DNA of 64,000 nucleotides from Rhodothermales bacterium (GTDB lineage: Bacteria; Bacteroidota; Rhodothermia; Rhodothermales; JANQRZ01): contig JANQRZ010000019.1 of NCBI GenBank assembly GCA_028284265.1, forward strand, positions 186,001-250,000, in the 5' to 3' direction. A program made the position numbers and the translations under genes. The notes beneath the pieces were generated by a model that was not told where the DNA came from, did not search any database, and saw nothing but the letters and a program-made list of their open reading frames with translations. This document shows positions 1 to 64,000 of this stretch, piece by piece. Positions within the stretch are counted from its first letter, which is position 1. The number at the start of each line of letters is the position of its first letter.

Positions 1-1943
1 CCATCGAGGCGGGCGTGGACCTCTTAATCCTGACGAGGGACGAGTATGTGGCGCGGGCGGCACTCATGGCGGCACTCCGCGACGGACGCATCACCGAGGA
101 GCGCATCGACACCTCCGTGCTCCGCGTGCTCCGGGCAAAAGAGGCACTGAACCTCCCCGACGTTTCTCATGCCACATTCGCACCAGATAGTGAACTCCTG
201 ACGCAAGGAGAGGCGCTTGCCGAGGAAATTGCTCGCCGCTCTATCACCGTGCTCCGCAACGACCGCGCCCTGCTCCCGCTGCGCGACGACCACTGCCTCC
301 TCGTGATTTCGATGGCAGACCGAGAGCCAGAAGAGGTCCAGCCCTTCGCGGAGTATTTGGAAGACACCGTCGGTCCCGAGTTTGTCACGCACCGCGTGCT
401 CCGGCGCGACGCGACCCAAGCTGAGGCCGACCGGCTCTTTGCCCTCGCCGAGCAGCACGACGTGATCGTGGTCCCCGTCTACCAGAGCGTCCGGCGCTGG
501 AGCCGGGATGGGCTGCCCCCGGTGCAGCGCGACCTCGTGGACCGACTCGTCGAATTTGGCAAAGCCGTCGTACTCGTCGCGTTCGGCAATCCGTACCTCC
601 CGCTCGACCCTGGATCGAGTCCGGGGCAAGCGCTCAGCCGCCCCCAAGCGGAGGTCGTGGCCTATGACGCCCGCGAGCGCACGCAGCGCGCCGTCGCCGA
701 CGTGCTCATGGGACGGAGTTTGGCGAGCGGTCGCCTCCCCGTCTCGGTCCCCGGCTTCTACCGGCGTGGCGACGGCCTCACGCAGACGCACGCCGCCTCG
801 CCGCTCGACTCGGTCGCACTCCGGCAGATCGACCTCGTGATCGCCGAAGCCATCGACGAGCGCGTATTCCCCGGCGCGGTCGTCGGGGTCGGCGTAGGCG
901 ACCACATCGCGAAGATGCAGAGCTACGGGTGGGCGACCTACGACCTCGACGCGCTACCCGTCTCAGTGTCGTCGGTCTTCGACCTCGCCTCGCTTACGAA
1001 GGTGGTCGGGACGACGCTCGCGGCGATGAAGCTCTACGAGGAGGGTCGGCTCGACCTCGACGCGCCGGTCGCCCGCTACGTCCCGGCGTTCGGGCAGAAT
1101 GGCAAGGGAAACGTCACCATCCGGCAACTCCTCTCCCATTCCGCCGGGCAGCGCGTCTTCCACCCATTCCACACCGAGGGTGTCCGCGACCGCGAGGCCG
1201 TGCTCGACTTCATCTATGCCGACACGCTCCGCTACGTGCCCGGCACCGCGACGCGGTACAGCGACTTTGACATGATCGTCCTCGGCGAGGTCATCGAGAC
1301 GATCACCGGGCAGCCGCTCGACCACTACCTGCGCGAGACGTTCTACGAGCCACTCGGCATGACTGACACTGGCTTCCGTGCGGTCGGCACGGTGGACGAG
1401 CGCGCGCTCCCGACGGAGATCGACTGGGCGTTTCGAGGGCGGGCAATTCAGGGTGAGGTCCACGACGAGACGGCCTCGCTCCTCGGCGGCATCGCGGGCC
1501 ACGCCGGGCTGTTCTCGACGGCTGCCGACCTCGCCCGTCTCGCCCACCTTCTCACGAACGGCGGCGAAGCCTATGGCCAGCGCTTTTTCTCGCAAGCCAC
1601 CATCGACACCTTCACCAAGCGTGCTCGACCCGTCGGCGAGTTTCCGGCGGCACTCGGGTGGCTCGCCATGCGGCCTGCGTCGGAGGGCTATTCGTCCGGC
1701 GGGACGCGCCTCGGACCTCGCGCCTTCGGGCACACCGGGTTCACCGGCACCTCGCTGTGGATCGACCCCGACACCGAGCTGTGGGTGATCCTCCTCACCA
1801 ATCGGACCTGGCCCGAGCGCGGCGAGACCGCGATTGGCCGCGTCCGGGCGACCGTCGCTGACCTTGCGGCAGAAGCGTTGATGCAGCAGGCAGAGGGCAG
1901 CGAGCAGAGGGCATACGAGACATGGCCTCGCGGCTCTCAGTAA
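1..1943 (+). CDS. GH3-type glycosidase C-terminal part fused to a class C beta-lactamase-like serine hydrolase (5' truncated by window)
   Basis: The frame is open to the left edge (codons from base 3), so the GH3 catalytic barrel lies mostly outside the window. The first ~50 visible residues (AGVDLLIL, then an R-I-D-x-S-V-x-R-V-L-x-x-K helix) are the end of a family 3 glycoside hydrolase N-domain. Residues ~60-230 match a GH3 C-terminal domain. From ~265 a serine beta-lactamase/DD-peptidase fold follows, with SLTK as the SxxK nucleophile motif, YSD as the Y-x-N-like motif and HTG in place of KTG. GH3-serine hydrolase fusions are known in Bacteroidota and are thought to act on amino-sugar or peptidoglycan substrates; the substrate here is inferred. 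The C-terminal tail (QQAEGSEQRAY) is encoded by a dispersed repeat. Confidence 0.85.
   Translation, partial: IEAGVDLLILTRDEYVARAALMAALRDGRITEERIDTSVLRVLRAKEALNLPDVSHATFAPDSELLTQGEALAEEIARRSITVLRNDRALLPLRDDHCLLVISMADREPEEVQPFAEYLEDTVGPEFVTHRVLRRDATQAEADRLFALAEQHDVIVVPVYQSVRRWSRDGLPPVQRDLVDRLVEFGKAVVLVAFGNPYLPLDPGSSPGQALSRPQAEVVAYDARERTQRAVADVLMGRSLASGRLPVSVPGFYRRGDGLTQTHAASPLDSVALRQIDLVIAEAIDERVFPGAVVGVGVGDHIAKMQSYGWATYDLDALPVSVSSVFDLASLTKVVGTTLAAMKLYEEGRLDLDAPVARYVPAFGQNGKGNVTIRQLLSHSAGQRVFHPFHTEGVRDREAVLDFIYADTLRYVPGTATRYSDFDMIVLGEVIETITGQPLDHYLRETFYEPLGMTDTGFRAVGTVDERALPTEIDWAFRGRAIQGEVHDETASLLGGIAGHAGLFSTAADLARLAHLLTNGGEAYGQRFFSQATIDTFTKRARPVGEFPAALGWLAMRPASEGYSSGGTRLGPRAFGHTGFTGTSLWIDPDTELWVILLTNRTWPERGETAIGRVRATVADLAAEALMQQAEGSEQRAYETWPRGSQ
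1883..1913. repeat. CAGCAGGCAGAGGGCAGCG-type repeat forming a coding tail (copy 1)
   Basis: A short degenerate run of CAGCAGGCAGAGGGCAGCGA-like units encodes the last residues of the glycosidase fusion. Related runs occur at about 4514-4547 and 63564-63596, each at the terminus of an unrelated gene. Confidence 0.55.
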
Positions 1944-2004
1944 CTTGGGCCGCTTCGCCTACCTTCCCACTCGTCATTCGACACTCGTAACTCGTCGCTC
2001 CCTC

Positions 2005-2286
2005 ATGCCCACCTACGTCTACCGCCGCCCCGACGGCACCACGTTCGAAGTCTTCCAGCGCATCACCGACGACGCGCTCACGACGGACCCCGAGACGGGG
2101 GTGCCGGTGGAGCGCGTGATCGGCGGCGGGGCCGGGCTGATCTTTAAAGGCTCTGGCTTCTACGAGACCGACTACGTCCGCAAGTCCGGCACGCCGGAGG
2201 CGAAAAGCGAGACGAAATCAGATGGTTCATCGCCGGAAACCAAGAGCGATGCGAAGTCCACGAGCAAGCCTGCCTCTGATGACTGA
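2005..2286 (+). CDS. FmdB-like small protein lacking the zinc-ribbon cysteines
   Basis: A 93-residue protein. It begins MPTYVYRR and carries the sequence LIFKGSGFYETDY, both diagnostic of the FmdB regulatory/zinc-ribbon family. Family members normally hold two CxxC pairs, near residue 10 and residue 30; this protein has no cysteine at all, so it cannot form the usual zinc ribbon. The tail from residue ~60 is a low-complexity acidic and lysine/serine-rich stretch (repeats of KSETKSD type). The ATG at 2005 is chosen because the family starts there; an in-frame TTG at 1945 would add repeat-like sequence. The gene follows the glycosidase fusion by 61 bp. The molecular role of FmdB proteins is poorly defined. 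Confidence 0.75.
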   Translation: MPTYVYRRPDGTTFEVFQRITDDALTTDPETGVPVERVIGGGAGLIFKGSGFYETDYVRKSGTPEAKSETKSDGSSPETKSDAKSTSKPASDD

Positions 2287-2331
2287 TGAGCTTCGCTGGT
2301 AGTCCTATTCCGTGATACATCTAGCAATCTG

Positions 2332-2907
2332 CTAGAGGCCAAGGTCAATTCGGATAGCATTTGTAGGCACATCCACTAGGTCAGAGGAGCGGATAGCTAA
2401 GTTCATCTGGGCAGTAACCACATCGACTAGTCGTGTGAAGGTCTCTACACTTTCCAGCAGGGCTGGGATGGCTTCTTCGTAAGCTGAATAAGCCAAAGCA
2501 AATCGTGATACGGTACCTAACCGAAACGATTCCCAAGCATCTACGCAGGTAAAGCGCAGCCAACCGTTTTCACGCTCCACGTAAGGCATAGGGTGTCCTT
2601 CGGGCGCGATATAACCCGAGGTAAAGCCCGTCATGGCTACCTGACACCAACTCCTTATGTCGGAGAGATCGCCACAACACTGAGGCCCTATCATTAGCTC
2701 CCCGTTTATGCGTAGCTCAATACCTCCGCTTAATGGGCAAGTCATTGAGTCATCTTCTTCCGCTTGGCGGAGGGGCACAAGGTGGCTCTCGATCTCCTCT
2801 TTAAGCACCTCTGCAGAGACATCGCCTAACTGAAGATAGGCGCTCGTATATAGCACGGGAACAAGCTCCACCTTCCCGTTTGGTTTCTTCATTGTACTGC
2901 CATTCAC
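2332..2907 (-). CDS. Hypothetical protein, second gene of a low-G+C pair
   Basis: A 191-residue soluble protein that I do not recognise. It has no signal peptide or membrane segment. A C-x(14)-C-C patch is visible (CPLSGG...GPQCCGDLSDI), followed by a Trp-Cys pair and a downstream TCVDAW. The GTG start at 2907 overlaps the stop codon of the upstream gene (GTGA), suggesting translational coupling; an in-frame ATG at 2892 is the alternative. Codon use is clearly more A+T-rich than in neighbouring genes. The arrangement, a short upstream gene overlapping a larger one, resembles toxin-antitoxin or immunity pairs, but no toxin motif is visible and that reading is only a guess. Confidence 0.6.
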   Translation of the reverse strand: MNGSTMKKPNGKVELVPVLYTSAYLQLGDVSAEVLKEEIESHLVPLRQAEEDDSMTCPLSGGIELRINGELMIGPQCCGDLSDIRSWCQVAMTGFTSGYIAPEGHPMPYVERENGWLRFTCVDAWESFRLGTVSRFALAYSAYEEAIPALLESVETFTRLVDVVTAQMNLAIRSSDLVDVPTNAIRIDLGL

Positions 2908-3116
2908 TCTTCAGACCAAAGCTCGGAGAGCGAACGTGTCTCGTCACGCTTCGCCTCATCCCACCCACGCCGGACACTCTCCTCCGCAGAGCCGAGGGCG
3001 ACACTCTCATGGAAGGCAGACACGACGCGAAGCAGCGCCGGGAGATACTCCTCGGGCACCTCACTGACCTGCGCGATCACACGCTGGAGATAGGTAGGGT
3101 TCGCTGTAGCTGACAT
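2904..3116 (-). CDS. Small hypothetical protein, first gene of a low-G+C pair
   Basis: A 70-residue mostly helical protein. Its organisation (a helix with EVPEEYLPALLRVV, then a variable linker, then RRGWDEAKRD and a short acidic tail) resembles the many small bacterial proteins annotated as DUF2281-like or antitoxin-like. That similarity is recalled from general pattern, not from a search. The ATG at 3116 is preferred over an upstream in-frame TTG at 3134. It overlaps the 191-residue gene by four bases. Base composition is lower in G+C than the flanking genes, suggesting the pair was acquired together. Confidence 0.5.
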   Translation of the reverse strand: MSATANPTYLQRVIAQVSEVPEEYLPALLRVVSAFHESVALGSAEESVRRGWDEAKRDETRSLSELWSEE

Positions 3117-3172
3117 AGTAGAAATCCCATTCAAACTTGCCCTACGACGCTTAGCCTATTCGTCCCGTTCCG

Positions 3173-4564
3173 TTACAAGGCTGTTCCCTCGCGCCAGCGC
3201 TGGACGGCTTTGACCCACGCCCGCTCGTAGGCCGGTTGCCGCACGAGAATGTAGTGCCCGAAGGGGTCGGCGGTCCCGTAGTAGTCGGCCCGCTCGAAGA
3301 CGAAGGTGCTCGCGGGGTCGTCCGCGCCGTAGGCGTAGTACCACACCTCGCCCTCGAAGGTCGTCTCCACGTACTCCGGCGCGCCGAAGACGACGTAGAC
3401 CATCCCCCGGTCGGTCTTCCACCCCGGCTTGACGGACGTGAACAGCCGGTTGGCCTCCTCGACGCGCTCGTAGTAGGTCCGCAGCAGGTTCTGCGCCACA
3501 CGCCGGTCGTCCACCAAGCTGCCCCAGAACGCATCGAACCGGCGGCGACGCTCCCTCGGCGTCGTGCCCTGCCGGATGAACTCAGTCTCGCGGCGATAGC
3601 CGATATAGGCGAGCGCATCGACGAGTTCAGCGAACGTGGCGAGTTGGGGAAACGCCGGGCCTTTCACTGAGAGCGTCCGCTGCTGCTCGGCGAGCGTAAC
3701 GCTACCTGCACGCAGCCTGAAGTCGAGGCGATAGACGCCCGGTCTCAACTCGGGAAGATCGAACGATGCCGTCTGCTCAGGTGAAGCGTCGAGGACTTGC
3801 GTGGCGGCGAAGGTGGTATCGGCCTCGCCCGTGTCGATGCCGCGAAAGGCGAGGGACCCGCGCGAGGGCGAGAGCCAGAACGGCGGGACCGCCACCGTCG
3901 TGTCGGCGCGGAGCCGGAGAACGTGGAGCGAGAGCACTGCCTCGGACGGCGCGTCGTAGGCAGCAAGCTCTACCGAGAGCGAGTCGCGCCGGGCCGGGAG
4001 GTGCAGCGCCACGACCGGCTCCACCGGCCCGCCGGGTCGGAGCCGCGCCCGGACGAGCGGACGCCCCAGCATCGCCGCGCCGGTCTGCCCCATCACCTCG
4101 ACCCGCTGCTGTCGAATCACCTGCTCGCCGCTCTCCACGTCTTCCAGCGTCGCCTCGACGACGTAGACGCCCGGTGTGAGCGGCACCCATTCCTGCCGCC
4201 CGATCCGGTCCGGTGCCCGCGTCGCGTCGGGCGTCGGCACGTCGATGGTATCCGTGACCGTGGAGAACGACTCGGTGCCTCGGCCCTGCTCATCTTTGAC
4301 GCGAAGCGAGAGATCGTACCGAGCGATGTAGCCCTCGTCAGTCCGCGTGAAGACGAGGGTGGCCTGGGGAATGCTGATATAGACCGCGAGGCCCGGCTGC
4401 CCGTCTCGGATCGCCGGAATCGCCTCTAGGTCGAAGCTCGGCAAGCCGGGTTCGTAGGTCGCCGTTCGCCCTGCGTCGGGCGCGTCGAGCGGCGAGGGGC
4501 CGGAGCAGGCGGTCCAGCAGGCAGCGAGCAGCAGGCAGAGGGCAGCGCGTCTCAGGTATTGCAT
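3173..4564 (-). CDS. GWxTD domain-containing lipoprotein
   Basis: A 463-residue exported protein typical of Rhodothermia and some other Bacteroidota. The N-terminus is a lipoprotein signal ending LAACWTACSG. The middle is beta-rich. The diagnostic GWKTDRG motif is near residue 381, followed by a conserved YVVFGAPE-type stretch and a C-terminal tyrosine-rich region. The start is placed at the ATG at 4564 because GGAGG lies about eight bases upstream; the open frame continues to 4768 only through an intergenic palindromic repeat. The function of GWxTD proteins is unknown. The signal peptide region overlaps a dispersed repeat (4514-4547). Confidence 0.85.
   Translation of the reverse strand: MQYLRRAALCLLLAACWTACSGPSPLDAPDAGRTATYEPGLPSFDLEAIPAIRDGQPGLAVYISIPQATLVFTRTDEGYIARYDLSLRVKDEQGRGTESFSTVTDTIDVPTPDATRAPDRIGRQEWVPLTPGVYVVEATLEDVESGEQVIRQQRVEVMGQTGAAMLGRPLVRARLRPGGPVEPVVALHLPARRDSLSVELAAYDAPSEAVLSLHVLRLRADTTVAVPPFWLSPSRGSLAFRGIDTGEADTTFAATQVLDASPEQTASFDLPELRPGVYRLDFRLRAGSVTLAEQQRTLSVKGPAFPQLATFAELVDALAYIGYRRETEFIRQGTTPRERRRRFDAFWGSLVDDRRVAQNLLRTYYERVEEANRLFTSVKPGWKTDRGMVYVVFGAPEYVETTFEGEVWYYAYGADDPASTFVFERADYYGTADPFGHYILVRQPAYERAWVKAVQRWREGTAL
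4514..4547. repeat. CAGCAGGCAGCGAGCAGCAG-type repeat inside a signal peptide (copy 2)
   Basis: The same low-complexity repeat as at 1883-1913, here on the opposite strand relative to the gene it overlaps. It encodes the hydrophobic part of the GWxTD lipoprotein signal peptide. Confidence 0.5.
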
Positions 4565-4595
4565 CGTCATCCCCTCCAAATATCCAGTCCAAGCT

Positions 4596-4704
4596 GTCAT
4601 TGCGAGCGCAGCGAAGCAATCTCCAAACAAATGGGCCTTCATCGGGAGATTAGCTGCGCTGAGCCCTTCGGGGTTGCCGCGTCGCTCCGCTCCTCGCAAT
4701 GACA
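4596..4704. repeat. Intergenic palindromic repeat, family A (copy 1)
   Basis: Begins GTCATTGCGAGCGCAGCGAA and ends CTCCTCGCAATGACA, so the outer arms are reverse complements, with a variable centre. Copies with the same arms lie at 19024-19136 and 26194-26301. It sits between tpiA and the GWxTD gene. Confidence 0.8.
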
Positions 4705-4718
4705 AACTCTGGAATAGC

Positions 4719-5465
4719 CTAGACCTTACTCGCTGCTTCCACGATGGCGGCGAAGCTCTCGGCGTCAAGGCTCGCGCCGCCGATCAGGCCACCGTCGATG
4801 TCGGGCTGCGCGAAAAGGTCGGCGGCGTTGCCCGGTTTGACACTGCCGCCGTAGAGAATCTCGACCTCACGCGGTGCACCGAAGCTAACGAGTCGGTCGC
4901 GGATAAACCGGTGCATCGCCTGTGCCTGCTCGGGCGATGCCGTCTCGCCGGTTCCAATCGCCCACACCGGCTCATAGGCCACGACAAGGTGCGCGGCGCT
5001 GTCGAGGTGCACTCCGTCGAGCGCCGCGTCGATCTGCCGACCGACAACCGTTTCCTCCTCCCCCGCTTTCCGCTCGTTCAGCGTCTCGCCGACGCATACA
5101 ATCGGGACGAGGCCGTGGGCGAGCGCGGCGAGGGTCTTGCGGTTCACGCCTGCATCGATCTCGCCGAACAACTGCCGCCGTTCGGAGTGACCGAGAATGA
5201 CGTAGTGGCACCCGACCGCGCCCAGCATCGGAGCCGAGACCTCGCCGGTGTACGCGCCCTGCTCGGCCTCGTGCATCGTCTGCGCCCCAAGCCGGACGGG
5301 CGTGTTGCGCACCACCTCGCCGACCGCCGCGAGCGAAATCGACGGCGGGCAGACGGCAACGGCAACGCTATCAGCGTGGCTGCGGACGCGGCGCGCCACA
5401 TCGCGGGCGAGTTCGACGGCTGCATCGGGCACGGTGTGCATCTTCCAGTTTCCAGCAATGAGCAT
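4719..5465 (-). CDS. tpiA: Triosephosphate isomerase
   Basis: Interconverts dihydroxyacetone phosphate and glyceraldehyde 3-phosphate in cytosolic glycolysis and gluconeogenesis. The 248-residue length is normal for the family. All catalytic elements are visible: Asn6 and Lys8 in GNWKMH, His93 in GHSERR, Glu165 in AYEPVWAIGTG (start of the phosphate-gripping loop) and the phosphate-binding GGSVKPGN near the C-terminus. The start is the ATG immediately before LIAGNWKMH, where family members begin. The gene stands alone, separated from its neighbours by repeat-bearing gaps on both sides. Confidence 0.98.
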   Translation of the reverse strand: MLIAGNWKMHTVPDAAVELARDVARRVRSHADSVAVAVCPPSISLAAVGEVVRNTPVRLGAQTMHEAEQGAYTGEVSAPMLGAVGCHYVILGHSERRQLFGEIDAGVNRKTLAALAHGLVPIVCVGETLNERKAGEEETVVGRQIDAALDGVHLDSAAHLVVAYEPVWAIGTGETASPEQAQAMHRFIRDRLVSFGAPREVEILYGGSVKPGNAADLFAQPDIDGGLIGGASLDAESFAAIVEAASKV

Positions 5466-5530
5466 GAGGACTGAGATTATTCGAGCGGTGGCACAGAAAG
5501 AAACGACACAGCCAAACGGCTGCTTTCAGT

Positions 5531-5579
5531 TCTTGGCTATTAGCCTCGCACGTTCTAGGCTGAGAGCTAAAAGCCAAGA
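5531..5579. repeat. Palindromic repeat of the AGCTAAAAGCC type
   Basis: The gap between bcp and tpiA contains TCTTGGCT and, 33 bases on, its complement AGCCAAGA, with ATTAGC/GCTAAA extending the stem imperfectly. It continues into a direct repeat (AGAGCTAAAAGCC, AGAGCTAAAAGCT). It could fold in either transcript and may act as a terminator for bcp, but no T-tract follows. Confidence 0.5.
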
Positions 5580-5605
5580 GCTAAAAGCTCCACCGAAGAT
5601 ACCGC

Positions 5606-6085
5606 TCAGGCAGCGAGCGCGTCGCGCTTGGCGAGTACCTCTTGGGCGTGCGCCCCCGTCTTGGGCCGCTTGAAGACGTGCCGGACAACACCCTCGGGGT
5701 CGATCAGAAAACTCGTGCGTTTGAGGCCGACCAGCTTCTTGCCGTAGAAGTTCTTCTCGCCCCACACGCCGTACGCTTCGAGCACCGTGCGGTCGGGATC
5801 GGCGAGGAGCGGAAACGGGAGGTCGTACTTCGCCGCGAAGCGCTCGTGCGAGGCTACGTCGTCGCCCGAGACACCGACGACGGCGATGTTCTCCGCCTCC
5901 AGCACGGCGAGGTTGTCGCGGAGGTTGCAGGCTTGCTTGGTGCAGCCGGGCGTGTCGTCCTTCGGGTAGAAATAGAGGAGCAGCCAGCGGCCCTGAAAAT
6001 CGGAGAGGGAGAGCGTGTCGCCGCTCGCAGTCGGGCCGGAGAAGGCGGGGGCGGCATCACCAGCGTCAGGCATCGTGTTCGTCAT
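5606..6085 (-). CDS. bcp: Thioredoxin-dependent peroxiredoxin, BCP/PrxQ family
   Basis: Reduces hydrogen peroxide and organic hydroperoxides in the cytosol using thioredoxin. The protein is 159 residues, normal for PrxQ. The peroxidatic cysteine is Cys48 in DDTPGCTKQAC, and Cys53 five residues on is the typical intra-helix resolving cysteine. YFYPKDDTPGC and a GVSGDD-type stretch are family hallmarks. Its ATG overlaps the stop codon of the upstream DUF547 gene (ATGA), so the two are probably co-translated. Confidence 0.96.
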   Translation of the reverse strand: MTNTMPDAGDAAPAFSGPTASGDTLSLSDFQGRWLLLYFYPKDDTPGCTKQACNLRDNLAVLEAENIAVVGVSGDDVASHERFAAKYDLPFPLLADPDRTVLEAYGVWGEKNFYGKKLVGLKRTSFLIDPEGVVRHVFKRPKTGAHAQEVLAKRDALAA

Positions 6086-6909
6086 GAGGGGTCGGGGGTA
6101 GCGGTGTCGTTGAGGGACCAGTCGTACTTGAGAAAGCCTACACCGTAGCCGCCTGCTTCTAGCGTCTCGCGGACCTCGCCCTCGAAGTAGGGAGCGAGGA
6201 AGCGTTGCAGTTCGTCGTCGTTGTCCCCGAAGTCGCCGCCGAACCAGTCAAAGATTTTGGAGAGCCGGATCGTCTCCTCGTCGTCGGGCACGCGGTTCTT
6301 GTCGGGGTTGTAGAGGAAGCGACGCGCCTGCTCGTCGAGTTGGGCATCAAGCCGGTCGCCGACATAGGCTTCGGCGCGGAGCGGCGGGCAGCTATAGGCG
6401 GCGCAGACGAGCGCGAAGTGGATACGCGGCTCCTCGAACTCAGGGCGGATGATCCCGTGCTCCACTTTGTCGAGCGTCATCGTTTCCCCGCCGACTACCA
6501 CGAACTCGACCTTGAACGGCGTGTTGACGAGCGGAATGAAGACGCCGCTGACCACATCGTGCAGACTCTCGATGGGGTAGTTGTCGGCGGCGAGCTTGAG
6601 GGTGTAGGCGTTGTAGACGTTGAGCCAGAATGCGAGCCGGTCGGCATCGCTCAGTTTCGACGGATCGGCAGCCGCGAGTCCCGCAAGGTAAGCGTCGAGC
6701 GCAGCGGGTTCGGCAGCGAGTGCGGCATAGTCCACAAAGCCGCGCTCGTCCACGACGGTTTCTAGGATCGCGTCGAACGCGCTGTGGTCGAACGTCTCCG
6801 GTGCCATGACCGGCTTATCCGGCGCGACGGTCTGCACGGAGGCGTTGGAGAGGCACCCGGCGAGTACCAGAGCGAACGGAGCGACGATGAGAGCGAGAAG
6901 ACGCAACAT
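6082..6909 (-). CDS. DUF547 domain-containing lipoprotein
   Basis: A 275-residue exported protein. The N-terminus (MLRLLALIV...LAGC) is a lipoprotein signal with lipobox LAGC. The DUF547 core is recognisable from LAFWLNVYNAYTLK, a following NTPFKVEFVVVGG region with LDKVEHGIIRP, and the cysteine-containing FALVCAAYSCPPLR. DUF547 proteins have unknown function, though they are often encoded near redox genes, which fits bcp directly downstream and overlapping. The ATG at 6909 is chosen because the signal peptide starts there. The frame extends upstream to 7008, overlapping surE, but without signal-peptide character. Confidence 0.88.
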   Translation of the reverse strand: MLRLLALIVAPFALVLAGCLSNASVQTVAPDKPVMAPETFDHSAFDAILETVVDERGFVDYAALAAEPAALDAYLAGLAAADPSKLSDADRLAFWLNVYNAYTLKLAADNYPIESLHDVVSGVFIPLVNTPFKVEFVVVGGETMTLDKVEHGIIRPEFEEPRIHFALVCAAYSCPPLRAEAYVGDRLDAQLDEQARRFLYNPDKNRVPDDEETIRLSKIFDWFGGDFGDNDDELQRFLAPYFEGEVRETLEAGGYGVGFLKYDWSLNDTATPDPS

Positions 6910-6977
6910 GGCAGGATGGGTGATGGACAGATGGCGGCTCCAACGCCCCACCCTTCGGCGAGGTCCACCCGAACCGG

Positions 6978-7802
6978 TCACGCTTTGGTCACACCCGCTT
7001 CCACCCATGCTGCGAGCGACTCGATCTCATCGTACGCCGTGAGGTCGCAGTGCAGCGGCGTGACGGACACGTACCCGGCCTCGATGGCCGCGAGGTCGGT
7101 GTCGCGCCCTTCGTCGAGGTTGATGAACTCACCGCCGAGCCAGTAGTACGGTCGGTCGAAGGGGTCGCGGCGCTCGTGGAACTCCTCCTCCCACCGCGCC
7201 CGCGCCTGCCGGGTAATCTCCATGCCCCGAATCTCACTGATATCGCCCGACGGCACGTTGACGTTGAGCAGCGTACCGGGTGTCAAGCCGTCGTTGAGCA
7301 CGCGCTCGGCGAGGAGGCAAGCATAGCGGCCTGCCGCCTCAAAGTCAGCCTCCGGGTCCCACGAGCAGAGCGACATGGCGATAGCAGGCACCCCGAGGAT
7401 CGTCGCCTCGGTGGCGGCGCTGACGGTACCGGAGTAGATGACATTGACTGCCGTGTTCGGCCCTTGGTTGATGCCGCTCACAACGAGGTCGGGGAAGCGG
7501 GGCAGGAGCTTCTGGCAGGCGAGCTTGACGCAGTCGGCAGGCGTCCCGGTGACGGCCCGCGCCCATAGCTCACGCTCGCCTAGCTCGAACGGCCAAGGAT
7601 GTGCCCGGACGGGGTCACGTATTGTGATGGCGTGCCCGACCGCACTCTGCTCTACCGTCGGTGCGACGATAGCGAGCGTACCCAACCCGTCGAGCGCCGC
7701 CGCGAGCGCTGCGATGCCATTCGCGTCGATCCCATCGTCATTCGTGATAAGAATGAGAGGGCGATCCGGCGAGGCGTCGAGTACGATGTTGGGGCGGGGC
7801 AT
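6978..7802 (-). CDS. surE: 5'/3'-nucleotidase SurE
   Basis: A metal-dependent phosphatase of nucleoside monophosphates, often linked to stress survival. The protein is 274 residues. [13 protein letters not shown] at 18-30 carries the metal-binding Asp pair (D22, D23), [14 protein letters not shown] holds the conserved serine, and SGINQGPN holds the metal-ligand asparagine. The C-terminal [12 protein letters not shown] end is normal for the family. It is followed 68 bp downstream by the DUF547-bcp pair in the same direction, so the three may share a transcript. Upstream lies a palindromic repeat (7811-7888). Confidence 0.97.
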
Positions 7803-7810
7803 TGTTCGAG

Positions 7811-7888
7811 GTGTGGGCGTGGGAGAGGATGAGGGTGTGAGAGCGGCTCTTCTCCTACTCTCGCGCCCTCAAACCCTCACACCTCCTA
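7811..7888. repeat. Intergenic inverted repeat, family D (copy 1)
   Basis: A GAGGGTGTGAGAG-like left part and a CCCTCAAACCCTCACACC-like right part form an imperfect inverted repeat between panB and surE. Similar sequences lie at 28528-28612 and 47114-47199, always close to a start or stop codon. Confidence 0.6.
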
Positions 7889-8725
7889 ATAGCTTTCGTC
7901 GAGAGCAGGAAACGTCCCGGCACGGACGTCCTCGATGTAATGCTCGATGGCGTCGTGGATCGTGTCAGCAAGGTCGGCATAGCGGCGGACGAAGCGAGGG
8001 TTGAAGTCTTTCGTCAGGCCGAGGAGGTCGTGCGTGACGAGGACCTGACCGCTTGTGGACGGTCCGGCCCCGATGCCGATGGTCGGGATCGAGATGGACT
8101 CGGTGACTTCGGCGGCGAGCGTCGCAGGAATCTTTTCGAGCACGATCCCGAAACAACCCGCTTGCTCCAGCAGCACGGCGTCGCGGCGCACTTGGTCGGC
8201 CTCTTCTTCCTCACGCGCGCGGACGCGGTAGGTGCCAAACTTATAGATGCTCTGCGGTGTCAGCCCAAGGTGGCCCATCACCGGAATACCCGCCGAGAGA
8301 ATCCGCTGGATCGCCTCAAGCGCAACCGCCCCGCCCTCGAGCTTGACCGCGTGCGCCCCGGTCTCCTTCATCACCCGGATCGCCGAGTGCAGCGCCCGCT
8401 TCGTGTCGCCTTGATAGGTCCCAAACGGGAGATCTACGACCACCAGCGACCGCTGCACGCCGGGGATGACGCACTGCGCGTGGTAGATCATGTGCTCCAG
8501 CGTGATCGGCAGCGTGGTCTCATTGCCCGCCATCACGTTCGAGGCCGAGTCACCGACGAGGAGTACGTCCACGCCCGCCCCGTCGAGGATGCGAGCCGAG
8601 GTGTAGTCATAGGCCGTCAGCATGGCGATCTTCGTCCCGGCGCGACGCATCTCTTGGAGCGTCTGGGTCGTGACGCGTTTGGTGCGGTCTTCGAGCGTGG
8701 TGACAGAGGCGAGTTGCGTACTCAT
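7886..8725 (-). CDS. panB: 3-methyl-2-oxobutanoate hydroxymethyltransferase
   Basis: First step of pantothenate and coenzyme A synthesis: transfers a hydroxymethyl group from 5,10-methylenetetrahydrofolate to alpha-ketoisovalerate. The protein is 279 residues. [13 protein letters not shown] contains the metal-binding Asp59, the AVKLEGG motif is present, GHLGLTPQS is the conserved mid-protein segment, and [20 protein letters not shown] is near the C-terminus. The N-terminal ~18 residues before [11 protein letters not shown] are variable. panC and panD are not in the window. The skp terminator lies upstream, so panB probably has its own promoter. Confidence 0.97.
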
Positions 8726-8798
8726 AGGGATCTGCAGATGGAGTTGGGAGAGCGGAGATTAACGACGGTGCCCGTAGTGCACAACTGCACCCCAGAGA

Positions 8799-8832
8799 AA
8801 AGGCCCCCACCGTGGAGAACGGCAGAGGCCTT
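8799..8832 (-). terminator. Rho-independent terminator of the uppS-bamA-skp-skp cluster
   Basis: Read on the minus strand, AAGGCCTCTGCCGT and ACGGTGGGGGCCTT pair over 14 bp (including several G-U pairs) around a TCTCC loop, followed by TTCTCTGG. It starts 26 bp after the stop codon of the last skp gene. Confidence 0.75.
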
Positions 8833-8857
8833 GACTGGCGGGTACAGTGCCTATGAA

Positions 8858-9430
8858 TCAGCCGCCGGAGCCTGCGGGACTCTGGGTGATGCTGATGCCG
8901 AGCTTGCTCATCACCTCGGTCGTGATATCGATGGTGTTCTCCTCATCGGCGAAGAGAATCACCGGCTCGGTCGAGACGCGGGTCGAGAGCACGAGCGAGA
9001 GGCCACGAGCGGCAGCCACCTCGTCGATGGCACTCTGCAACTCGTTGAAGAGCGGCTGCAGGAGTTCGTTCTGGCGACGGTCGAGGGCCTGAAGGCGGCT
9101 CTGCTGCTCCTGCTGGAGGTCGGTCTGAAGCTGGACGATCTCTTCTTCGCGCGTCTGGCGTGCTTCCGCCGAGAGGACGCCACTCTGGTTCTGGTAGTCG
9201 GCGAACTTCTCTTGGATGGTCTGCTCCATCGTGGCAAGCTCCTGCTGGTCCTGTTGGGCCTGCGTCTGAAGCTGGGTCTGCACCTCGCGGTACTGCGGCA
9301 TCTGGACGATGATTAGCTCATAGTCGGTGAAGCCGATCCGGGCGCTGGTCTGTGCCTGCGCGGGCGCAAAGCCCACCGCGAGGAACGCGACGCACGCGAT
9401 GAGAAGGAAGAAGCGGTTGAGGTAGGTCAT
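8858..9430 (-). CDS. OmpH/Skp-family periplasmic chaperone (second copy)
   Basis: A 190-residue exported protein with a cleavable signal peptide ending AQAQ, then RIGFTDYELIIVQMP, the OmpH/Skp beta-strand start. A long glutamine-rich coiled coil follows (residues ~45-120, many EQxxLQ units), then the C-terminal strand region LVLSTRV. Skp holds unfolded outer-membrane proteins in the periplasm and delivers them to BamA, encoded just upstream. It is the last gene of uppS-bamA-skp-skp. The adjacent paralogue differs strongly in sequence. A glycine-rich tail (SPAGSGG) ends the protein. Confidence 0.92.
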   Translation of the reverse strand: MTYLNRFFLLIACVAFLAVGFAPAQAQTSARIGFTDYELIIVQMPQYREVQTQLQTQAQQDQQELATMEQTIQEKFADYQNQSGVLSAEARQTREEEIVQLQTDLQQEQQSRLQALDRRQNELLQPLFNELQSAIDEVAAARGLSLVLSTRVSTEPVILFADEENTIDITTEVMSKLGISITQSPAGSGG

Positions 9431-9475
9431 GGGTCAGGTCGATGGTGGTCAGAATCGGGTAGCAGGCGCGGCGAG

Positions 9476-10027
9476 CTAGCGTCCGGCCTGGGTTGTTTCG
9501 ATGCCGAGTTCGTCGAGGACGAGGTCGGAGATGTCGTGGTCGGTCTTGGCGTAGAGAAAGAGGAAGTCACCGCTCCGGTCGAAGACGAAGTCGTAATCCT
9601 CGTCGCGGGCGACTTGGTCGATGGCTTCAAGCACGCGCTCTTGGATAGGGCGCATCTGGCGCTGCTGCTCGCGGAAGAGTTCGCCCTCGGGACCGAAGCG
9701 CTGAATCCGGCGGGACTCTAGCTCCTGCTCCTTGGCGACGATCTCTTGGCGCTTGCGGTCGCGCTCTTCGTCGGTGAAAAGCAATTCCCGCGCCTCGAAG
9801 TCCCGAACCAGTTCGTCCACCTCGCGCTGAAGCTGGTCGAGTTCGCCCTGCCACTGCTGGGCGAGGCGGTCCAGATTCGACTGTGCCGTGCGGTATTCGG
9901 TGATCTGGTCGAGCAGGAACTCGGAATCGACATATGCGATGCGCTGCTGGGCCATCGCAGGGACCGCCACGGAGAGCACGAGGAGCAGGAGAGAGAGAAC
10001 GCGCATAGTGTCTAGTTTAGACGACAA
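9476..10027 (-). CDS. OmpH/Skp-family periplasmic chaperone (first copy)
   Basis: A 183-residue exported protein: the signal peptide ends PAMAQQ, then RIAYVDSEFLLDQ (the Skp start), a charged coiled coil from ~50 to ~120 (QGELDQLQREVDELVRDFEAR type), and the C-terminal VARDEDYDFVFDRSG strand that is classical for OmpH. It lies 12 bp downstream of bamA and 45 bp upstream of the second skp gene, all in one direction. The pairing with bamA supports a role in outer-membrane protein biogenesis. Two divergent Skp paralogues after bamA is a recurrent arrangement in this phylum. Confidence 0.93.
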   Translation of the reverse strand: MSSKLDTMRVLSLLLLVLSVAVPAMAQQRIAYVDSEFLLDQITEYRTAQSNLDRLAQQWQGELDQLQREVDELVRDFEARELLFTDEERDRKRQEIVAKEQELESRRIQRFGPEGELFREQQRQMRPIQERVLEAIDQVARDEDYDFVFDRSGDFLFLYAKTDHDISDLVLDELGIETTQAGR

Positions 10028-10039
10028 AACGACGAGCGA

Positions 10040-12586
10040 CTACTGCCCGCCGAGCGAGAACTGGAAGCGCCACTTCGGCTCGATCTCGAACGGCGTGTTG
10101 CTGCGGATGTCGGTGAACGAGTCGATCTGATAGCCGTAGTTGAGGTCGATCAGCCCGAGGAAGGGCAGGAACAGCTTGGCCCCAAACCCGGCAGAGCGGA
10201 AGAGCTTGGTCGGGTTGTAGTCGTCGAAGCTGTTCCACGTATTGGCCGCGTCGACGAACAGGTACGGCGCGGCGGTGAACTGCGGCGTCTGGATCGCCAC
10301 GATACGGGCCTCGGCGGAATACTTGTTCAGAATCCGACCGCCGACACGCCGCCCGTCCTGGAGCGGGGTGATGGCGAGCGTCGGATAGCCACGCATGAAG
10401 ATGATGTCCTTGCCGTAGCCCTGGAACGTGCTCTGCGCCTCCAGCGGCGAGCCACCGACGAGGTAGCGCTGGAACTCCACCTCATCTCCGGTCAGCGAGC
10501 CGATGTACCCGTAGTCCGCGCTGAAGTCGAGCGCGAGGCGACCGATGATGGGCGTCACCCAGCGCGTCGAGAAGCGCTCTTTGTGGTACTGGATGAAGCC
10601 GGGAATCGGGAGAGCCATTTCAGCCGAGAGCAACAGGCTCGACCCGGCGGTCGGGAATTGCGGCGCGTCGAATGAGTTGCGCGTCAGGCTCTGGCGGACG
10701 GTGAGCTCTTGGCTACTGCCTTCGGGCAACCCATAGCTCCGACTGAGCGACTCCCCGGTGAGGTCGTAGATCCGGTAGCCGATGTTGGTGCCGGTCTGGA
10801 AGAAGTCGTCCGGCCACTTGAGCGCCTGCCGGTAGAACAGGCCCGCGTTGAAGGTCGAGAACTTCTGCGAGACGGTATTGTCATCCCCACCATCGAAACC
10901 GATGAGGCGCGACGAGTTCGAGAAGTCACGGTAGGTGTACGAGAGCGAGCCACCGACGGGCGTGTTGCGCCCACGGAACCACGGCTCGGTGAACGTCACC
11001 GAGTAGCTCTGGTAGCGCAGACCGGAGGTCTGGACCGAGAGGGCCAACTGCTGCCCGTCGCCCGACGGCACGGGCCGCCACGCGCCGCCGTTGAAGAGGT
11101 TCTGGATCGAGAAGTTGTTGAACGCGACGCGGGCCTGAAGAATCAAGCCGAAGCCGCTGCCGCCCCACCCACCGGAGAGTTCGAGTTGGTCGCCGCCGGT
11201 CTCGATCATGTTGTAGGTCAGGTCCACCTTCTTCGTCTCCTCGTCGATGGAGACGCGCGGGCCTTCGGCGAGCTTCTGCTGATCGAAGTAGCCGAGCTGG
11301 ATCAACTCACGGATCGAGCGTTCAAGCGCTTGGCGGCTGTAGGTCTGGCCGGGGACCGTGCGGAGGGCGCGGCGGATGACATGCTCCTTCGTCCGCGTGT
11401 TGCCGCGAATCGTGATCTCGCCGAACTCGTAGATATCGCCCTCATCGATGGCGAAGGTGATGTCGAGCGAGTCGCCCTCGACCTCGATGATCTGCGGCTG
11501 GATGTTGAAGCGGAGATAGCCCCGGTCCGAGTAGAGCGACGTGATGTCGGTGTGCTGCGGATCGTAATAGAGGCTGCGCTCCAGCTTCGAGCGGCTATAA
11601 ACTTCGCCGCGCTCCATGTTGAGGGCGAAGAGCAACTGCTCGTCGGTGTACTCGGCGTTGCCGTCGAAGGCGAGATTGCGGATGTGGTACTTCGGCCCCT
11701 CCTCGACGCGGATGTCGATCACCATCTCCGGCTCGTCACCTGACGTGTCGAGGTAGACCGAGTCTTGGAGAATGCGAGCGCTGTAATAGCCCCGGTCGTT
11801 GTAGTAGGCGATCAGGTTCTGCTTGTCCTCCTCGAACCCTTCGCTGTCGAACGTCGAGGCCCCCCAGAAGCGCCACCACCGGTCCTCCGGGTTGTTGCCG
11901 AGTTGCTTCCGCAGCTTCTTGTCGCTGAAGGCGTCGTTGCCCTCGAAGTCGATATCGCCGATTTCGACCTTGCGGCCCCGGCTGATGTCGAACGTCACAC
12001 GCATACTGCCCTCGGGCGTCGCCTGCTGCGTGGTCTCGATAGTGACGAGCCGGAAGCCTTTCTCGGCGAAGTAGTCGCGGATGATCTGCTCACTGCGTTC
12101 GACGCCTGCTGGACGGAGCGCCTGCCCACGCAGGAGCGGAATCTGGTCTCTCAGCTTGTCCCGGTCGCCGCCTTTGATCCCCTCAAACTTGACCTCGCCG
12201 AGGCGCGGCACCTCCTCAACCCGGACCAGCAGAAACACGCCCCCGCCGACGTAGCGCTCGGCGATCACGTCCACATCGGTGAAGTTGCCCAGTTCGTAGA
12301 GCTGGCGGATGGCGTCGGAGATGGCCTGGTCGCCGGGGATCGTAACCGCTTGCCCGATGCGGAGTCCGCTGGAAGAGATTACAAACTGGCGCGCATTCTC
12401 GTCGCTCACGCCCTCGACCGACAGGCCGAGGATTTCGTAGGAGGCCGGAGCCCCGATAGCTCCACCGCCTGCCTGAGCGATAGGCTGCGATAGACCCTGC
12501 GCACCAGCAGGCAACGCGAGGGCGAGCACGCAACTCAATGCGAGGAAGGGCCGGAGCAGAGCAGAGGAAAGCGAAGTGGAAATCAC
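10040..12586 (-). CDS. bamA: Outer membrane protein assembly factor BamA
   Basis: The beta-barrel assembly machine's core Omp85 protein. It has 848 residues: signal peptide (ALALPAGAQG), five POTRA domains over roughly 45-430 (for example VKFEGIKGGDRDKLRDQI and ITIRGNTRTKEHVIRRAL), then a 16-strand barrel. MRGYPTLAITPL corresponds to the conserved (V/I)RG(F/Y) motif of loop L6, and the DLNYGYQID strand is close to the end. The protein ends FQFSLGGQ, so the usual terminal aromatic is followed by a few extra residues. It sits between uppS (64 bp upstream) and the two skp genes, the expected order. Confidence 0.97.
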   Translation of the reverse strand: MISTSLSSALLRPFLALSCVLALALPAGAQGLSQPIAQAGGGAIGAPASYEILGLSVEGVSDENARQFVISSSGLRIGQAVTIPGDQAISDAIRQLYELGNFTDVDVIAERYVGGGVFLLVRVEEVPRLGEVKFEGIKGGDRDKLRDQIPLLRGQALRPAGVERSEQIIRDYFAEKGFRLVTIETTQQATPEGSMRVTFDISRGRKVEIGDIDFEGNDAFSDKKLRKQLGNNPEDRWWRFWGASTFDSEGFEEDKQNLIAYYNDRGYYSARILQDSVYLDTSGDEPEMVIDIRVEEGPKYHIRNLAFDGNAEYTDEQLLFALNMERGEVYSRSKLERSLYYDPQHTDITSLYSDRGYLRFNIQPQIIEVEGDSLDITFAIDEGDIYEFGEITIRGNTRTKEHVIRRALRTVPGQTYSRQALERSIRELIQLGYFDQQKLAEGPRVSIDEETKKVDLTYNMIETGGDQLELSGGWGGSGFGLILQARVAFNNFSIQNLFNGGAWRPVPSGDGQQLALSVQTSGLRYQSYSVTFTEPWFRGRNTPVGGSLSYTYRDFSNSSRLIGFDGGDDNTVSQKFSTFNAGLFYRQALKWPDDFFQTGTNIGYRIYDLTGESLSRSYGLPEGSSQELTVRQSLTRNSFDAPQFPTAGSSLLLSAEMALPIPGFIQYHKERFSTRWVTPIIGRLALDFSADYGYIGSLTGDEVEFQRYLVGGSPLEAQSTFQGYGKDIIFMRGYPTLAITPLQDGRRVGGRILNKYSAEARIVAIQTPQFTAAPYLFVDAANTWNSFDDYNPTKLFRSAGFGAKLFLPFLGLIDLNYGYQIDSFTDIRSNTPFEIEPKWRFQFSLGGQ

Positions 12587-12650
12587 AAGCGGCGGTGGTC
12601 TAGGCGCAGGTCTTTGCTGGGGTCAGGCAACGAACGGCAAACAAGCAGGG

Positions 12651-13460
12651 TTATTGTTCCGAAATGAGGGCACCATTCGGTGCCTCTGGTACCCGCCCGA
12701 AGCGTCGCTCGCGGTTCTGAAAGTCTTCGATAGCGGCGTAGAGCGCCTCCCGGCGGAAGGCAGGCCAGTAGGTGTCGGTGAGATAGAACTCGGTGTAGGC
12801 GAGTTGCCAGAGAAGGAAGTTGGAAATCCGCACATCGCCCCCGGTGCGAATCAGCAGATCAGGGTCCGGGATACCAACTGTGTCGAGGTGCGATGCAATG
12901 AGAGCCTCGTCCACGGCCTCAGGGGCGAGTCGTCCGGCTTGGACTTCTTCGGCGATGCGGCGGGCGGCGCGAGCGATTTCCCAGCGCCCGCTGTACGACA
13001 GGGCAAGGTTGAGCGTCATCCGCGTGTTGTCGCGCGTGAGGTCTTCGGCCTCGCGCATTTCGGCGGCGGCGCGGCGTGGCAGCCTGTCGAGTTCACCGAG
13101 GGTGCGAACGCGGATGTTGTTCTCTTGGAGCCGCCCCACCTCGCGGCGAATCGTGCGGACCAGCAGTTCCATCAAGGCCGTCACTTCCTTCGGTGGGCGC
13201 TGCCAGTTCTCAGTCGAAAATGTGTAGAGCGTGAGGTGCTGCACACCGATCTGCGCGCACGCCTCGGTGATATCTCGCACCGACTCGACGCCCTCGCGGT
13301 GCCCGGCGACCCGGCTCTGCCCCCGACTCTTGGCCCAGCGCCCGTTGCCATCCATAATCGCGGCGATGTGCACCGGAATCTGGCCGCGCGCCTGCAACGC
13401 TTGCTGGCGGGCCGCGTCGGCGTCCGTCTGGGGTGTTTTGGTCAGCGAGACCGTAGACAA
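12651..13460 (-). CDS. uppS: Isoprenyl (undecaprenyl) diphosphate synthase
   Basis: Condenses isopentenyl diphosphate onto farnesyl diphosphate to make the lipid carrier for cell-wall and polysaccharide synthesis. About 269 residues. IMDGNGRWAKSRG holds the catalytic Asp and diphosphate-binding loop, GHREGV is the next conserved block, TLYTFSTENWQRP is a signature, and RTGGDVRISNFLLWQ carries the conserved Arg pair. The start is uncertain: the in-frame TTG at 13460 gives a ~30-residue leader before PVHIAAIMDG, and no convincing Shine-Dalgarno sequence is visible. It is first in the uppS-bamA-skp-skp cluster. Confidence 0.95.
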   Translation of the reverse strand: MSTVSLTKTPQTDADAARQQALQARGQIPVHIAAIMDGNGRWAKSRGQSRVAGHREGVESVRDITEACAQIGVQHLTLYTFSTENWQRPPKEVTALMELLVRTIRREVGRLQENNIRVRTLGELDRLPRRAAAEMREAEDLTRDNTRMTLNLALSYSGRWEIARAARRIAEEVQAGRLAPEAVDEALIASHLDTVGIPDPDLLIRTGGDVRISNFLLWQLAYTEFYLTDTYWPAFRREALYAAIEDFQNRERRFGRVPEAPNGALISEQ

Positions 13461-13925
13461 GGCGGGGGCGATAAAGTGGGTCGGGGACAGCTTTTGAATC
13501 TACGCTGCCTACCTTGCCCTACCGCGTGAAAATCGGGTCGAAAGCCGGAGCCACCGGAAGCACTGACTCGCCCTATTGACCGGACATAGAAAGGGCGGCA
13601 GGCCCCACCACCAAGCCTGCCGCCCAAGTAGCACCCCGATTGTACGTGGTGGGCGCTACGGTGTATGTCAAAAACTCAAAACGATCAGTCCATCATCGTG
13701 GGCACGCTTATGCTGTGTAGCATGCTCCCTTGTACATACGGGAAAAGAGACCGAATCGGGTCAAGCTGAAACGAGAAAATATCCTCGCCACAACACACAG
13801 AAGACCCAAATCCCTCACGATTCTAAGGATAGCACCCCTATGAGAAACCCCAAGAAAGCCCTCTCTTTGTATATAAAGCACACCTATGATACAACCTACT
13901 TGCGGAAAATCAAGCGAGTCAGTCC
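13461..13925. other. 465-bp gap between uppS and the VWA gene
   Basis: No convincing gene. The left third is G+C-rich and contains the hairpin at 13593-13625. From about 13660 to 13925 composition falls to roughly 45% G+C by eye, with A/T runs such as TTTGTATATAAAG near 13866. A 73-codon minus-strand frame (13708-13929) starts at a GTG overlapping the VWA stop codon, but it has no recognisable features and is not called. The region may hold the uppS promoter or a degraded gene. Confidence 0.5.
13593..13625 (-). terminator. Perfect 11-bp hairpin, probable terminator
   Basis: GGGCGGCAGGC (13593-13603) and GCCTGCCGCCC (13615-13625) are exact reverse complements around an 11-base loop. On the minus strand the stem is followed by TTTCTATG, a weak T-tract. 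It could end transcription coming from the VWA gene before uppS. Confidence 0.55.
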
Positions 13926-15026
13926 TCACCGCATGAATTTCCGCCGGTTGCGGACATAGTCCTCAAAGATGAATCCGCCGAGGTCGTCGAGGCTGGCGTA
14001 GTAGGCGCGGCCCTGATTGGCGTCGGTGAGTTGGCGGACGAAGTTCTGGAGGTAGGGATCGTGGGCGATCATGAACGTCGTGATCGTGATACCCTCGCGG
14101 CGACAGATCGCGGCCTCGTCGAGCACTTTGTTGACGATCTTGCGGTCGAGGCCGTAGGCGTTTTTGTAAAGCCGCCCCGCTTCGAAATGGGCACTCGGCT
14201 TGCCGTCGGTGATCATGAAGACCTGCTTGTTGCGGTTCTTCCGGCGGCGGAGGATTGTGCGGGCGCGCTCCAGCCCGGCCCGCGTGTTCGTGTGGAACGG
14301 CCCGACCTGCAGGTACGGCAAATCCTTGACCTCCACCTCCCACGCCTCATTCCCGAACGCGACAATGTCGAGCGTGTCCTTCGGGTACTGCGTCATGATG
14401 AGTTCGGCGAGCGCCATCGCGGTCTTGCGCGCAGGCGTGATCCGGTCTTCCCCGTAGAGGATCATCGAGTGCGAGAGGTCGATCATCAGGACCGTCGCCA
14501 CGGACGAGTGGTGGTCGGTCTCGAAGACCTGGAAGTCGTCCTCCGAGAGCGAGAAGTCGCCGAGGCCGCTCCGCCGGAAGGCGTTCGAGAGCGTGCCCGT
14601 CACGTCGAGCGAGTGGATGTCATCGCCGAAGTTGAACGGGCGGGTCTCGGGCAGGCGCTCGTCGCCCGACCCGGCGTAGGGCGTCTTGTGGTTGCCGCGC
14701 CCGCTCTTGCGGAGGTGGGAGAAGATTTCTTCGAGCGAGCGCTGCCGTAGGCCCCGCTCCCCCTTCGCTGTGATCTGCACGACACCGGTCTGCTCGTCGC
14801 GCTCGATCAGGCCCCGGTTCTTCAACTCCTCGATGAAGTCGCCGATGCCCATCTCGTCATCGGTGAGGCCGTACTTGTTGTCGAGCTGGGTGAGCCAACT
14901 CAGCGCCTCATCGGCGTCGCCGCCGGTGTGAAAGAGCAGTTGCTGGAAGAGGTCGAGGAGCCGGTCGAACGTGGGAAGGTTCTGGCCGTGGCGGCTTTCG
15001 TCCCACTCGGAATAGCGGAAGAACAT
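13926..15026 (-). CDS. VWA (von Willebrand factor A) domain protein
   Basis: A 366-residue cytosolic protein. Residues 1-175 are an alpha-helical, charged region with a short winged-helix-like stretch (LIERDEQTGVVQITAKGERGL). Residues ~176-340 are a VWA domain: the MIDAS motif DLSHS starts at Asp183, and the second metal aspartate is Asp274 in MITDGKPSAH. Such proteins often work with a MoxR-type or magnesium-chelatase-like AAA ATPase, but none is encoded nearby. It is preceded 23 bp upstream by a TPR lipid- or periplasm-directed protein in the same direction, so the two are probably co-transcribed. Confidence 0.88.
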   Translation of the reverse strand: MFFRYSEWDESRHGQNLPTFDRLLDLFQQLLFHTGGDADEALSWLTQLDNKYGLTDDEMGIGDFIEELKNRGLIERDEQTGVVQITAKGERGLRQRSLEEIFSHLRKSGRGNHKTPYAGSGDERLPETRPFNFGDDIHSLDVTGTLSNAFRRSGLGDFSLSEDDFQVFETDHHSSVATVLMIDLSHSMILYGEDRITPARKTAMALAELIMTQYPKDTLDIVAFGNEAWEVEVKDLPYLQVGPFHTNTRAGLERARTILRRRKNRNKQVFMITDGKPSAHFEAGRLYKNAYGLDRKIVNKVLDEAAICRREGITITTFMIAHDPYLQNFVRQLTDANQGRAYYASLDDLGGFIFEDYVRNRRKFMR

Positions 15027-15049
15027 GCGAGCGCGGTGAGGTTGAGACC

Positions 15050-16243
15050 TTAGCTACGCGCTTGACCGTAGGGACGATCCATGTAGCGTCGGGCGCGGTC
15101 GTGTGCCCCCGCGAAGTCTTCGAGCCGGAGCACCTGTCGGTAGCGCTCGATGGCCTTGTCGCGTTCGCCGCGTGCGTCGTGGCTCATCCCCTGCCGCAGC
15201 CGACCGAGCGTCTCGAACGCGCCCTGCTGGGGACGCGCTGTGGCAATCTGTTCGAGCCGGTAGAAGAGCGCGAGGGCTTGGCCGTGGTTGCCGCGCATCT
15301 GCTGGACTCGACCGAGGTAGTAGAGCGCCTGCTCGGCGATGGCGTCATTGTAGCCCGTGTGCCCCTGCGCGTGGCGGCGCATCACGGCTTGGAAGACCCG
15401 CTCCGAATCGTCCCAGTCGCCGAAGCGGGAGAAGATGCGGCCTTCCATCGCGTGGAAGAAGGCGTTGTCCGGGTAGTTCTCACGGAGCCACCCGATGAAC
15501 TGGAGCGTCTTGGTGTAGTCGCGCTCGAAGATGTAGTAGATCTGGAGCAGGAAGTAGGCAGCCTCGGCTTGGAGGTAGCTGCCCTCGCGGAAGGTGCGGT
15601 GCAGCGCTGCCAGCCCGCGCGACTTGCTGCCGGAGGGAAACATTGCCACGAACGGCTTGCTCCACGAATAGCGCTCAGGCACCGCGGCAGCGTAGTAGTC
15701 GTAGATGCCTTTGCCGAAAAGAAAGTCGGCGTTGCCCTCGCTCTCGTCGGCTACGTCGAGGACGTAGTCCATCGCCCGCTTGCCGTCGAGGGCGGCCTTG
15801 AGCCAGCGGCGGCGGTTGCTCTGAAGGCGACCCCGGAAGCCGAGCGCCGCGCCTTTGAAGAACTGCGCGTCAAGGTTGTCCCGGTCGCGGCGGAGGAGGC
15901 GGTTGGAGCGGTCGATGACCTCGTCCATCCGGTCGAAGAAGTCGTCGTCGTGACGGGTGTCGGAGAGGTCCATCAGGATCTGCCACCACGGAACGAGGGC
16001 CTGCAGAAACGGCGCGACGGGATGCTCCGGGTGCTGCGCCGCAAGGCGGTCGAAGATGACTTCGGCCTCGTCGAACTCCATGTTGTAGAGGAGGTCCAGC
16101 CCGCGCGTGGCCTCGGCCTTGAACGCCGGGTCTTCGAGTACCGAGACGGTTTGCGCCTGAGCAGGCAGTACCGCCGCACCCATGATGAGTAGGGGCAGGA
16201 CGAGTCGATAGAGAGAGGAGAGAGCAGGCATCGGTCGAGTCAT
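15050..16243 (-). CDS. Secreted tetratricopeptide-repeat protein
   Basis: A 397-residue protein. A signal peptide (LVLPLLIMGAAVLPAQAQ) is followed by helical repeats. TPR-like units are seen near residue 50 (LLYNMEFDEAEVIFDRLAAQ), near 240-330 (SRFGDWDDSERVFQAVM; ALYYLGRVQQMRGNHGQAL) and near 360 (ARGERDKAIERYRQVLRL). The central part (GNADFLFGKGIYDYYAAAVPE) is conserved in Bacteroidota/Chlorobiota proteins of unknown function, as far as I recall. It probably acts as a periplasmic scaffold. It lies 23 bp upstream of the VWA gene. ATG codons at 16243 and 16231 are both possible starts. Confidence 0.82.
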   Translation of the reverse strand: MTRPMPALSSLYRLVLPLLIMGAAVLPAQAQTVSVLEDPAFKAEATRGLDLLYNMEFDEAEVIFDRLAAQHPEHPVAPFLQALVPWWQILMDLSDTRHDDDFFDRMDEVIDRSNRLLRRDRDNLDAQFFKGAALGFRGRLQSNRRRWLKAALDGKRAMDYVLDVADESEGNADFLFGKGIYDYYAAAVPERYSWSKPFVAMFPSGSKSRGLAALHRTFREGSYLQAEAAYFLLQIYYIFERDYTKTLQFIGWLRENYPDNAFFHAMEGRIFSRFGDWDDSERVFQAVMRRHAQGHTGYNDAIAEQALYYLGRVQQMRGNHGQALALFYRLEQIATARPQQGAFETLGRLRQGMSHDARGERDKAIERYRQVLRLEDFAGAHDRARRYMDRPYGQARS

Positions 16244-16280
16244 GGCGCGTGGTACAGCCGCGATTTTTGCGCTGTTCCTG

Positions 16281-16378
16281 AACCCCCTACTCCCTCTGCT
16301 TCGCTGTGGGAGTTGTCCCCCTTGAAGGGGGACAGCTTTACGAGGGCGTTTGTTGGACCCGAGTGAAGCAGGGGGTCA
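16281..16378. repeat. Intergenic palindromic repeat, family F
   Basis: An outer imperfect inverted repeat (CCCTCTGCTTCGCT near 16291 against AGTGAAGCAGGGGG near 16363) encloses a tight hairpin at 16315-16333, GTCCCCCT-TGA-AGGGGGAC. A second hairpin (GGCGTCGCG / CGCGACGCC) follows at about 16385-16411. Together they fill most of the 190-bp gap and could end transcription of the lipoprotein gene at 16434. Confidence 0.6.
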
Positions 16379-16433
16379 CAGGAGGCGTCGCGCTCACCCA
16401 AACGCGACGCCCCCCGTCCCTTCTTCCCCTCAC

Positions 16434-17054
16434 TCAGTCGGGCAGATTGTAGGCTTGCTTGACGGCCTCGTAGTCCGAATAATCTACCCCGCGCGCGAAG
16501 CCGGGAATCGTGACGAGGCGGAACGCGATGGTCTCGATGTTGTCGAGTATCGCATCGGTGATGGCAAACTCCTCCTCGCTGAAATCGTTGGACGCGATGA
16601 GGTTGACATAGAGCCGGTTCACGTCATAGGTGTAGGTCGTGGCGAGGGTGTAGTCCACGAAAAAGTCGCTGTCGGCATCAACGCCCAGCGTGATCGGGAG
16701 CGCCGTCCACCCGTTGCGAATCAGCCCGTCAATGCCGCCCGAGCCGGTCTGGTCCGAGGCGTAGAGCAGCACGACGCCCTCATCCACCGCCGCCGAGGAG
16801 AGAATGGAAGGCCGTCCTTCGTACTGCACCTCCAGCCCGCTGTCGCTCAGCGTGCGCGAGAACAGAAACTCGTCGCGGTTGTCTCGGTCGTCGAGCGTGA
16901 AGGTGTAGACGCGGACGTCGTTCTCCACGATGACATCAGGACCGCGGGGGTCGCGGTCATCATCGTAGTAGTGGTCGCACCCGGCGAGAACGAAGAGGAG
17001 CGCGAGCAGGCCGAAGACGAGCAGCACCGTATGGCGTGCCGCACGGCGGCGCAT
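16434..17054 (-). CDS. Hypothetical lipoprotein
   Basis: A 206-residue exported protein. MRRRAARHTVLLVFGLLALL then FVLAGC is a textbook lipoprotein signal, and the mature chain starts CDHYYDDDRDPRG. The rest is rich in Asp and beta-forming segments (VRVYTFTLDDRDNRDEFLF; RLYVNLIASNDFSEEEFAITD), with no recognisable catalytic motif. The start at 17054 is chosen for the signal peptide; ATGs at 17093 and 17102 would add residues before it. Similar small lipoproteins are common in this phylum, but I do not recognise a family. It is transcribed away from the carboxypeptidase-regulatory gene at 17348. Confidence 0.75.
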   Translation of the reverse strand: MRRRAARHTVLLVFGLLALLFVLAGCDHYYDDDRDPRGPDVIVENDVRVYTFTLDDRDNRDEFLFSRTLSDSGLEVQYEGRPSILSSAAVDEGVVLLYASDQTGSGGIDGLIRNGWTALPITLGVDADSDFFVDYTLATTYTYDVNRLYVNLIASNDFSEEEFAITDAILDNIETIAFRLVTIPGFARGVDYSDYEAVKQAYNLPD

Positions 17055-17347
17055 CGGGAAGGACTGTTCGAAGAGGTGGCGAGAGACGGGCATCGAGAGC
17101 ATGGGTATCAAGGTTGGTTCGCTACAGGAGCCGCCCCTGTCCGGTCGGGAGTAACGCGGCTCGGTCTCGTTCTTTGCAAAGCCGATTCCATCGGCTCGGA
17201 AGAGAGCACGGTGCTCGTTTCGCCCTTCACAGCGCCTTTACAGTGACCAACATCGTGGGCACTGGCCGCCGGGCAGCAGTCCTGCCGAAGTGCCCTGTGG
17301 GTCGTAGACTAGGTGCCCCGACGCGCACGTTCTGCTCCACGTCCGCC

Positions 17348-18574
17348 ATGCCTACTCCTGTTCGATCTCTCCTGCCGATGCGCTGCCTCTCGCCCTGCCT
17401 CGCCCTCTTCTTTTTCGCGCTGCCCGCCTTCGCGCAGCCCACCTCCGCCACCCTGACAGGCACCGTGACCGACCGAGACGGACAGCCGCTGCCGGGCGCG
17501 CACGTCTTCATTGCCCAATCGCAGCGCGGGACGATCACCAATGCCGAGGGTCAGTACCGACTCCCCGCCGTGCCGCTCGGCGCGCACCGGCTCGTCGCCT
17601 CGATCATCGGATTCGAGACTGATACTGAAGACCTCGTGCTCCGCGACGCGGGCGAGACCAAAACCGTCAACTTCCGGCTGCGCGAGGCGGAGTTTGAGTT
17701 GGGCGAGGTCACGGTCGAGTCGACGCAAGACGCCCGGTGGCGGGAGCGCTACGAGCGGTTCAAGCACCGCTTCCTCGGCGAATCGTCGAACGCAGCGGAG
17801 ACGGAAATCCTGAACCCCTACGTGCTCGACTTCGACCAGCACATGGGCACGCTCACCGCGACGGCCCGCGAGCCGCTCATCATCGAGAACCGGGCGCTCG
17901 GCTACCGCATCCGCTACGACCTGACCGACTTCGAAGCCCGCTCCAACTCCAACTTCTTCAACGGCGAGCCGCTTTTCGAGGAGATGGAGCCCGCCGACGA
18001 GATCCAGTGGGCGCAGTGGCAGGCGAACCGACGTAAGGCCTACCTCGGCTCGCCGCGCCACCTGATCCGCTCGCTCATCGCGGACGCTGCCGAAGAGCAG
18101 GAGTTCACGCTCTACCTCCTCTCTGGTGGAAGCCCCGGCGGGGGCGGCGGTCTCGGCAGCTTCGGCGGGCAGCGCGGCACCCGCTTCCCGACCACGGCGG
18201 AGGAGATCCTGAAACCGGCCAAGAACGACGAGTACAAGCTGACCTTCTTCGGCGTCCTCGAAGCAACCTATCTGGCCGAGGGCGAGGACGCAGAGTACCT
18301 CGGCAGCGAGTGGAACCCCGAGCAGCGGGCCGCCCGACCAGTGCAGACCTCGCAGCTTCGCTTCCCGATGGCCGAGGACACGGCCAAGCTCGACCGCTTC
18401 GGCGAGGAGTTGGACGCGCGCTCGATTGTGGTCTCGGGCTACATGGCCTTCGAGCGCTTCGCCGACGACCTCCCGCGCGAGTACGGCCTCGCCGAAAGCG
18501 GCATCCCCGGCGCAGCCGAGGCCGTCGAGGCCTCCCTCAACGAAGCCGAGCGCGTCGTGCCGGATGTTGAGTAG
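17348..18574 (+). CDS. Carboxypeptidase-regulatory-like domain protein, secreted
   Basis: A 408-residue exported protein. The signal peptide ends LPAFAQ. Residues ~30-115 are a carboxypeptidase D regulatory-like beta-sandwich (TLTGTVTDRDGQPLPGAHVF, then TITNAEGQYRLPAVPLGAHRL), the same N-terminal module found in TonB receptors, but no plug or barrel follows. The rest resembles the DUF5686-type or related Bacteroidota proteins in layout (a repeated ...ENRALGYRIRYDLTDFE element), with a glycine-rich loop near 265. It is probably periplasmic or outer-membrane associated. The ATG at 17348 is the start of the signal peptide; longer readings run back into the divergent promoter region. Confidence 0.8.
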   Translation: MPTPVRSLLPMRCLSPCLALFFFALPAFAQPTSATLTGTVTDRDGQPLPGAHVFIAQSQRGTITNAEGQYRLPAVPLGAHRLVASIIGFETDTEDLVLRDAGETKTVNFRLREAEFELGEVTVESTQDARWRERYERFKHRFLGESSNAAETEILNPYVLDFDQHMGTLTATAREPLIIENRALGYRIRYDLTDFEARSNSNFFNGEPLFEEMEPADEIQWAQWQANRRKAYLGSPRHLIRSLIADAAEEQEFTLYLLSGGSPGGGGGLGSFGGQRGTRFPTTAEEILKPAKNDEYKLTFFGVLEATYLAEGEDAEYLGSEWNPEQRAARPVQTSQLRFPMAEDTAKLDRFGEELDARSIVVSGYMAFERFADDLPREYGLAESGIPGAAEAVEASLNEAERVVPDVE

Positions 18575-18577
18575 TTC

Positions 18578-19006
18578 CTAGGTCGAGCTACCATCACCGC
18601 CTGCCCGATTTCGGCGAACCATCCGCTCTGCCTCTTCTACAATCTCCTTGCTTGTGTAGTCTGGCCCGTTTCGAGCCTCTGGATTCCGAAACACAGCGAG
18701 GTCTCCGCGCGCCGACACGAGCGAGGCTATGTCCTTCTGTGACACACCGACGCGCTCCTCATACATCAACTCTGCCCCATGCTCTAGGTCGTCATAGATC
18801 CGAATCAGGTCTCGAAGACCCAAGAATCGGAATTGTACAAGCTGACCGCGTGGGTTCTCATATTCATCATTGTATCCCTCTGCTGTGGCAGCAGCATAGG
18901 CAGCCTCGTCGTCATCAGCCTCAATCAGAATGCTGTTGATGTGAATGACATTGTCGGCCTCACCTTCAACGGTAATCTCTTCAATAAGGTCGGCGATGTA
19001 CCACAT
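18578..19006 (-). CDS. DUF4288 domain-containing protein
   Basis: A 142-residue protein. The N-terminal ~90 residues match the DUF4288 pattern as I know it: MWYIADLIEEITVEGE start, then ILIEADDDEAAYAAATAEG, NPRGQLVQFRFLGLRDL and HGAELMYEERVGVS. The C-terminal 50 residues are charged and family-variable. DUF4288 proteins have no known function and are often found near immunity-type or mobile genes. Composition is lower in G+C than the flanking genes. Its stop codon lies three bases from that of the convergent gene. Confidence 0.75.
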   Translation of the reverse strand: MWYIADLIEEITVEGEADNVIHINSILIEADDDEAAYAAATAEGYNDEYENPRGQLVQFRFLGLRDLIRIYDDLEHGAELMYEERVGVSQKDIASLVSARGDLAVFRNPEARNGPDYTSKEIVEEAERMVRRNRAGGDGSST

Positions 19007-19023
19007 AGCAATAGGTCCTGTTT

Positions 19024-19136
19024 GTCATTGCGAGAAATGAGCGTAGCGAGTGACGTGGCAATCTCGCGGGTTGGCACCACTCTGGGAGATTGCCACGTCG
19101 CCTACGGGACAAGTCCCTTCGGCTCCTCGCAATGAC
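19024..19136. repeat. Intergenic palindromic repeat, family A (copy 2)
   Basis: GTCATTGCGAGAAATGAGCG at the left and CTCCTCGCAATGAC at the right form the conserved arms. A further internal inverted pair (GTGGCAATCTC / GGAGATTGCCAC) is visible. Confidence 0.8.
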
Positions 19137-19190
19137 AACATGGGATGCTCTCAGTCGCCTGTCGAACTGAAAAACGCTATCGTTCGCTGG

Positions 19191-19355
19191 CTAGAAAACT
19201 ATGTAGATGACAACAATGCCGATCATCACTGCAACGAAGCCCCTTGCCTTAGAAAGCTCATGCTTGCTCTCGGTCACTCTGAATCTGTGATATCTATAGG
19301 CTGCAAGGGCCGCGCAGAAACCAACACACCCTAGTACTATTTCGAGCGACATCAT
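19191..19355 (-). CDS. Small membrane protein with two predicted transmembrane helices
   Basis: A 54-codon frame running ATGATGTCGCTCGAAATAGT to TAG. The translation has two hydrophobic stretches (LEIVLGCVGFCAALAAY, residues 4-20, and FVAVMIGIVVIYIVF, residues 40-54) joined by a basic linker (RYHRFRVTESKHELSKARG). That hairpin-like layout and the sharp polar/hydrophobic alternation support a real gene, but no homology is known to me and no strong ribosome binding site is present (AGGCGG about ten bases upstream at best). It is low in G+C like the neighbouring DUF4288 gene. It ends with the second helix, so the C-terminus would be in the membrane. Confidence 0.45.
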   Translation of the reverse strand: MMSLEIVLGCVGFCAALAAYRYHRFRVTESKHELSKARGFVAVMIGIVVIYIVF

Positions 19356-19392
19356 TATTCTACCGCCTGCCTAAATCACCCAGTTCGAAATT

Positions 19393-19974
19393 CTAATCCG
19401 TCAACCGACGGGCACCCGTGTAGGCAGCGCCGACGAGGAGAATCTTGGCAAGGTCCCACAGTACGAACCCGAGCCAGCCTTTGCTGATCGACTCGGCCCA
19501 CGTCGTGTGACCGGCGGCGTAGTGAAGCCAGATGACGCCGATGGTGAACAACACCGCCGAGCCGAGGAGGAGCGAGAGCACCGACCCGGCGAACGTGTTC
19601 CACCGCTTCGAGGCCGCGCCGACGACCGCGCCGACGAGCGGGTAGGCCAGCAGGTAGCCCGCCGAGACCGCGCCGAAGAGGTAGGCCGGGCCGTAGCCGT
19701 CGCCCGCGAAGACCGGGGAAAACATCCCGATCACGAGGTAGAGCGCCATCGCGAAGAGGCCGTTGCGCCAGCCGAGGAAGAGGCCGCTGCCGTAGACGGC
19801 GAGTGTCTGGAGCGTGATCGGCACTTCCCAGAGGTAGATGCGGACCTGCGCACCGAGCACGGCGAGGAGCGCGAAGCCAACAACGCCCGCGACCTGAAGA
19901 AGCAGCGAAGCGTTGTCGCTGCGAAGCAGATCGACGGAGGCGGTGCGGGGCGAGTGGAGGGCGAGAGCGGACAT
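19393..19974 (-). CDS. bioY: Biotin transporter BioY (S component of an ECF transporter)
   Basis: A 193-residue integral membrane protein with about six hydrophobic helices. VPITLQTLAVYGSGLFLG is the conserved BioY segment, GYLLAYPLVGAVVG is the second, and GVIWLHYAAG...GWLGFVLWDLAKILL is the C-terminal part with the conserved lysine. It imports biotin together with shared EcfA/EcfA'/EcfT modules, none of which is in this window; BioY alone can also function in some bacteria. The ATG at 19974 is chosen; longer readings would run into the divergent hydratase gene. A TATCTTTG box lies 28 bp upstream. Confidence 0.93.
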   Translation of the reverse strand: MSALALHSPRTASVDLLRSDNASLLLQVAGVVGFALLAVLGAQVRIYLWEVPITLQTLAVYGSGLFLGWRNGLFAMALYLVIGMFSPVFAGDGYGPAYLFGAVSAGYLLAYPLVGAVVGAASKRWNTFAGSVLSLLLGSAVLFTIGVIWLHYAAGHTTWAESISKGWLGFVLWDLAKILLVGAAYTGARRLTD

Positions 19975-20001
19975 GGCAGCAGAGAGGATCAAGAGTGTCA
20001 C

Positions 20002-20009
20002 CAAAGATA
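20002..20009 (-). promoter_or_regulatory. Candidate Bacteroidota -7 box upstream of bioY
   Basis: TATCTTTG on the minus strand matches the TAnnTTTG -7 consensus known in Bacteroidota. It is 28 bp before the bioY ATG. No clear -33 TTG is seen, so this is tentative. Confidence 0.35.
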
Positions 20010-20073
20010 CACCATCGCCGCGTTTTGCTCTACGTAGCTTTCGCCCCTCTCCCCCACGCTTATCCGCTCGCTC

Positions 20074-20844
20074 ATGTCTGATCCCATCCTGACCCACACG
20101 GAGAACGGCGTCCTCCGCGTCACCATCAACCGCCCGGAGAAGAAAAACGCTCTCACGGTGGCGATGTACGCGGCCCTCGCCGACGCACTCCGCCACGCCG
20201 AAACCGATCCGTCGATTCGTGCTATCCTTCTCCACGGAGCCGGTGACGCCTTCACGGCGGGGAACGACCTGATGGACTTCGCTGCCAACCCGCCGTCGGA
20301 CGGGTCCAGCCCGGTCTTCCAGTTTCTCACCGCGATCAGCACGGCCACGAAGCCGGTCATCGCGGCGGTGCACGGCCCGGCCATCGGGATCGGGACCACG
20401 CTGCTGCTGCACTGCGACCTCGTCTACGCCACGCCCGACGCTCGCTTGCAGATGCCGTTCGTCACGCTCGGCCTGTGCCCCGAGGCCGCGTCGAGCTACC
20501 TGCTACCGCTCGTCGTGGGACCGCAGCGGGCGGCGGAGTTGCTGCTCCTCGGCGATCCGTTCTCCGGCGAGCAGGCCCATGCGTGGGGTCTCGTCAACGA
20601 ACTGCTGACCGAGGGCGACCTCCTAAACCGGGCGATGGCTCAAGCCGAGGCCATCGCTGCCCGGCCACCCGCGTCGATTCGCCTGACCAAACAATTCCTA
20701 CGTCGCCCGAATGCCGAGGTGGTACAAGCGACGATCCGCGACGAGGCCGAGGCGTTTCTGGAGCGGCTCCAAAGCCCCGAGGCCGCCGAAGCCTTCACCG
20801 CCTTCTTCGAGAAACGCGCCCCCGACTTCTCCCAGTTCGACTGA
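20074..20844 (+). CDS. Enoyl-CoA hydratase/isomerase family protein
   Basis: A 256-residue crotonase-fold enzyme. The oxyanion-hole segments are visible: FTAGNDLMDF near 65-75 (normally AF.AGxD) and HGPAIGIGTTLLLHCDLV near 110-125. An acidic residue sits in LGLCPEAASSYLLP near 147; having one glutamate there and none in the earlier segment fits a delta3,delta2-enoyl-CoA isomerase-like or generic hydratase role better than the classical two-glutamate hydratase. The C-terminal helices (RPPASIRLTKQFLRR) are normal. Substrate is unknown. It is followed 3 bp downstream by the beta-barrel gene in the same direction. Confidence 0.9.
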   Translation: MSDPILTHTENGVLRVTINRPEKKNALTVAMYAALADALRHAETDPSIRAILLHGAGDAFTAGNDLMDFAANPPSDGSSPVFQFLTAISTATKPVIAAVHGPAIGIGTTLLLHCDLVYATPDARLQMPFVTLGLCPEAASSYLLPLVVGPQRAAELLLLGDPFSGEQAHAWGLVNELLTEGDLLNRAMAQAEAIAARPPASIRLTKQFLRRPNAEVVQATIRDEAEAFLERLQSPEAAEAFTAFFEKRAPDFSQFD

Positions 20845-20847
20845 TCT

Positions 20848-21486
20848 ATGTCCTCCCCTTCCCGTCTCCTCCTCACCGGTCTCTTCTTGCTGACCGGGCT
20901 AGCCGTGCAAGCCCAACCCTCGTTTCGCTACGGTGTCTCCGGCGGGCTGGCGCTGGCGACGCAGTCACCCGGCGAAGACATCCGCTCCGGCTTCAACGTG
21001 GGAGCCTACGGTGAGATCGTGCTCCTGCCTTTCCTAGCCGTCGGTGCAGACATCAGCTACGTGCAGAAAGGCCAGCGCTTCGACAGCACCCTACCCGTCG
21101 TCATCGACGGCGACTCCACGATCACTGCCGGTACGTCGACAATTGCACTCGACTACGCCAGCTTCACCCTCACCGCCAAGCCTTCAATCTCAGTCACACC
21201 AGCAGGTCCGGTGGTCTATGCGCTGCTCGGCCCGCGGGTGGACGTGCTGCTGCGCGAGAAACTCCTCTTCTCCAGCGATGACGTAGATGACGTCACCATC
21301 ACGACGAACCGCAGCGAGTCCACTGTGTTTGGCTACGATGTCGGCCTCGGTGTACGGATTGGGACGCTCCTGCCTACGCCGGTCTTCGCCGAGGTCCGAT
21401 TCAGCGGCGACCTCTCCGATGTCCTCAAAGAGGGTCTCGACGTGGAGAACCGGGTCGTTCAACTCCGCGTCGGCCTCGACTTCTAG
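20848..21486 (+). CDS. Small outer-membrane beta-barrel protein (PorT-like)
   Basis: A 212-residue exported protein. The signal peptide (LLLTGLFLLTGLAVQAQ) precedes alternating amphipathic strands: FRYGVSGGLALATQ, FNVGAYGEIVLLPFLAVGADISYVQKG, ASFTLTAKPSISV, DVGLGVRIGTLLPTPVFAEVRFSGDL, ending VVQLRVGLDF with a terminal phenylalanine. This is the layout of the outer-membrane beta-barrel/PorT family common in Bacteroidota. It lies 3 bp after the hydratase gene, but no functional link is evident. Its stop overlaps the convergent DUF922 gene by four bases. Confidence 0.82.
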   Translation: MSSPSRLLLTGLFLLTGLAVQAQPSFRYGVSGGLALATQSPGEDIRSGFNVGAYGEIVLLPFLAVGADISYVQKGQRFDSTLPVVIDGDSTITAGTSTIALDYASFTLTAKPSISVTPAGPVVYALLGPRVDVLLREKLLFSSDDVDDVTITTNRSESTVFGYDVGLGVRIGTLLPTPVFAEVRFSGDLSDVLKEGLDVENRVVQLRVGLDF

Positions 21487-22100
21487 TGCGTACCTGCAAC
21501 TAGGTGGGCAGGCGGCCAGACGGCGTCTTGGGTACGACCATGTCCGGTCTCGGCGTCGTAGGCCCGGTTGTGTGCATCGTACTCGTCCAGCACGGCGACG
21601 ACGACTCGTTGGGCCTCTTCTCGAATGCGGTCGCAGGTCGGCGTGTGAAGCGAGATGAGCCGCCAGCGGATCGCTTCTCCGGCCTCTTCGGCAAAGCGGC
21701 GGTGCCCGTCTTCATGCTCATCAAGCGCCCTGACGAATCGGTCCCATGCGGTGCGCGTCTCGAACGGGGTACCCGCAGGAGGATGCCACTGCGGAAGATG
21801 GGTCTTGACCATGACCCGCACGGTGAGATCCTCAATGGAGCACCGTGTGGTGTGCTCCTTCCACCGGTACTCGGCGTTGACCTCCCACTCGGTCAGCCCG
21901 AAAAACCGCTTGCCATTGACGACCGGGCCGTGCTCGGTGAGATGTTCAAGTAGGGTGTACGGTGTTCGCCCCTCTACGTCGTAGTAGACCGTTTCGTTGT
22001 GTAGCTGCACCGTGCCAATGTCGGGGTCCGACTCGCGCGGCTGCGCCTGAGCATCAGACGCGCCGAGGCAGAGAAGAAGGGCCAGCAGAAAACGGAGCAC
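21483..22100 (-). CDS. DUF922 domain secreted protein, putative zinc protease
   Basis: A 205-residue exported protein with a signal peptide ending AQAQ. The body fits DUF922, a family of predicted Zn-dependent proteases: a strand region ETVYYDVEGRTPYTLLEHL, a Trp-containing ...TEWEVNAEYRWKE segment, a cysteine (C90 region, TTRCSIEDL) and the metal-site helix ALDEHEDGHRRFA (HExxH-like, HEDGH). A second cysteine in HTPTCDRI near residue 165 probably pairs with the first. Function beyond predicted proteolysis is not known. It is convergent with the beta-barrel gene. Confidence 0.8.
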   Translation of the reverse strand: MLRFLLALLLCLGASDAQAQPRESDPDIGTVQLHNETVYYDVEGRTPYTLLEHLTEHGPVVNGKRFFGLTEWEVNAEYRWKEHTTRCSIEDLTVRVMVKTHLPQWHPPAGTPFETRTAWDRFVRALDEHEDGHRRFAEEAGEAIRWRLISLHTPTCDRIREEAQRVVVAVLDEYDAHNRAYDAETGHGRTQDAVWPPAHLVAGTH

Positions 22101-22211
22101 GGGAGCCAGATAGAGTGAGGGAACGACACTCTAGCTTTCGGTCTTATCGCCTATTCATTAAAACTATTGGGTCTCAATGCATTGCCTGCACGCCAATCTC
22201 TCGGAATAAAT

Positions 22212-25200
22212 TCAGGATGGAGTCGGCATCAACACCGCCGCGCCATCACCGCTTCCGGCTTGTTCATTCGGTTCATAGCCGAGGGCAGGCGACAGCCACC
22301 GTTCCGCCTCGGCCACCGTCATGCCCTTACGCCGGGCATAGTCTTCAACCTGATCCCGACCGAGCACGCCGAGGTTGAAATAGGCCGACTCCGGGTGGGC
22401 AAAATACAACCCGCACACCGACGCGGCGGGCGTCATGGCGAGGTGCTCCGTGAGATCGACGCCAGTTTGCTTGGTGGCATTCAACAGATCAAATAGAACG
22501 GGCTTCTCGGTGTGGTCAGGCTGTGCAGGATAACCCGGCGCGGGGCGAATGCCATCGTAGCGCTCGCGGATGAGGTCGTCGTTCGAGAGCGACTCGTCGG
22601 GGACGTACCTCCACGTCTCGGTGCGAACGATCTGGTGGAGGCGCTCGGCGAAGGCTTCGGCGAGGCGGTCGGCGAGGGCCTTCGCCATGATGGCGTGGTA
22701 GTCGTCGTGGTCGGCCTCGAAGGTTGCCACCAACTCGTCCAGCCCATGCCCGGCGGTGACGACAAACGCGCCGAGGTAATCGCCGCGCCCGGAGTCCTTC
22801 GGCGCGACGAAGTCGGCGAGGGCGCGGTTGGGCTTGCCGGGCGTCTTCTCGGTCTGCTGCCGCAGCGTGTGGAACCGGGCTAGCACCTCGCTTCGGCTCT
22901 CGTCCGTGAAGAGCGCGATGTCATCACCGTCGGCATTCGCAGGCCACAGGCCGACGATGCCGTCGGCGCGAAGCAGCCCTTCGTCGATGATCCGGTCGAG
23001 GAGCGCGTTCGCGTCGTTGAACAGTTTGCGGGCGGCCTCGCCTCTTTGCTCATCCTCCAGAATCTGCGGATACTTGCCCTTCATCTCCCACGCAATGAAG
23101 AACGGCGTCCAGTCGATGGTTTCGCGGAGCGTGGCGAGGTCGAAATCGAGAAACTCGGTGATACCGGGCGCGGCGGGTTTCGTGATCGACGTGGCGCTCC
23201 AGTCAAGGACGAGGCGGTTGGCGCGGGCGTTGTCGAGTGAGAGGAGCTTCGTCTCCCGGTTGCGGCGGGCGTACTGCTCGCGGACGGCGACGTACTCGTC
23301 GGCGACCTCGGCGGCGAAGCCTTCGCGCTGCCCGTCGGTGATGAGCTTCTGAACGACCGGCACGCTCCGGCTCGCGTCGAGGACGTGGACCACCGGCCCG
23401 TCGTACTGCGGCGCGACCTTGACGGCGGTGTGGACCTTCGAGGTCGTCGCCCCACCGATGAGGAGCGGGAGGTCAAACTCCTGCCGCTTCATCTCGGCGG
23501 CGAGGTGGACCATCTCGTCGAGCGACGGCGTGATGAGGCCGCTCAGGCCGATCACGTCCACGTTGTGCGCCCGCGCCTCGGCCAGAATCTTCGCCGCCGG
23601 GACCATCACCCCGAGGTCGATCACCTCAAAGTTGTTGCACTGCAACACGACCCCGACAATGTTCTTTCCGATGTCGTGGACGTCGCCCTTGACCGTCGCC
23701 ATGAGCACCTTCGGGAGCGCCTTGCCGGTCGTACCGCTCTCCTCCTTCTCGGCTTCGATGTAGGGCAGCAGATACGCCACCGCCTTCTTCATCACGCGGG
23801 CGCTCTTGACAACCTGTGGCAGGAACATCTGCCCGCTCCCGAAGAGGTCGCCGACGACGTTCATCCCGTCCATCAGCGGCCCCTCGATCACGTCGAGCGG
23901 GCGCTCGGCCTGTCGCCGCGCTTCCTCGGTGTCTTGCTCGATGAAATCGACGATCCCCTTGACGAGGGCGTGCGTCAGCCGCTCCTCGACCGGAGCCTCG
24001 CGCCACGCGAGGGTTTTCTCTTCCTTCACCTCGGAGCCTTCGGCGGCGAGTTGCTCGGCGAGCTCGACGAGCCGCTCGGTGGCATCGTCGCGCCGGTCGA
24101 AGAGCACGTCCTCGACCCGCTCCTTTAGCTCCGGTTCGATCTCGGAATAGACCTCCAGTTGCCCGGCGTTGACGATGCCCATGTCGAGGCCTGCCTGCCC
24201 GGCGTGGTAGAGGAACGCAGCGTGCATCGCTTCGCGGACGCGGTCGTTGCCCCGGAACGAAAACGACAGGTTCGAGATGCCGCCGGAGACGCGGGCGTGC
24301 GGGAGGTTCGCCTTGATCCAGCGCGTGGCCTCGATGAAGTCGATGGCGTAGCGGCGGTGCTCTTCGAGTCCGGTTGCCACGGCGAAGACGTTGGGGTCGA
24401 AGATGATGTCCTCGGGCGGGAAGCCGACCCCCTCGGTGAGCAGGCGGTACGCCCGCTCGCAGATTTCCTTGCGACGCTCCAGCGAGTCCGCCTGACCTGC
24501 CTCGTCGAAGGCCATCACGATGACGGCAGCTCCGTACTCGCGGACGCGCCGCGCCTGCTCTAAAAACTGCGCCTCGCCCTCTTTGAGCGAGATCGAGTTG
24601 ACGACGCCCTTGCCCTGCACACACTTCAACCCGGCCTCGATCACCTCCCACTTCGACGAGTCGATGACAATCGGCACGCGGGCGATATCCGGCTCGGCGG
24701 CGACGAGGTTCAGAAAAGTCTGCATCGCGGCGGCGCCGTCGAGCATCCCCTCGTCCATGTTCACGTCGATGAGCTGCGCGCCGTCCTCGACCTGCTGCCG
24801 CGCGACGGACAGCGCCTCCTCATAATCTCCCTCCAGAATCAGCCGGGCGAAGCGACGGCTGCCCGTCACGTTCGTCCGCTCGCCGATGTTGACGAAGTTG
24901 GTGTCGGGCCGGACCACGAACGGCTCCAGCCCACTCAACCGGAGCGTCGGCTCGGCGGTCGGAACAGTGCGCGGTGTGAACTGCGCGGCAGCTTCGGCAA
25001 TCGCGGCAATGTGGTCCGGCGTCGTCCCGCAGCAGCCGCCGACGAGGTTGACGAACCCGGCGCTCGCGTACTCGCGGATTGTCTCGGCCATGAAGGCGGG
25101 CGACTCGTCGTAGCCGCCCATCGCGTTCGGCAGCCCGGCGTTCGGATAAAGGCTCACCGGCACTGTCGCTACCCGACTCAGCGCTTCGATGAACGGGCGC

Positions 25201-25976
25201 ATCTGCTGTGAGCCGAGCGCACAGTTGAGGCCGACCGACAGCAGGTTCGGGCAATGGCTGACCGACAGCCAGAACGCCTCGACGGTCTGCCCCGAGAGCG
25301 TCCGCCCGCTCATATCGACGACCGTCCCGGAGATCATCACCGGAAGTTTTTTGCGCGACGCCTCGGCGTGCTGCGCGACCGCCGAGATCGCCGCCTTCGC
25401 GTTGAGCGTGTCGAAGATGGTCTCGATGAGCAGGATGTCCACGCCGCCATCGACCAAGCCCTCGATTTGCTTGCGGTAGGCGTCGCGCAGTTCGTCGTAG
25501 GTCGTCGCCCGGAAGCCGGGGTCGTTCACGTCGGGCGAGAGCGAGAGCGTCCGGTTCGTCGGCCCGAGCGCCCCGGCGACGAAGCGCGGGCGGTCCGGCG
25601 TCTCGGCGGTCTTGGCGTCGGCGGCTTCGCGGGCGAGGCGGGCAGCGGCGACGTTGAGTTCGTAGACCAGCCCTTCCGTCCCGTAGTCGGCCTGCGAGAT
25701 CGAGGTGCTATTGAACGTATTGGTCTCGATGATATCCGCGCCCGCGTCGAGAAACGCCTGGTGGATGTCGCGGATGACGGCGGGCTGCGTGAGGACGAGC
25801 AGGTCGTTGTTGCCCTTGAGCGGCTGCCCCCAGTCGGCGAAGCGCTCGCCGCGGAAGTCGGCTTCCTCCAGTTTGTGGCGCTGAATCATCGTCCCCATCG
25901 CCCCATCGAGGACGAGGAGACGGTCGGCGAGCAGGCGGCGGAGTTCGTTCGTGCGGTCGGTCATAGCAGTCGGCAT
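22212..25976 (-). CDS. metH: Cobalamin-dependent methionine synthase
   Basis: Transfers a methyl group from 5-methyltetrahydrofolate to homocysteine through methylcobalamin. At 1254 residues it has the full four-module layout: homocysteine domain ([11 protein letters not shown]; zinc cysteines in GLNCALG near 252 and [10 protein letters not shown] near 315), pterin domain ([14 protein letters not shown] onward), cobalamin cap and Rossmann domain ([12 protein letters not shown] near 764, with the cobalt-ligand histidine), and the C-terminal activation domain (the ...ETWRYVPDE region; [12 protein letters not shown] near the end). No cobalamin riboswitch was recognised upstream. ATGs at 25976 and 25964 are both possible. 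metF is not in the window. Confidence 0.98.
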
Positions 25977-26076
25977 TAGCCCCCGTGAACGCCGCCTCGC
26001 CCGATGGGTTCGCGTTTAGGTTTGCAGCCAACGCTGTCGCTGTTCAAGCGCTGCTTGACTGCACCCTACCGCTCAA

Positions 26077-26147
26077 GTCATCCCGGCCCCCGAGCCGGGA
26101 CCCACCGGCTAGCAACCCCTATGGGTCCCCGCCTGCGCGGGGATGAC
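26077..26147. repeat. Intergenic palindromic repeat, family C (copy 1)
   Basis: GTCATCCCGG...CCGGGACCCA on the left and TGGGTCCCCGCC...GGGGATGAC on the right form a compound inverted repeat. A related copy is at 51483-51552. Confidence 0.75.
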
Positions 26148-26193
26148 GTGTATGGAGGTCAGAAGCAATCCGTATTCTTCTCGAAATACAACT

Positions 26194-26301
26194 GTCATTG
26201 CGAGGAGCGTAGCGATGTGGCAACCCAGAAGGGATCGGCGAAGCCAATCTCCTGATCTTGCCTTAGCCCTTTGGAGATTGCTTCGCTGCGCTCGCAATGA
26301 C
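26194..26301. repeat. Intergenic palindromic repeat, family A (copy 3)
   Basis: GTCATTGCGAGGAGCGTAGC on the left and GCTGCGCTCGCAATGAC on the right. It ends only 16 bp before the start codon of the following gene, so that gene's leader is largely repeat-derived. Confidence 0.8.
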
Positions 26302-26317
26302 AACTAGCTTTATCGCC

Positions 26318-27163
26318 ATGCGCCTACTCCTTCTCTCTCTGCTCCTCACAACCTCAGCCCTTGCCCAGCCCTCGGACGACACCCGCGCCGAGAACGAGAG
26401 CCAGATCAACGCGGTGCTCGACGAAGTGGTGGCACTGGCCCGTGCGGGCGATGCCGAAGCCCTCGCTCCGCATCTCGCCTGCTTCGGCCCGGACCGCACG
26501 TTCTTCCCGTGCGACCTCGCCGCCGAGCCGGAGCGCGTGACGATGCTAATGAAGCAGACCGTCGACACGTTCGGCGACGACACGCCCTACGTGCCCGATG
26601 CCTACCGGATGGAGCGCGAGGGCAACGAGGAGCTGCACCTGTTTCAGGTCAAGATTCGCAGACCGGCGCAGCCCACGCTGGCATACCTGACCTTCATCGA
26701 GGCCGATGGGCGGTTCCTCTTCGGTGAGATCGCGGGGACGCGGGCGGCGTTCTCCTCCGAGATGGACGCAGGCGACCCGGCGGAGGCGCGCGTGAAGCGG
26801 CGGATGGAGGAGCTACTCCGCCTCGCCGGGGCGGGCCTCTTCGCCGACGCCGCACCCTACATCGGCTGCTACGCCGAGGAGAACGGGAGCTACCACGTCT
26901 GGCCCTGCACCTACGACACCGACGCCGACCGCGCCCGCGTGGACGGATTCCTGAACCGCCTCCAGACGCTCATCCAGACCGCCGGACCGACGGGCTACGG
27001 CTTCGAGCACTACGGCACCGACACCGAATCCGAGGGGACGTGGCATATCCTCGAAGTCGGCTTCCTGAAAGACGGCACGCCCGGCGGTGAGACCGGCACC
27101 GTCTACGCCGCCTTTATGGAAATCGACGGCCAGTTCCGCCTCGGCGACCTTGACTCTGAGTAA
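26318..27163 (+). CDS. Secreted protein with an internally duplicated cysteine-paired domain
   Basis: A 281-residue exported protein with a signal peptide (MRLLLLSLLLTTSALAQ). The mature part is two copies of a ~120-residue unit. Copy 1 (about 25-145) has ALAPHLACFGPDRTFFPCDL and VKIRRPAQPTLAYLTFIEADGRF; copy 2 (about 150-281) has DAAPYIGCYAEENGSYHVWPC and LEVGFLKDGTPGGETGTVY then AFMEIDGQFRLGD. Each copy starts with a helix, carries a Cys-x(10-13)-Cys pair and ends in an IDGQF/EADGRF strand. I do not recognise a named family. The start follows a family A repeat by 16 bp. Confidence 0.78.
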   Translation: MRLLLLSLLLTTSALAQPSDDTRAENESQINAVLDEVVALARAGDAEALAPHLACFGPDRTFFPCDLAAEPERVTMLMKQTVDTFGDDTPYVPDAYRMEREGNEELHLFQVKIRRPAQPTLAYLTFIEADGRFLFGEIAGTRAAFSSEMDAGDPAEARVKRRMEELLRLAGAGLFADAAPYIGCYAEENGSYHVWPCTYDTDADRARVDGFLNRLQTLIQTAGPTGYGFEHYGTDTESEGTWHILEVGFLKDGTPGGETGTVYAAFMEIDGQFRLGDLDSE

Positions 27164-27199
27164 TGCCTTGTATAAACCTTGCTACCCTATCCTGAGCCA

Positions 27200-27727
27200 A
27201 TGGAAGACAATCTCACACTGATCGCCTTCGCCTGTGCACTCGCTACGATCGTTCTTCTCTTCATTGTCATTAGCCAACGAGGCACGATTATTCAACTGAA
27301 GCAATCAATTCAGACTGAAGCTGAGAAACGGCTGGCAAAATGGAAGGAAACGGAGCTTCTCCAACTCCAAGAGCAAGAGCGGAATATGGCAGTCCGTGTT
27401 GCGTACTCTGAACTTCAAGAATGGAAATCTGAGGAAGAGGCCAACATTCGTCAAGACGCCATTACACGCAGTCAAGCCGTCATTTTAGGAAAGGTTACCG
27501 AGCAGGTGATTCCTTTTCATCAAGCATTTCCTTACAATCCAAAAGATGTAAGATTTATTGGTAGTCCTATAGACCTCATCGTATTCGATGGTGCATCAGA
27601 AGGCGATGTAGATCGAATTATTCTACTCGAAGTAAAATCCGGCAACTCGTCTCTCTCGACGCGCCAGCGTCGAATTCGGGATGCTGTCGAAGAGGGACGG
27701 GTTGTGTGGCAAGAGCTACGCCTGTAG
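27200..27727 (+). CDS. Membrane-anchored Holliday-junction-resolvase-like nuclease
   Basis: A 175-residue protein. Residues 5-25 are one transmembrane helix ([21 protein letters not shown]), then a coiled coil to ~85 rich in Lys/Glu/Gln, then a PD-(D/E)xK-like domain: [39 protein letters not shown] (metal Asp) and [24 protein letters not shown] (E-x-K). The pattern matches proteins annotated as Holliday junction resolvase-related or endonuclease-like with an N-terminal membrane anchor. Codon use is much more A+T-rich than in neighbours, suggesting recent acquisition. The ATG at 27200 is preferred over 27179. Confidence 0.8.
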
Positions 27728-27812
27728 CGATGTCTGACAGGTTCGCCAAGGCTTCGCATCGAAGCCAGAACGAAGTCGGACGACCGGGGTTGGGAGGGCA
27801 ACCCCTTGCCCC

Positions 27813-28511
27813 ATGCCTGATCCCTTCATCCGCTTCGACGATGTCGCCCGCACGTACCAGCGCGGCAGCAGCACAGTCCACGCGCTGCGCGGGGTCGATC
27901 TCGCGCTCCCGCCGCACTCATTCACGGCGGTCGTCGGGCGGAGCGGGTCGGGGAAGTCGACGCTGATGCACCTGCTGGCGGCGATGGAGCGCCCGACACG
28001 GGGGCAGATCACGGTCGGCGAGTGGACGGTGACGGACCTCGACCGGGACGCCCGCGCCCGGTACCGGCGCGAGGTCGTCGGCATGATCTTCCAGCGGTTT
28101 AACCTCGTCGCGTCGATGGACGCGGTCGGCAACGTCGAGCTTCCGCTCGTCCTCGCAGGCGTCGATGCCCGTGAGCGCAGGCAGCGAGCCGAGGCGATGC
28201 TGGAGCAGGTCGGCCTGAGCGACCGGCGGACGCACCGGCCCGATGAACTGAGCGGCGGCGAGCAGCAGCGCGTCGCCATTGCCCGTGCCCTCATCCACGA
28301 CCCGCCCCTCCTCCTCGCCGACGAGCCGACCGGCAACCTCGACAGCCAGACCGCCGCCGAGATCGTCGGCCTCCTCCGACAGATTCACGACGCCGGGCGC
28401 TCCGTGCTCGTCGTGACCCACAACCTCTCCGAGTTCGAGCACGTCGCCGAGCGGGTGGTCCGCCTGAGCGACGGGGCCGTCGTCGAAGATCGTTTGCTCT
28501 ACGCTGCCTGA
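27813..28511 (+). CDS. ABC transporter ATP-binding protein (LolD/MacB type)
   Basis: A 232-residue ATPase. Walker A is GRSGSGKST, the Q-loop lies in [26 protein letters not shown], the signature is [15 protein letters not shown], Walker B is [12 protein letters not shown] and the switch histidine is in VVTHNLSEF. The sequence between Q-loop and signature is characteristic of the MacB/LolD/FtsE group that pairs with FtsX-fold permeases. The partner permease starts 105 bp downstream, separated by a family D repeat. Substrate is unknown; roles in lipoprotein release or efflux of peptides are typical of the group. Confidence 0.95.
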
Positions 28512-28527
28512 AACGAGGGGCGACACG

Positions 28528-28612
28528 GTATGAGAGGTTGAGCGTGTGAGAGTAGCTTTGACCTGAGCGTTCCGAGACCCTCACCCTCCCAGACACTCTT
28601 ACCCTCACACTC
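28528..28612. repeat. Intergenic inverted repeat, family D (copy 2)
   Basis: TGAGAGGTTGAGCGTGTGAG and, downstream, CTCACCCTCCC...ACCCTCACACTCG form an imperfect inverted repeat that fills the gap between the ABC ATPase and permease genes. Confidence 0.6.
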
Positions 28613-28615
28613 GCT

Positions 28616-29962
28616 GTGCGCTTCGCTGACCTCTTCCGCCTCGCTGGGGGCAACCTACTCCGCAACCGGACGCGCAGCGCGATGACGCTCATCGGCATCG
28701 CGATTGGCGTCGCCGCCCTCTTCGCGCTTCTCTCCTATGGGTCCGGCCTCCAGCGCCTCGCCGAGCAGGAGGTGGCGACGCTCGAACTCTACAACACCTT
28801 CCGCGTCACGAGCACCCCGAACCCTGTCGACTCGTTCGCCGACCTCTCCGTGCGAGCGGTCGAGGCCGACACCACCGAGCCGGTGCCGCTCACCGACAGC
28901 CTGCTCGCCGAGATCGCGGCGCTGCCGGGCGTGCTCGCGGCCTATCCCGAGGTCGCCTTCCCGGTGCGTGTGCAGGCCAATGAGCGCGAGGTCTTCGCCG
29001 GGGCCGAGGCCGTCCCGCTCGCCTTCGGCGCGTTCCCGGCCTACCAGCCGACGGCGGGCGCGTTCTTCGAGACCGAAACCGACTCGTCGCTGCTGATCCC
29101 CCGTTCGATGGCGGAGCGGCTCGGGTTCGAGCCTGCCGAGGCGGCGGTCGGCGAGACGGTGACGGTGCTGACGGCGACGCTCGACTACGCCAAGTTGCAA
29201 CGGGCGTTGTTCTCGTTCGGGATGGGGATGCAGAGCCTGCCGATCCGCGAGCAGCCGCACACGCTCCGCGTCGCGGGCGTGCTCCCAACCGAGGGCCAAG
29301 CGCTCTCCGGGTTCGTCCGCCTCCTCGTCCCCCTCGGTCTCGCCGAGACGATGCAGAAGGTGACGTTCTTCTCGACGCTCGACCTCGTCACGCGCGGCCC
29401 GGCGACCGACGGCTACGCCGCCGCACGGGTGCAAATCGAGAACGAGGATGACTACGCCGCCATCAAGTCGGCGATTGAATCCGAGGGTGTCTACGCGACC
29501 GGCTTCCGCGAGCAGTTCGCCCAACTCGACCGGCTGTTCGCCATCATGAACGGAAGCCTCGCTATCGTCGGGCTAATCGCGCTCCTCGTCGCCACCATCG
29601 GCATCGCCAACACGATGACGATGAACGTCGTCGAGCGGACGCGCGAGATCGGCGTGATGAAGGCGATTGGCGGCGAAGACGGGACCGTGCAGCGCCTGTT
29701 CGTCGCCGAGAGCCTGTTGCTCGGAGTCGTTGGTACGGTCCTCGGCCTCGCCTTCGGCTGGCTCGTGACGGAAGCCCTCAGCGCGGGCGTCATCGCCTAC
29801 CTCGACCGCATCGGGGTTCCGCCGGTCGATCTGTTCTACACGCCATTCCTCGTTGTGGTCGGCATCGGAATCGTCACCCTCATCGTGAGCGTCCTCGCCG
29901 GGTTCATCCCCGCTCGCCGCGCCGCCCGCATCGAACCCATCGAAGCGCTCCGCCACGCCTAG
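28616..29962 (+). CDS. ABC transporter permease, MacB/FtsX type
   Basis: A 448-residue permease starting at a GTG. One transmembrane helix lies near residues 20-42 (MTLIGIAIGVAALFALLSYG), a large MacB-like periplasmic core at ~43-305, then three C-terminal helices (about 310-335 including LAIVGLIALLVATIGIANTM, 360-385 and 410-432) forming the FtsX fold, with NVVERTREIGVMKAIGG as the conserved cytoplasmic loop. It partners with the ATPase upstream. No HlyD/MacA-type adaptor is adjacent. The protein ends IEPIEALRHA, the classic end of this family. Confidence 0.94.
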   Translation: MRFADLFRLAGGNLLRNRTRSAMTLIGIAIGVAALFALLSYGSGLQRLAEQEVATLELYNTFRVTSTPNPVDSFADLSVRAVEADTTEPVPLTDSLLAEIAALPGVLAAYPEVAFPVRVQANEREVFAGAEAVPLAFGAFPAYQPTAGAFFETETDSSLLIPRSMAERLGFEPAEAAVGETVTVLTATLDYAKLQRALFSFGMGMQSLPIREQPHTLRVAGVLPTEGQALSGFVRLLVPLGLAETMQKVTFFSTLDLVTRGPATDGYAAARVQIENEDDYAAIKSAIESEGVYATGFREQFAQLDRLFAIMNGSLAIVGLIALLVATIGIANTMTMNVVERTREIGVMKAIGGEDGTVQRLFVAESLLLGVVGTVLGLAFGWLVTEALSAGVIAYLDRIGVPPVDLFYTPFLVVVGIGIVTLIVSVLAGFIPARRAARIEPIEALRHA

Positions 29963-29988
29963 AACCTAGCCAGATAAAACCGAAGCCA

Positions 29989-30112
29989 TCTCGACCGAGC
30001 GCAGCGAGTGGAGAGATCTCTTCGGGCACACCTGCAGCAATCCAGCAGCGGTTTCCCCGGAGAGATGGGCTACGCCGAGCCTGCGGGTTCCTCGACTACG
30101 CTCGGAATGACA
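29989..30112. repeat. Intergenic palindromic repeat, family B (copy 1)
   Basis: TCTCGACCGAGCGCAGCGAG on the left and CCTCGACTACGCTCGGAATG then ACA on the right are near reverse complements. Copies lie at 46117-46232 and, more divergent, 50412-50499. Confidence 0.75.
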
Positions 30113-30123
30113 AGAAGAACCGC

Positions 30124-30666
30124 TCAGGCTTCTTGCGCCTCGGATGCGTGCTCCTTCCCGTTGCGCTTGGCGAGGGCTACGTCAAGGCTGTTCTGGAGGG
30201 TCGGGTACGCCACATCGAACATCGACTGTACGCGCTCGGGGTCGCGGACGCCGAGACCTTGAGCGCGGCTCCGGCACGCTCGCCATGTCGCCTTGCGAAG
30301 GCCCCACCGCTCGACCGAATACGAAGTCACAGAACGCCCCTCACCGTTGACCCAGTTGGCTTCGATGTAGGGCGTGCCGCTCTTGAACGCGAGGCGGACA
30401 CCCGCCACGCCGGACGTACTCCGCTTCTGCGCCCGACGCTCGGTCGGTCCGCTCGGTGCAGGCCGCTCGGCGAGGAGCTTGTCGCGGTGCTCGATGGCGA
30501 GTTGTAGCGCTGTCTCCCGACCGCCATACTTCCGGTCGGCGAAAAACTTGGTCTTGCGCTGGCCGTTGTGGCTCACACGCACCTGCCAGCCGTGCGTGGA
30601 GCTTCGGCGCGCACCGTCCTCCGACGGCTCGATGTCGATGCGGACAACGTGATGATGGTTGGACAT
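30124..30666 (-). CDS. AP2-domain-like DNA-binding protein
   Basis: A 180-residue protein with two AP2-like units. The first (~25-68) reads GWQVRVSHNGQRKTKFFADR then KYGGRETALQLAIEHRDKLL; the second (~85-135) reads TSGVAGVRLAFKSGTPYIEA then NWVNGEGRSVTSYSVERWGL and RKATWRACRSRAQ. AP2/ERF domains are three-strand-plus-helix DNA-binding folds; in bacteria they are usually joined to HNH homing endonucleases or integrases. No HNH motif is present here, so this is a stand-alone AP2 protein. A ~45-residue C-terminal tail is charged. It lies next to crtI with no evident link. Confidence 0.65.
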   Translation of the reverse strand: MSNHHHVVRIDIEPSEDGARRSSTHGWQVRVSHNGQRKTKFFADRKYGGRETALQLAIEHRDKLLAERPAPSGPTERRAQKRSTSGVAGVRLAFKSGTPYIEANWVNGEGRSVTSYSVERWGLRKATWRACRSRAQGLGVRDPERVQSMFDVAYPTLQNSLDVALAKRNGKEHASEAQEA

Positions 30667-30722
30667 AACAAAAGGGTGAGGCTTGCCGGTGTAATACCCG
30701 TCAGCCCGCGTTGGTACCTATC

Positions 30723-32333
30723 TCATGCGCGCTGAAGCGGACGATCCGCGGCCAGCACCGCCGGATCGGGCACGACCGTGTCGAGCACACGGGCGGACGA
30801 GAGCACACCGGGCATCCCCGCGCCGGGGTGCGTCCCCGCGCCGACGAGGTACAGGCCCTCCACGTCCTCGCTCTTGTTGTGCGGGCGGAAATACGCGCTC
30901 TGCGTTAGCACCGGCTCAAACGAAAACGCTGCGCCTTTGACCGAGAGGTAGTCGTCGAGGAATCCTTGCGGGTCGAGCGTGCGGGAGACGGTGAGGTGCT
31001 CGCCAAGGCCGGGTAGCACCGTCGCGGCGAGGGCGTCTTCGATGGCCTGGCGGTAGCGCTCGGCGTGGACCGTCCAGTCGGTACCGCTGTCGAGGTGCGG
31101 GACCGGCGAGAGGACGTAGAAGGCATCGTGGCCTGCCGGTGCCATCGACGGATCGGTCGCCGTCGGGCGATGGAGGTAGAGCGAGAAGTCGTCGGCGAGG
31201 TGGTGGTGGTGGAAGATGTCGTCGAGCAGTTCGCGGTAGCGTGGGCCGAGGAGGATCGTGTGGTGCGCGATGTCTTCGTATTGGCGGTCGGTCCCGAAGT
31301 ACCAGACGAAGAGGCTCATCGAGAGTTTGGCCCGGTCGAGCTTGGCATCGGTCCATGTCGGGCGATGGTGCGGCGCGATGAGGTGCCGGTAGGTCCACGC
31401 CGCATCCGCGTTCGAGACGACAAGGTCGGCGGCGAGGTGCTCGCCTGAGGCCAAGCGGACGCCGGTCGCCTTCCCCTCTTCGACCGTGATCTCCTCGACG
31501 GTCTCGCCGAATCGGAACTGCCCGCCGAGGGCTGAAGCGAGGTTGGCGATGCCACGGACGAGCGCGCCAGTCCCGCCCATCGCGTACCACACGCCCCATT
31601 TCCGTTCGAGGAAGGCGATGAGCGTGTAGATGCTCGTCGTCGAGAACGGGTTGCCGCCGACGAGGAGCGGGTGGAAGCTGAAGACCTGCCGCAATCGAGG
31701 GTCTTTGATGTATTTCGAGACGAGGCCGTAGACCGTGCGGTGGCTCTCCAGCGCCGCCATCGCCGGAACGATCCGCGCCATGTCGCTCTTGCGCGAGAAC
31801 GGGACGTGCCCCAGTTCCTCGAAGCCTACATCGTAGATCGCCTCGCTCTTTTTGAGGAAGCGCTCGTACCCTGCCACGTCGTCCGGGTTGAACCGGGCGA
31901 TCTCGCGACGCATCGCCGCCGCATCACCGGTGTAGTCGAACACGTCGCCGTCGTCGAAGCGGATGCGGTAGAACGGCGAGATCGGGACGAGGTCTACGTC
32001 GTGGGCCATGTGCCGACCGGCCAGCTTCCACAACTCGTCGAACAGGAACGGCGCCGTGATGAGCGTCGGCCCGGCGTCGAAGGTGTAGCCATCCTCCTCG
32101 AAGACGCGGGCGCGTCCGCCGGGCTGGTCGAGCCGGTCCACAACTGTGACGCGGTAGCCGCGCACGAGCAGCCGTACCGCCGCTGCGAGGCCGCCGAAGC
32201 CCGCGCCAACCACCGCGACGTGCGGCGCGTCGGGGCGTACCGGAGCGGGCGCAGTGTGCATGTTTAACCGGGCGTCGGAGCGCCGGGCGAGGCGGGCGAG
32301 GCGGGCGAGGAGACTCATAACATTTGCTTTCAT
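30723..32333 (-). CDS. crtI: Phytoene desaturase (CrtI family)
   Basis: Introduces double bonds into phytoene for carotenoid synthesis. It has 536 residues with a ~35-residue N-terminal extension, then the FAD-binding VAVVGAGFGGLAAAVRL and DRLDQPGGRARVFEEDGYTF region. GPTLITAPFLF and GGNPFSTTSIYTLIAFLER are CrtI-type segments, and GLYLVGAGTHPGAGMPGVL is the C-terminal FAD motif. CrtI and related desaturases or isomerases share this layout, so the exact step is inferred. crtB is not adjacent. A short tandem repeat (GGCGAGGCGG units near 32286) encodes LARLARLARR in the extension. Confidence 0.92.
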   Translation of the reverse strand: MKANVMSLLARLARLARRSDARLNMHTAPAPVRPDAPHVAVVGAGFGGLAAAVRLLVRGYRVTVVDRLDQPGGRARVFEEDGYTFDAGPTLITAPFLFDELWKLAGRHMAHDVDLVPISPFYRIRFDDGDVFDYTGDAAAMRREIARFNPDDVAGYERFLKKSEAIYDVGFEELGHVPFSRKSDMARIVPAMAALESHRTVYGLVSKYIKDPRLRQVFSFHPLLVGGNPFSTTSIYTLIAFLERKWGVWYAMGGTGALVRGIANLASALGGQFRFGETVEEITVEEGKATGVRLASGEHLAADLVVSNADAAWTYRHLIAPHHRPTWTDAKLDRAKLSMSLFVWYFGTDRQYEDIAHHTILLGPRYRELLDDIFHHHHLADDFSLYLHRPTATDPSMAPAGHDAFYVLSPVPHLDSGTDWTVHAERYRQAIEDALAATVLPGLGEHLTVSRTLDPQGFLDDYLSVKGAAFSFEPVLTQSAYFRPHNKSEDVEGLYLVGAGTHPGAGMPGVLSSARVLDTVVPDPAVLAADRPLQRA

Positions 32334-32435
32334 TCTTTAGTGAAAGTTACGAAAGCTTTGGCACAGCGCGTAACACCGCGTTTCAACTTTCTGTTTAGAA
32401 CGCCCCCGTATCCGACGCCTAAGCCGGGGTCTGTT

Positions 32436-32612
32436 GGCGGAGTTCGTTGAGGAAATCGCCGCCGAACTTGGCGAGAACGAGGGCAACGGTGGCTTCAGCA
32501 ACGGTGCTGGCGGCGGGGACGCTCGTGACATCGCTCCGCTCGTAGCGCGTCGGCTGCGCCTCACCGGTGGCGATGTCCACCGAGCCGAGCGGACGGATTA
32601 GCGTCGGGATCG
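32436..32612 (-). pseudogene. Truncated copy of the 3' end of aroC
   Basis: Encodes PTLIRPLGSVDIATGEAQPT, then the rest of the AroC C-terminus to a stop, without the first ~330 residues. Bases 32504-32612 match 33917-34025 of the intact gene at 106 of 109 positions by my own alignment. Left of that, identity falls and a ~15-base deletion removes residues equivalent to NAVLS. It cannot make a functional enzyme. It lies immediately 3' of the TetR gene and in the same orientation as the intact aroC 1.4 kb away. Confidence 0.85.
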
Positions 32613-32619
32613 AAGTCGA

Positions 32620-32640
32620 AGCGCTACGCCCCGTAGCGCT
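32620..32640 (-). terminator. 9-bp perfect hairpin at the 3' end of the TetR gene
   Basis: AGCGCTACG and CGTAGCGCT around a CCC loop overlap the TetR stop codon, exactly at the junction with the aroC fragment. There is no T-tract, so it may be a junction scar rather than a terminator. Confidence 0.4.
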
Positions 32641-33262
32641 TGGGCACATGAAGCATATCCAGCATCCTCGTCAGTACCTCATAGGTTCCCCAAACCTGAC
32701 CAGTTGGTGCTTCCGCACGCACACTGGCTGCCACACCGAGTAGTGCCGTCGTCAGGAAACTCGCCAACTCATCCAGATCAACCGTATCGGTGATTTCCCG
32801 AAACTGCTGAGCATTGCCGAGCGCATGCCGGAACGCCCGAGTAATCCGCTCCAAATACGCTTCAACGTAGCGTCCACTACTAGGGTCTAGTGCTCCCCGC
32901 TCCACGGCCGTGTTACACAACAAACAGCCGAGACCGCGAAAGCGTCCCTCGTTTGCCAATGCGTAGCCATGAAAGGCATTCTGAATCTCGTCAATGCTTG
33001 CGTCTGGTGCCTCAAGCGGAGCGAGCACCCGCGTGAGGTGATTGCGGTTGTAATGCTCCAATGCAGCCTCGAAAAGCTGCTGTTTCGAGCCGAACTCGGC
33101 ATACATAGTCTTCCGGTTCACACCCAAAACGGCCACGAGTTCTGCGGTGCTTGTTCCGTTGTAGCCTTGGCGACGGAACAACTCAATTGCTCGGTTGAGC
33201 AGTTCGGTCCGGTCGTACTGTTTTGTTCTACTAATGAGATTCTCCGGTTTACCTCTTGACAC
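32624..33262 (-). CDS. TetR/AcrR family transcriptional regulator
   Basis: A 212-residue repressor. The N-terminal helix-turn-helix is clear: LLNRAIELFRRQGYNGTSTA, then ELVAVLGVNRKTMYAEFGSK. The C-terminal ligand domain contains GCLLCNTAVERGALDP, typical of the TetR_C subgroup with a conserved cysteine pair (LLCN). The start is the GTG at 33262, which lies inside a 38-bp palindrome, so the protein probably represses itself and the divergent monooxygenase gene. Composition is lower in G+C than the surroundings. The gene ends at the truncated aroC copy. Confidence 0.93.
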   Translation of the reverse strand: MSRGKPENLISRTKQYDRTELLNRAIELFRRQGYNGTSTAELVAVLGVNRKTMYAEFGSKQQLFEAALEHYNRNHLTRVLAPLEAPDASIDEIQNAFHGYALANEGRFRGLGCLLCNTAVERGALDPSSGRYVEAYLERITRAFRHALGNAQQFREITDTVDLDELASFLTTALLGVAASVRAEAPTGQVWGTYEVLTRMLDMLHVPKRYGA

Positions 33263-33308
33263 AAGGTAACTGATCAGTTACCTTGTGTCAAGTAACCGAT
33301 TGGTTACT
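33255..33308. promoter_or_regulatory. TetR operator region: 38-bp perfect palindrome plus a second inverted repeat
   Basis: Bases 33255-33292 are a perfect palindrome, each arm reading CTTGACACAAGGTAACTGA. Overlapping its end, 33291-33308 reads AGTAACC-GATT-GGTTACT, another inverted repeat with related half-sites (GTAAC...GTTAC). The first covers the TetR start codon. The second overlaps a possible promoter for the monooxygenase: TTG at about 33284, then a 19-base spacer and TACTTTCA. Two operators between divergent genes is the usual TetR arrangement. Confidence 0.75.
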
Positions 33309-33351
33309 TTCATAAACTGCCCTAGGGGCATCACTTAAATGGAGTCACGAC

Positions 33352-33723
33352 ATGCATGATCAACAACACATCACCGTCGTCTACAAATGGACTGCAAACC
33401 CTGGTAAACTGGATGAACTCGCCTCGATTTACGCCGAGGTCACGGAAGCAATGGAGCAGAATGAGCCAGGGGCCGAGGCCGTTCACTGTTACGTCTCCGA
33501 ACAAGAGGGTGCGCTCTATGTCCGGGACGAGTTCAAAGATGCCGAAGCACTCGGATTTCACCTCCAGACGACAGCGCAAGGGCATTTCCCGCGCCTACTC
33601 TCGATCGCTGTCCCTGGACCGTTCTTCTTCTTTGGAGAGGTACCCCAAGAACTGAAGACTGCTACCGAGCAGATGCAACTGGGAGCCGAGTTTGGCTTGC
33701 ACACCTCTGGATTCGACCGCTAA
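33352..33723 (+). CDS. Antibiotic biosynthesis monooxygenase (ABM) domain protein
   Basis: A 123-residue dimeric ferredoxin-like-fold protein: HITVVYKWTANPGKLDELAS (first strand and helix), then GAEAVHCYVSEQEGALYVRDEF and FHLQTTAQGHFPRLLSIAVPG. ABM-fold proteins include quinol and small-aromatic monooxygenases and haem-degrading enzymes. Divergence from a TetR gene suggests an inducible detoxification function; substrate is unknown. Codon use is lower in G+C than neighbours. It is followed by a bidirectional hairpin terminator. Confidence 0.85.
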   Translation: MHDQQHITVVYKWTANPGKLDELASIYAEVTEAMEQNEPGAEAVHCYVSEQEGALYVRDEFKDAEALGFHLQTTAQGHFPRLLSIAVPGPFFFFGEVPQELKTATEQMQLGAEFGLHTSGFDR

Positions 33724-33771
33724 CTGTTGCCACCTTGCTTGTCGGGTTTCGACGAAAAGGCTGAGCAGTGC

Positions 33772-33809
33772 CTCTTTGCTAGGTGCCCTTTGTGACACCT
33801 AGCAAAGAG
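33772..33809. terminator. Bidirectional intrinsic terminator between the ABM gene and aroC
   Basis: CTCTTTGCTAGGTG (33772-33785) and CACCTAGCAAAGAG (33796-33809) form a perfect 14-bp stem around a 10-base loop, between two convergent genes. The A/T-containing outer ends give short A and T runs on both strands. Confidence 0.7.
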
Positions 33810-33813
33810 TGTC

Positions 33814-34991
33814 CTAGCTGACCCCGAACCGCTCGCGTAACTCATCCAGCGAGTCGCCGCCGAAGGTTGAGAGGACGGCGTTGGCGAGGACGAGGGCGAC
33901 CGTGGCTTCGGCGACAGTGCTGGCGGCGGGGACGCTCGTCACGTCGCTCCGCTCGTAGCGCGTCGGCTGCGCCTCACCGGTGGCGATGTCCACCGAGCCG
34001 AGCGGACGGATGAGCGTCGGGATCGGCTTCATGGTGCCGCGCACGACGACCGGCATCCCGTTCGTCATGCCGCCTTCGATCCCGCCTGCGTGGTTGCTTG
34101 CTCGGCGGTACTGCCCACCCTCCTGCATGATCGGGTCGTGGACCTGCGAGCCGGGGCGCGTGCCGCCCGCAAACCCGTCGCCGATCTCGACCGCTTTCTG
34201 GCCCTGAATCGAGAGAATCGCCTGACCGAGTTGCCCGTCGAGCTTGCGGTCCCAGTGGACGTACGACCCGAGGCCCGGCGGGACGCCGGTGGCGATGACC
34301 TCGTAGACCCCGCCGAGTGAGTCGCCCGCCTTCTTCGTGGCCTTGATATGCTCAATACAGCACACCGAAAGATCGGCGTCGAGCATCCGCACTTCGCTCT
34401 CGTCGGCGGCTTCGTAGAGCGCTCGTGCCCCACCCTCTCGGGTCAACTGCTCGACCCGCTCGCGCCAGTCCTCGGGCGCATCGTACCCGACCCCCCCGAT
34501 GCGGACGACGTGGCTGCCGACCTCGATGCCTACCTCACGCAGCAACTGCCGGGCGATGGAGCAGCACGCGACGCGCATCGCCGTCTCGCGGGCACTCGCC
34601 CGGTCGATCACGGGGCGGATGTCGTCGAAGCCATACTTCTGGACGCCCACGAGGTCGGCGTGGCCGGGCCGGGGCAGCGTGACCTTCTCGATGCCCTCGC
34701 CCGTGCCCTCGACCGCCATCGTCTCGGGCCACCCGGCGCGGTCTTTCTGGTAGGCCGCGTTGTCGAGCCGGAGCGCAATCGGACTGCCCATCGTCTTCCC
34801 GAACCGGATGCCGGAATAGATGTGGACGCGGTCCTGCTCGATCTTTGCCCGCCCGCCGCGCCCGAACCCGAGCCACCGCCGTGCGAGGTGCGCGTTGATA
34901 TCCGCCGCCGCGACGGGGACACCAGCGGGCACACCCTCGACAATACCAATGAGCGCCTCGCCGTGCGACTCGCCCGCCGTGAGGTACCGGA

Positions 34992-34995
<4 letters not shown>
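33814..34995 (-). CDS. aroC: Chorismate synthase
   Basis: Converts 5-enolpyruvylshikimate 3-phosphate to chorismate, the last shared step of aromatic amino acid synthesis, using reduced FMN. The protein is 393 residues. MIRYLTAGESHGEALIGIVE is the start signature, RPGHADLVGVQKY and ASARETAMRVA are conserved blocks, and GGIEGGMTNGMPVVVRGTMK precedes the C-terminal block. Its start codon overlaps the stop of the upstream protease gene (ATGA). Its last ~190 bp are duplicated at 32436-32612, on the far side of the TetR/ABM cassette. Confidence 0.97.
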
Positions 34996-36647
<1,652 letters not shown>

Positions 36648-36786
36648 GCTGCTAGCTTTCTCAGGCCCCCTGCAAAGACCCGGCACCGGGGGCAATTGTT
36701 TCACGGGCCGGTGGAGGAAGAAGATGCAACAGAGGCGTAACTCCGCTCGCTGTGGTATCCTTCCGCCCTGACTCTCCTTGACCGCT

Positions 36787-37926
36787 ATGCCTGCCTCCTC
36801 CCCGTCCCGCGTCGTGTTCGCCCTCGTCGGCGATGTGCGAGCGTCATCGCGTGCCCTTCGCCAACTGCGAGCGCTCGCTGACATGGGGCTGGAAGTAGAC
36901 GTGCTGACGTTCGGCCCACCCGCCCAGCCGGACGAGGTAGCGGAGGGTGTCCGCCTGCACGTACTCGACGAGCCGGGCGGGCAGGGACCGCTCTTCTTCC
37001 GCCGAGCGCACCGACTGTTCCAGCGCGAAGCGTCCAAGTGCCGGGCGGATGTATACCACGCCAGCGACCTCTATACACTCCCGGCTCTCGCAGCGGCGGC
37101 GAAGAAGCACAGCGCCCGCCTCGTCCTCGACGCCCGAGAACTGTATCCACACGTCGATGCCACCGCCGGAAAGCCGTGGGCAACGCGCGTGTGGACCGCG
37201 CTGGAACGGCGCTACCTCCCCCGCACCGATGCCGTGCTGACGGTCAACGACAGCATCGCCGACCGGATGGCCGATACCTACGGCATCGAGCGACCCATCG
37301 TCACCCACAACGTCCCCGAGCGGCAGGCAGTGCCTCGCACCGACGCGCTCCGCGACCTCCTCGGAATTCCCGCCGAACGGAAGATCGTGCTCTATCAGGG
37401 CCTCGTCCGCGTCGGGCGTGGGCTACGGACGCTCATCGACGCCCTGCGCGATGTGCCGGACGCCCACCTCGTCGTCATCGGCGACGGGCCGAACAAGCAC
37501 GTCATCATCGGGCACGCCAGCACGTCGCTCCCCGGACGCGCCCACTTTCTGCCTCACACGCCGCCCGACGACCTGCTTCGCTTCACCGCTTCGGCAGACC
37601 TTGGGGTGCATATCCCCCGGCCCATCACGCTCAGTATCTACCTCGCGCTGCCGAACAAGCTGTTCGAGTACCTGATGGCGGGCCTGCCCGTCGTAGTCGC
37701 CGACATCCCGGAGATGCAGCGTGTGCTCGACGAACACGAGGTCGGCTTGACGGTCGATCCGCACGACCGCGACGCCATCGCCGAGGCGATCCAGCGGGCA
37801 CTCACCGACACCGAAGCCCGGCAGCGCTGGCAGGCAAATGCCCCATCGGTCTTCGAGACATTCCGCCCGGAAGAAAGCAAAGACCGCTTCCAGCAGGTCT
37901 ACCGCGACCTGCTCGGCATGGGCTAG
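36787..37926 (+). CDS. Glycosyltransferase family 4 protein
   Basis: A 379-residue GT-B-fold transferase. The N-domain starts VVFALVGDVRASSRALRQLR and contains ADVYHASDLYTLPAL. The C-domain has KIVLYQGLVRVGRGLRTLID, then HLVVIGDGP and the donor-binding PNKLFEYLMAGLPVVVADIPE, where the E of FEY is the family's nucleotide-sugar contact. Likely role: envelope or extracellular polysaccharide synthesis; donor and acceptor are unknown. It is divergent from the HtrA gene and not in a sugar cluster. The ATG at 36787 is preferred over the TTG at 36778. Confidence 0.92.
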   Translation: MPASSPSRVVFALVGDVRASSRALRQLRALADMGLEVDVLTFGPPAQPDEVAEGVRLHVLDEPGGQGPLFFRRAHRLFQREASKCRADVYHASDLYTLPALAAAAKKHSARLVLDARELYPHVDATAGKPWATRVWTALERRYLPRTDAVLTVNDSIADRMADTYGIERPIVTHNVPERQAVPRTDALRDLLGIPAERKIVLYQGLVRVGRGLRTLIDALRDVPDAHLVVIGDGPNKHVIIGHASTSLPGRAHFLPHTPPDDLLRFTASADLGVHIPRPITLSIYLALPNKLFEYLMAGLPVVVADIPEMQRVLDEHEVGLTVDPHDRDAIAEAIQRALTDTEARQRWQANAPSVFETFRPEESKDRFQQVYRDLLGMG

Positions 37927-38513
37927 TCTTGGCGCGGGCGGATCGGGACGCTGATAGCGGTGTTGCCCCACATGATGCGAAGGTCGGCCCCATAGCCTGC
38001 CGACACGAAGTCGATGGTAAACGCCTCGACCGGCGGCATGAGCGGTGCCGGGGCCACGTCTACCGTGAGCACGTCGAGCGCGGGGTCGTACTCATCGGCG
38101 AGGTGCATCCCGAGGGCCGAGTTGAAGTGGAGCGTCCAGCGATCCAAGCGCGGCGTAGTGAAGAGGCTGTAGACACCCGGCTCCAGCGGCAGCCCACCGA
38201 CGGTGACCGGAACGGTGACGACCAACTCGGTGGCTTGGTGCGCGCCTGTGGCCCACACCTGATTCCACGCGACGAGGCCACCGAAGATTTGCCGTCCACG
38301 CACATACGGCTTGCCGTAGACGATGTGGAGGTAGCCGCCGTTCGGCAGCCGCGCTCCGGCGCGTCCGACCGCACTCCCCGGCGGCACGTCTTCGAGATCA
38401 ACGCGCAGCCCTTCGACGAGAAATGTCTCGGTGGCTGGGGTAGCCGTGTGGTGCTGCGCGGCAACAGGTATCGCCGTAAAGCAAATCGCGGCAAGCAGGA
38501 GTCGGCTAGTCAT
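37923..38513 (-). CDS. DUF2911 domain-containing secreted protein
   Basis: A 196-residue exported protein with a signal peptide ending PVAAQ. DUF2911 is recognised from VYGKPYVRGRQIFGGLVAWN then QVWATGAHQATELVVTVPVT and PLEPGVYSLFTTP. This family is common in Bacteroidota and has no established function. It overlaps the upstream DJ-1-like gene by 8 bp, so the two exported proteins are made together. Its stop overlaps the convergent glycosyltransferase stop by four bases. Confidence 0.88.
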   Translation of the reverse strand: MTSRLLLAAICFTAIPVAAQHHTATPATETFLVEGLRVDLEDVPPGSAVGRAGARLPNGGYLHIVYGKPYVRGRQIFGGLVAWNQVWATGAHQATELVVTVPVTVGGLPLEPGVYSLFTTPRLDRWTLHFNSALGMHLADEYDPALDVLTVDVAPAPLMPPVEAFTIDFVSAGYGADLRIMWGNTAISVPIRPRQD

Positions 38514-39318
38514 CGGTCTGTTCGGTTTCGAGTTGTTCCATGAGGGGCAGGACGCCCATGTCGTACATCGCCTGCATCATCTGCAGCACGTCGGGGCGCG
38601 TGGTCTCGGGGCTGCCACCGGGGATAGGCGGAGCAGGATCGTACTCCATGTCAAGCATCACGCCCTGCGTGTAGCCCTCGCCCCAAAGATCGTTCATGAT
38701 GGCAAGCGACATGTCCATCCCGGCGGTGACGCCCGCCGAGGTCCAGTACTTCCCGTCGTTCGTGTAGCGCTCGTCGGTGAACGTCGCGCCGTATTTCGCC
38801 AACATCTCCTCGGCGCGGTACCAGTTGGTGGTGGCGCGGCGACCACGCAGGAGACCTGTCGCCGCGAGCACCCAGCCGCCGGTACAGACCGCCGCCGTGT
38901 ACGTCGTCGTTTGGTCGATCTGCCGAATCCAGTCGTGGATACCGCTGTCGTAGACGGCCTCGATGGTGCCGCGAAAGCCGCCGGGGACGACGAGAATGTC
39001 GAGCGCGTCGACCTCGGCCATCATCGTGTCGGGCACGATCTCGGTCCCCATAACCGTCGTGATGTGCCCCGGCTCGACGCTAACCAAGAAGGTCTTTGCG
39101 CCCATGAGCTGGCCGAGAACGTACTTTGGCCCCATCACGTCGAGATCGTTAACGCCGTCGTAGACGAGGATGCCGACCGTGCGGATATCATGCTTCGGCG
39201 TGCCGAGCATCTCGGCCATCACGGCATCGTGATTCTCGGGGGTGATGACGAGGGTGGTGTCCTGCGCAGCGACAGGCAACGCGAGGCCGAGCAGGATAGC
39301 GAGCAGAATAGGTTTCAT
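38506..39318 (-). CDS. Exported DJ-1/PfpI family protein
   Basis: A 270-residue protein with a signal peptide (LLAILLGLALPVAAQ). The DJ-1/PfpI domain spans ~45-235: VGILVYDGVNDLDVMGPKYV, then LDILVVPGGFRGTIE, the nucleophile-elbow AAVCTGGWVLA with Cys145, and GVTAGMDMSLAIMNDLWG. The upstream acidic residue at the DGVNDLDV position fits the GlxA-like amidase/isocyanide-hydratase-type subgroup. Export is unusual for this mostly cytosolic superfamily. A ~35-residue C-terminal tail ends in an acidic stretch. It is co-transcribed with DUF2911. Confidence 0.88.
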   Translation of the reverse strand: MKPILLAILLGLALPVAAQDTTLVITPENHDAVMAEMLGTPKHDIRTVGILVYDGVNDLDVMGPKYVLGQLMGAKTFLVSVEPGHITTVMGTEIVPDTMMAEVDALDILVVPGGFRGTIEAVYDSGIHDWIRQIDQTTTYTAAVCTGGWVLAATGLLRGRRATTNWYRAEEMLAKYGATFTDERYTNDGKYWTSAGVTAGMDMSLAIMNDLWGEGYTQGVMLDMEYDPAPPIPGGSPETTRPDVLQMMQAMYDMGVLPLMEQLETEQTDD

Positions 39319-39359
39319 GGCAGCAGAGGTAGCGAAAAGAGAGAACGTGGCAACCGGGG

Positions 39360-41729
39360 CTAGTAGCGTGCGCGCAGGGTGACGCCGAGCGTGCGCGGCG
39401 GCCCGGCGAGGCTGCGGCGGTTGAACGACGTGTCGGGCGAGCCGTAGACGAGCACCCGCTCATCCGTCAGGTTCTCCACCCAAAACGCCGCCTCGAACCG
39501 ACCTGCCTCGACGCCGATACGCCCATCGAGGATGGTGTAATCATCCTGCCGGAGGTCGTTCTGGATGTCGGTGAAGTAGCCGCCGACGTTGCGGACCTCG
39601 GCGCGGGCAAAGACGGCGACGCCCGACGCGACGGGCACGCGGTACTGCGCCGCACCGTAGAGCGTCCGCCCCGGCGCATTTGCCAGCCGGTTGCCGCTCA
39701 CCACCGTCTCGACATCCTCAAACGTCTCGGGGTCGGAGCGGACGAGCACGAAGTCCTCGTACTCGGTATCGAGCAGACTGAGGGCTGCGTCGAGACGGAG
39801 GCCATCCACTGGGAGCGCCGAGACCTCGACCTCAACACCCATCGAGCGCGCATCGCCGACGTTTTCGCGGGCGAAGGTGAACGGCCCGACGAGGTTGAAG
39901 AACTGAAGATCGGTCCACGAGATGAGAAACGCCGCCACGTTCGCCGAGAGCCGGTCGTTGAACCGTCCCTTCGCCCCGACCTCGATGTTGTCCGAGTATT
40001 CGGGATCGAACGTGACCGACGCATCGACGCCCGGTGCGAAGCGCTGTGCGTTGACGCCACCCGCACGGAAGCCGCGTGTGTAGGAGGCGTAGACGCTCGC
40101 CGCCTCGGACACGGCATAGCTCAGAGCGACCTTCGGCGAGAGCGCACTGTACGAGCCGTCCACCGTCGTATCGGGTCGGGCAACGGTCTCGACACCGCCT
40201 TCGAGCACGGCATCGCCGAAGCCGTTGAACGTCGCCTCGCGCCGCTCGTAGTCGAACCGCAGCCCGAGCGTGAGGTCGAGCCAGTCCACGAGGCCGACGG
40301 TCGCCTGCCCGTAGGCGGCGAAGCCTGCGTTGTCGGCCTCGTTGCGGAAGATGGCGAACGAGTCGTCGCCTGTGCGGAACGTCAGGTTGGTCGTCGGCTC
40401 CTGCGCCGTCTGGAGGAATCCGAAGATGCCGACCGTCGCCTCGACCGGCGCATCGCGGCCCGCCGTCGTGGCGCGGACCTCTTGCGAGAGCACCGTCTGC
40501 ACGTTGCGCCCGCCGCGCTCGCCGTCGGCGAACGAATCGAAGATGCCACCCGAGTCGATGTCTTCGAACTTCAACCCGATCCGCTGAACGGTCGAGGTCG
40601 AGGTTACGGCAACGGCGGGGGCGGTGTAGGTCAGCGCGAGCGTGCCGTTCAGGATATCCCGCTCGTGCGAACCGACGCGGGCGAGGTTGAGCGCGTCGGG
40701 GGTCTCCATCGCGATCTCCTCGCTCGTCGCCCCGACGAAGAAGGCGCTCGCGTCCGAGGACTCAAGTTGGGCTTTGAGGTTGAGCGTCGCGTCGAACTGC
40801 TCAGATGGCAGCCACCGCAGGGTCGCGTTTCCATAGAGTGCCTGCTCCTCCCCGACCTCGGCTCCGGCTGCCGTCGGGATCGGCGCGAATGTACCGGTCG
40901 TGTCGTTGTCGAAGTAGCCGTCGCGCCGCTGATAGAGCACGGACGCTCCGCCGAACAACTCGCCCCGAGCAATCGGCCCGCGCACGCCTGCGGCATAGCG
41001 TTGTAGCCCGAGATTGCCTGCGCTCGCTTCGGCGAAGCCCGCGATAGCATCGGTCGGTCGCCGCGTGACGATGTTCACAACCCCGCCGAGCGCGTTCCGC
41101 CCGAAGAGCGTCGTCTGCGGCCCACGCAGCACCTCGATCCGCTCGATATCGGTGAGCGCGAAGCCGCCCGCGAGGATATCCACCCCGTTGACGCCGTCCA
41201 CGTAGGTCACGACCGCCGGGTTCTCGCTGAACACTTGAATGCCGCGAATCGACTGGAGCGCTTGGAAGCCGACGCCGGACTCTTGGTACAGATAGCTCGG
41301 CACGCGTCCGTTGAGGTCACCGACGGTCCACACGCGGGCGTCCTCCACCTCCCGCGCCGGAATCGACGTGACCGCGATGGGTGCATCGAGCAGCCGCGCC
41401 TCGTCGCGCTCGGCGGTGACCACCACATCGTCAAGCGCCGTATCGGCGGCGCGGAGGATGAGGCGCAGGTCGGACGCTGGAGCTTCGACCGGCACGATCC
41501 GCGTGGCATAGCCGACAGCGCTGACGCGAAGCTGGTAGGGCCCCGGTGCAAGGTCGAGCGCGAAGCGCCCGGCCTCGTCGGTAGCTGTGCCCTGCTGCGT
41601 GTTGAGCACGGCGACGTTGGCGAAGGAAACGGAGACACCAGCCGCGTCGGTGACGGTGCCGGTTATGGTAGGTTGAGCAGAGGCAGTCACCGCGAAGAGA
41701 CCGCCGAGAAGTACGAAGAGGGCGCGCAT
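39360..41729 (-). CDS. TonB-dependent outer-membrane receptor
   Basis: A 789-residue receptor. The signal peptide ends TASAQ, then a carboxypeptidase-regulatory-like domain (ITGTVTDAAGVSVSFANVAV) at ~20-100, then a plug domain (~115-225: DAPIAVTSIPAREVEDARVW; GPQTTLFGRNALGGVVNIVT), then a 22-strand barrel ending LGVTLRARY. The plug lacks an N-terminal secretin/TonB extension, so it is a transport receptor, not a transducer. Ligand is unknown; the following cysteine membrane protein, MauG-like and TolB-like genes, all on the same strand, suggest a metal or redox substrate. The start at 41729 is the signal-peptide ATG. Confidence 0.93.
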   Translation of the reverse strand: MRALFVLLGGLFAVTASAQPTITGTVTDAAGVSVSFANVAVLNTQQGTATDEAGRFALDLAPGPYQLRVSAVGYATRIVPVEAPASDLRLILRAADTALDDVVVTAERDEARLLDAPIAVTSIPAREVEDARVWTVGDLNGRVPSYLYQESGVGFQALQSIRGIQVFSENPAVVTYVDGVNGVDILAGGFALTDIERIEVLRGPQTTLFGRNALGGVVNIVTRRPTDAIAGFAEASAGNLGLQRYAAGVRGPIARGELFGGASVLYQRRDGYFDNDTTGTFAPIPTAAGAEVGEEQALYGNATLRWLPSEQFDATLNLKAQLESSDASAFFVGATSEEIAMETPDALNLARVGSHERDILNGTLALTYTAPAVAVTSTSTVQRIGLKFEDIDSGGIFDSFADGERGGRNVQTVLSQEVRATTAGRDAPVEATVGIFGFLQTAQEPTTNLTFRTGDDSFAIFRNEADNAGFAAYGQATVGLVDWLDLTLGLRFDYERREATFNGFGDAVLEGGVETVARPDTTVDGSYSALSPKVALSYAVSEAASVYASYTRGFRAGGVNAQRFAPGVDASVTFDPEYSDNIEVGAKGRFNDRLSANVAAFLISWTDLQFFNLVGPFTFARENVGDARSMGVEVEVSALPVDGLRLDAALSLLDTEYEDFVLVRSDPETFEDVETVVSGNRLANAPGRTLYGAAQYRVPVASGVAVFARAEVRNVGGYFTDIQNDLRQDDYTILDGRIGVEAGRFEAAFWVENLTDERVLVYGSPDTSFNRRSLAGPPRTLGVTLRARY

Positions 41730-41884
41730 GAGAGGTCGGGCTAGGGATCGAAGAGACGAGGCGACCTTCTCACCGCATGCGACCCGCACACCGCTCCCTG
41801 TTTAGGAAGACGGAACAGGCGCGGCACCGCCTCATCCACCGAGGGGTGCGTGGCAACCGAAGATTCGCCGGAGAGCAGTTCGCG

Positions 41885-42301
41885 CTACGCTCTCGGCGGA
41901 TGGAATACCCCAGCCTGATGGCCGCTACGTTCAGCGCTCGGCGCAACAGACATCCATGGGCGCTCGTGCCCGTCAGGAGGCGCTAGCTCCTGCTGCGTCA
42001 CTGCAACGGCGGCAACCGCGAGCGCTACTTCGAGGAACCCTTTCTGCTCCTCGTCATGCTTCTGCTGCTCACGCATCCGGTCGGCGAGGAAGCACTTGCC
42101 CTCGCAGTCCAGTTCCGGCAGATTCTGATTGACGCAGAGCACCTCCGCGATGTAGTCCTGCCGCAGCAGGAACGTGCCCTGCACCAACAGCAAGCCCTGT
42201 GTACTCAGCACGACAGCGAGCACGAGCGCAATGCGGACGATATGGACCAGTCGGAGCAACACAGATTCGGATGATACGACGAGTTGCCAGCGATACCGCA
42301 C
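41885..42301 (-). CDS. Small membrane protein with a conserved cysteine motif
   Basis: A 138-residue protein (GTG start; in-frame GTGs slightly downstream also possible). A hydrophobic helix (IVRIALVLAVVLSTQGLLLVQG, ~22-43) is followed by EVLCVNQNLPELDCEGKCFLADRM, giving the pattern C-x(9)-C-x(3)-C. Proteins with this CVN...C.GKC(F/Y)L pattern are common upstream of TonB receptors in Bacteroidota and may bind a metal or haem; I know no assigned function. The C-terminus is polar and low-complexity. It lies 156 bp upstream of the receptor, same strand. Confidence 0.65.
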   Translation of the reverse strand: MRYRWQLVVSSESVLLRLVHIVRIALVLAVVLSTQGLLLVQGTFLLRQDYIAEVLCVNQNLPELDCEGKCFLADRMREQQKHDEEQKGFLEVALAVAAVAVTQQELAPPDGHERPWMSVAPSAERSGHQAGVFHPPRA

Positions 42302-42345
42302 CGGTCTGCCTCGCCACAGCGACCGTCTGAAACGCCGTCTCGGGG

Positions 42346-43386
42346 TTATGGCGTCAGGGTCTGACTGACCGGCGCGGCCTGATCGTCAAGCGTGCGGAGA
42401 AACGCGATGAGGGCGGCACGCTCGGTGTCGGTCAGATGGAGCGGACCGATGCGAACGTCCTGCCCCGGCGTGCCGTCGCCACCTCGGTCGTAGTGATCGA
42501 CCACGGCATCGAGCGTGGAAAAGCGCCCGTCGTGAAAGTAGGGAGCGGTGCGGGCGACAGCGCGCAGGCTGGGGATGCGGAACAGGCCCCGGTCGGCGGG
42601 ATCGGACGTGATGCGCTCTCGGCCTGGGTCTTCATCGCTCACCGCTGCGCCGTTGTTGGCGAAGCCGTCGGTCGTGAGGTGCGGCCCGGCGTGGCACTTC
42701 TGGCAGTGAATCTCGAACAAGACGAGGCCGCGCACTTCGGCTTCGTTGAACGCCTCAGCCTCACCCGCTCGATACCGATCAAAGCGGGTGGGGGCGCTGA
42801 CGAGCGTGCGCTGGAACGCGGCGAGGGCATCAATGAGCGTCGGCTCGCTTGGGCCTTGGCCGTTGAACGCCTCGGCGAAGAGGGTGGGATACTCGGGGTG
42901 TGCCTTGAGACGGGCTAGGGCCTCCCGGACCGGCAGGTCCATTTCGAGCGAGTCGCCGAGCGGGACGAGCGCCTGATGCTCCAGCGACGGGTGCTCACCG
43001 TCCCAGAACAGCGAGCGGCGATAGGCCACGTTCAGCAGACTCGGCGCGTTCCTCAGCCCCCGCCGCCCCTGCACCCCGACGCTCCGCAGGTGCCCATCCG
43101 TAAACGCCTTTTCTCGTAGATGGCACGTCCCGCACGACACCGTCCGGTCGGACGAGAGAATCGGGTCGAAAAACAGCCGCTCGCCGAGGGCGACGCGGTG
43201 GGCGAGCAGTGGGCCCTGCGACGGCACTGCCCTGAACCCGTCGGGCACCGGGACCGACACGACAGCGGGACCGTCCGGCGGAGGATCATCAGACGGGGGA
43301 CCGTCCGAGTGGAGCGTGCCACACGCAGCCACCGCGAAGGCGATAGCGGGTACGAGCACCGAGGCGAGGAATCGCTGCATCATCAT
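42346..43386 (-). CDS. Dihaem cytochrome c peroxidase/MauG family lipoprotein
   Basis: A 346-residue exported protein. The signal ends VAACG (lipobox Cys22). Two c-type haem motifs are present: CGTCH at 85-89 and CQKCH at 228-232. Blocks such as RNAPSLLNVAYRRSLFWDGE then HPSLEHQALVPLG, and FRIPSLRAVARTAPYFHDGR are typical of the bacterial dihaem peroxidase/MauG family. It may reduce peroxide or oxidise a protein or metal substrate in the periplasm. Three consecutive ATGs (43386, 43383, 43380) are possible starts. It is followed by the cysteine-motif gene and TonB receptor. Confidence 0.93.
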   Translation of the reverse strand: MMMQRFLASVLVPAIAFAVAACGTLHSDGPPSDDPPPDGPAVVSVPVPDGFRAVPSQGPLLAHRVALGERLFFDPILSSDRTVSCGTCHLREKAFTDGHLRSVGVQGRRGLRNAPSLLNVAYRRSLFWDGEHPSLEHQALVPLGDSLEMDLPVREALARLKAHPEYPTLFAEAFNGQGPSEPTLIDALAAFQRTLVSAPTRFDRYRAGEAEAFNEAEVRGLVLFEIHCQKCHAGPHLTTDGFANNGAAVSDEDPGRERITSDPADRGLFRIPSLRAVARTAPYFHDGRFSTLDAVVDHYDRGGDGTPGQDVRIGPLHLTDTERAALIAFLRTLDDQAAPVSQTLTP

Positions 43387-43426
43387 GCCATAGGATACAG
43401 CCGATTCGCGCCGATGCCAGACCGGC

Positions 43427-44602
43427 TTACGGCACCACCGCGACGGTCTGGAACGTAGAATCCACCGCTTCGGGGGTCTCGATCCAATCGGCGACGAAGA
43501 TATTGGTGTCGCGGCTCTGCTGCCGGTCGACGCGGCGGTTCGAGGCGAAGACCAATTTGTCGCCGCTATAGGAGTACATCGGGAACGCGTCGAAGGTACC
43601 GCTATGCGTGACCTGCGTGAGGTTCTGCCCGTCAACGTCGACGAGGAAGAGGTCGAAGAGGCGACCGCTCTCAGAGTGATGATTCGAGGCGAAGAGAATC
43701 TTCTCGCCGGACGGGTGGAAGAACGGTGCCCAGTTCGCGCCGGGGAGGTCCGTCACGCGGACGGCGTTCTGGCCGTCCGCGTCGGCCACATAGAGGTCGA
43801 GCGCGGAGGGTTGAACGCGACCGTCGGCGAGGAGATCGCTGTACTGCTGCGCCTCTGTGCCCTCGGGCCGACTCCCGCGCCACACGATCCGCTCGCTATC
43901 CGGCGAGAAGAACGCGCCGCCGTCGTAGCCGAGCGTGTTCGTGAGTTGGATCGTCTCGCCCGTCTCGATCTCGTAGCGCCACAGGTCGAGGTCGCCGGAG
44001 CGGGTCGAGGTAAAGACGATGTAGCGGCCATCGGGACTGACGGTCGGCTCGGCGTCGTAGCCGGGGCTGTCAATGAGGAGCTCGCGGTTCTGGCCGTCGG
44101 CGTCGGCGACGTAGATGTCGTAGTCGGAGTAGATGGGCCACGTATATACGCCGGGCACAGCCTCGGGCGGCGTCGGGCAGGCGGGGCTGCCTCCAGCCGT
44201 CGAGGCAAAAACGACGCGGCCGTCGGTGAGGAAGTAGCCGCATGTCGTCCGCCCCTCGCCCGACGAAACGAGGCGGTAGCGCAAACCGTCATCGAGCATT
44301 GAGCCGTCGGCGTTCATGATGAACTGCTGGTCACAGCCCTGATCGTTGATCTCGGCCCAGTCGCTCTGAAAGATGAGTTGCGAGTCGTCGAAGCTCCAGT
44401 AGGCCTCGGCATTGTTGCCGCCGAAGGTGAGTTGCCGGACGTTGCGGAGGTGGACTTCGCCTGTAAATCGGAGCGTGTCGGTGGCAGGGTCGTAGGCGCT
44501 CGTATCAGGATCGGCAACGTCGTCTTGGACCTGGCAGCCAGTGGCGAGGAGCGTAGCGAAGAGAGAGACGGCAAGGGTCGTGCGGAAGATCGAACTCATC
44601 AC
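43427..44602 (-). CDS. TolB-like PD40 beta-propeller lipoprotein
   Basis: A 391-residue exported lipoprotein (lipobox TGC, Cys23). The body is a beta-propeller of PD40 units: repeats with the pattern PDGRYIVFTSTRSGDLDLWR are seen at roughly 75, 155, 205, 245, 305 and 350, for example FHPSGEKILFASNHHSESGR and YSYSGDKLVFASNRR. It lacks the TolB N-terminal domain, so it is a propeller-only protein of unknown partner. It is the first gene of the same-strand set with MauG, the cysteine membrane protein and TonB receptor (40 bp before MauG). Confidence 0.88.
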   Translation of the reverse strand: MMSSIFRTTLAVSLFATLLATGCQVQDDVADPDTSAYDPATDTLRFTGEVHLRNVRQLTFGGNNAEAYWSFDDSQLIFQSDWAEINDQGCDQQFIMNADGSMLDDGLRYRLVSSGEGRTTCGYFLTDGRVVFASTAGGSPACPTPPEAVPGVYTWPIYSDYDIYVADADGQNRELLIDSPGYDAEPTVSPDGRYIVFTSTRSGDLDLWRYEIETGETIQLTNTLGYDGGAFFSPDSERIVWRGSRPEGTEAQQYSDLLADGRVQPSALDLYVADADGQNAVRVTDLPGANWAPFFHPSGEKILFASNHHSESGRLFDLFLVDVDGQNLTQVTHSGTFDAFPMYSYSGDKLVFASNRRVDRQQSRDTNIFVADWIETPEAVDSTFQTVAVVP

Positions 44603-44727
44603 AGAAGCGGTCGTTGGAGGCGGATCGGCTCAACGCGAGCCGGGGCGGGGAAGTTGCGCCACACCGACCGCCTCTCGCCACCGTCCTTCCGATATTCGCT
44701 AGTGTTTCGCTGACCCGGCCTCGCCCG

Positions 44728-45138
44728 ATGGCTCCTCCCCTCCTCCACACCGCTCGCATCCCCGTCCGATGGGGCGACATGGACGCGCTCGGCCACGTCA
44801 ACAACGCGACGTACTTCACCTACATCGAGCAAGCCCGCGTCGAATCGTTCGAGCGTCTTTTGCCCGAGGGTTGGGAAGACGGCGACGGGCCGATCCTTGC
44901 CTCGATCCGCTGTGACTTCAAGCGCCCGATTGTCTACCCCGCGACGGTCATCGTCCGCGTCTACGGCGGCGAGCCGGGACGCACCTCGTTCCCGCAGTCG
45001 TACGACCTGACCGTGGAAGGCGATGAGGACGCGCTCTACGCGCGCGCCGAGGCCACGCACGTCTGGATCGACCGAGCCACAGGTCGCCCGGCCCCGCTGC
45101 CCGAGGCATTCCGTGCTGCGCTCACTACACCCGCCTGA
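44728..45138 (+). CDS. Acyl-CoA thioesterase, 4HBT (hot-dog) family
   Basis: A 136-residue hot-dog fold thioesterase of the YbgC/4-hydroxybenzoyl-CoA type: PVRWGDMDALGHVNNATYFT holds the catalytic Asp (D in GDMD) and the HVNN motif; RCDFKRPIVYPATVIVRV is the second conserved part. It hydrolyses acyl-CoA; acyl range unknown. It starts a compact plus-strand set (MaoC 4 bp downstream, SnoaL-like gene 1 bp after that). The ATG at 44728 is preferred; longer readings enter the divergent promoter region. Confidence 0.93.
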   Translation: MAPPLLHTARIPVRWGDMDALGHVNNATYFTYIEQARVESFERLLPEGWEDGDGPILASIRCDFKRPIVYPATVIVRVYGGEPGRTSFPQSYDLTVEGDEDALYARAEATHVWIDRATGRPAPLPEAFRAALTTPA

Positions 45139-45142
45139 CGCT

Positions 45143-45607
45143 ATGCCCCCTGCCGACTACACCCTCGACACCCTCGACCAGTTCATCGGCCATGAGTTGG
45201 GCACATCTGGCTGGATCACGGTCGATCAAGCCCGAATCAACGCCTTTGCCGACTGCACCGAGGATCACCAGTGGATCCACACCGATCCCGAGCGGGCTGC
45301 CGCGACGCCTGGCGGGACAACCATCGCGCACGGCTTCCTCACCCTCTCGCTCCTCCCCGCGCTCCGCAACGAGATCGGCGTCGTCCCCGATGGTGTGGCG
45401 CGCGTGCTGAATTACGGCCTCGACCGGGTCCGCTTCCTCGCGTCGGTCAAGTCGGGAGCACGGGTTCGCGCTCGGGTGCACCTTACTGAAGTCGCGCCGA
45501 AAGGTGAAGGACGGCTGCTTCTCAAGACCGAGAACACCATTGAGATCGAGGGCGAGGCCAAACCGGCGCTCATCGCCGACACCCTCGCCCTGCTGATCCC
45601 TGCCTGA
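45143..45607 (+). CDS. MaoC-like (R)-specific enoyl-CoA hydratase
   Basis: A 154-residue hot-dog hydratase. The hydratase-2 motif is complete: INAFADCTEDHQWIHTDPER holds the catalytic Asp and His, and GGTTIAHGFLTLSLLP is the following helix. It hydrates trans-2-enoyl-CoA to the (R)-3-hydroxy form, for example in polyester or fatty acid metabolism. It is 4 bp downstream of the thioesterase, another hot-dog enzyme, which suggests a shared acyl-CoA pathway. The ATG at 45143 fits the family start. Confidence 0.94.
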   Translation: MPPADYTLDTLDQFIGHELGTSGWITVDQARINAFADCTEDHQWIHTDPERAAATPGGTTIAHGFLTLSLLPALRNEIGVVPDGVARVLNYGLDRVRFLASVKSGARVRARVHLTEVAPKGEGRLLLKTENTIEIEGEAKPALIADTLALLIPA

Positions 45608-45608
45608 C

Positions 45609-46082
45609 GTGTCCGACGAATACCCGCCCTTCGACCGACCCGAGCGCCTGCCAGAACTCTGGGCGCTCGCATGGAACCGCCGCGACGCCGACGCCCTCGC
45701 CGCACTCTTCGACGAGGACGCCGAATTTGTCAACGTCACCGGCCTCTGGTGGCACGACCGCAAGGCGATCCGCAAAGCGCACCGCTATGGCCTCGATGTC
45801 ATCTTCAACGAGTCGGAGTTGACCGTCCGCCAAGTGAAGGTAAAGTGGCTGCGGGAGGATGTCGCCGTCATCCATGCCCGGATGCGCCTGACGGGCCAGA
45901 CGCCCATCGGCACCATCGAGCAACCCGGCCCGCGCACGACGATTTTCTCCTTCGTCATCCACCGGACCGAGGCGGGCTGGCGCTGTGCCTCGGCTCAGAA
46001 CACCGACATCGTCCCCGGTAAGGAAACCCACATCGTCGATGACGCGGGAACGTTCGGAAGCGTAGACTACCGGACCCGCTGA
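45609..46082 (+). CDS. SnoaL-like (SgcJ/EcaC) domain protein
   Basis: A 157-residue cystatin-like-fold protein starting at a GTG one base after the MaoC stop codon. RLPELWALAWNRRDADALAA then LFDEDAEFVNVTGLWWHDRK are the helix and strand typical of the SgcJ/EcaC and DUF4440-related families; ...TTIFSFVIHRTEAGWRCASA is the C-terminal part. Members range from polyketide cyclases to uncharacterised small-molecule binding proteins. It shares the transcript with the thioesterase and MaoC genes. Confidence 0.85.
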   Translation: MSDEYPPFDRPERLPELWALAWNRRDADALAALFDEDAEFVNVTGLWWHDRKAIRKAHRYGLDVIFNESELTVRQVKVKWLREDVAVIHARMRLTGQTPIGTIEQPGPRTTIFSFVIHRTEAGWRCASAQNTDIVPGKETHIVDDAGTFGSVDYRTR

Positions 46083-46116
46083 CCTGTGCTTCACTCTACC
46101 GCGAACCTTCCAATCA

Positions 46117-46232
46117 TGTCACCTCGACCGAGCGAAGCGAGTGGAGAACCCCGAAGGGCTCGGCGAAGCCAGATCTTTAGTGATGCTACGATCAGGTTCA
46201 CTAGATATCCCTCGACTCCGCTCGGGATGACA
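46117..46232. repeat. Intergenic palindromic repeat, family B (copy 2)
   Basis: TCACCTCGACCGAGCGAAGC on the left and CTCGACTCCGCTCGGGATGA on the right are near reverse complements. It fills most of the 201-bp gap before the SDR gene. Confidence 0.75.
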
Positions 46233-46283
46233 TAGAGCAGAACGTAGCAACAAAGCCAACTTCCCTATCTACCTTCCTTACCC

Positions 46284-47114
46284 ATGTCGCTTTTCGAGAA
46301 CCATGTCGTCGTCGTCACCGGAGCCGGTCGGGGGATCGGCGCGGCGGCGGCCAAGCTGTTCGCCCAACACGGCGCATCCGTCGTCGTCAACGACCTCGAC
46401 GCTGAACCCGCTGAGTCCGTCGTTCGGGAAATCGAAGATGCCGGGGGCACAGCCCATGCCATCGCCGGGAGCGTCACCGAGGACGGCTTTCCCGAGGCAC
46501 TGCTGGCCGGAGCGGTCGAGCGGTTCGGCAAACTCAATGTGCTCGTCAACAACGCCGGATTTCTGTGGGATGGGATGCTCCACACGATGACCGACGAGCA
46601 GTGGCTCCGCATCATGGAGATTCACACCTTCGCGCCGTTCCGCATGATCCGCGCCGCCACGCCGTACCTGCGCGAGCCGGGCAAGCAAGAACGCGCCGCG
46701 GGCGAGCCGTTCGCCGAGAATCGGGTAATCATCAACATCTCGTCGACGAGCGGGCTGCACGGGAACGTCGGGCAAATCAACTACGCGACGGCCAAGATGG
46801 GCATCGTCGGGTTGACGAAGACGGTAGCGAAGGAGTGGGGCCGGTTCGGGGTCCGCTGCAACGCAGTGGCGTTCGGGTTCATCGACACGCGGATGACGCG
46901 CCCGAAAGAAGACGGCGAGACGGTCGAGGTGGGCGGACAAGAGATCGTGCAAGGCATCCCCGAGGCGGCGCGCGGTCGAGCGTTCACGAACAACCCGCTC
47001 GGTCGCCCCGGCACCGACGAGGAAGCAGCAGGCGGCATCCTGATGATGGCCTCGCCGCTGGCGGGCTACGTCACCGGCCACACCCTCGAAGTCACCGGCG
47101 GTGCGGGAATTTAG
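46284..47114 (+). CDS. Short-chain dehydrogenase/reductase (FabG-like)
   Basis: A 276-residue SDR. VVVVTGAGRGIGAAAAKLFA holds the NAD(P)-binding GxxxGxG, LNVLVNNAGFL is the conserved NNAG, IINISSTSGLHG holds the catalytic Ser, and YATAKMG the Tyr-x3-Lys. An extended loop (REPGKQERAAGEPFAENR) precedes the Ser strand, and a ~30-residue insert follows RMTRPKEDG, which shifts it from the shortest FabG type. The Asp in VVNDLDAEP suggests NAD preference. Substrate is unknown; FabG-like roles in 3-ketoacyl reduction are possible beside the acyl-CoA genes. A TACCTT box precedes the start. Confidence 0.93.
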   Translation: MSLFENHVVVVTGAGRGIGAAAAKLFAQHGASVVVNDLDAEPAESVVREIEDAGGTAHAIAGSVTEDGFPEALLAGAVERFGKLNVLVNNAGFLWDGMLHTMTDEQWLRIMEIHTFAPFRMIRAATPYLREPGKQERAAGEPFAENRVIINISSTSGLHGNVGQINYATAKMGIVGLTKTVAKEWGRFGVRCNAVAFGFIDTRMTRPKEDGETVEVGGQEIVQGIPEAARGRAFTNNPLGRPGTDEEAAGGILMMASPLAGYVTGHTLEVTGGAGI

Positions 47115-47199
47115 CGTGTGCGGGTGTCGGGTATGAGCGTGTGAGCGTGCCCCACTCCAAACCACTCTCTCATACTCTACACACCCTCAACCCCTCCTA
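47114..47199. repeat. Intergenic inverted repeat, family D (copy 3)
   Basis: GCGTGTGCGGGTGTCGGGTA on the left and CTCTACACACCCTCAACCCC on the right form the imperfect inverted repeat between the SDR and BstA-like genes. Confidence 0.55.
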
Positions 47200-47202
47200 C
47201 CC

Positions 47203-47739
47203 ATGCCCGACCTCCGCTATCCCATCGGCACCTACGAACCGCCCGCCAATATCACCGACGCCGACCTCGACCGCTGGATCGGGCAGATCGAGTCGCTCCC
47301 GGCGGAGATGCGAGTTGCCGTGGACGGCCTGACCGACGCACAGCTTGACACACCGTATCGAGCCGAGGGCTGGACCGTGCGGCAGGTGGTCCACCACGTC
47401 GGCGACAGCCACCTCAATGCCATCGCCCGGCTGAAGCTGACGCTCACCGAAGACACGCCGACCATCCGCACTTACAAGGAAGCGGCGTGGGCAGAGCTTG
47501 CTGACTACGCGATGCCGGTCGAGGTCACCCTCTCGTTTCTCGACAGGCTGCACGCGCGCTGGACGACCGTGCTCCGCTCACTCGACCGCGCCGATTTCGA
47601 GCGCCTGCTCTACCACCCCGAAGCCGAGCAGACGATGCGACTGAGTCGGCTGACCGGGCTGTACGCATGGCACGGACGGCACCACGTCGCCCACATCAAC
47701 GGGCTGCGGACCCGCGAGGGCTGGGACGCGCCCTCGTAA
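47203..47739 (+). CDS. YfiT/BstA-like bacillithiol transferase (DinB fold)
   Basis: A 178-residue four-helix metalloprotein. The YfiT signature is clear: RYPIGTYEPPANITDADLDR, then EGWTVRQVVHHVGDSHLNAI and YAWHGRHHVAHINGLR; the three metal-ligand histidines lie in VVHHVGDSH and HGRHHVAH. Bacillithiol S-transferases conjugate bacillithiol to electrophiles; Bacteroidota use bacillithiol, so this role is plausible. It stands after the SDR gene, separated by a family D repeat. Confidence 0.9.
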   Translation: MPDLRYPIGTYEPPANITDADLDRWIGQIESLPAEMRVAVDGLTDAQLDTPYRAEGWTVRQVVHHVGDSHLNAIARLKLTLTEDTPTIRTYKEAAWAELADYAMPVEVTLSFLDRLHARWTTVLRSLDRADFERLLYHPEAEQTMRLSRLTGLYAWHGRHHVAHINGLRTREGWDAPS

Positions 47740-47761
47740 CTTCGGCTAAACCCTCGCTGCC

Positions 47762-48172
47762 ATGAACGACTACGAACGCATCGCCGACCTGATCGAGCAA
47801 GGGCAGAAGATCGAAGCCATCAAGCTACTCCGCGAAGCCACGGGTGTCAGTCTGGCCGAAGCGAAAGCACAGATCGAGCAGTTGACGGCGGAGGCGGCAG
47901 GACAGGCCGTGCCCGATGCTCCACAGGCACCACTCGATTCCACCTCGGGGTTGCCGGAGGACGTGCTCGCTCTCGCCCACGCAGGACAGAAGATTGAGGC
48001 GATCAAGCTACTGCGCGAGCGCACCGGGCTCGGGCTGAAAGAGGCGAAGGAGCGCGTCGAGGCCGAGACCGGCCCCATCAGCAGCACCCGTCCGGCCCTG
48101 CTCGCCATCGCCATTGCCGTCGCGCTGATGATCTTCGGTATCGTCGCCGCCTTGCTGGCAATGGGAGCGTGA
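47762..48172 (+). CDS. Membrane protein with two L7/L12 C-terminal-like units
   Basis: A 136-residue protein. Residues ~12-42 (EQGQKIEAIKLLREATGVSL then AEAKAQIEQL) and ~73-103 (HAGQKIEAIKLLRERTGLGL then KEAKERVEAE) are two copies of the helix-turn-helix portion of the ribosomal L7/L12 C-terminal domain (KI.AIKLLRE.TGLGLKEAK). Residues ~112-133 are one transmembrane helix (ALLAIAIAVALMIFGIVAAL). Stand-alone L7/L12-CTD-like proteins are known but uncharacterised. It cannot be the true ribosomal L7/L12, which is soluble and has a dimerisation domain. Confidence 0.8.
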   Translation: MNDYERIADLIEQGQKIEAIKLLREATGVSLAEAKAQIEQLTAEAAGQAVPDAPQAPLDSTSGLPEDVLALAHAGQKIEAIKLLRERTGLGLKEAKERVEAETGPISSTRPALLAIAIAVALMIFGIVAALLAMGA

Positions 48173-48177
48173 GGGCG

Positions 48178-48411
48178 ATGTCCGATGCCGTGTTCTCCTA
48201 CCACACGAGCCAAGATGGCAAGGTGTTCATCGCGTGGCATGGGCGGACGGTGACGACACTCAAAGGAGCCAAGGCCCAACACTTCCTCCGCCGCATCGAA
48301 CGAGTCGACGCGGCGGAGGCACAGCTTCTGATGGCGAAAGCGGCGGGCAACTTCAAGCGGGGCAACGAGCACCGACTGAGGCTTACATCGCGGCCAAGTC
48401 ACGCACCGTAG
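48178..48411 (+). CDS. Conserved small hypothetical protein
   Basis: A 77-residue protein starting at the ATG six bases after the previous stop (a GTG at 48169 overlaps that stop). The pattern FSYHTSQDGKVFIAWHGRTV then TTLKGAKAQHFLRRI and a C-terminal MAKAAGNFKRGNEHR matches a small conserved family I have seen annotated only as hypothetical; the N-G-K-V-x-I...HGR..TTL.G..A..FL and GN.KRGNE blocks are its signature. It overlaps the convergent LVIVD gene by 29 bp at the 3' ends. Confidence 0.75.
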   Translation: MSDAVFSYHTSQDGKVFIAWHGRTVTTLKGAKAQHFLRRIERVDAAEAQLLMAKAAGNFKRGNEHRLRLTSRPSHAP

Positions 48412-50359
48412 CGGCAACCATCCGCACCTTCGCCGCATCGCGGGCCGACCCGGCCTGCCCATCGAGCATCTCGGCGAGGCCCGTCAGCGCCGCGTTCCGC
48501 GTCGAACCCGACGCGCCTTCAGCACCGTCGAGCGCTTCCCGCGCTGCCGCGATCCGCGCCGCATCGAGACCACCGGAGCGTTCGAGTTGGTCGAGGTAGG
48601 CATGAGCCAGCGAGAAGGTAGTGGGCCAGACGAATTTCGGCTGTCCCTGCGCGTTGAGGTAGTCGAGGCGAACCGTGTTGGCGGCGTCGATCTCGTGCTG
48701 CGAAAGGTAGGCGCTCGGCGTGAGTTCAAAGATATCGAGGCCGCGGGCGATCTCGGAGTTGACGATCAGGCCGTTGTACCAGTAGACGGACCAGCTTCCG
48801 CCCATCACGAACTGCTCCGGGTCGATGGGGCCGCGGTCGTGGAACGCGATCTCGACGGGGTTCGCGGGATCGGTCCAGTCGAAGATCGAGATGCCGCCTT
48901 GGTACCAGCCCTGCACCATGACGTCGCGGCCGGGGATCGGGATGAGTGAACCATTGTGGGCGACGCAGTTTTCTTCGGGCGTCTGCGCGGCGGGCATTTT
49001 GTAGTAGCTCTGAAAGACCATCTCGCCGTCTTCAATCGTGAAGAGCGCGTTCGCGCCCCACTCGTAGGGGTCGTCCACGCGGCACTTCGGCTGGCCGCCG
49101 CCGCCCCATTCATCGGTGAAGAGGACCGCCGTACCGTCGTTGTTGAAGGTCGCCGAGTGCCAGTAGGCAAAGTTCGAGTCGGCGACCGCATCAGTACGGC
49201 GCGGGTTGGCCGGATCAGAGATGTCAAGCAACAACCCATAGCCTTCGCACGCACCGCCCGCGAGACCGATCTCTGGATAGAGCGTGATGTCGTGGCACTG
49301 CGTCGGGCCGGGGGCGGGGCCATCGCCCTCCTCCTCATCGTCCCCGAACCAGTTGGCGGCGATAGCCGGGAGCCGCTCGCGGAGCATCGTGCTGTCGGCG
49401 GCGGTCGGCGCCCCCGAACCGCCGCGCTGGGCGACCATCTGACCGAGAAGCTGCATGACGAATCCATCCGGCACGACGAACGACGTACCATTCGGTCGGT
49501 CCACGACGAACCCGCCGGTGGCGCGTGCCTCCTCAACGGCGGCGATATCCGCCGGGGCCATGCCATGACTCGGCGGCTCTACGAGGCCGTCGAAGATACG
49601 CGGCGAAGAGACGATGGCGGCGGCCTGCGGGTTGTCGAGCGGCACCTTGATGACCTCGATGCGGAACAGCGCCGAGTTCGGGTCTTCGTCGGGCGCGGCA
49701 TCCGAGCAGCCCGGCAGTTCCTCTTCGGGCCGCACGCCCGCCGAGCCGGAGATGTAGACGTAGACATTCTCATCGTCATCCGGGTCTTTGAGGACGGAGT
49801 GCGTGTGCGAACCGCGGCACGTCTGCACGTTGGCGATGTACTCGGGGTTGCGAATGTCGGTGATGTCGAAGATGCGGATACCACGCAGGCGGTCTGGGCT
49901 CACACGCTGGTCGTTCCCCTGCGTCCCACAGTCGAGCCGACCGCCGAGGCCCTCGCCCGAGACGAAGAGCAGGTTCTCGTAGACCGACACGTCGCTCTGC
50001 GACGCCGGGCAGAGGTACTCCGTCACGAGGTCCGGCGAGGCCGGGTTCGCGAGGTCCCATACGAGGACGCCGTTGTAGTTGCCCTGGATCGCGTACTGGT
50101 CCTTGAAGGCGAGGTCCGAGTTGGTGACGCCGACGAAATCTTCCGGCGGGCGCGTCGTCGAGACCATGCGGAGGTTCCAGATGGCTTCCTCGGCATCGAA
50201 GAGGCCGCCGCCGAGGCCGACGCGCGGATCAGGCGTCGGCGGACCGGCTTGGTCTATCTTCTTCATCATCGAGGACGTATTCTGCGTGGACGAGCACGCG
50301 GCGAGGCCGACGAGCGCGGCGGCGCACAGGGCGAAGGCGAAAAAGCGAGGGGTGGTCAT
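48383..50359 (-). CDS. LVIVD-repeat beta-propeller lipoprotein
   Basis: A 658-residue exported lipoprotein (signal LAACSSTQ). Repeated units read like LVIVD propeller blades: NYNGVLVWDLANPASPDLVT, RGIRIFDITDIRNPEYIANV, YGLLLDISDPANPRRTDAVA and GGISIFDWTDPANPVEIAFH. Between them lie Cys-containing segments (TEYLCPASQS, QTCRGSHTHS, TQCHDITLYP, PKCRVDDPYE), so disulphides are likely. A C-terminal ~90 residues are helical (LDQLERSGGLDAARIAAARE). LVIVD proteins are common and unassigned; they often precede DUF305 genes as here (157 bp upstream), suggesting a shared envelope role. Confidence 0.88.
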   Translation of the reverse strand: MTTPRFFAFALCAAALVGLAACSSTQNTSSMMKKIDQAGPPTPDPRVGLGGGLFDAEEAIWNLRMVSTTRPPEDFVGVTNSDLAFKDQYAIQGNYNGVLVWDLANPASPDLVTEYLCPASQSDVSVYENLLFVSGEGLGGRLDCGTQGNDQRVSPDRLRGIRIFDITDIRNPEYIANVQTCRGSHTHSVLKDPDDDENVYVYISGSAGVRPEEELPGCSDAAPDEDPNSALFRIEVIKVPLDNPQAAAIVSSPRIFDGLVEPPSHGMAPADIAAVEEARATGGFVVDRPNGTSFVVPDGFVMQLLGQMVAQRGGSGAPTAADSTMLRERLPAIAANWFGDDEEEGDGPAPGPTQCHDITLYPEIGLAGGACEGYGLLLDISDPANPRRTDAVADSNFAYWHSATFNNDGTAVLFTDEWGGGGQPKCRVDDPYEWGANALFTIEDGEMVFQSYYKMPAAQTPEENCVAHNGSLIPIPGRDVMVQGWYQGGISIFDWTDPANPVEIAFHDRGPIDPEQFVMGGSWSVYWYNGLIVNSEIARGLDIFELTPSAYLSQHEIDAANTVRLDYLNAQGQPKFVWPTTFSLAHAYLDQLERSGGLDAARIAAAREALDGAEGASGSTRNAALTGLAEMLDGQAGSARDAAKVRMVAATVRDLAAM

Positions 50360-50411
50360 GGCAGGGTTGGGTGAGATAGAAGAGTCAGGCTGGTGCTGAG
50401 TCTGATGACCT

Positions 50412-50499
50412 GTCATTTCGAGCTTAGCGAGAAATCCCCTTCGGTAGCCTTTTGCAAAACGTCGAGGCGGGAGATCCCTCACATACGTTCGGGATGACA
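50412..50499. repeat. Intergenic palindromic repeat, family B-like (divergent copy 3)
   Basis: GTCATTTCGAGCTTAGCGAG on the left and CATACGTTCGGGATGACA on the right form looser arms related to families A and B. It fills most of the gap between the DUF305 and LVIVD genes. Confidence 0.6.
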
Positions 50500-50515
50500 C
50501 GTTCTAACGAAGGTG

Positions 50516-51319
50516 CTAGTTGGAGTCGGCGAGGTCGTCCAGCATCTGGTGCATACGGGCGATCTCGGTGGTCTGGTCTACGTTGATATCCGAAGCGAGC
50601 TTGAAGGCGGCTTCGTCCTGCCCCGCCCCATCGACAGCGAAGAGGTCATCGACCATCACGATGGCTCCGCCGTGGTGCTGGATCATGTAGGTCAGGAAGA
50701 GGCGGTCGAACTCGGTGCCTCGGGCGGCGGCGAGTTCTTCGAGCTGGGCCTGCGAGAGCATCCCCGGCATCGACGAGTGGTCCATCGCGTCGTGGGCCAT
50801 GCCCCCGTGATTCATCCCTCCGTGATCCATGCCCTCGTGGTTCATGTTGCCGTGGGCGCTGTGGTCCATCGAGTCGTGGTTCATCTCACCATGATCCATC
50901 GCGCCCTCTTCTCCCTCAAGGTGGAGCATCAGGTCGAGGCCGTCGATGTGGACGAGGGGAACCGGCTCGCCACGCAGGCGGAGCCACCGCTGCATCGTGG
51001 CGATCTCGTCGTTCTGCGCGTTGATGATCCGCGAGGCGAGCCTCTGCACGGCGGGGCTGGCCCCGTTCTCCGGCGCGAGGCGCGACATGATGAGCGCCTG
51101 CGCGTGGTGCCCGATCATCCCGATCATGAACGACACGTCGGCCTCGGTGTAGTCGGCGCGGGCCTCCTGTTGGCGCTGCCAGTAGAGCGCCTCGGTCTCG
51201 GACGTGTCCTCCGAGGGTTCAGCAGTGATCGACTCGACGCGCACAGGTTCGGTGCTGCGGCACCCGGCAAGTACGAGCAAAACGGCAAGGGAGAGCAGGA
51301 AACGAGGGCGCATGATCAA
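50516..51319 (-). CDS. Met/His-rich DUF305 lipoprotein, probable copper binder
   Basis: A 267-residue exported lipoprotein (lipobox LAGC). Two DUF305 halves, each with the diagnostic HH helix: GMIGHHAQALIMSRLA near 70 and YMIQHHGGAIVMVDDLF near 220. Between them, about residues 140-185, is a tract of MDHGEMNHDSMDHSAHGNMN type with ~12 Met-(D/N)-His units, a common copper-binding style. DUF305 proteins occur near copper and periplasmic redox genes. It is upstream of the LVIVD gene on the same strand. ATGs at 51319 and 51313 are both possible. Confidence 0.9.
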   Translation of the reverse strand: MIMRPRFLLSLAVLLVLAGCRSTEPVRVESITAEPSEDTSETEALYWQRQQEARADYTEADVSFMIGMIGHHAQALIMSRLAPENGASPAVQRLASRIINAQNDEIATMQRWLRLRGEPVPLVHIDGLDLMLHLEGEEGAMDHGEMNHDSMDHSAHGNMNHEGMDHGGMNHGGMAHDAMDHSSMPGMLSQAQLEELAAARGTEFDRLFLTYMIQHHGGAIVMVDDLFAVDGAGQDEAAFKLASDINVDQTTEIARMHQMLDDLADSN

Positions 51320-51671
51320 GGCGGAAGATGAAGCGGGGCAATGTGGAAGGTAGGCACGACGAGATGCTGCCAGGGCACTACGATTTGGATCGACCCTTCG
51401 ATGTTCCGAAGCGGTCCTTACAGTGATTCACAGGGATCGCTACCCATCACAAGCGCCGACTTTGCTCCCGACCTTTACACTCGTCATCCCCGCGAAGGCG
51501 GGGACCCACAGGCGTGCTGGCCGGTGGATCCCGGATCAGAGTCCGGGATGACAGATTGTTGCGAGGAGAAACAGGACCAAAACCAGTCTCTTCGTGAACG
51601 GCGTGCGATGGAAACCCGGCCAAGGCGCGGTGTACCTTTCGGGCTTCTCTCTGAATCCCAGCGCTACCCCG
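51320..51671. other. 352-bp gap before alaS
   Basis: Holds a family C palindrome (51483-51552) and a TACCTT box at 51633-51638, 34 bp before the alaS ATG. The open frame continues upstream of the ATG at 51672 without homology to AlaRS. No gene is supported in the rest. Confidence 0.5.
51483..51552. repeat. Intergenic palindromic repeat, family C (copy 2)
   Basis: GTCATCCCCGCGAAGGCGGG on the left and a GGATCCCGGATCAGAGTCCG-GGATGAC right part give two stacked hairpins with the same outer arms as copy 1 at 26077-26147. Confidence 0.75.
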
Positions 51672-54602
51672 ATGTCCGACCGTCCGACCACCTCCGAAGC
51701 CATCCGCCAGAGCTTCCTCGACTTCTTCCGCGAGAAGGAGCACGAGATCGTCCCCTCGGCCCCCCTCGTCCCGCACGACGACCCGACGCTGCTGTTCATC
51801 AACGCGGGGATGAACCCGTTCAAGGACGTATTCCTCGGCGAGGGCACGCGGCCCTACAACCGGGTGGCCGACACGCAGAAGTGCCTCCGCGTCTCGGGCA
51901 AGCACAACGACCTCGAAGAGGTGGGCGTGGACACGTACCACCACACGTTCTTCGAGATGCTCGGCAACTGGAGCTTCGGGGACTACTTCAAGAAGGAGGC
52001 GATTGCGTGGGCGTGGGAGCTTTTGGTGGACCGCTGGGGCCTCGACCCCGACCGGCTCTACGCGACCGTCCACGAGGGCGACGACGCCCTCGGCCTCAGC
52101 GCCGACACCGAGGCAGCCGACCTGTGGAAGTCGGAGACGACGATCCCGCACGAGCACATCCTGTTCGCCCCGTCGAAGGACAACTTCTGGATGATGGGCG
52201 ACACCGGCCCCTGCGGGCCGTGCTCCGAAGTCCACTACGACGCCCGGCCCGACGCCGAACGCGCCGCCATGCCGGGGGCCGACCTCGTCAATCAGGACGA
52301 CCCGCGCGTCATCGAAATCTGGAACCTCGTCTTCATCCAGCACAACGCGCAACCGGACGGGAGCCTGAAGCCGCTCGCCGCGAAGCACGTCGATACCGGG
52401 ATGGGCTTCGAGCGCGTCGCCGCTGTGCTTCAGGGCAAGGTCTCGAACTATGACACCGACCTCTTCGCGGGCCTCTTCGCCGCGCTGACCGAGTTAGGCG
52501 CGCCGGCCTACGCCGAGGCCGACGAGAAGCAGCAGATCGCGATGCGCGTCGTCGCCGACCACGTCCGCACGCTGGCGTTTGCGATTGCCGACGGAGCCAG
52601 CCCGAGCAACACGGGGCGGGGCTACGTCATCCGCCGGATTCTGCGCCGCGCCGTCCGCTTCGGCTACCAGGCCCTCGGCTTCCGCGAGCCGTTCCTCTAC
52701 AAGCTCGTCGCCCCGCTGAAGAAGAAGATGGGCGAGCCGTTCCCCGAAATCGGCGAGCGGCAAGACTACATCGAGCGCACCATCCGCGCCGAGGAGGAGG
52801 GCTTCCTGCGGACGCTAGGAATAGGAATCGAACTATTCGATGCAATTGCCTCCACGATCGAACCAATGAAAGAGAGGTTTGAGGTCGAAAGCATCTTTGA
52901 CTTGAGCTGGGCTCATGAAAAGGAAGGAGTGTTCTGGAAACGGGTCAAGAGGCTTTACGACGAGAACTCAGACTTTCGAAAGGCTGCCGACGGTATTGCT
53001 GAACGTCTCAAAGACGAGCCTTCTGCACAAGGTGTGGTAGACAAGGCATTCGACAGCGAGCGTAGCAAGTCGGTTAGAATGGTGGCATTCTTTGCCATGG
53101 GTGGTTACATCCCTGGCAACGTTGCTTTTCTGCTCTATGACACATACGGGTTTCCTCTCGACCTCACAGCCTTAATGGCTCGAGAGCGAGGCCTGAAGGT
53201 AGACACAGAGGGCTTCGACCTATTAATGCGAGAGCAGCGTGAGCGTGCCCGCGCCGCCGGGCAGTTCGGCTCGGACCACAGCACCGTCGCCGGGTGGACC
53301 ACCGTAAGCGAGGGCGAGGACTCGGCCTTCGTCGGCTACGACGCGACGGAGACTAAAGACGTGCACGTCCGCCGGATGCGGTCGTTCGGCGAGGGGGAGA
53401 CCGAACGGCACGAGGTCGTGCTCGACCGGACGCCGTTCTACGCCGAGAGCGGCGGGCAGATCGGCGACACCGGCACTCTCACCGTCGGCGCCGACACGCT
53501 CACCGTCGGCGCCGACACGCTCACCGTCACCGACACGCAGAAACTCGACGACGGCAGCATCGCCCACACCGTCGACCGCCTGCCGAGCGATCCGACGGCG
53601 ACCGTCACCGCCACCGTCAGCGCAAGCCGCCGCCGCGAGACGCGGAAGCACCACACGGCGACGCACCTCCTGCACGCCGCCCTCCGCGAAACCCTCGGCG
53701 AGCACGTCCAGCAGAAAGGCTCGCTCGTCGCCCCCGACCGGCTGCGGTTCGACTTCTCGCACTTCGAGCGTGTCACCGACGAGGAGCAGCGCCGGATCGA
53801 GCGCCGAGTCAACGAACTGATCCAGCAGAACATCGAGGGCCACATCGAATCCGACGTACCGATTGCCGAGGCCAAAGAGCGTGGGGCGATGGCACTCTTC
53901 GGCGAGAAGTACGGCGAGACGGTCCGCGTCGTCACCTTCGGCGAGTCGGTCGAGCTGTGCGGCGGCACTCATGTCGGCGCGACGGGCGAGATCGGCATCT
54001 TCCGCCTCGTGAGCGAAGGGTCGGTGGCGTCGGGAGTCCGGCGGATCGAAGCCGTCGCGGGCGAGGCCGCGCTCGACGTGATCGAGCAGGAGCGGGCTAC
54101 GCTCGACGCCATCCGCGCCCCCTTCAAGTCGCTCCAGAAACCCGTCGACGAAGCCGTCGCCGACGTACTCGCCGAGGTCAAGGCCCTCGAAAAAGAAATC
54201 GCCGCGCTCAAGCAGGCCGAAGCCGCCTCCGGCCTCGACTCGCTCATCGAGCAGGCCGAAGACGTGGACGGCATCCGCCTCGTCACGGGCGACCTCGGGG
54301 CCGCCGACATGGACACGCTCCGCGAAACGGCCACCCAGTTCCGCGACACGCTCGGTGCGAACGCCGTCGCCGTCCTCGGTGCATCCGACCCCGAAGGCGG
54401 CAAGGTCTACCTCTCGGCGTCGGTCTCCGACGACCTCGTCGGACGCGGCGTGCAGGCGGGCAAGCTCGTCGGTGCGCTGGCGAAGAAGGTCGGCGGCGGC
54501 GGCGGCGGACGCCCCACCCTCGCCACGGCGGGCGGTCGCCAGCCGGAGAACCTGCCGGACGCCCTCGGTGCGGCGGCGGATACGCTGCGCGAGATGCTGT
54601 AA
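51672..54602 (+). CDS. alaS: Alanine-tRNA ligase with a low-G+C internal segment
   Basis: Charges tRNA-Ala. All modules are present: the aminoacylation core (FLDFFREKEHEIVPSAPLVP; LLFINAGMNPFKDVFLG; CLRVSGKHNDLE), the tRNA-recognition part (NTGRGYVIRRILRRAVRF; LLYDTYGFPLDLTALMARER), the editing domain (HHTATHLLHAALRETLGEHV and CGGTHVGATGEIG, whose His and Cys residues bind zinc) and the C-terminal DHHA1/glycine-rich part. At 976 residues it is ~100 longer than usual; about 70 of these sit at ~395-475, just before IPGNVAFLLYDTYGF. That region of DNA (about 52815-53235) is ~50% G+C against ~70% next to it. A 21-bp tandem repeat lies in the editing domain. Confidence 0.97.
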   Translation: MSDRPTTSEAIRQSFLDFFREKEHEIVPSAPLVPHDDPTLLFINAGMNPFKDVFLGEGTRPYNRVADTQKCLRVSGKHNDLEEVGVDTYHHTFFEMLGNWSFGDYFKKEAIAWAWELLVDRWGLDPDRLYATVHEGDDALGLSADTEAADLWKSETTIPHEHILFAPSKDNFWMMGDTGPCGPCSEVHYDARPDAERAAMPGADLVNQDDPRVIEIWNLVFIQHNAQPDGSLKPLAAKHVDTGMGFERVAAVLQGKVSNYDTDLFAGLFAALTELGAPAYAEADEKQQIAMRVVADHVRTLAFAIADGASPSNTGRGYVIRRILRRAVRFGYQALGFREPFLYKLVAPLKKKMGEPFPEIGERQDYIERTIRAEEEGFLRTLGIGIELFDAIASTIEPMKERFEVESIFDLSWAHEKEGVFWKRVKRLYDENSDFRKAADGIAERLKDEPSAQGVVDKAFDSERSKSVRMVAFFAMGGYIPGNVAFLLYDTYGFPLDLTALMARERGLKVDTEGFDLLMREQRERARAAGQFGSDHSTVAGWTTVSEGEDSAFVGYDATETKDVHVRRMRSFGEGETERHEVVLDRTPFYAESGGQIGDTGTLTVGADTLTVGADTLTVTDTQKLDDGSIAHTVDRLPSDPTATVTATVSASRRRETRKHHTATHLLHAALRETLGEHVQQKGSLVAPDRLRFDFSHFERVTDEEQRRIERRVNELIQQNIEGHIESDVPIAEAKERGAMALFGEKYGETVRVVTFGESVELCGGTHVGATGEIGIFRLVSEGSVASGVRRIEAVAGEAALDVIEQERATLDAIRAPFKSLQKPVDEAVADVLAEVKALEKEIAALKQAEAASGLDSLIEQAEDVDGIRLVTGDLGAADMDTLRETATQFRDTLGANAVAVLGASDPEGGKVYLSASVSDDLVGRGVQAGKLVGALAKKVGGGGGGRPTLATAGGRQPENLPDALGAAADTLREML
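52815..53235 (+). other. Low-G+C mosaic segment inside alaS
   Basis: My count gives 202 G+C of 400 bases for 52821-53220, against 43 of 60 for 53281-53340. The segment is in frame and encodes both an extra ~70-residue stretch (for example IFDLSWAHEKEGVFWKRVKR) and ordinary AlaRS sequence (LLYDTYGFPLDLTALMARER). That points to replacement by DNA from a lower-G+C donor. Confidence 0.7.
53478..53537 (+). repeat. In-frame 21-bp tandem repeat in the alaS editing domain
   Basis: Two exact copies of a 21-base unit (53478-53498, 53499-53519) and a third of 18 bases encode LTVGADT, LTVGADT, LTVTDT. They lie in a beta-hairpin of the editing domain, so length variation there is probably tolerated. Confidence 0.85.
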
Positions 54603-54701
54603 CGTCCAGCGGGAACCCCTCGCTTGGCGACCACTTGGCAGACCTCCTATTCTGCCGTGGGTGTTGTGGCAGGAACGTCGCGCCGTGCCTACCTTCCACC
54701 C

Positions 54702-56867
54702 ATGGCAGACCAATCCCCTTCGGCTGAGACCTCCTCGCTGTCGGTAGTCCGGTACTACCAAGCCGCTATGTTGGTTGGAGGGATTGGCATCCCACTGTTT
54801 TACCTGCTAGAGGGAGACCATGCCGTGGGCGGCCCCCTCAACTACGGCCCCCGACTGGTGGTGGGGGCCATCTGCCTTTCGATGTTTGCGGCGCTACAAT
54901 TCAGCGCGTGGGCGCAGGCACGGGCCTTTCAAATCGGCTATGCGGTAGCGGGCGTCACGCTGGTATGGTACGCTTGGCTGCTGGTGCTGTCCGATTTTCC
55001 GCCCCACTTGGTCACCGGCACCTTCGTGCTGCTCATCGGCCAGATGGCGATCTTCCGCCGCCCGCGCCCGTTCGCCTACTTCGCGGTTGTGATGACCGCA
55101 ACGTATGCGCTGCTCGCCTCCTACATGCCCGAGCAGCACCCCGTCCCGCCTGCATACTTCATTGGGGCGGTCGCCACATCCTGCGTCGTGATCTACATTC
55201 TGATGGTGTTCTGGGAGCACCTAGAGGGGAAACTCATCGATGCCTGGCAGGAGGCGGAGCGGAACCAACGTGCCGCGGAAAGGGCGCGCGAACGCGCTGA
55301 GGTCGCCCGCGAGGAGGCACTAGCAGCGACACGCGCCAAGAGCGAGTTCCTCGCCACGATGAGCCACGAGATCCGCACCCCCATGAACGGTGTGATCGGC
55401 ATGACGGGCCTGCTCCTCGACACCGACCTCGACGAGGACCAGCGTGAATCTGTCGAGATCATCCGCGTCTCGGGCGACGCCCTCCTGACGATCATCAACG
55501 ACATCCTCGACTTCTCGAAGATCGAGGCGGGTAAGATCGACCTCGAACGGCACCCATTCGAGGTACATGCCGCCGTTCAAGAAGCGCTCGACCTCCTCGC
55601 CCCAGAAGCGAACAACAAGGGCATCGAGCTAATGCTGCACATCGACGACTGCGTTCCGCAGACGGTCGAGGGAGACGTGACGCGCGTGCGGCAAGTCCTT
55701 GTCAACCTTTTGAGCAACGCAGTGAAGTTCACCGAGGAGGGCGAGGTCGTCGTCCACGTCGCCCCAGCCGACGATTTCGATGGGCTGGCACTGAGCATCC
55801 GCGACACCGGAATCGGCATCCCACCGGACCGGCAAAAGGTCCTCTTCGAGGCCTTCACGCAGGCCGACGCCTCTACGACCCGCCGCTTCGGCGGAACGGG
55901 ACTCGGCCTCGCTATCTGTAAGCGACTCGTTGAGTTGATGGGCGGTACACTCAGCGCCGAAAGCGAGCCGGGGGTCGGCTCCACGTTCCGTTTCACCGTC
56001 CGTACCCCGGCCGTGACGCCACCCTCGCCTCGACGCCCGGTGCCCGACCTGGAGGGCCGCCCCGTGCTGATCGTGGACGACAACGCGACGAACCGCATGC
56101 TTGCCTCCGAGCTGGCCCGCCGCTGGGGCATGCACCCGACTGCTGCTGCGAGCGCCGAGGAGGCCTTGGCGCTCATCGACCAGGGAGCCAACTTCGATGT
56201 AGCGATACTCGATATGCACATGCCGAACGTGAGCGGACTCGACTTGGCGCTCGCGCTCCGCACCCGGCCAGCCACGGCGACGCTGCCACTGGTCCTGCTG
56301 TCCTCCGTTGGGATGGAAGAGACAACGGCAGAGGTTTTCGCTGCGATCCTCACGAAACCGGTCGACCGAGACCGCCTCCGGACAGCACTCGTCTTCGCGC
56401 TCCGAACAACCTCTGGCTCTCCCGACCCCTCCGCCACGGGACCGACTGCTACGCCGCCGCGCCACGACACGTCCGGCCTGCGTATCCTTTTGGCCGAGGA
56501 CAACGTGATCAACCAGAAAGTAGCGCTACGCATGCTAGACAAGCTCGGCTTCCGTGCCGACGTGGTCGCCAACGGCGAGGAGGTGGTCCGTGCTGTGCAG
56601 GATGTGTCCTACGATATGATCCTGATGGACGTCCAGATGCCGGTCCTCGATGGCCTCGCCGCCACCCGTCTAATTCGCGCATTGCTCCCAGCCGTACAGC
56701 AGCCGCACATCGTCGCCCTGACGGCCAATGCGCTGCCAGAGCATCAGACGCAGTGTCTGGAGGCTGGTATGGATTTGTATCTATCCAAACCCGTGCAATA
56801 CGACGCGCTCGCCGAGGTTATCGAGAAAGTCGCCGCTGACCGCAAGGCGACGATCCAGGCCTCCTGA
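54702..56867 (+). CDS. Hybrid sensor histidine kinase with two receiver domains
   Basis: A 721-residue membrane kinase. About six hydrophobic helices at ~20-185 form an unnamed sensor module, then a coiled coil (~185-215), a HisKA dimer ([20 protein letters not shown]; phosphorylated His near 222), a HATPase_c domain ([14 protein letters not shown]-box; [11 protein letters not shown]1; [11 protein letters not shown]2) and two receivers: REC1 ([10 protein letters not shown]; Asp near 503 in VAILDMHMP) and REC2 ([12 protein letters not shown]; Asp near 642 in MILMDVQMP). There is no PAS domain and no HPt. Signal and output are unknown. A TACCTT box lies 12 bp before the ATG. Confidence 0.95.
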
Positions 56868-56986
56868 GTGCTGCCTAGCGCACTTAACAGCAGAAGGTGT
56901 TGCGCACACTGGATTTGACACAGGCATGGTCTGTGTATAGTATCGGTCCTCGTCCTTCGCTCCTGCTAACCCAAACGGATACCCTC

Positions 56987-58972
56987 GTGACCTATCGCTA
57001 CCCCACGCTCGTGCTGGCCGTGTTCGTCTTCGCTACGGCGGCGCTCGCGCAAAAACCCGAGCCGCGCTCGGCCCTCGAAATCGGCACCGATGCCGCGCCT
57101 GAATGGGTCGCGGCCATAGACGGCCTCCGCACTGCCGATGGCACACCGCGCGCCCTCTACCGGCAGGACTACGCCGTGGACGCCGCTGCCCCCGAGACGA
57201 TGGCTCGGCAGTACCTCACCGAGCAGGCTGAGATGCTCAACCTCAACGCCGATGCGCTTGAACTCCGCCACGTCCGGTCGAGCCGGGCTGGGCACACTGC
57301 CCGCTTCACGCAGACGGTCGATGGCGTACCGGTGCATGGAGCCGAGGTCGTCGTTAACATCGACCCGCAGCACCGTGTGCAGCTCGTACTGAGTGACTAC
57401 CAGCCCAGCCTCTCGGTGCCTCGCTCCGCGCCATCGATGACAGCAGACGCCGCCCGTGCCATCGCGCACGACCACCTCGACGTGTCGGGCCGCCTGCTCG
57501 ATGACGAGACTCGCCTCACGATCTACCCGACCGAGGACGGAGGCCGCCTCGCGTGGCGTGTGTTCGTGACCCCGGATGCGCCGTTCGGCAACTGGGAGTC
57601 GTTCGTCGATGCCGAGACGGGCGACCTGCTGCGCGTCGCCCGCCGCACCGTCTTCCACCACGGGCTGCACGAGGACACACCCAAAACCCCGGCCCGCTCC
57701 ATCGTCGAGGTGTCGGCTCAGCGCGTGGATGCGACGGGTATGATCTTCGATCCCGACCCGCTCACGCGCAGCGGCGCGGACTACGGCGACCCCGGCTACA
57801 CCGACGGCGGCGACGCCAACACGCCAGAAATGGAAGCCGCCCGCTCCGAGTATACCTTCGACGTGACCTTCGAGGACGACGTGTACAAGCTCGAAGGCGA
57901 GTACGCCGACATCGACGATTGGGCCGGCCCCTTCAAGGGCGAGTTCGAGCAGACCGAGGCCGAGTGGCTGTTTACACGCGACGAGGACGCCTTTGAGGCC
58001 GCGACGGTCTACTGGCACATCGACAACTACATGCGCTACATCAACGAGACGCTGGAGATCGAGGTGCGCCCGTACCAGTATGCCACCGGCGTCCGCTTCG
58101 ACCCGCACGGCTTCAACGGCGCGGATAACTCATCGTATGGTGCCGGTCGCCTCCAGTTTGGCGAGGGCGGCGTGGATGATGCCGAAGACGCCGACGTGGT
58201 CATCCACGAACTCGGCCACGGCCTCCACGACTGGCTCACCGTCGGCGGCCTCTCCAACGGCGACGGCCTCAGCGAAGGGCTGGGCGACTACTTCGCCGTC
58301 TCGTATGCCCGCAGCCTCGGCCTCCTCGCCCCGCGCGACCCCGAGTATAACTGGGTCTTCAAGTGGGACGGCCACAACCAGTTCTGGCCGGGCCGCGTCA
58401 CAAACTACCCCGGCACCTACCCGGCTGGCCCGCCGCCGCACACGCGCGGCCAGCACTGGTCCACAGCCCTGATGCGGGTCTACGACGACCTCGGGCGCGA
58501 GCGCACCGACATCGCCGTGATCGAAGGCATTGCGATGACCAGTTCGAGCACGACCCAACCCGTCGCCGCGCAGGCTGTCATTCAGGCCGCCGTGAACATG
58601 GACTACACGGACGAGGAAATCGCCGTCATGGTCGAAGAGTTCAACGCGAAGGGCTACAACGTCACGCCGCCGGTCGCCAACGAGGACGCCGCCCCCGACG
58701 CCTCGTTCTCCCTGACCGCTGCCTATCCGAACCCGTTCAGCACCGACCGCCCAGCCTCACTCACGCTCCGCGTCGACGAGGCGCAGCAGGTCCGCGTCGT
58801 GCTCTACGATGTGCTCGGTCGGCAAGTGCGTGTGCTGCATGATGGCGCGGTGGCTGCTGGGCAGGATCAGCGCATCACCGTGGACGCCGGGTCGCTTCCG
58901 AGCGGAGCCTACGTGGTCCGCGCCGAAGGCGAGACGGCTTCCGCCACGCGGTCGTTGCTGCTCGTCCGCTAA
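56987..58972 (+). CDS. Exported M36-type (fungalysin-like) metallopeptidase with a T9SS sorting domain
   Basis: A 661-residue protein: signal peptide (VLAVFVFATAALAQ), an FTP-type propeptide (~35-225, with QTVDGVPVHGAEVVVNID), a catalytic domain with the zinc site VVIHELGHGLHDWL (first His near 407) and GLSEGLGDYFAVS (third ligand Glu near 429), and a C-terminal ~80-residue type A sorting domain (LTAAYPNPFST...VVLYDVLGRQVRVL...LPSGAYVVRA). That tail directs secretion through the type IX system. GTG at 56987 is preferred because the signal peptide begins there. Likely a secreted digestive protease. Confidence 0.93.
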   Translation: MTYRYPTLVLAVFVFATAALAQKPEPRSALEIGTDAAPEWVAAIDGLRTADGTPRALYRQDYAVDAAAPETMARQYLTEQAEMLNLNADALELRHVRSSRAGHTARFTQTVDGVPVHGAEVVVNIDPQHRVQLVLSDYQPSLSVPRSAPSMTADAARAIAHDHLDVSGRLLDDETRLTIYPTEDGGRLAWRVFVTPDAPFGNWESFVDAETGDLLRVARRTVFHHGLHEDTPKTPARSIVEVSAQRVDATGMIFDPDPLTRSGADYGDPGYTDGGDANTPEMEAARSEYTFDVTFEDDVYKLEGEYADIDDWAGPFKGEFEQTEAEWLFTRDEDAFEAATVYWHIDNYMRYINETLEIEVRPYQYATGVRFDPHGFNGADNSSYGAGRLQFGEGGVDDAEDADVVIHELGHGLHDWLTVGGLSNGDGLSEGLGDYFAVSYARSLGLLAPRDPEYNWVFKWDGHNQFWPGRVTNYPGTYPAGPPPHTRGQHWSTALMRVYDDLGRERTDIAVIEGIAMTSSSTTQPVAAQAVIQAAVNMDYTDEEIAVMVEEFNAKGYNVTPPVANEDAAPDASFSLTAAYPNPFSTDRPASLTLRVDEAQQVRVVLYDVLGRQVRVLHDGAVAAGQDQRITVDAGSLPSGAYVVRAEGETASATRSLLLVR

Positions 58973-58995
58973 AACATCCAGCATTGCTGTTTGCG

Positions 58996-59030
58996 CCGAC
59001 TCCTCTCTCGTTCGCCGAGGGGGGAGTCGG
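58996..59030 (+). terminator. 15-bp hairpin terminator after the T9SS peptidase
   Basis: CCGACTCCTCTCTCG (58996-59010) pairs with CGAGGGGGGAGTCGG (59016-59030), including G-U pairs, around TTCGC; TATGTTTAG follows. It starts 23 bp after the stop codon and 31 bp before the next start. Confidence 0.75.
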
Positions 59031-59061
59031 TATGTTTAGCCCCTGCCCCACGCTGCTTCCT

Positions 59062-59877
59062 ATGCGCCTCGCCCTGTTCACCGTCCTCCTCGCCCTCATT
59101 GGCTGCACCGACGCTCAGCCCGACGTGGAGATTGCAGAGGAAACCATGTCGGCGGATTCCACCGCCGATCTCTCGTCGTTCTTCCCTGAGGGTACAGTCG
59201 GGGCGTTCGTGCTCTACGACGCGCAGTCAGGCATAACCACACGCTACAACCCTGAGCGTGCCGCCGAGCGCCGGCCCCCGGCCTCGACGTTCAAGATTTT
59301 CAACTCGCTCGTCGCCCTCGATGCCGGGGCGGTCGCCGACGAAAACGAGATCATCGAGTGGGACGGCGTGGACCGAGGGTCGACGGGCTGGAACCAGAGT
59401 CAGGACTTGGTGACGGCGTTCAAGCAGTCGTCGGTCTGGGTCTACCGCGAACTGGCCCGCCGCGTCGGGCGCGACACACTGCAGACGTGGCTCGACCGCG
59501 AGGACTTCGGCAATGCCACTATCGGCGAGGAGGCCGACCTCTTCTGGCTCGACGGATCGCTGCAAATCTCGCCAAACGAACAGATCGATTTTCTCCGTCG
59601 GCTCCACGCGGGGGATACCGGATTCTCTGACCGGGCGATGAATACGGTCAAGGAGATCATGGTTACCGACACAACAGGCGGCGCTGTGCTACGCGGCAAA
59701 TCGGGCTGGGCACTCAGCGAGACAGAGAACCTCGGCTGGTGGGTCGGCTGGGTGGAGCACGGGAATGAGACGTACTTTTTCGCGATCACTGTCGAGAACG
59801 ACAACCTCGAGTTCGAGATGCGCGGGGCGCGGCTCCCGGTGGCGGAACGCATTATGGCCCATCTGGGCGTGCGCTGA
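59062..59877 (+). CDS. Class D (OXA-type) beta-lactamase, predicted lipoprotein
   Basis: A 271-residue serine beta-lactamase. The signal ends ALIGCTDAQ, so Cys15 may be lipidated. Catalytic motifs are complete: Ser75-Thr-Phe-Lys78 in PPASTFKIFNSLVALDAGAV, Ser124-Val-Trp in KQSSVWVYRELARRVG, and Lys213-Ser-Gly in LRGKSGWALSETENLGWWVG. The third motif is FGN (Phe149) instead of the usual YGN, a known natural variant. It hydrolyses beta-lactams; spectrum cannot be read from sequence. It is probably a chromosomal, ancestral gene here, with no mobile-element context. Confidence 0.93.
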   Translation: MRLALFTVLLALIGCTDAQPDVEIAEETMSADSTADLSSFFPEGTVGAFVLYDAQSGITTRYNPERAAERRPPASTFKIFNSLVALDAGAVADENEIIEWDGVDRGSTGWNQSQDLVTAFKQSSVWVYRELARRVGRDTLQTWLDREDFGNATIGEEADLFWLDGSLQISPNEQIDFLRRLHAGDTGFSDRAMNTVKEIMVTDTTGGAVLRGKSGWALSETENLGWWVGWVEHGNETYFFAITVENDNLEFEMRGARLPVAERIMAHLGVR

Positions 59878-59881
59878 CATC

Positions 59882-59912
59882 TTGCTAAAACGGCGCGTGC
59901 GGGCTACCTTAG
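59882..59912 (+). promoter_or_regulatory. Candidate promoter of the GGGP synthase gene
   Basis: TTG at 59882-59884, a 20-base spacer and TACCTTAG at 59905-59912 resemble the -33 TTG / -7 TAnnTTTG pattern of Bacteroidota; the -7 box matches 6 of the first 6 fixed positions except the final TG. It is 37 bp before the GTG start. Confidence 0.35.
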
Positions 59913-59949
59913 ACCGCCGGTTGCACCGCTCCCATCTGCCTTCTGCTCC

Positions 59950-60729
59950 GTGTCTCATTCCAACGGCTCCTCCACCTACGACCGCCTCCTAGCCGCTGCC
60001 CACGCGCAGGGCGCAGGCTTCGTCGTCCTGATCGACCCTGATAAGCTGCCGGAGCAGCGGCTCCCTGCCTTCGCCGACCGGTGCGCCGACGCGGGCGTGG
60101 ACGCCTTCTTCGTAGGCGGGAGCCTGATGCACGCGACTGAACTGGACGGCTACATCCACGGACTCAAGGCCGCGACCGACTTGCCGGTCGTCGGTTTTCC
60201 AGGCACGCTGCACCAGATTTCGGGTGCGCTCGACGCGGTGCTCTATCTCTCGGTCGTGAGCGGGCGGAACCCGGAGCACCTGATCGGGCAGCACGTCCAC
60301 GCTGCCCCGCTGATTCGTCGGCTCGGCCTAGAGCCAATTCCGACGGCTTATATGCTCATCGAGAGCGGCCCCCTGACGACGGCGCAGTACATGAGTGGGT
60401 CGGCTCCGCTGCCGCGCAACAAGCCCGACATCGCAGCGGCCACAGCGCTTGCGGCTGAGATGATGGGGATGCGGCTGCTCTTCACCGACGGCGGCTCCGG
60501 AGCCGAGCACCCAGTACCGGAAGAAATGATCGCCGCGATCACGCGGACGTGCTCGATTCCCCTCGTTGTCGGCGGTGGGCTGAAAACACCGGAGGCCGTA
60601 GCCCGGAAGGTCACCGCCGGAGCGCGGTTCATCGTGATCGGCAATGCCATCGAGCACAACGACGACGCGGCCTACATTGCCGACCTCGCCGCTGCCGCGC
60701 ACGCGGCGGTGCCGCAACCGATCGGCTGA
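59950..60729 (+). CDS. Geranylgeranylglyceryl/heptaprenylglyceryl phosphate synthase
   Basis: A 259-residue TIM-barrel enzyme of the GGGP synthase/PcrB family, which joins a polyprenyl group to sn-glycerol 1-phosphate. FVVLIDPDKLPEQRLPAFAD holds the start block, DAFFVGGSLMHATELDGYIH the second, LVVGGGLKTPEAVARKVTAG the phosphate-binding GGG, and ...FIVIGNAIEHNDD the end. In archaea it makes membrane lipids; many Bacteroidota carry it for an ill-defined product, with the G1P source unclear. Start is the GTG at 59950. No neighbouring lipid gene is evident. Confidence 0.92.
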   Translation: MSHSNGSSTYDRLLAAAHAQGAGFVVLIDPDKLPEQRLPAFADRCADAGVDAFFVGGSLMHATELDGYIHGLKAATDLPVVGFPGTLHQISGALDAVLYLSVVSGRNPEHLIGQHVHAAPLIRRLGLEPIPTAYMLIESGPLTTAQYMSGSAPLPRNKPDIAAATALAAEMMGMRLLFTDGGSGAEHPVPEEMIAAITRTCSIPLVVGGGLKTPEAVARKVTAGARFIVIGNAIEHNDDAAYIADLAAAAHAAVPQPIG

Positions 60730-60754
60730 CCTGCGCCGAACGCATCGCCAGCAC

Positions 60755-61318
60755 TCAGTTGCCGACGATGACGCTCCAGTCTTTCCCCATGACGTAGGAC
60801 GTGCCGCCGCTGCTGCCCGCGCCGTGCCCCGTCACCCCGGAGCGATAGAACGAGCTGCCGCCCTGCTGGGCACGGGCCAGTTCGTACAGATTTACGAGGG
60901 CTGGGCCTCCTTCCGGCCCCGCGTTCCCATAGGCATCCACCCAGTACCGCCCCTGCTCAACGTATCCCGTGAGCGCGTACAACGCGGCCACATCCTGCGC
61001 GTGTAGTTCGCGTCCGTTGATGAACACGCCCGTGTTACCACCCGACGCATCAGCACGAAGCGGCCCGCCGAGCGCCAGCCCCGCCGGGATCACCCCGACC
61101 GCCGGCCCTCCTTCAAAGCCCCATCCCCCAGAGCGAGCATCGTACCAGTACGAGCCGTTCTGAATCTGTACCCCGTACTGCCGTTCGAGCGAGGCCACCT
61201 CAGCGTCCGCAAGCGGCACCTGATTGATCACGACGTGTCGGTCGCCCTGAGCGAGCGCATCGGGTGAGGCGGCGAGGGTGCAGCAGAGAAGCAAAGCGGG
61301 AAGCGAGAAGAAACGCAT
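60755..61318 (-). CDS. Conserved secreted protein of unknown function
   Basis: A 187-residue exported protein with a signal peptide ending DALAQ. The body carries glycine-rich and aromatic blocks: SYWYDARSGGWGFEGGPAVG then VIPAGLALGGPLRADASGGN then TGVFINGRELHAQDVAALYA, and GRYWVDAYGNAGPEGGPALV. YW.D..G..G.EGGPA occurs twice, suggesting an internal duplication. I recall this pattern in conserved hypothetical proteins of many bacteria, with no function assigned. The end, MGKDWSVIVGN, is compact. It is convergent with the GGGP synthase gene. Confidence 0.75.
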   Translation of the reverse strand: MRFFSLPALLLCCTLAASPDALAQGDRHVVINQVPLADAEVASLERQYGVQIQNGSYWYDARSGGWGFEGGPAVGVIPAGLALGGPLRADASGGNTGVFINGRELHAQDVAALYALTGYVEQGRYWVDAYGNAGPEGGPALVNLYELARAQQGGSSFYRSGVTGHGAGSSGGTSYVMGKDWSVIVGN

Positions 61319-61371
61319 CGGTCCAAGGGTTGAGGGTCTGTAAACAGAACGCAACCCTACCCCAGAGCGGG

Positions 61372-63501
61372 TCACGCCTCGCGCACGCCAGCCTCTCCCA
61401 TGGCACCGAGTTGCCGATGTAGCGCGTCCGGCTCTTTCGTGGGAGCTTGGCAAGCGAAGTGCTCACAGACATAGGCCGTCGCCGTACCCTGCATCATCTG
61501 CGCCTCCGTGTAGGGAGCCAGTTCGATCAGTTCGTCGGCATGCGATGACCGGAGGTGAATGATGGCGTTCGGGAGGTAATGGGCGCGCAGCACATCGAGT
61601 AACGCTGCTGTGTCCTCGGCCTCTGGCTGGCCTGCCACCGTGATCTCCTGTGCCGGGCCGACACTGAATGCGAGGGCGTTCATCATCATCGTGTGGGCCA
61701 CCGGCTGCTGCGCGATGGTTTCGGACGACTGCAAGATGCGCTCGGCTACGTCTTCGAGTTCATTCTGCCCGGTGAGTCGCCCGAGGCGGAGGTTGTTGAG
61801 GGCGGCGACAGCGTTGCCAGACGGGATCGCCCCATCGTAGTACTCCTTCTGCCGGATGAGCAGTGCTTCGCCGTCGTCGGACGAGAGAAACAGCCCGCCG
61901 TGGTCCTCGTCCTCGAAGTGCCGCAGCATGGTCTGATTGAGGTCGAGCGCCGTGCGAAGCCAGCGTGTCTCGAAGGTCGCCTGATAGAGTTCGATGAGGC
62001 CCCAGACGAGGAACGCATAGTCGTCGAGCAGCGCCAGAATCCCGGCCTCACCGCGCCGGTAGCGATGAAGCAAGCGTCCGTCGTCGGTCTGCATCGTATC
62101 GAGGAGGAAGTCGGCAGCACGGGCGGCGCGTTGGGCATACTCCGGTGCATCGAACACCCACGCGGCGTTGGCGAGGGCAGCGACCATCAGGCCGTTCCAG
62201 TCAGTGAGCACCTTGTCGTCGAGGAGCGGACGAGGGCGCTCGGCGCGAGCGGCGAAGAGTTGCTGCCGGATGCCGTCGATCCGCTCGCCCAGCGGGCCTT
62301 CGGGCACGCCGAGCCGGTCGGCGGCATCGGCATCATCTGTGGTGCGGAAGAGGACGTTGGCCCCCGTGAGCTGGCGCGTCGCCTCATCGCGGAAGTTGCC
62401 CTCGCGCTCGGCGTTGAAGAGCGCGACAGCGAACGACCCGTCCTGCGGGCCGAGGGTGTGCATCAGGTCGTCCCACGTCCAGACGTAGAACGCGCCTTCC
62501 TCCTTCTCACCCTCGGCATTGAGCGAGTCGGCATCCTCGGCAGAGAAGAAGGCCCCTTCCTCGCTCGTCAGGTCGCGGTGGACATACTCGAAGATCTCCT
62601 CGGCAGTATGACGGTAGGCGTCGTTGCGCGTGAGGGCAAAGGCCTCGGTGTAGGCGATGGCGAGGAGCGCCTGATCGTAGAGCATCTTCTCGAAGTGCGG
62701 CAACTTCCAGACGCGATCGGTCGAGTAGCGGTGAAACCCGAACCCAGCGTGGTCCCAGATACCGCCGCGCCGCATCGCGCCGAGCGTTTCCTCCACCATC
62801 TGCAGCGCCCGCGCCCCAACGACCGTTTCTGTCCCCGCGCGCTGCGCCTCGCGGAGCAGGAAGAGCAGGTTGTGCGGCGTCGGGAACTTCGGTGCCCCGC
62901 CGAACCCACCCGCCTCGGCGTCGAAGCGGCTGGCGAGTTGGTTGTAGGCCGTGGCGAGCACGCTCGCATCAAGGGCTTCGCCGGACGCTGATTGCCCCGT
63001 CAATCCGTCGCGGATGGCTTGGGTAATGTGCTCGGCGGAGCCTGCCACCTTGTCGCGGTTGGCTTTCCACTGCGCGGCGACGCTCGGCAAGAGTTCCATC
63101 ATGCCGGGCCGACCGGCGCGTCCGTGTTTCGGGAAGTATGTCCCGGCGAAGAATGGCTTCTTGTCTGGCGTCATCAGCACCGTCATCGGCCACCCGCCGT
63201 GCCCGGTGAGCGCTTGGGTGACGCTCATGTAGAGCGCATCCACGTCGGGCCGCTCCTCGCGGTCCACCTTGACTGGAACGAAGTGCTCGTTCAGGAGCTT
63301 CGCCACGTCGGCATCCTCGAACGATTCGTGTTCCATGACGTGGCACCAATGGCACGTCGCATAGCCGACCGAGAGAAAGACCGGCTTGTCCTCGCGCTCT
63401 GCTTTATCGAAGGCTTCCTCGCACCACGGATACCAGTCGACCGGGTTCTCGGCGTGTTGGAGGAGGTAGGGACTGTGCGTGTCGGCGAGGCGGTTCGGCA
63501 T
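61372..63501 (-). CDS. Thioredoxin-domain protein YyaL/SSP411 (DUF255)
   Basis: A 709-residue cytosolic protein. Residues 1-165 are a DUF255 thioredoxin-like domain: [20 protein letters not shown] then [20 protein letters not shown] with the CHWC pair at 50-53. The rest (~170-700) is an (alpha/alpha)6-barrel like that of GH76/N-acylglucosamine-2-epimerase folds, for example [20 protein letters not shown] then [12 protein letters not shown] and [17 protein letters not shown]. YyaL-like proteins are conserved from bacteria to mammals (SSP411) but unassigned. The ATG at 63501 matches the family start. Confidence 0.93.
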
Positions 63502-63560
63502 GACAGGAAAAGGAAGTGGACGTGCGGTACGGCGCGCCCCACTGCACGTTCCGACTAGGC

Positions 63561-64000
63561 TCACTCTGCCCGCTGCTCACTGCCCGCCGCCTGCTGACCG
63601 CCACCGTTCCCGCTAAACCCCGACGGCTCGGCGCGGGCACCGGGCTTGCCCTCGGTGACGTTGTGGAAGTACCGCATCGTCGGGTAGGCGAGGTCGATGT
63701 CGTCGCGCTCGCCGAAGGCGTCGAGAATGGCCTCCCAAAGAATCTCCTCGCTTCCGCGCCGCCGCCGAGGCTCGACGAGATACCGGATCACGAACTGCAC
63801 GCCGACATCGACGACGCTTGTGTAGACGGTCGGGGTGAGCTTGGAATAGAAAATCAGGTACTCCTGCGCGGCCTGCCGGACCTTGCGCTCGGCGTCAGCG
63901 CTCAACTCCTCAGCCTTGTCGTGCGCGATTTGAAAAAGGATGTCCTTCGCGTCCCGCCACACACTCTCGAAGGTCACGATGATCGCGATCTCATTCCAGA
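63561..64000 (-). CDS. Mechanosensitive (MscS-type) ion channel, C-terminal part (5' truncated by window)
   Basis: The frame is open through the right window edge (before the visible GTG at 63977 it reads WNEIAIIV). The visible ~146 residues are the cytosolic end of an MscS-type channel: [20 protein letters not shown] then [27 protein letters not shown] matches the vestibule's end. The membrane and pore helices lie outside the window. The tail after AYPTMRYF (~35 residues) is low-complexity, and its end ([11 protein letters not shown]) is encoded by a dispersed repeat. Confidence 0.85.
63564..63596. repeat. CAGCAGGCGGCGGGCAGTG-type repeat forming a coding tail (copy 3)
   Basis: On the minus strand, CAGCAGGCGGCGGGCAGTGA encodes the last residues of the MscS-type protein. 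It matches the coding-tail repeats at 1883-1913 and 4514-4547. Confidence 0.5.

Follow-up and report, generated by a model that had tools for sequence, protein, structure and literature searches.

A probable remnant of an MbnP/MbnH copper operon with a candidate copper-responsive leader peptide in a Rhodothermales bacterium

INTRODUCTION

In MbnP/MbnH modules (TIGR04052/PF20243 together with TIGR04039), the diheme enzyme MbnH oxidizes a tryptophan of its partner MbnP to kynurenine, and a tyrosine serves as heme ligand in place of the distal methionine of the CCP enzymes. Copper operons, including some with MbnPH-like genes, can be headed by CruR-type leader peptides with RAPP or RGPP sequences, a class for which ribosome arrest has been shown in vitro (PMC9426467, PMC12992588). 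CruR of Bordetella pertussis, a DUF2946 protein, is small and has an N-terminal hydrophobic part, a CXXC motif, and, 45 residues further on, a C-terminal RAPP, and it stands ahead of a TonB receptor or an MbnPH operon; as far as the available text of this source goes, the MbnPH-like genes that it names in operons of CruR homologues are not from Bacteroidota (PMC9426467). Most RAPP-like sequences taken from Escherichia coli and Bacillus subtilis proteins are described as stalling inefficiently (PMC10987492). CutF of Rhodobacter capsulatus carries a CxxxC motif and a proline-rich C terminus, and it precedes a multicopper oxidase gene with a stem-loop in between. CutF-like proteins were collected by a length below 150 amino acids, a Pro-Pro in the last 15 residues, an N-terminal signal, and a same-strand next gene within 1000 nucleotides, and 40% of them (19% before normalizing) come from Bacteroidota, according to the accessible part of that report (PMC9973294).

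Here we describe a locus in a window of 64,000 nucleotides (contig JANQRZ010000019.1, positions 186,001 to 250,000) from the genome of a Rhodothermales bacterium, G000. The original prediction had read four of its genes as one metal/redox uptake cluster. We consider it probable that the locus is instead an eroded and reordered MbnP/MbnH copper operon in which the small cysteine protein is a copper-responsive leader peptide.

RESULTS

Gene content of the locus

The four predicted genes, encoding a PD40 lipoprotein, a diheme protein of the MauG family (MauG), a small cysteine protein (Cys protein), and a TonB receptor (TonB1), were confirmed in place on the minus strand with family matches far beyond chance, and two further same-strand genes, for DJ-1/PfpI and DUF2911 proteins, follow TonB1 (Table 1). 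The start of MauG is most likely the ATG at 43386, which gives 346 amino acids, because the listed open frame extends into PD40. TonB1 probably starts at the ATG at 41729 rather than at the GTG at 41789, and the true start of the Cys protein may lie inside its listed frame, for example at 42262. TonB1 was correctly predicted to carry a carboxypeptidase-regulatory module (CarboxypepD_reg, 4.3e-16), in addition to the TonB barrel (1.2e-37) and Plug (3.9e-15) domains.

Table 1. Features of the locus, in positions of the window
Feature	Position	Strand	Evidence
PD40 beta-propeller lipoprotein	43427..44602	-	PF07676 3.4e-32
MbnH-type diheme enzyme (MauG/CCP superfamily)	42346..43386	-	CCP_MauG 3.5e-51
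Small Cys protein, candidate CutF/CruR-like leader peptide responding to copper	41885..42301	-	107-member family, invariant Cys and Pro-Pro
C-x9-C-E-G-K-C, putative copper site, residues 56, 66, and 70	42092..42136	-	Invariant Cys and Gly
FHPPRA, C-terminal, adjoining the stop codon, putative ribosome-arrest motif	41888..41905	-	Pro-Pro in 107/107 tails
Intergenic stretch, leader stop to probable TonB1 ATG, 155 nt	41730..41884	-	
TonB1, TonB-dependent receptor with carboxypeptidase-regulatory domain, gene after leader	39360..41789	-	Domain matches
DJ-1/PfpI protein, beside TonB1 in G032 too	38506..39318	-	70-76% identity in G032 locus L056
DUF2911 protein, overlapping DJ-1	37923..38513	-	75-77% identity in G032 locus L056

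PD40, found in 75 of the 114 genomes of the order (E≤1e-60), occurs there both with and without MauG, just as MauG is found without PD40. In G033, the gene (76%) accompanies a block of thioesterase, dehydratase, SDR, and DinB genes with no MauG match, and the stretch examined holds none of the remaining window genes. As a core gene of the order, PD40 lies outside the copper module and bounds it on the upstream side. The protein had been called a TolB-like propeller, of which the PD40 repeat stood and the TolB identity did not, as it scored 111.9 bits against a TolB cut-off of 343.15 and has only the repeat in common. It is also unlikely to be a substitute MbnP, since it is conserved in genomes where MauG was not found.

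MauG, present in 41 of the 114 genomes by its own E-value limit, has two CXXCH motifs (residues 85 and 228), as expected of the diheme protein that had been predicted, and its open frame is 75-77% identical to that of the sister species G032. The best NCBIfam model is TIGR04039 (MbnH), with a score of 227 bits that misses the curated cut-off of 362.85, a point against an identity as MbnH. The closest PDB match is 6e1c (1.3e-45; PDB title "Di-heme enzyme"), which we take to be MbnH, and Tyr299 of MauG aligns to a tyrosine in 6e1c and to a methionine in the peroxidase 6qkn. In a tree of 34 rows (28 loci from the MauG search and 6 from other loci, leaving out a partial match in G011 and most of the matches that had no locus), the window MauG pairs with the MbnH of G032 as its sister (98/93), on a longer branch (0.28 versus 0.12), and both fall inside a group of 18 rows (100/99) of which the other 17 adjoin MbnP. 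Judged from these sequence comparisons, the window MauG is a descendant of the MbnH of MbnP-linked operons.

The cassette of G032 is ordered PD40-CYS-MbnP-MbnH-YtkA-TonB2-SCO-PCuAC-TonB1. At the window locus, MbnP, YtkA, TonB2, SCO, and PCuAC are all absent, for SCO and PCuAC in the scope of the locus, and the order of MbnH and the Cys gene differs from that in G032. Across the whole of G000, which is 97.86% complete, two models gave no match to MbnP, and TonB2 had no match at 1e-30. MbnP exceeds its cut-off in 24 of the 114 genomes, TonB1 is present in only two (G000 and G032, E≤1e-120), and the TonB1-DJ1-DUF2911 block was found only in this genus.

A family of small cysteine proteins

The Cys protein matches no Pfam family at E≤1 and no NCBIfam family. 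A full-length profile, in which the Pro-Pro columns were included, placed its family in 151 of 394 Bacteroidota genomes; in the order, it is present in 15 of 114 genomes by its own E-value limit. The 109 profile hits, less one duplicate and one cut by a contig end, make up 107 distinct members, and the 60 further family loci were chosen non-randomly among the matches listed, by the best scores and then by a spread of weaker ones.

The predicted C-x9-C-x3-C motif proved to be real and a signature of this family: three cysteines, one glycine, and a Pro-Pro are invariant in all 107 members, with the spacing after the first cysteine being x9 in 98, x6 in 7, and x10 in 2. The Pro-Pro lies within the last 15 residues in every member, versus 8.7% of shuffled tails and 29 of 601 control ORFs (open frames rather than proven genes), and in 101 of them two to five residues separate it from the stop. 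It follows the last cysteine at a distance of 63-75 mostly unconserved residues, and mean pairwise identity is 44.9% in the Cys block and 9.8% in the middle region. A hydrophobic segment is centered about 25 residues before the first cysteine in 98 members. A profile of the N-terminal part only, run on the same loci, returned the same set with Pro-Pro in 108 of 108 (duplicate counted), and a more independent check with N-terminal DNA patterns gave Pro-Pro in all 24 usable named loci, 20 of which were confirmed on a stretch ending by residue 114 while the alignments of the other 4 reach the tail. AlphaFold2 predicted no compact fold for the Cys protein (pTM 0.32).

Family members mostly lie immediately ahead of genes for TonB receptors or copper proteins, as CruR does, and share with it their small size, the N-terminal hydrophobic part, a cysteine motif, and the C-terminal Pro-Pro, while the window protein differs in the cysteine motif, in its FHPPRA tail, and in the longer cysteine-to-Pro-Pro spacing of its family (PMC9426467). 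The resemblance to CutF lies in the CxxxC motif, the C terminus, and the operon position, and at 138 amino acids, with its Pro-Pro in FHPPRA and the next gene 95 nucleotides away, the Cys protein falls within the length, Pro-Pro, and next-gene limits set for CutF-like proteins (PMC9973294); at its N terminus a hydrophobic segment is seen, judged by hydrophobicity rather than by a signal-peptide predictor. Unlike with CutF, the genes that follow are mainly those for TonB receptors and MbnP, and no stem-loop of the CutF type was found before TonB1, where the folded stretch (41727-41890) has no structure beyond that of shuffles (z -0.43). This, together with a tail of FHPP rather than the RAPP or RGPP of the arrest class, the inefficient stalling described for most RAPP-like sequences (PMC10987492), and a position that is not the first of the gene run, as MauG ends 44 nucleotides upstream, counts against a leader. 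A same-strand neighbor lies no more than 100 nucleotides upstream in 30 of the 107 members. An identity of the family as DUF2946 was rejected: PF11162 does not match the window protein, and none of its 18 matches in 148 genomes is at a Cys-family place, with no Cys-family ORF at the match places in G133, G177, and G198.

In the order, 29 MbnP places are over the cut-off, of which 8 have a Cys leader, 12 an unrelated R(G/A)PP leader, and 1 an RDPP leader of the latter kind; 1 is truncated at the end of its contig. The remaining 7 have neither leader, which speaks against the leader reading. Between the Cys and R(G/A)PP leaders homology was undetectable, with a profile comparison probability of 5.4%.

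Genes downstream of the candidate leader

As the downstream gene we picked the longest same-strand ORF starting near the leader stop, so that its presence in 105 of 107 members is no test of strand; none was obtained for L175 or for L075, whose contig ends 179 bases further on, and in 6 of the 105 cases the pick overlaps an opposite-strand ORF of greater length. Among the picks are matches to Plug (47), MbnP (24), Phenol_MetA (8), YtkA (7), and SCO (5), counts that may overlap within one protein. TIGR01778, the family of OprC-type copper TonB receptors, matches 33 of the 105. For TonB1, it is missing from the 24 families that residues 1-450 match and from the best 25 of the 31 that the whole protein matches, and the closest PDB match is the pesticin receptor 4epa (8.6e-35).

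DISCUSSION

Our results lead us to regard the locus as what is probably left of a copper operon of the MbnP/MbnH type, flanked by the core gene PD40 on one side and the TonB1-DJ1-DUF2911 block on the other, because G000 has no MbnP or TonB2 match while the cassette of its sister species is fuller. The metal handled is most likely copper, since MauG is an MbnH by descent and the sister cassette contains MbnP, SCO, and PCuAC. Compared with the whole module, as the sister genome holds it, the window MauG keeps the heme motifs and the tyrosine, but its partner, its usual gene order, and a score above the MbnH cut-off are missing. We infer that this difference arose by loss rather than gain. The locus would have shed MbnP, YtkA, TonB2, SCO, and PCuAC, and the relative order of MbnH and the Cys gene would have changed, so that MbnH would be deprived of its customary partner and the Cys gene would come to stand immediately ahead of TonB1.

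For the Cys protein, a regulatory role as a leader peptide is more likely than a direct function in uptake. We propose that it is exported cotranslationally and that its cysteine cluster emerges from the Sec channel as the ribosome gets to the Pro-Pro ahead of the stop; copper on the cluster would then alter stalling at the Pro-Pro, and stalling would determine expression of the following gene, TonB1 at this locus, with either direction of control conceivable. A nascent chain reportedly needs about 50 residues to reach from the peptidyl transferase center to where SecYEG opens into the periplasm (PMC7513700), and a spacing of 63-75 residues would therefore put the cysteines just outside. On balance, we favor the view that these proteins form a Bacteroidota family of copper-sensing arrest peptides of their own, with no detectable relation to CruR and an F(H/R/K)PP-like tail, in which the 63-75 residues act as a ruler that lets the cysteines read periplasmic copper outside the Sec channel, and which swaps with R(G/A)PP leaders at the heads of MbnP/MbnH operons in the order.

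The Cys protein might alternatively be a working, membrane-anchored periplasmic Cu(I) chaperone with an SCO-like CxxxC motif and a Pro-Pro tail that binds a partner. The hydrophobic segment before the first cysteine and the copper proteins among the neighbors would suit such a role, as would CxxxC being a common copper site in the available account of CutF (PMC9973294), but the residues between the cysteines and the Pro-Pro are barely conserved, yet their number is, the Pro-Pro nearly always sits immediately ahead of the stop, the predicted structure lacks a compact fold, and elsewhere the same operon position is taken by R(G/A)PP leaders, so that we find a chaperone unlikely. There is a somewhat better, still minor, chance that the window MbnH is no relic and now acts on a different substrate, for instance TonB1 or the PD40 protein: its frame is open and well conserved, and it retains Tyr299 and the two CXXCH motifs. 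Against this, PD40 is conserved without a MauG match, as in G033, and the longer MauG branch fits relaxed constraint, if weakly.

That MbnP and the other genes are missing through an assembly error or lie in the absent 2% of the genome is very unlikely; the completeness of 97.86% leaves some room for it, but the locus is inside a contig of 491,763 bases, with gaps of just 40, 44, and 95 bases between its genes, and five genes are jointly missing while the remaining order is unlike that of G032. Least credible of all is the joint import and oxidative processing of a metal complex by PD40, MauG, the Cys protein, and the TonB receptor. These genes do lie tightly spaced on one strand, and all the products appear from their sequences to be exported or membrane bound, but in the order the four families fail the co-occurrence check that the original prediction had itself proposed (75, 41, 15, and 2 of 114 genomes, respectively), and in G032 the four are not contiguous. 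A four-gene redox uptake system is rejected for the missing co-occurrence, and no support was found for an imported metal complex being oxidized by MauG; what survives of the original prediction is metal handling with a MauG-family enzyme.

Because PMC9973294 reports many CutF-like proteins from Bacteroidota, the Cys family may already be among them. We did not find the family described before MbnP in Bacteroidota in the literature, a comparison that covers the text of that source and not its cluster lists. A survey of RAPP/RGPP leaders lists none, in its available part, ahead of copper-related genes of Bacteroidota (PMC12992588).

If our reading is true, a family that no Pfam or NCBIfam model covers would switch TonB receptors and MbnP operons of Bacteroidota in response to copper, widening nascent-chain metal sensing within this phylum, and two unrelated leaders that are naturally swapped on the same operon would offer a test case. 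The orphan MbnH of the window would likewise be a natural MbnP knockout for asking what else this enzyme can do.

Probable erosion of a copper operon next to a core gene

The original prediction joined the genes of four exported proteins (PD40 lipoprotein, dihaem CCP/MauG protein, Cys-motif protein, and TonB receptor, here TonB1) into a candidate metal/redox uptake cluster, and all four genes are present as described. Their grouping into a single system, however, failed the co-occurrence check which that prediction had itself proposed. Of 114 genomes of the same order, 75 had a match to PD40 (E<=1e-60), 41 to MauG (E<=1e-20), 15 to the Cys protein (E<=0.001), and 2 to TonB1 (E<=1e-120). PD40 occurs without a MauG match in, for example, G033, a genome of the same family, and in eight genomes (G034-G041), and MauG occurs without PD40 in G006, G007, G029, G051, G053, and G054. 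In G033, PD40 is still flanked on the opposite side by the thioesterase, dehydratase, SDR, and DinB genes; the 18.5 kb fetched gave no match to MauG, the Cys protein, TonB1, DJ-1, or DUF2911. PD40 is thus a neighbor. At the place of the window's copper remnant, PD40 of G033 is followed by genes that by eye resemble those of a metal ABC transporter and of a regulator of the DtxR type.

In G032, a sister species of the same genus, the order is PD40, Cys protein, MbnP, MbnH, YtkA-like, a second receptor (TonB2), SCO, PCuAC, TonB1, DJ-1, and DUF2911 (YtkA, SCO, and PCuAC named by Pfam), with identities to the window of 86% for PD40, 55% for the Cys protein, 77% for MbnH (308 residues), and 88% for TonB1. 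The G032 MbnP matches PF20243 above and TIGR04052 below the cut-off; by family, MbnP, SCO, and PCuAC are copper proteins. TonB2 shares 70% and 66% identity with receptors of G048 and G045, both lying about 1 kb behind MbnH, and for a receptor at the equivalent place in G086 the copper model TIGR01778 gives a match that stays under its cut-off. The window genome gave no match to either MbnP model and none to TonB2 at 1e-30. Its remaining genes are separated by 40, 44, and 95 bases, leaving little space for remnants of lost genes. The window genes are most likely the eroded remainder of an MbnP/MbnH copper operon next to the core gene PD40.

In a tree of 34 rows, the window MauG pairs with the G032 MbnH (support 98/93). 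Both belong to a group of 18 (100/99) in which the 17 members other than the window protein adjoin MbnP. The closest solved relative of the window MauG is 6e1c, where the residue aligned with its Tyr299 is also a Tyr; in the peroxidase 6qkn it is a Met. A Tyr at this position is the haem ligand in MauG-type enzymes. The protein scores below the curated cut-offs for both MbnH and MauG, and its branch length of 0.28 exceeds the 0.12 of G032, which weakly hints at relaxed constraint. By descent it is an MbnH, which has probably lost its partner MbnP.

Features of the window locus and of compared loci
Feature	Location	Strand	Remarks
Four-gene cluster	window 39360-44602	minus	
PD40 lipoprotein		minus	
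Dihaem CCP/MauG protein	start 43386	minus	
Cys protein		minus	138 residues, C-x9-C-x3-C
TonB1		minus	carboxypeptidase-regulatory domain
DJ-1/PfpI, then DUF2911			after TonB1
Large ORF	window 48383-50500	minus	80% identity to G032 over 642 residues
Small ORF, window genome	L066 (G000:C2) 13202-13648	minus	CXXC (LCVLC), C-terminal IRGPPAVA; ends 83 bases before TonB receptor ORF
TonB receptor ORF	L066 10701-13118		
Second Cys-type leader, window genome	L066 (G000:C2) 8413-8790	plus	77 bases before Phenol_MetA_deg-like protein (RPDGHAPIGVMGDHTH)
Weak DUF2946 match, window genome	G000:C20:151063-151359		below cut-off
Apparent metal ABC transporter, apparent DtxR-like regulator, G033	L096 about 7928-12664		

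A small Cys protein with an invariant Pro-Pro end

The window Cys protein had no Pfam or NCBIfam match at E<=0.01 and no Pfam match at E<=1, and of 394 Bacteroidota genomes searched with a profile of 17 members, 151 contained its family. A survey of 119 sequences (the window plus loci L056-L075, L096-L107, and L138-L223) yielded 109 profile matches and, after removal of a duplicate and of one match truncated at the edge of its contig, 107 members. All 107 carry the three Cys, a Gly before the last of them, and Pro-Pro within the last 15 residues (105 within the last 9). Shuffling the last 70 residues put Pro-Pro in the last 15 in 8.7% of cases, and among 601 other ORFs with 350 codons or more, 29 had it. 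The last Cys and Pro-Pro are 63 to 75 residues apart (mean 67.5, sd 2.3). The sequence between these landmarks is almost unconstrained, with a mean pairwise identity of 9.8% against 44.9% in the Cys block (3000 random pairs). The objection that the profile itself selects for the tail was answered with a profile of N-terminal columns only, which recovers the same proteins, with Pro-Pro in 108 of 108. Moreover, Pro-Pro is present in all 24 usable named loci located by N-terminal DNA patterns, 20 of them confirmed over a stretch ending by residue 114 of 138. In 98 of the 107 members the first Cys follows a hydrophobic stretch. For the Cys protein, AlphaFold2 predicts helices in the first 91 residues, of which only roughly the first 40 are modelled with good confidence, and a disordered tail; the pTM of the model is 0.32.

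Two kinds of proposed leaders at copper operons

A same-strand ORF begins near the stop of the Cys gene in 105 of 107 cases, 90 of them at 33 to 225 bases. Among these ORFs are matches to the TonB plug (47), MbnP (24), Phenol_MetA_deg (8), YtkA (7), SCO (5), and CCP_MauG (2), and 33 of the 105 match the copper TonB model. Upstream, a crude gene picker found an opposite-strand neighbor for 29 members, a same-strand one at least 100 bases away for 45, a nearer one for 30, and none for 3. Paired Cys-type leaders, about 2.2 to 2.5 kb apart on one strand with a same-strand ORF after each, occur at L192, L193, L198, and L200.

Upstream regions were checked at all 29 MbnP places above the cut-off in the order. 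Eight have a Cys leader, and 12 have a different small protein that carries a single conserved Cys and, close to its C terminus, R(G/A)PP; G011 has this second kind, but ending RDPP, and the G046 place is cut by a contig end, with a Cys-family gene at the end of another G046 contig. Seven have neither (G107:C15, G021:C159, G028, G105:C128, G106:C50, G023:C283, and G029), and the MbnH of the six in the tree form one separate group. In 11 aligned second-kind leaders, PP lies 2 to 7 residues before the end and 49 to 51 from the Cys. R(G/A)PP falls in the last 12 residues of 23 of 10,310 ORFs (50 to 220 codons, searched loci), these 11 included. Six of nine second-kind proteins scanned match DUF2946 weakly, all below the cut-off, and profile comparison did not relate the two kinds to each other (probability 5.4%). 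In our view, no other single argument for a leader role of the Cys protein is as strong as this one: at other loci its place is taken by a leader whose arrest motif is proven.

Relation to CruR and CutF

Bordetella CruR is described as a small, predicted exported protein whose CXXC lies 45 residues from a C-terminal RAPP and which responds to copper by post-transcriptional control of a TonB receptor gene; it is presented as a cytoplasmic sensor not needing its signal peptide, and operons headed by its homologues include TBDT, SCO, PCuAC, and MbnPH-like genes (PMC9426467). Its arrest at RAPP has been demonstrated in vitro (PMC12992588). Rhodobacter CutF, with CxxxC and a Pro-rich end, is reported to sense extracytoplasmic copper during cotranslational export, and many CutF-like proteins are reported from Bacteroidota (PMC9973294). 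The Cys family passes the length, Pro-Pro, and next-gene filters described there. Its spacing of 63 to 75 differs from the 45 of CruR. Its assignment to DUF2946 was rejected by DUF2946 searches.

RAPP/RGPP leaders of TonB genes are reported throughout Gram-negative bacteria; for Bacteroidota, the survey gives none before copper-related genes as it defines them (PMC12992588). With the small ORF at L066 13202-13648, the window genome also has a leader of the CruR type, which the DUF2946 search did not recover. Weak DUF2946 matches ending RGPP, with CPLC or CTLC, in two other Bacteroidota (L231 in G133, L232 in G198) fall short of the family cut-off but have the look of genuine leaders of this type.

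An extended chain is reported to need about 50 residues to stretch from the peptidyl transferase center to where SecYEG opens into the periplasm (PMC7513700). Because the 63- to 75-residue spacing exceeds this, a Pro-Pro held in the ribosome would probably leave the Cys cluster just outside the Sec channel, where it could meet periplasmic copper. Copper could turn expression either on or off, as CruR and CutF are reported to respond in opposite directions (PMC9973294). The target would be TonB1 in the window and the MbnP-headed cassette in G032. The Cys protein is probably a leader peptide, with putative copper sensing and arrest, and it is in the Cys motif, spotted in the original prediction, that the worth of the finding lies.
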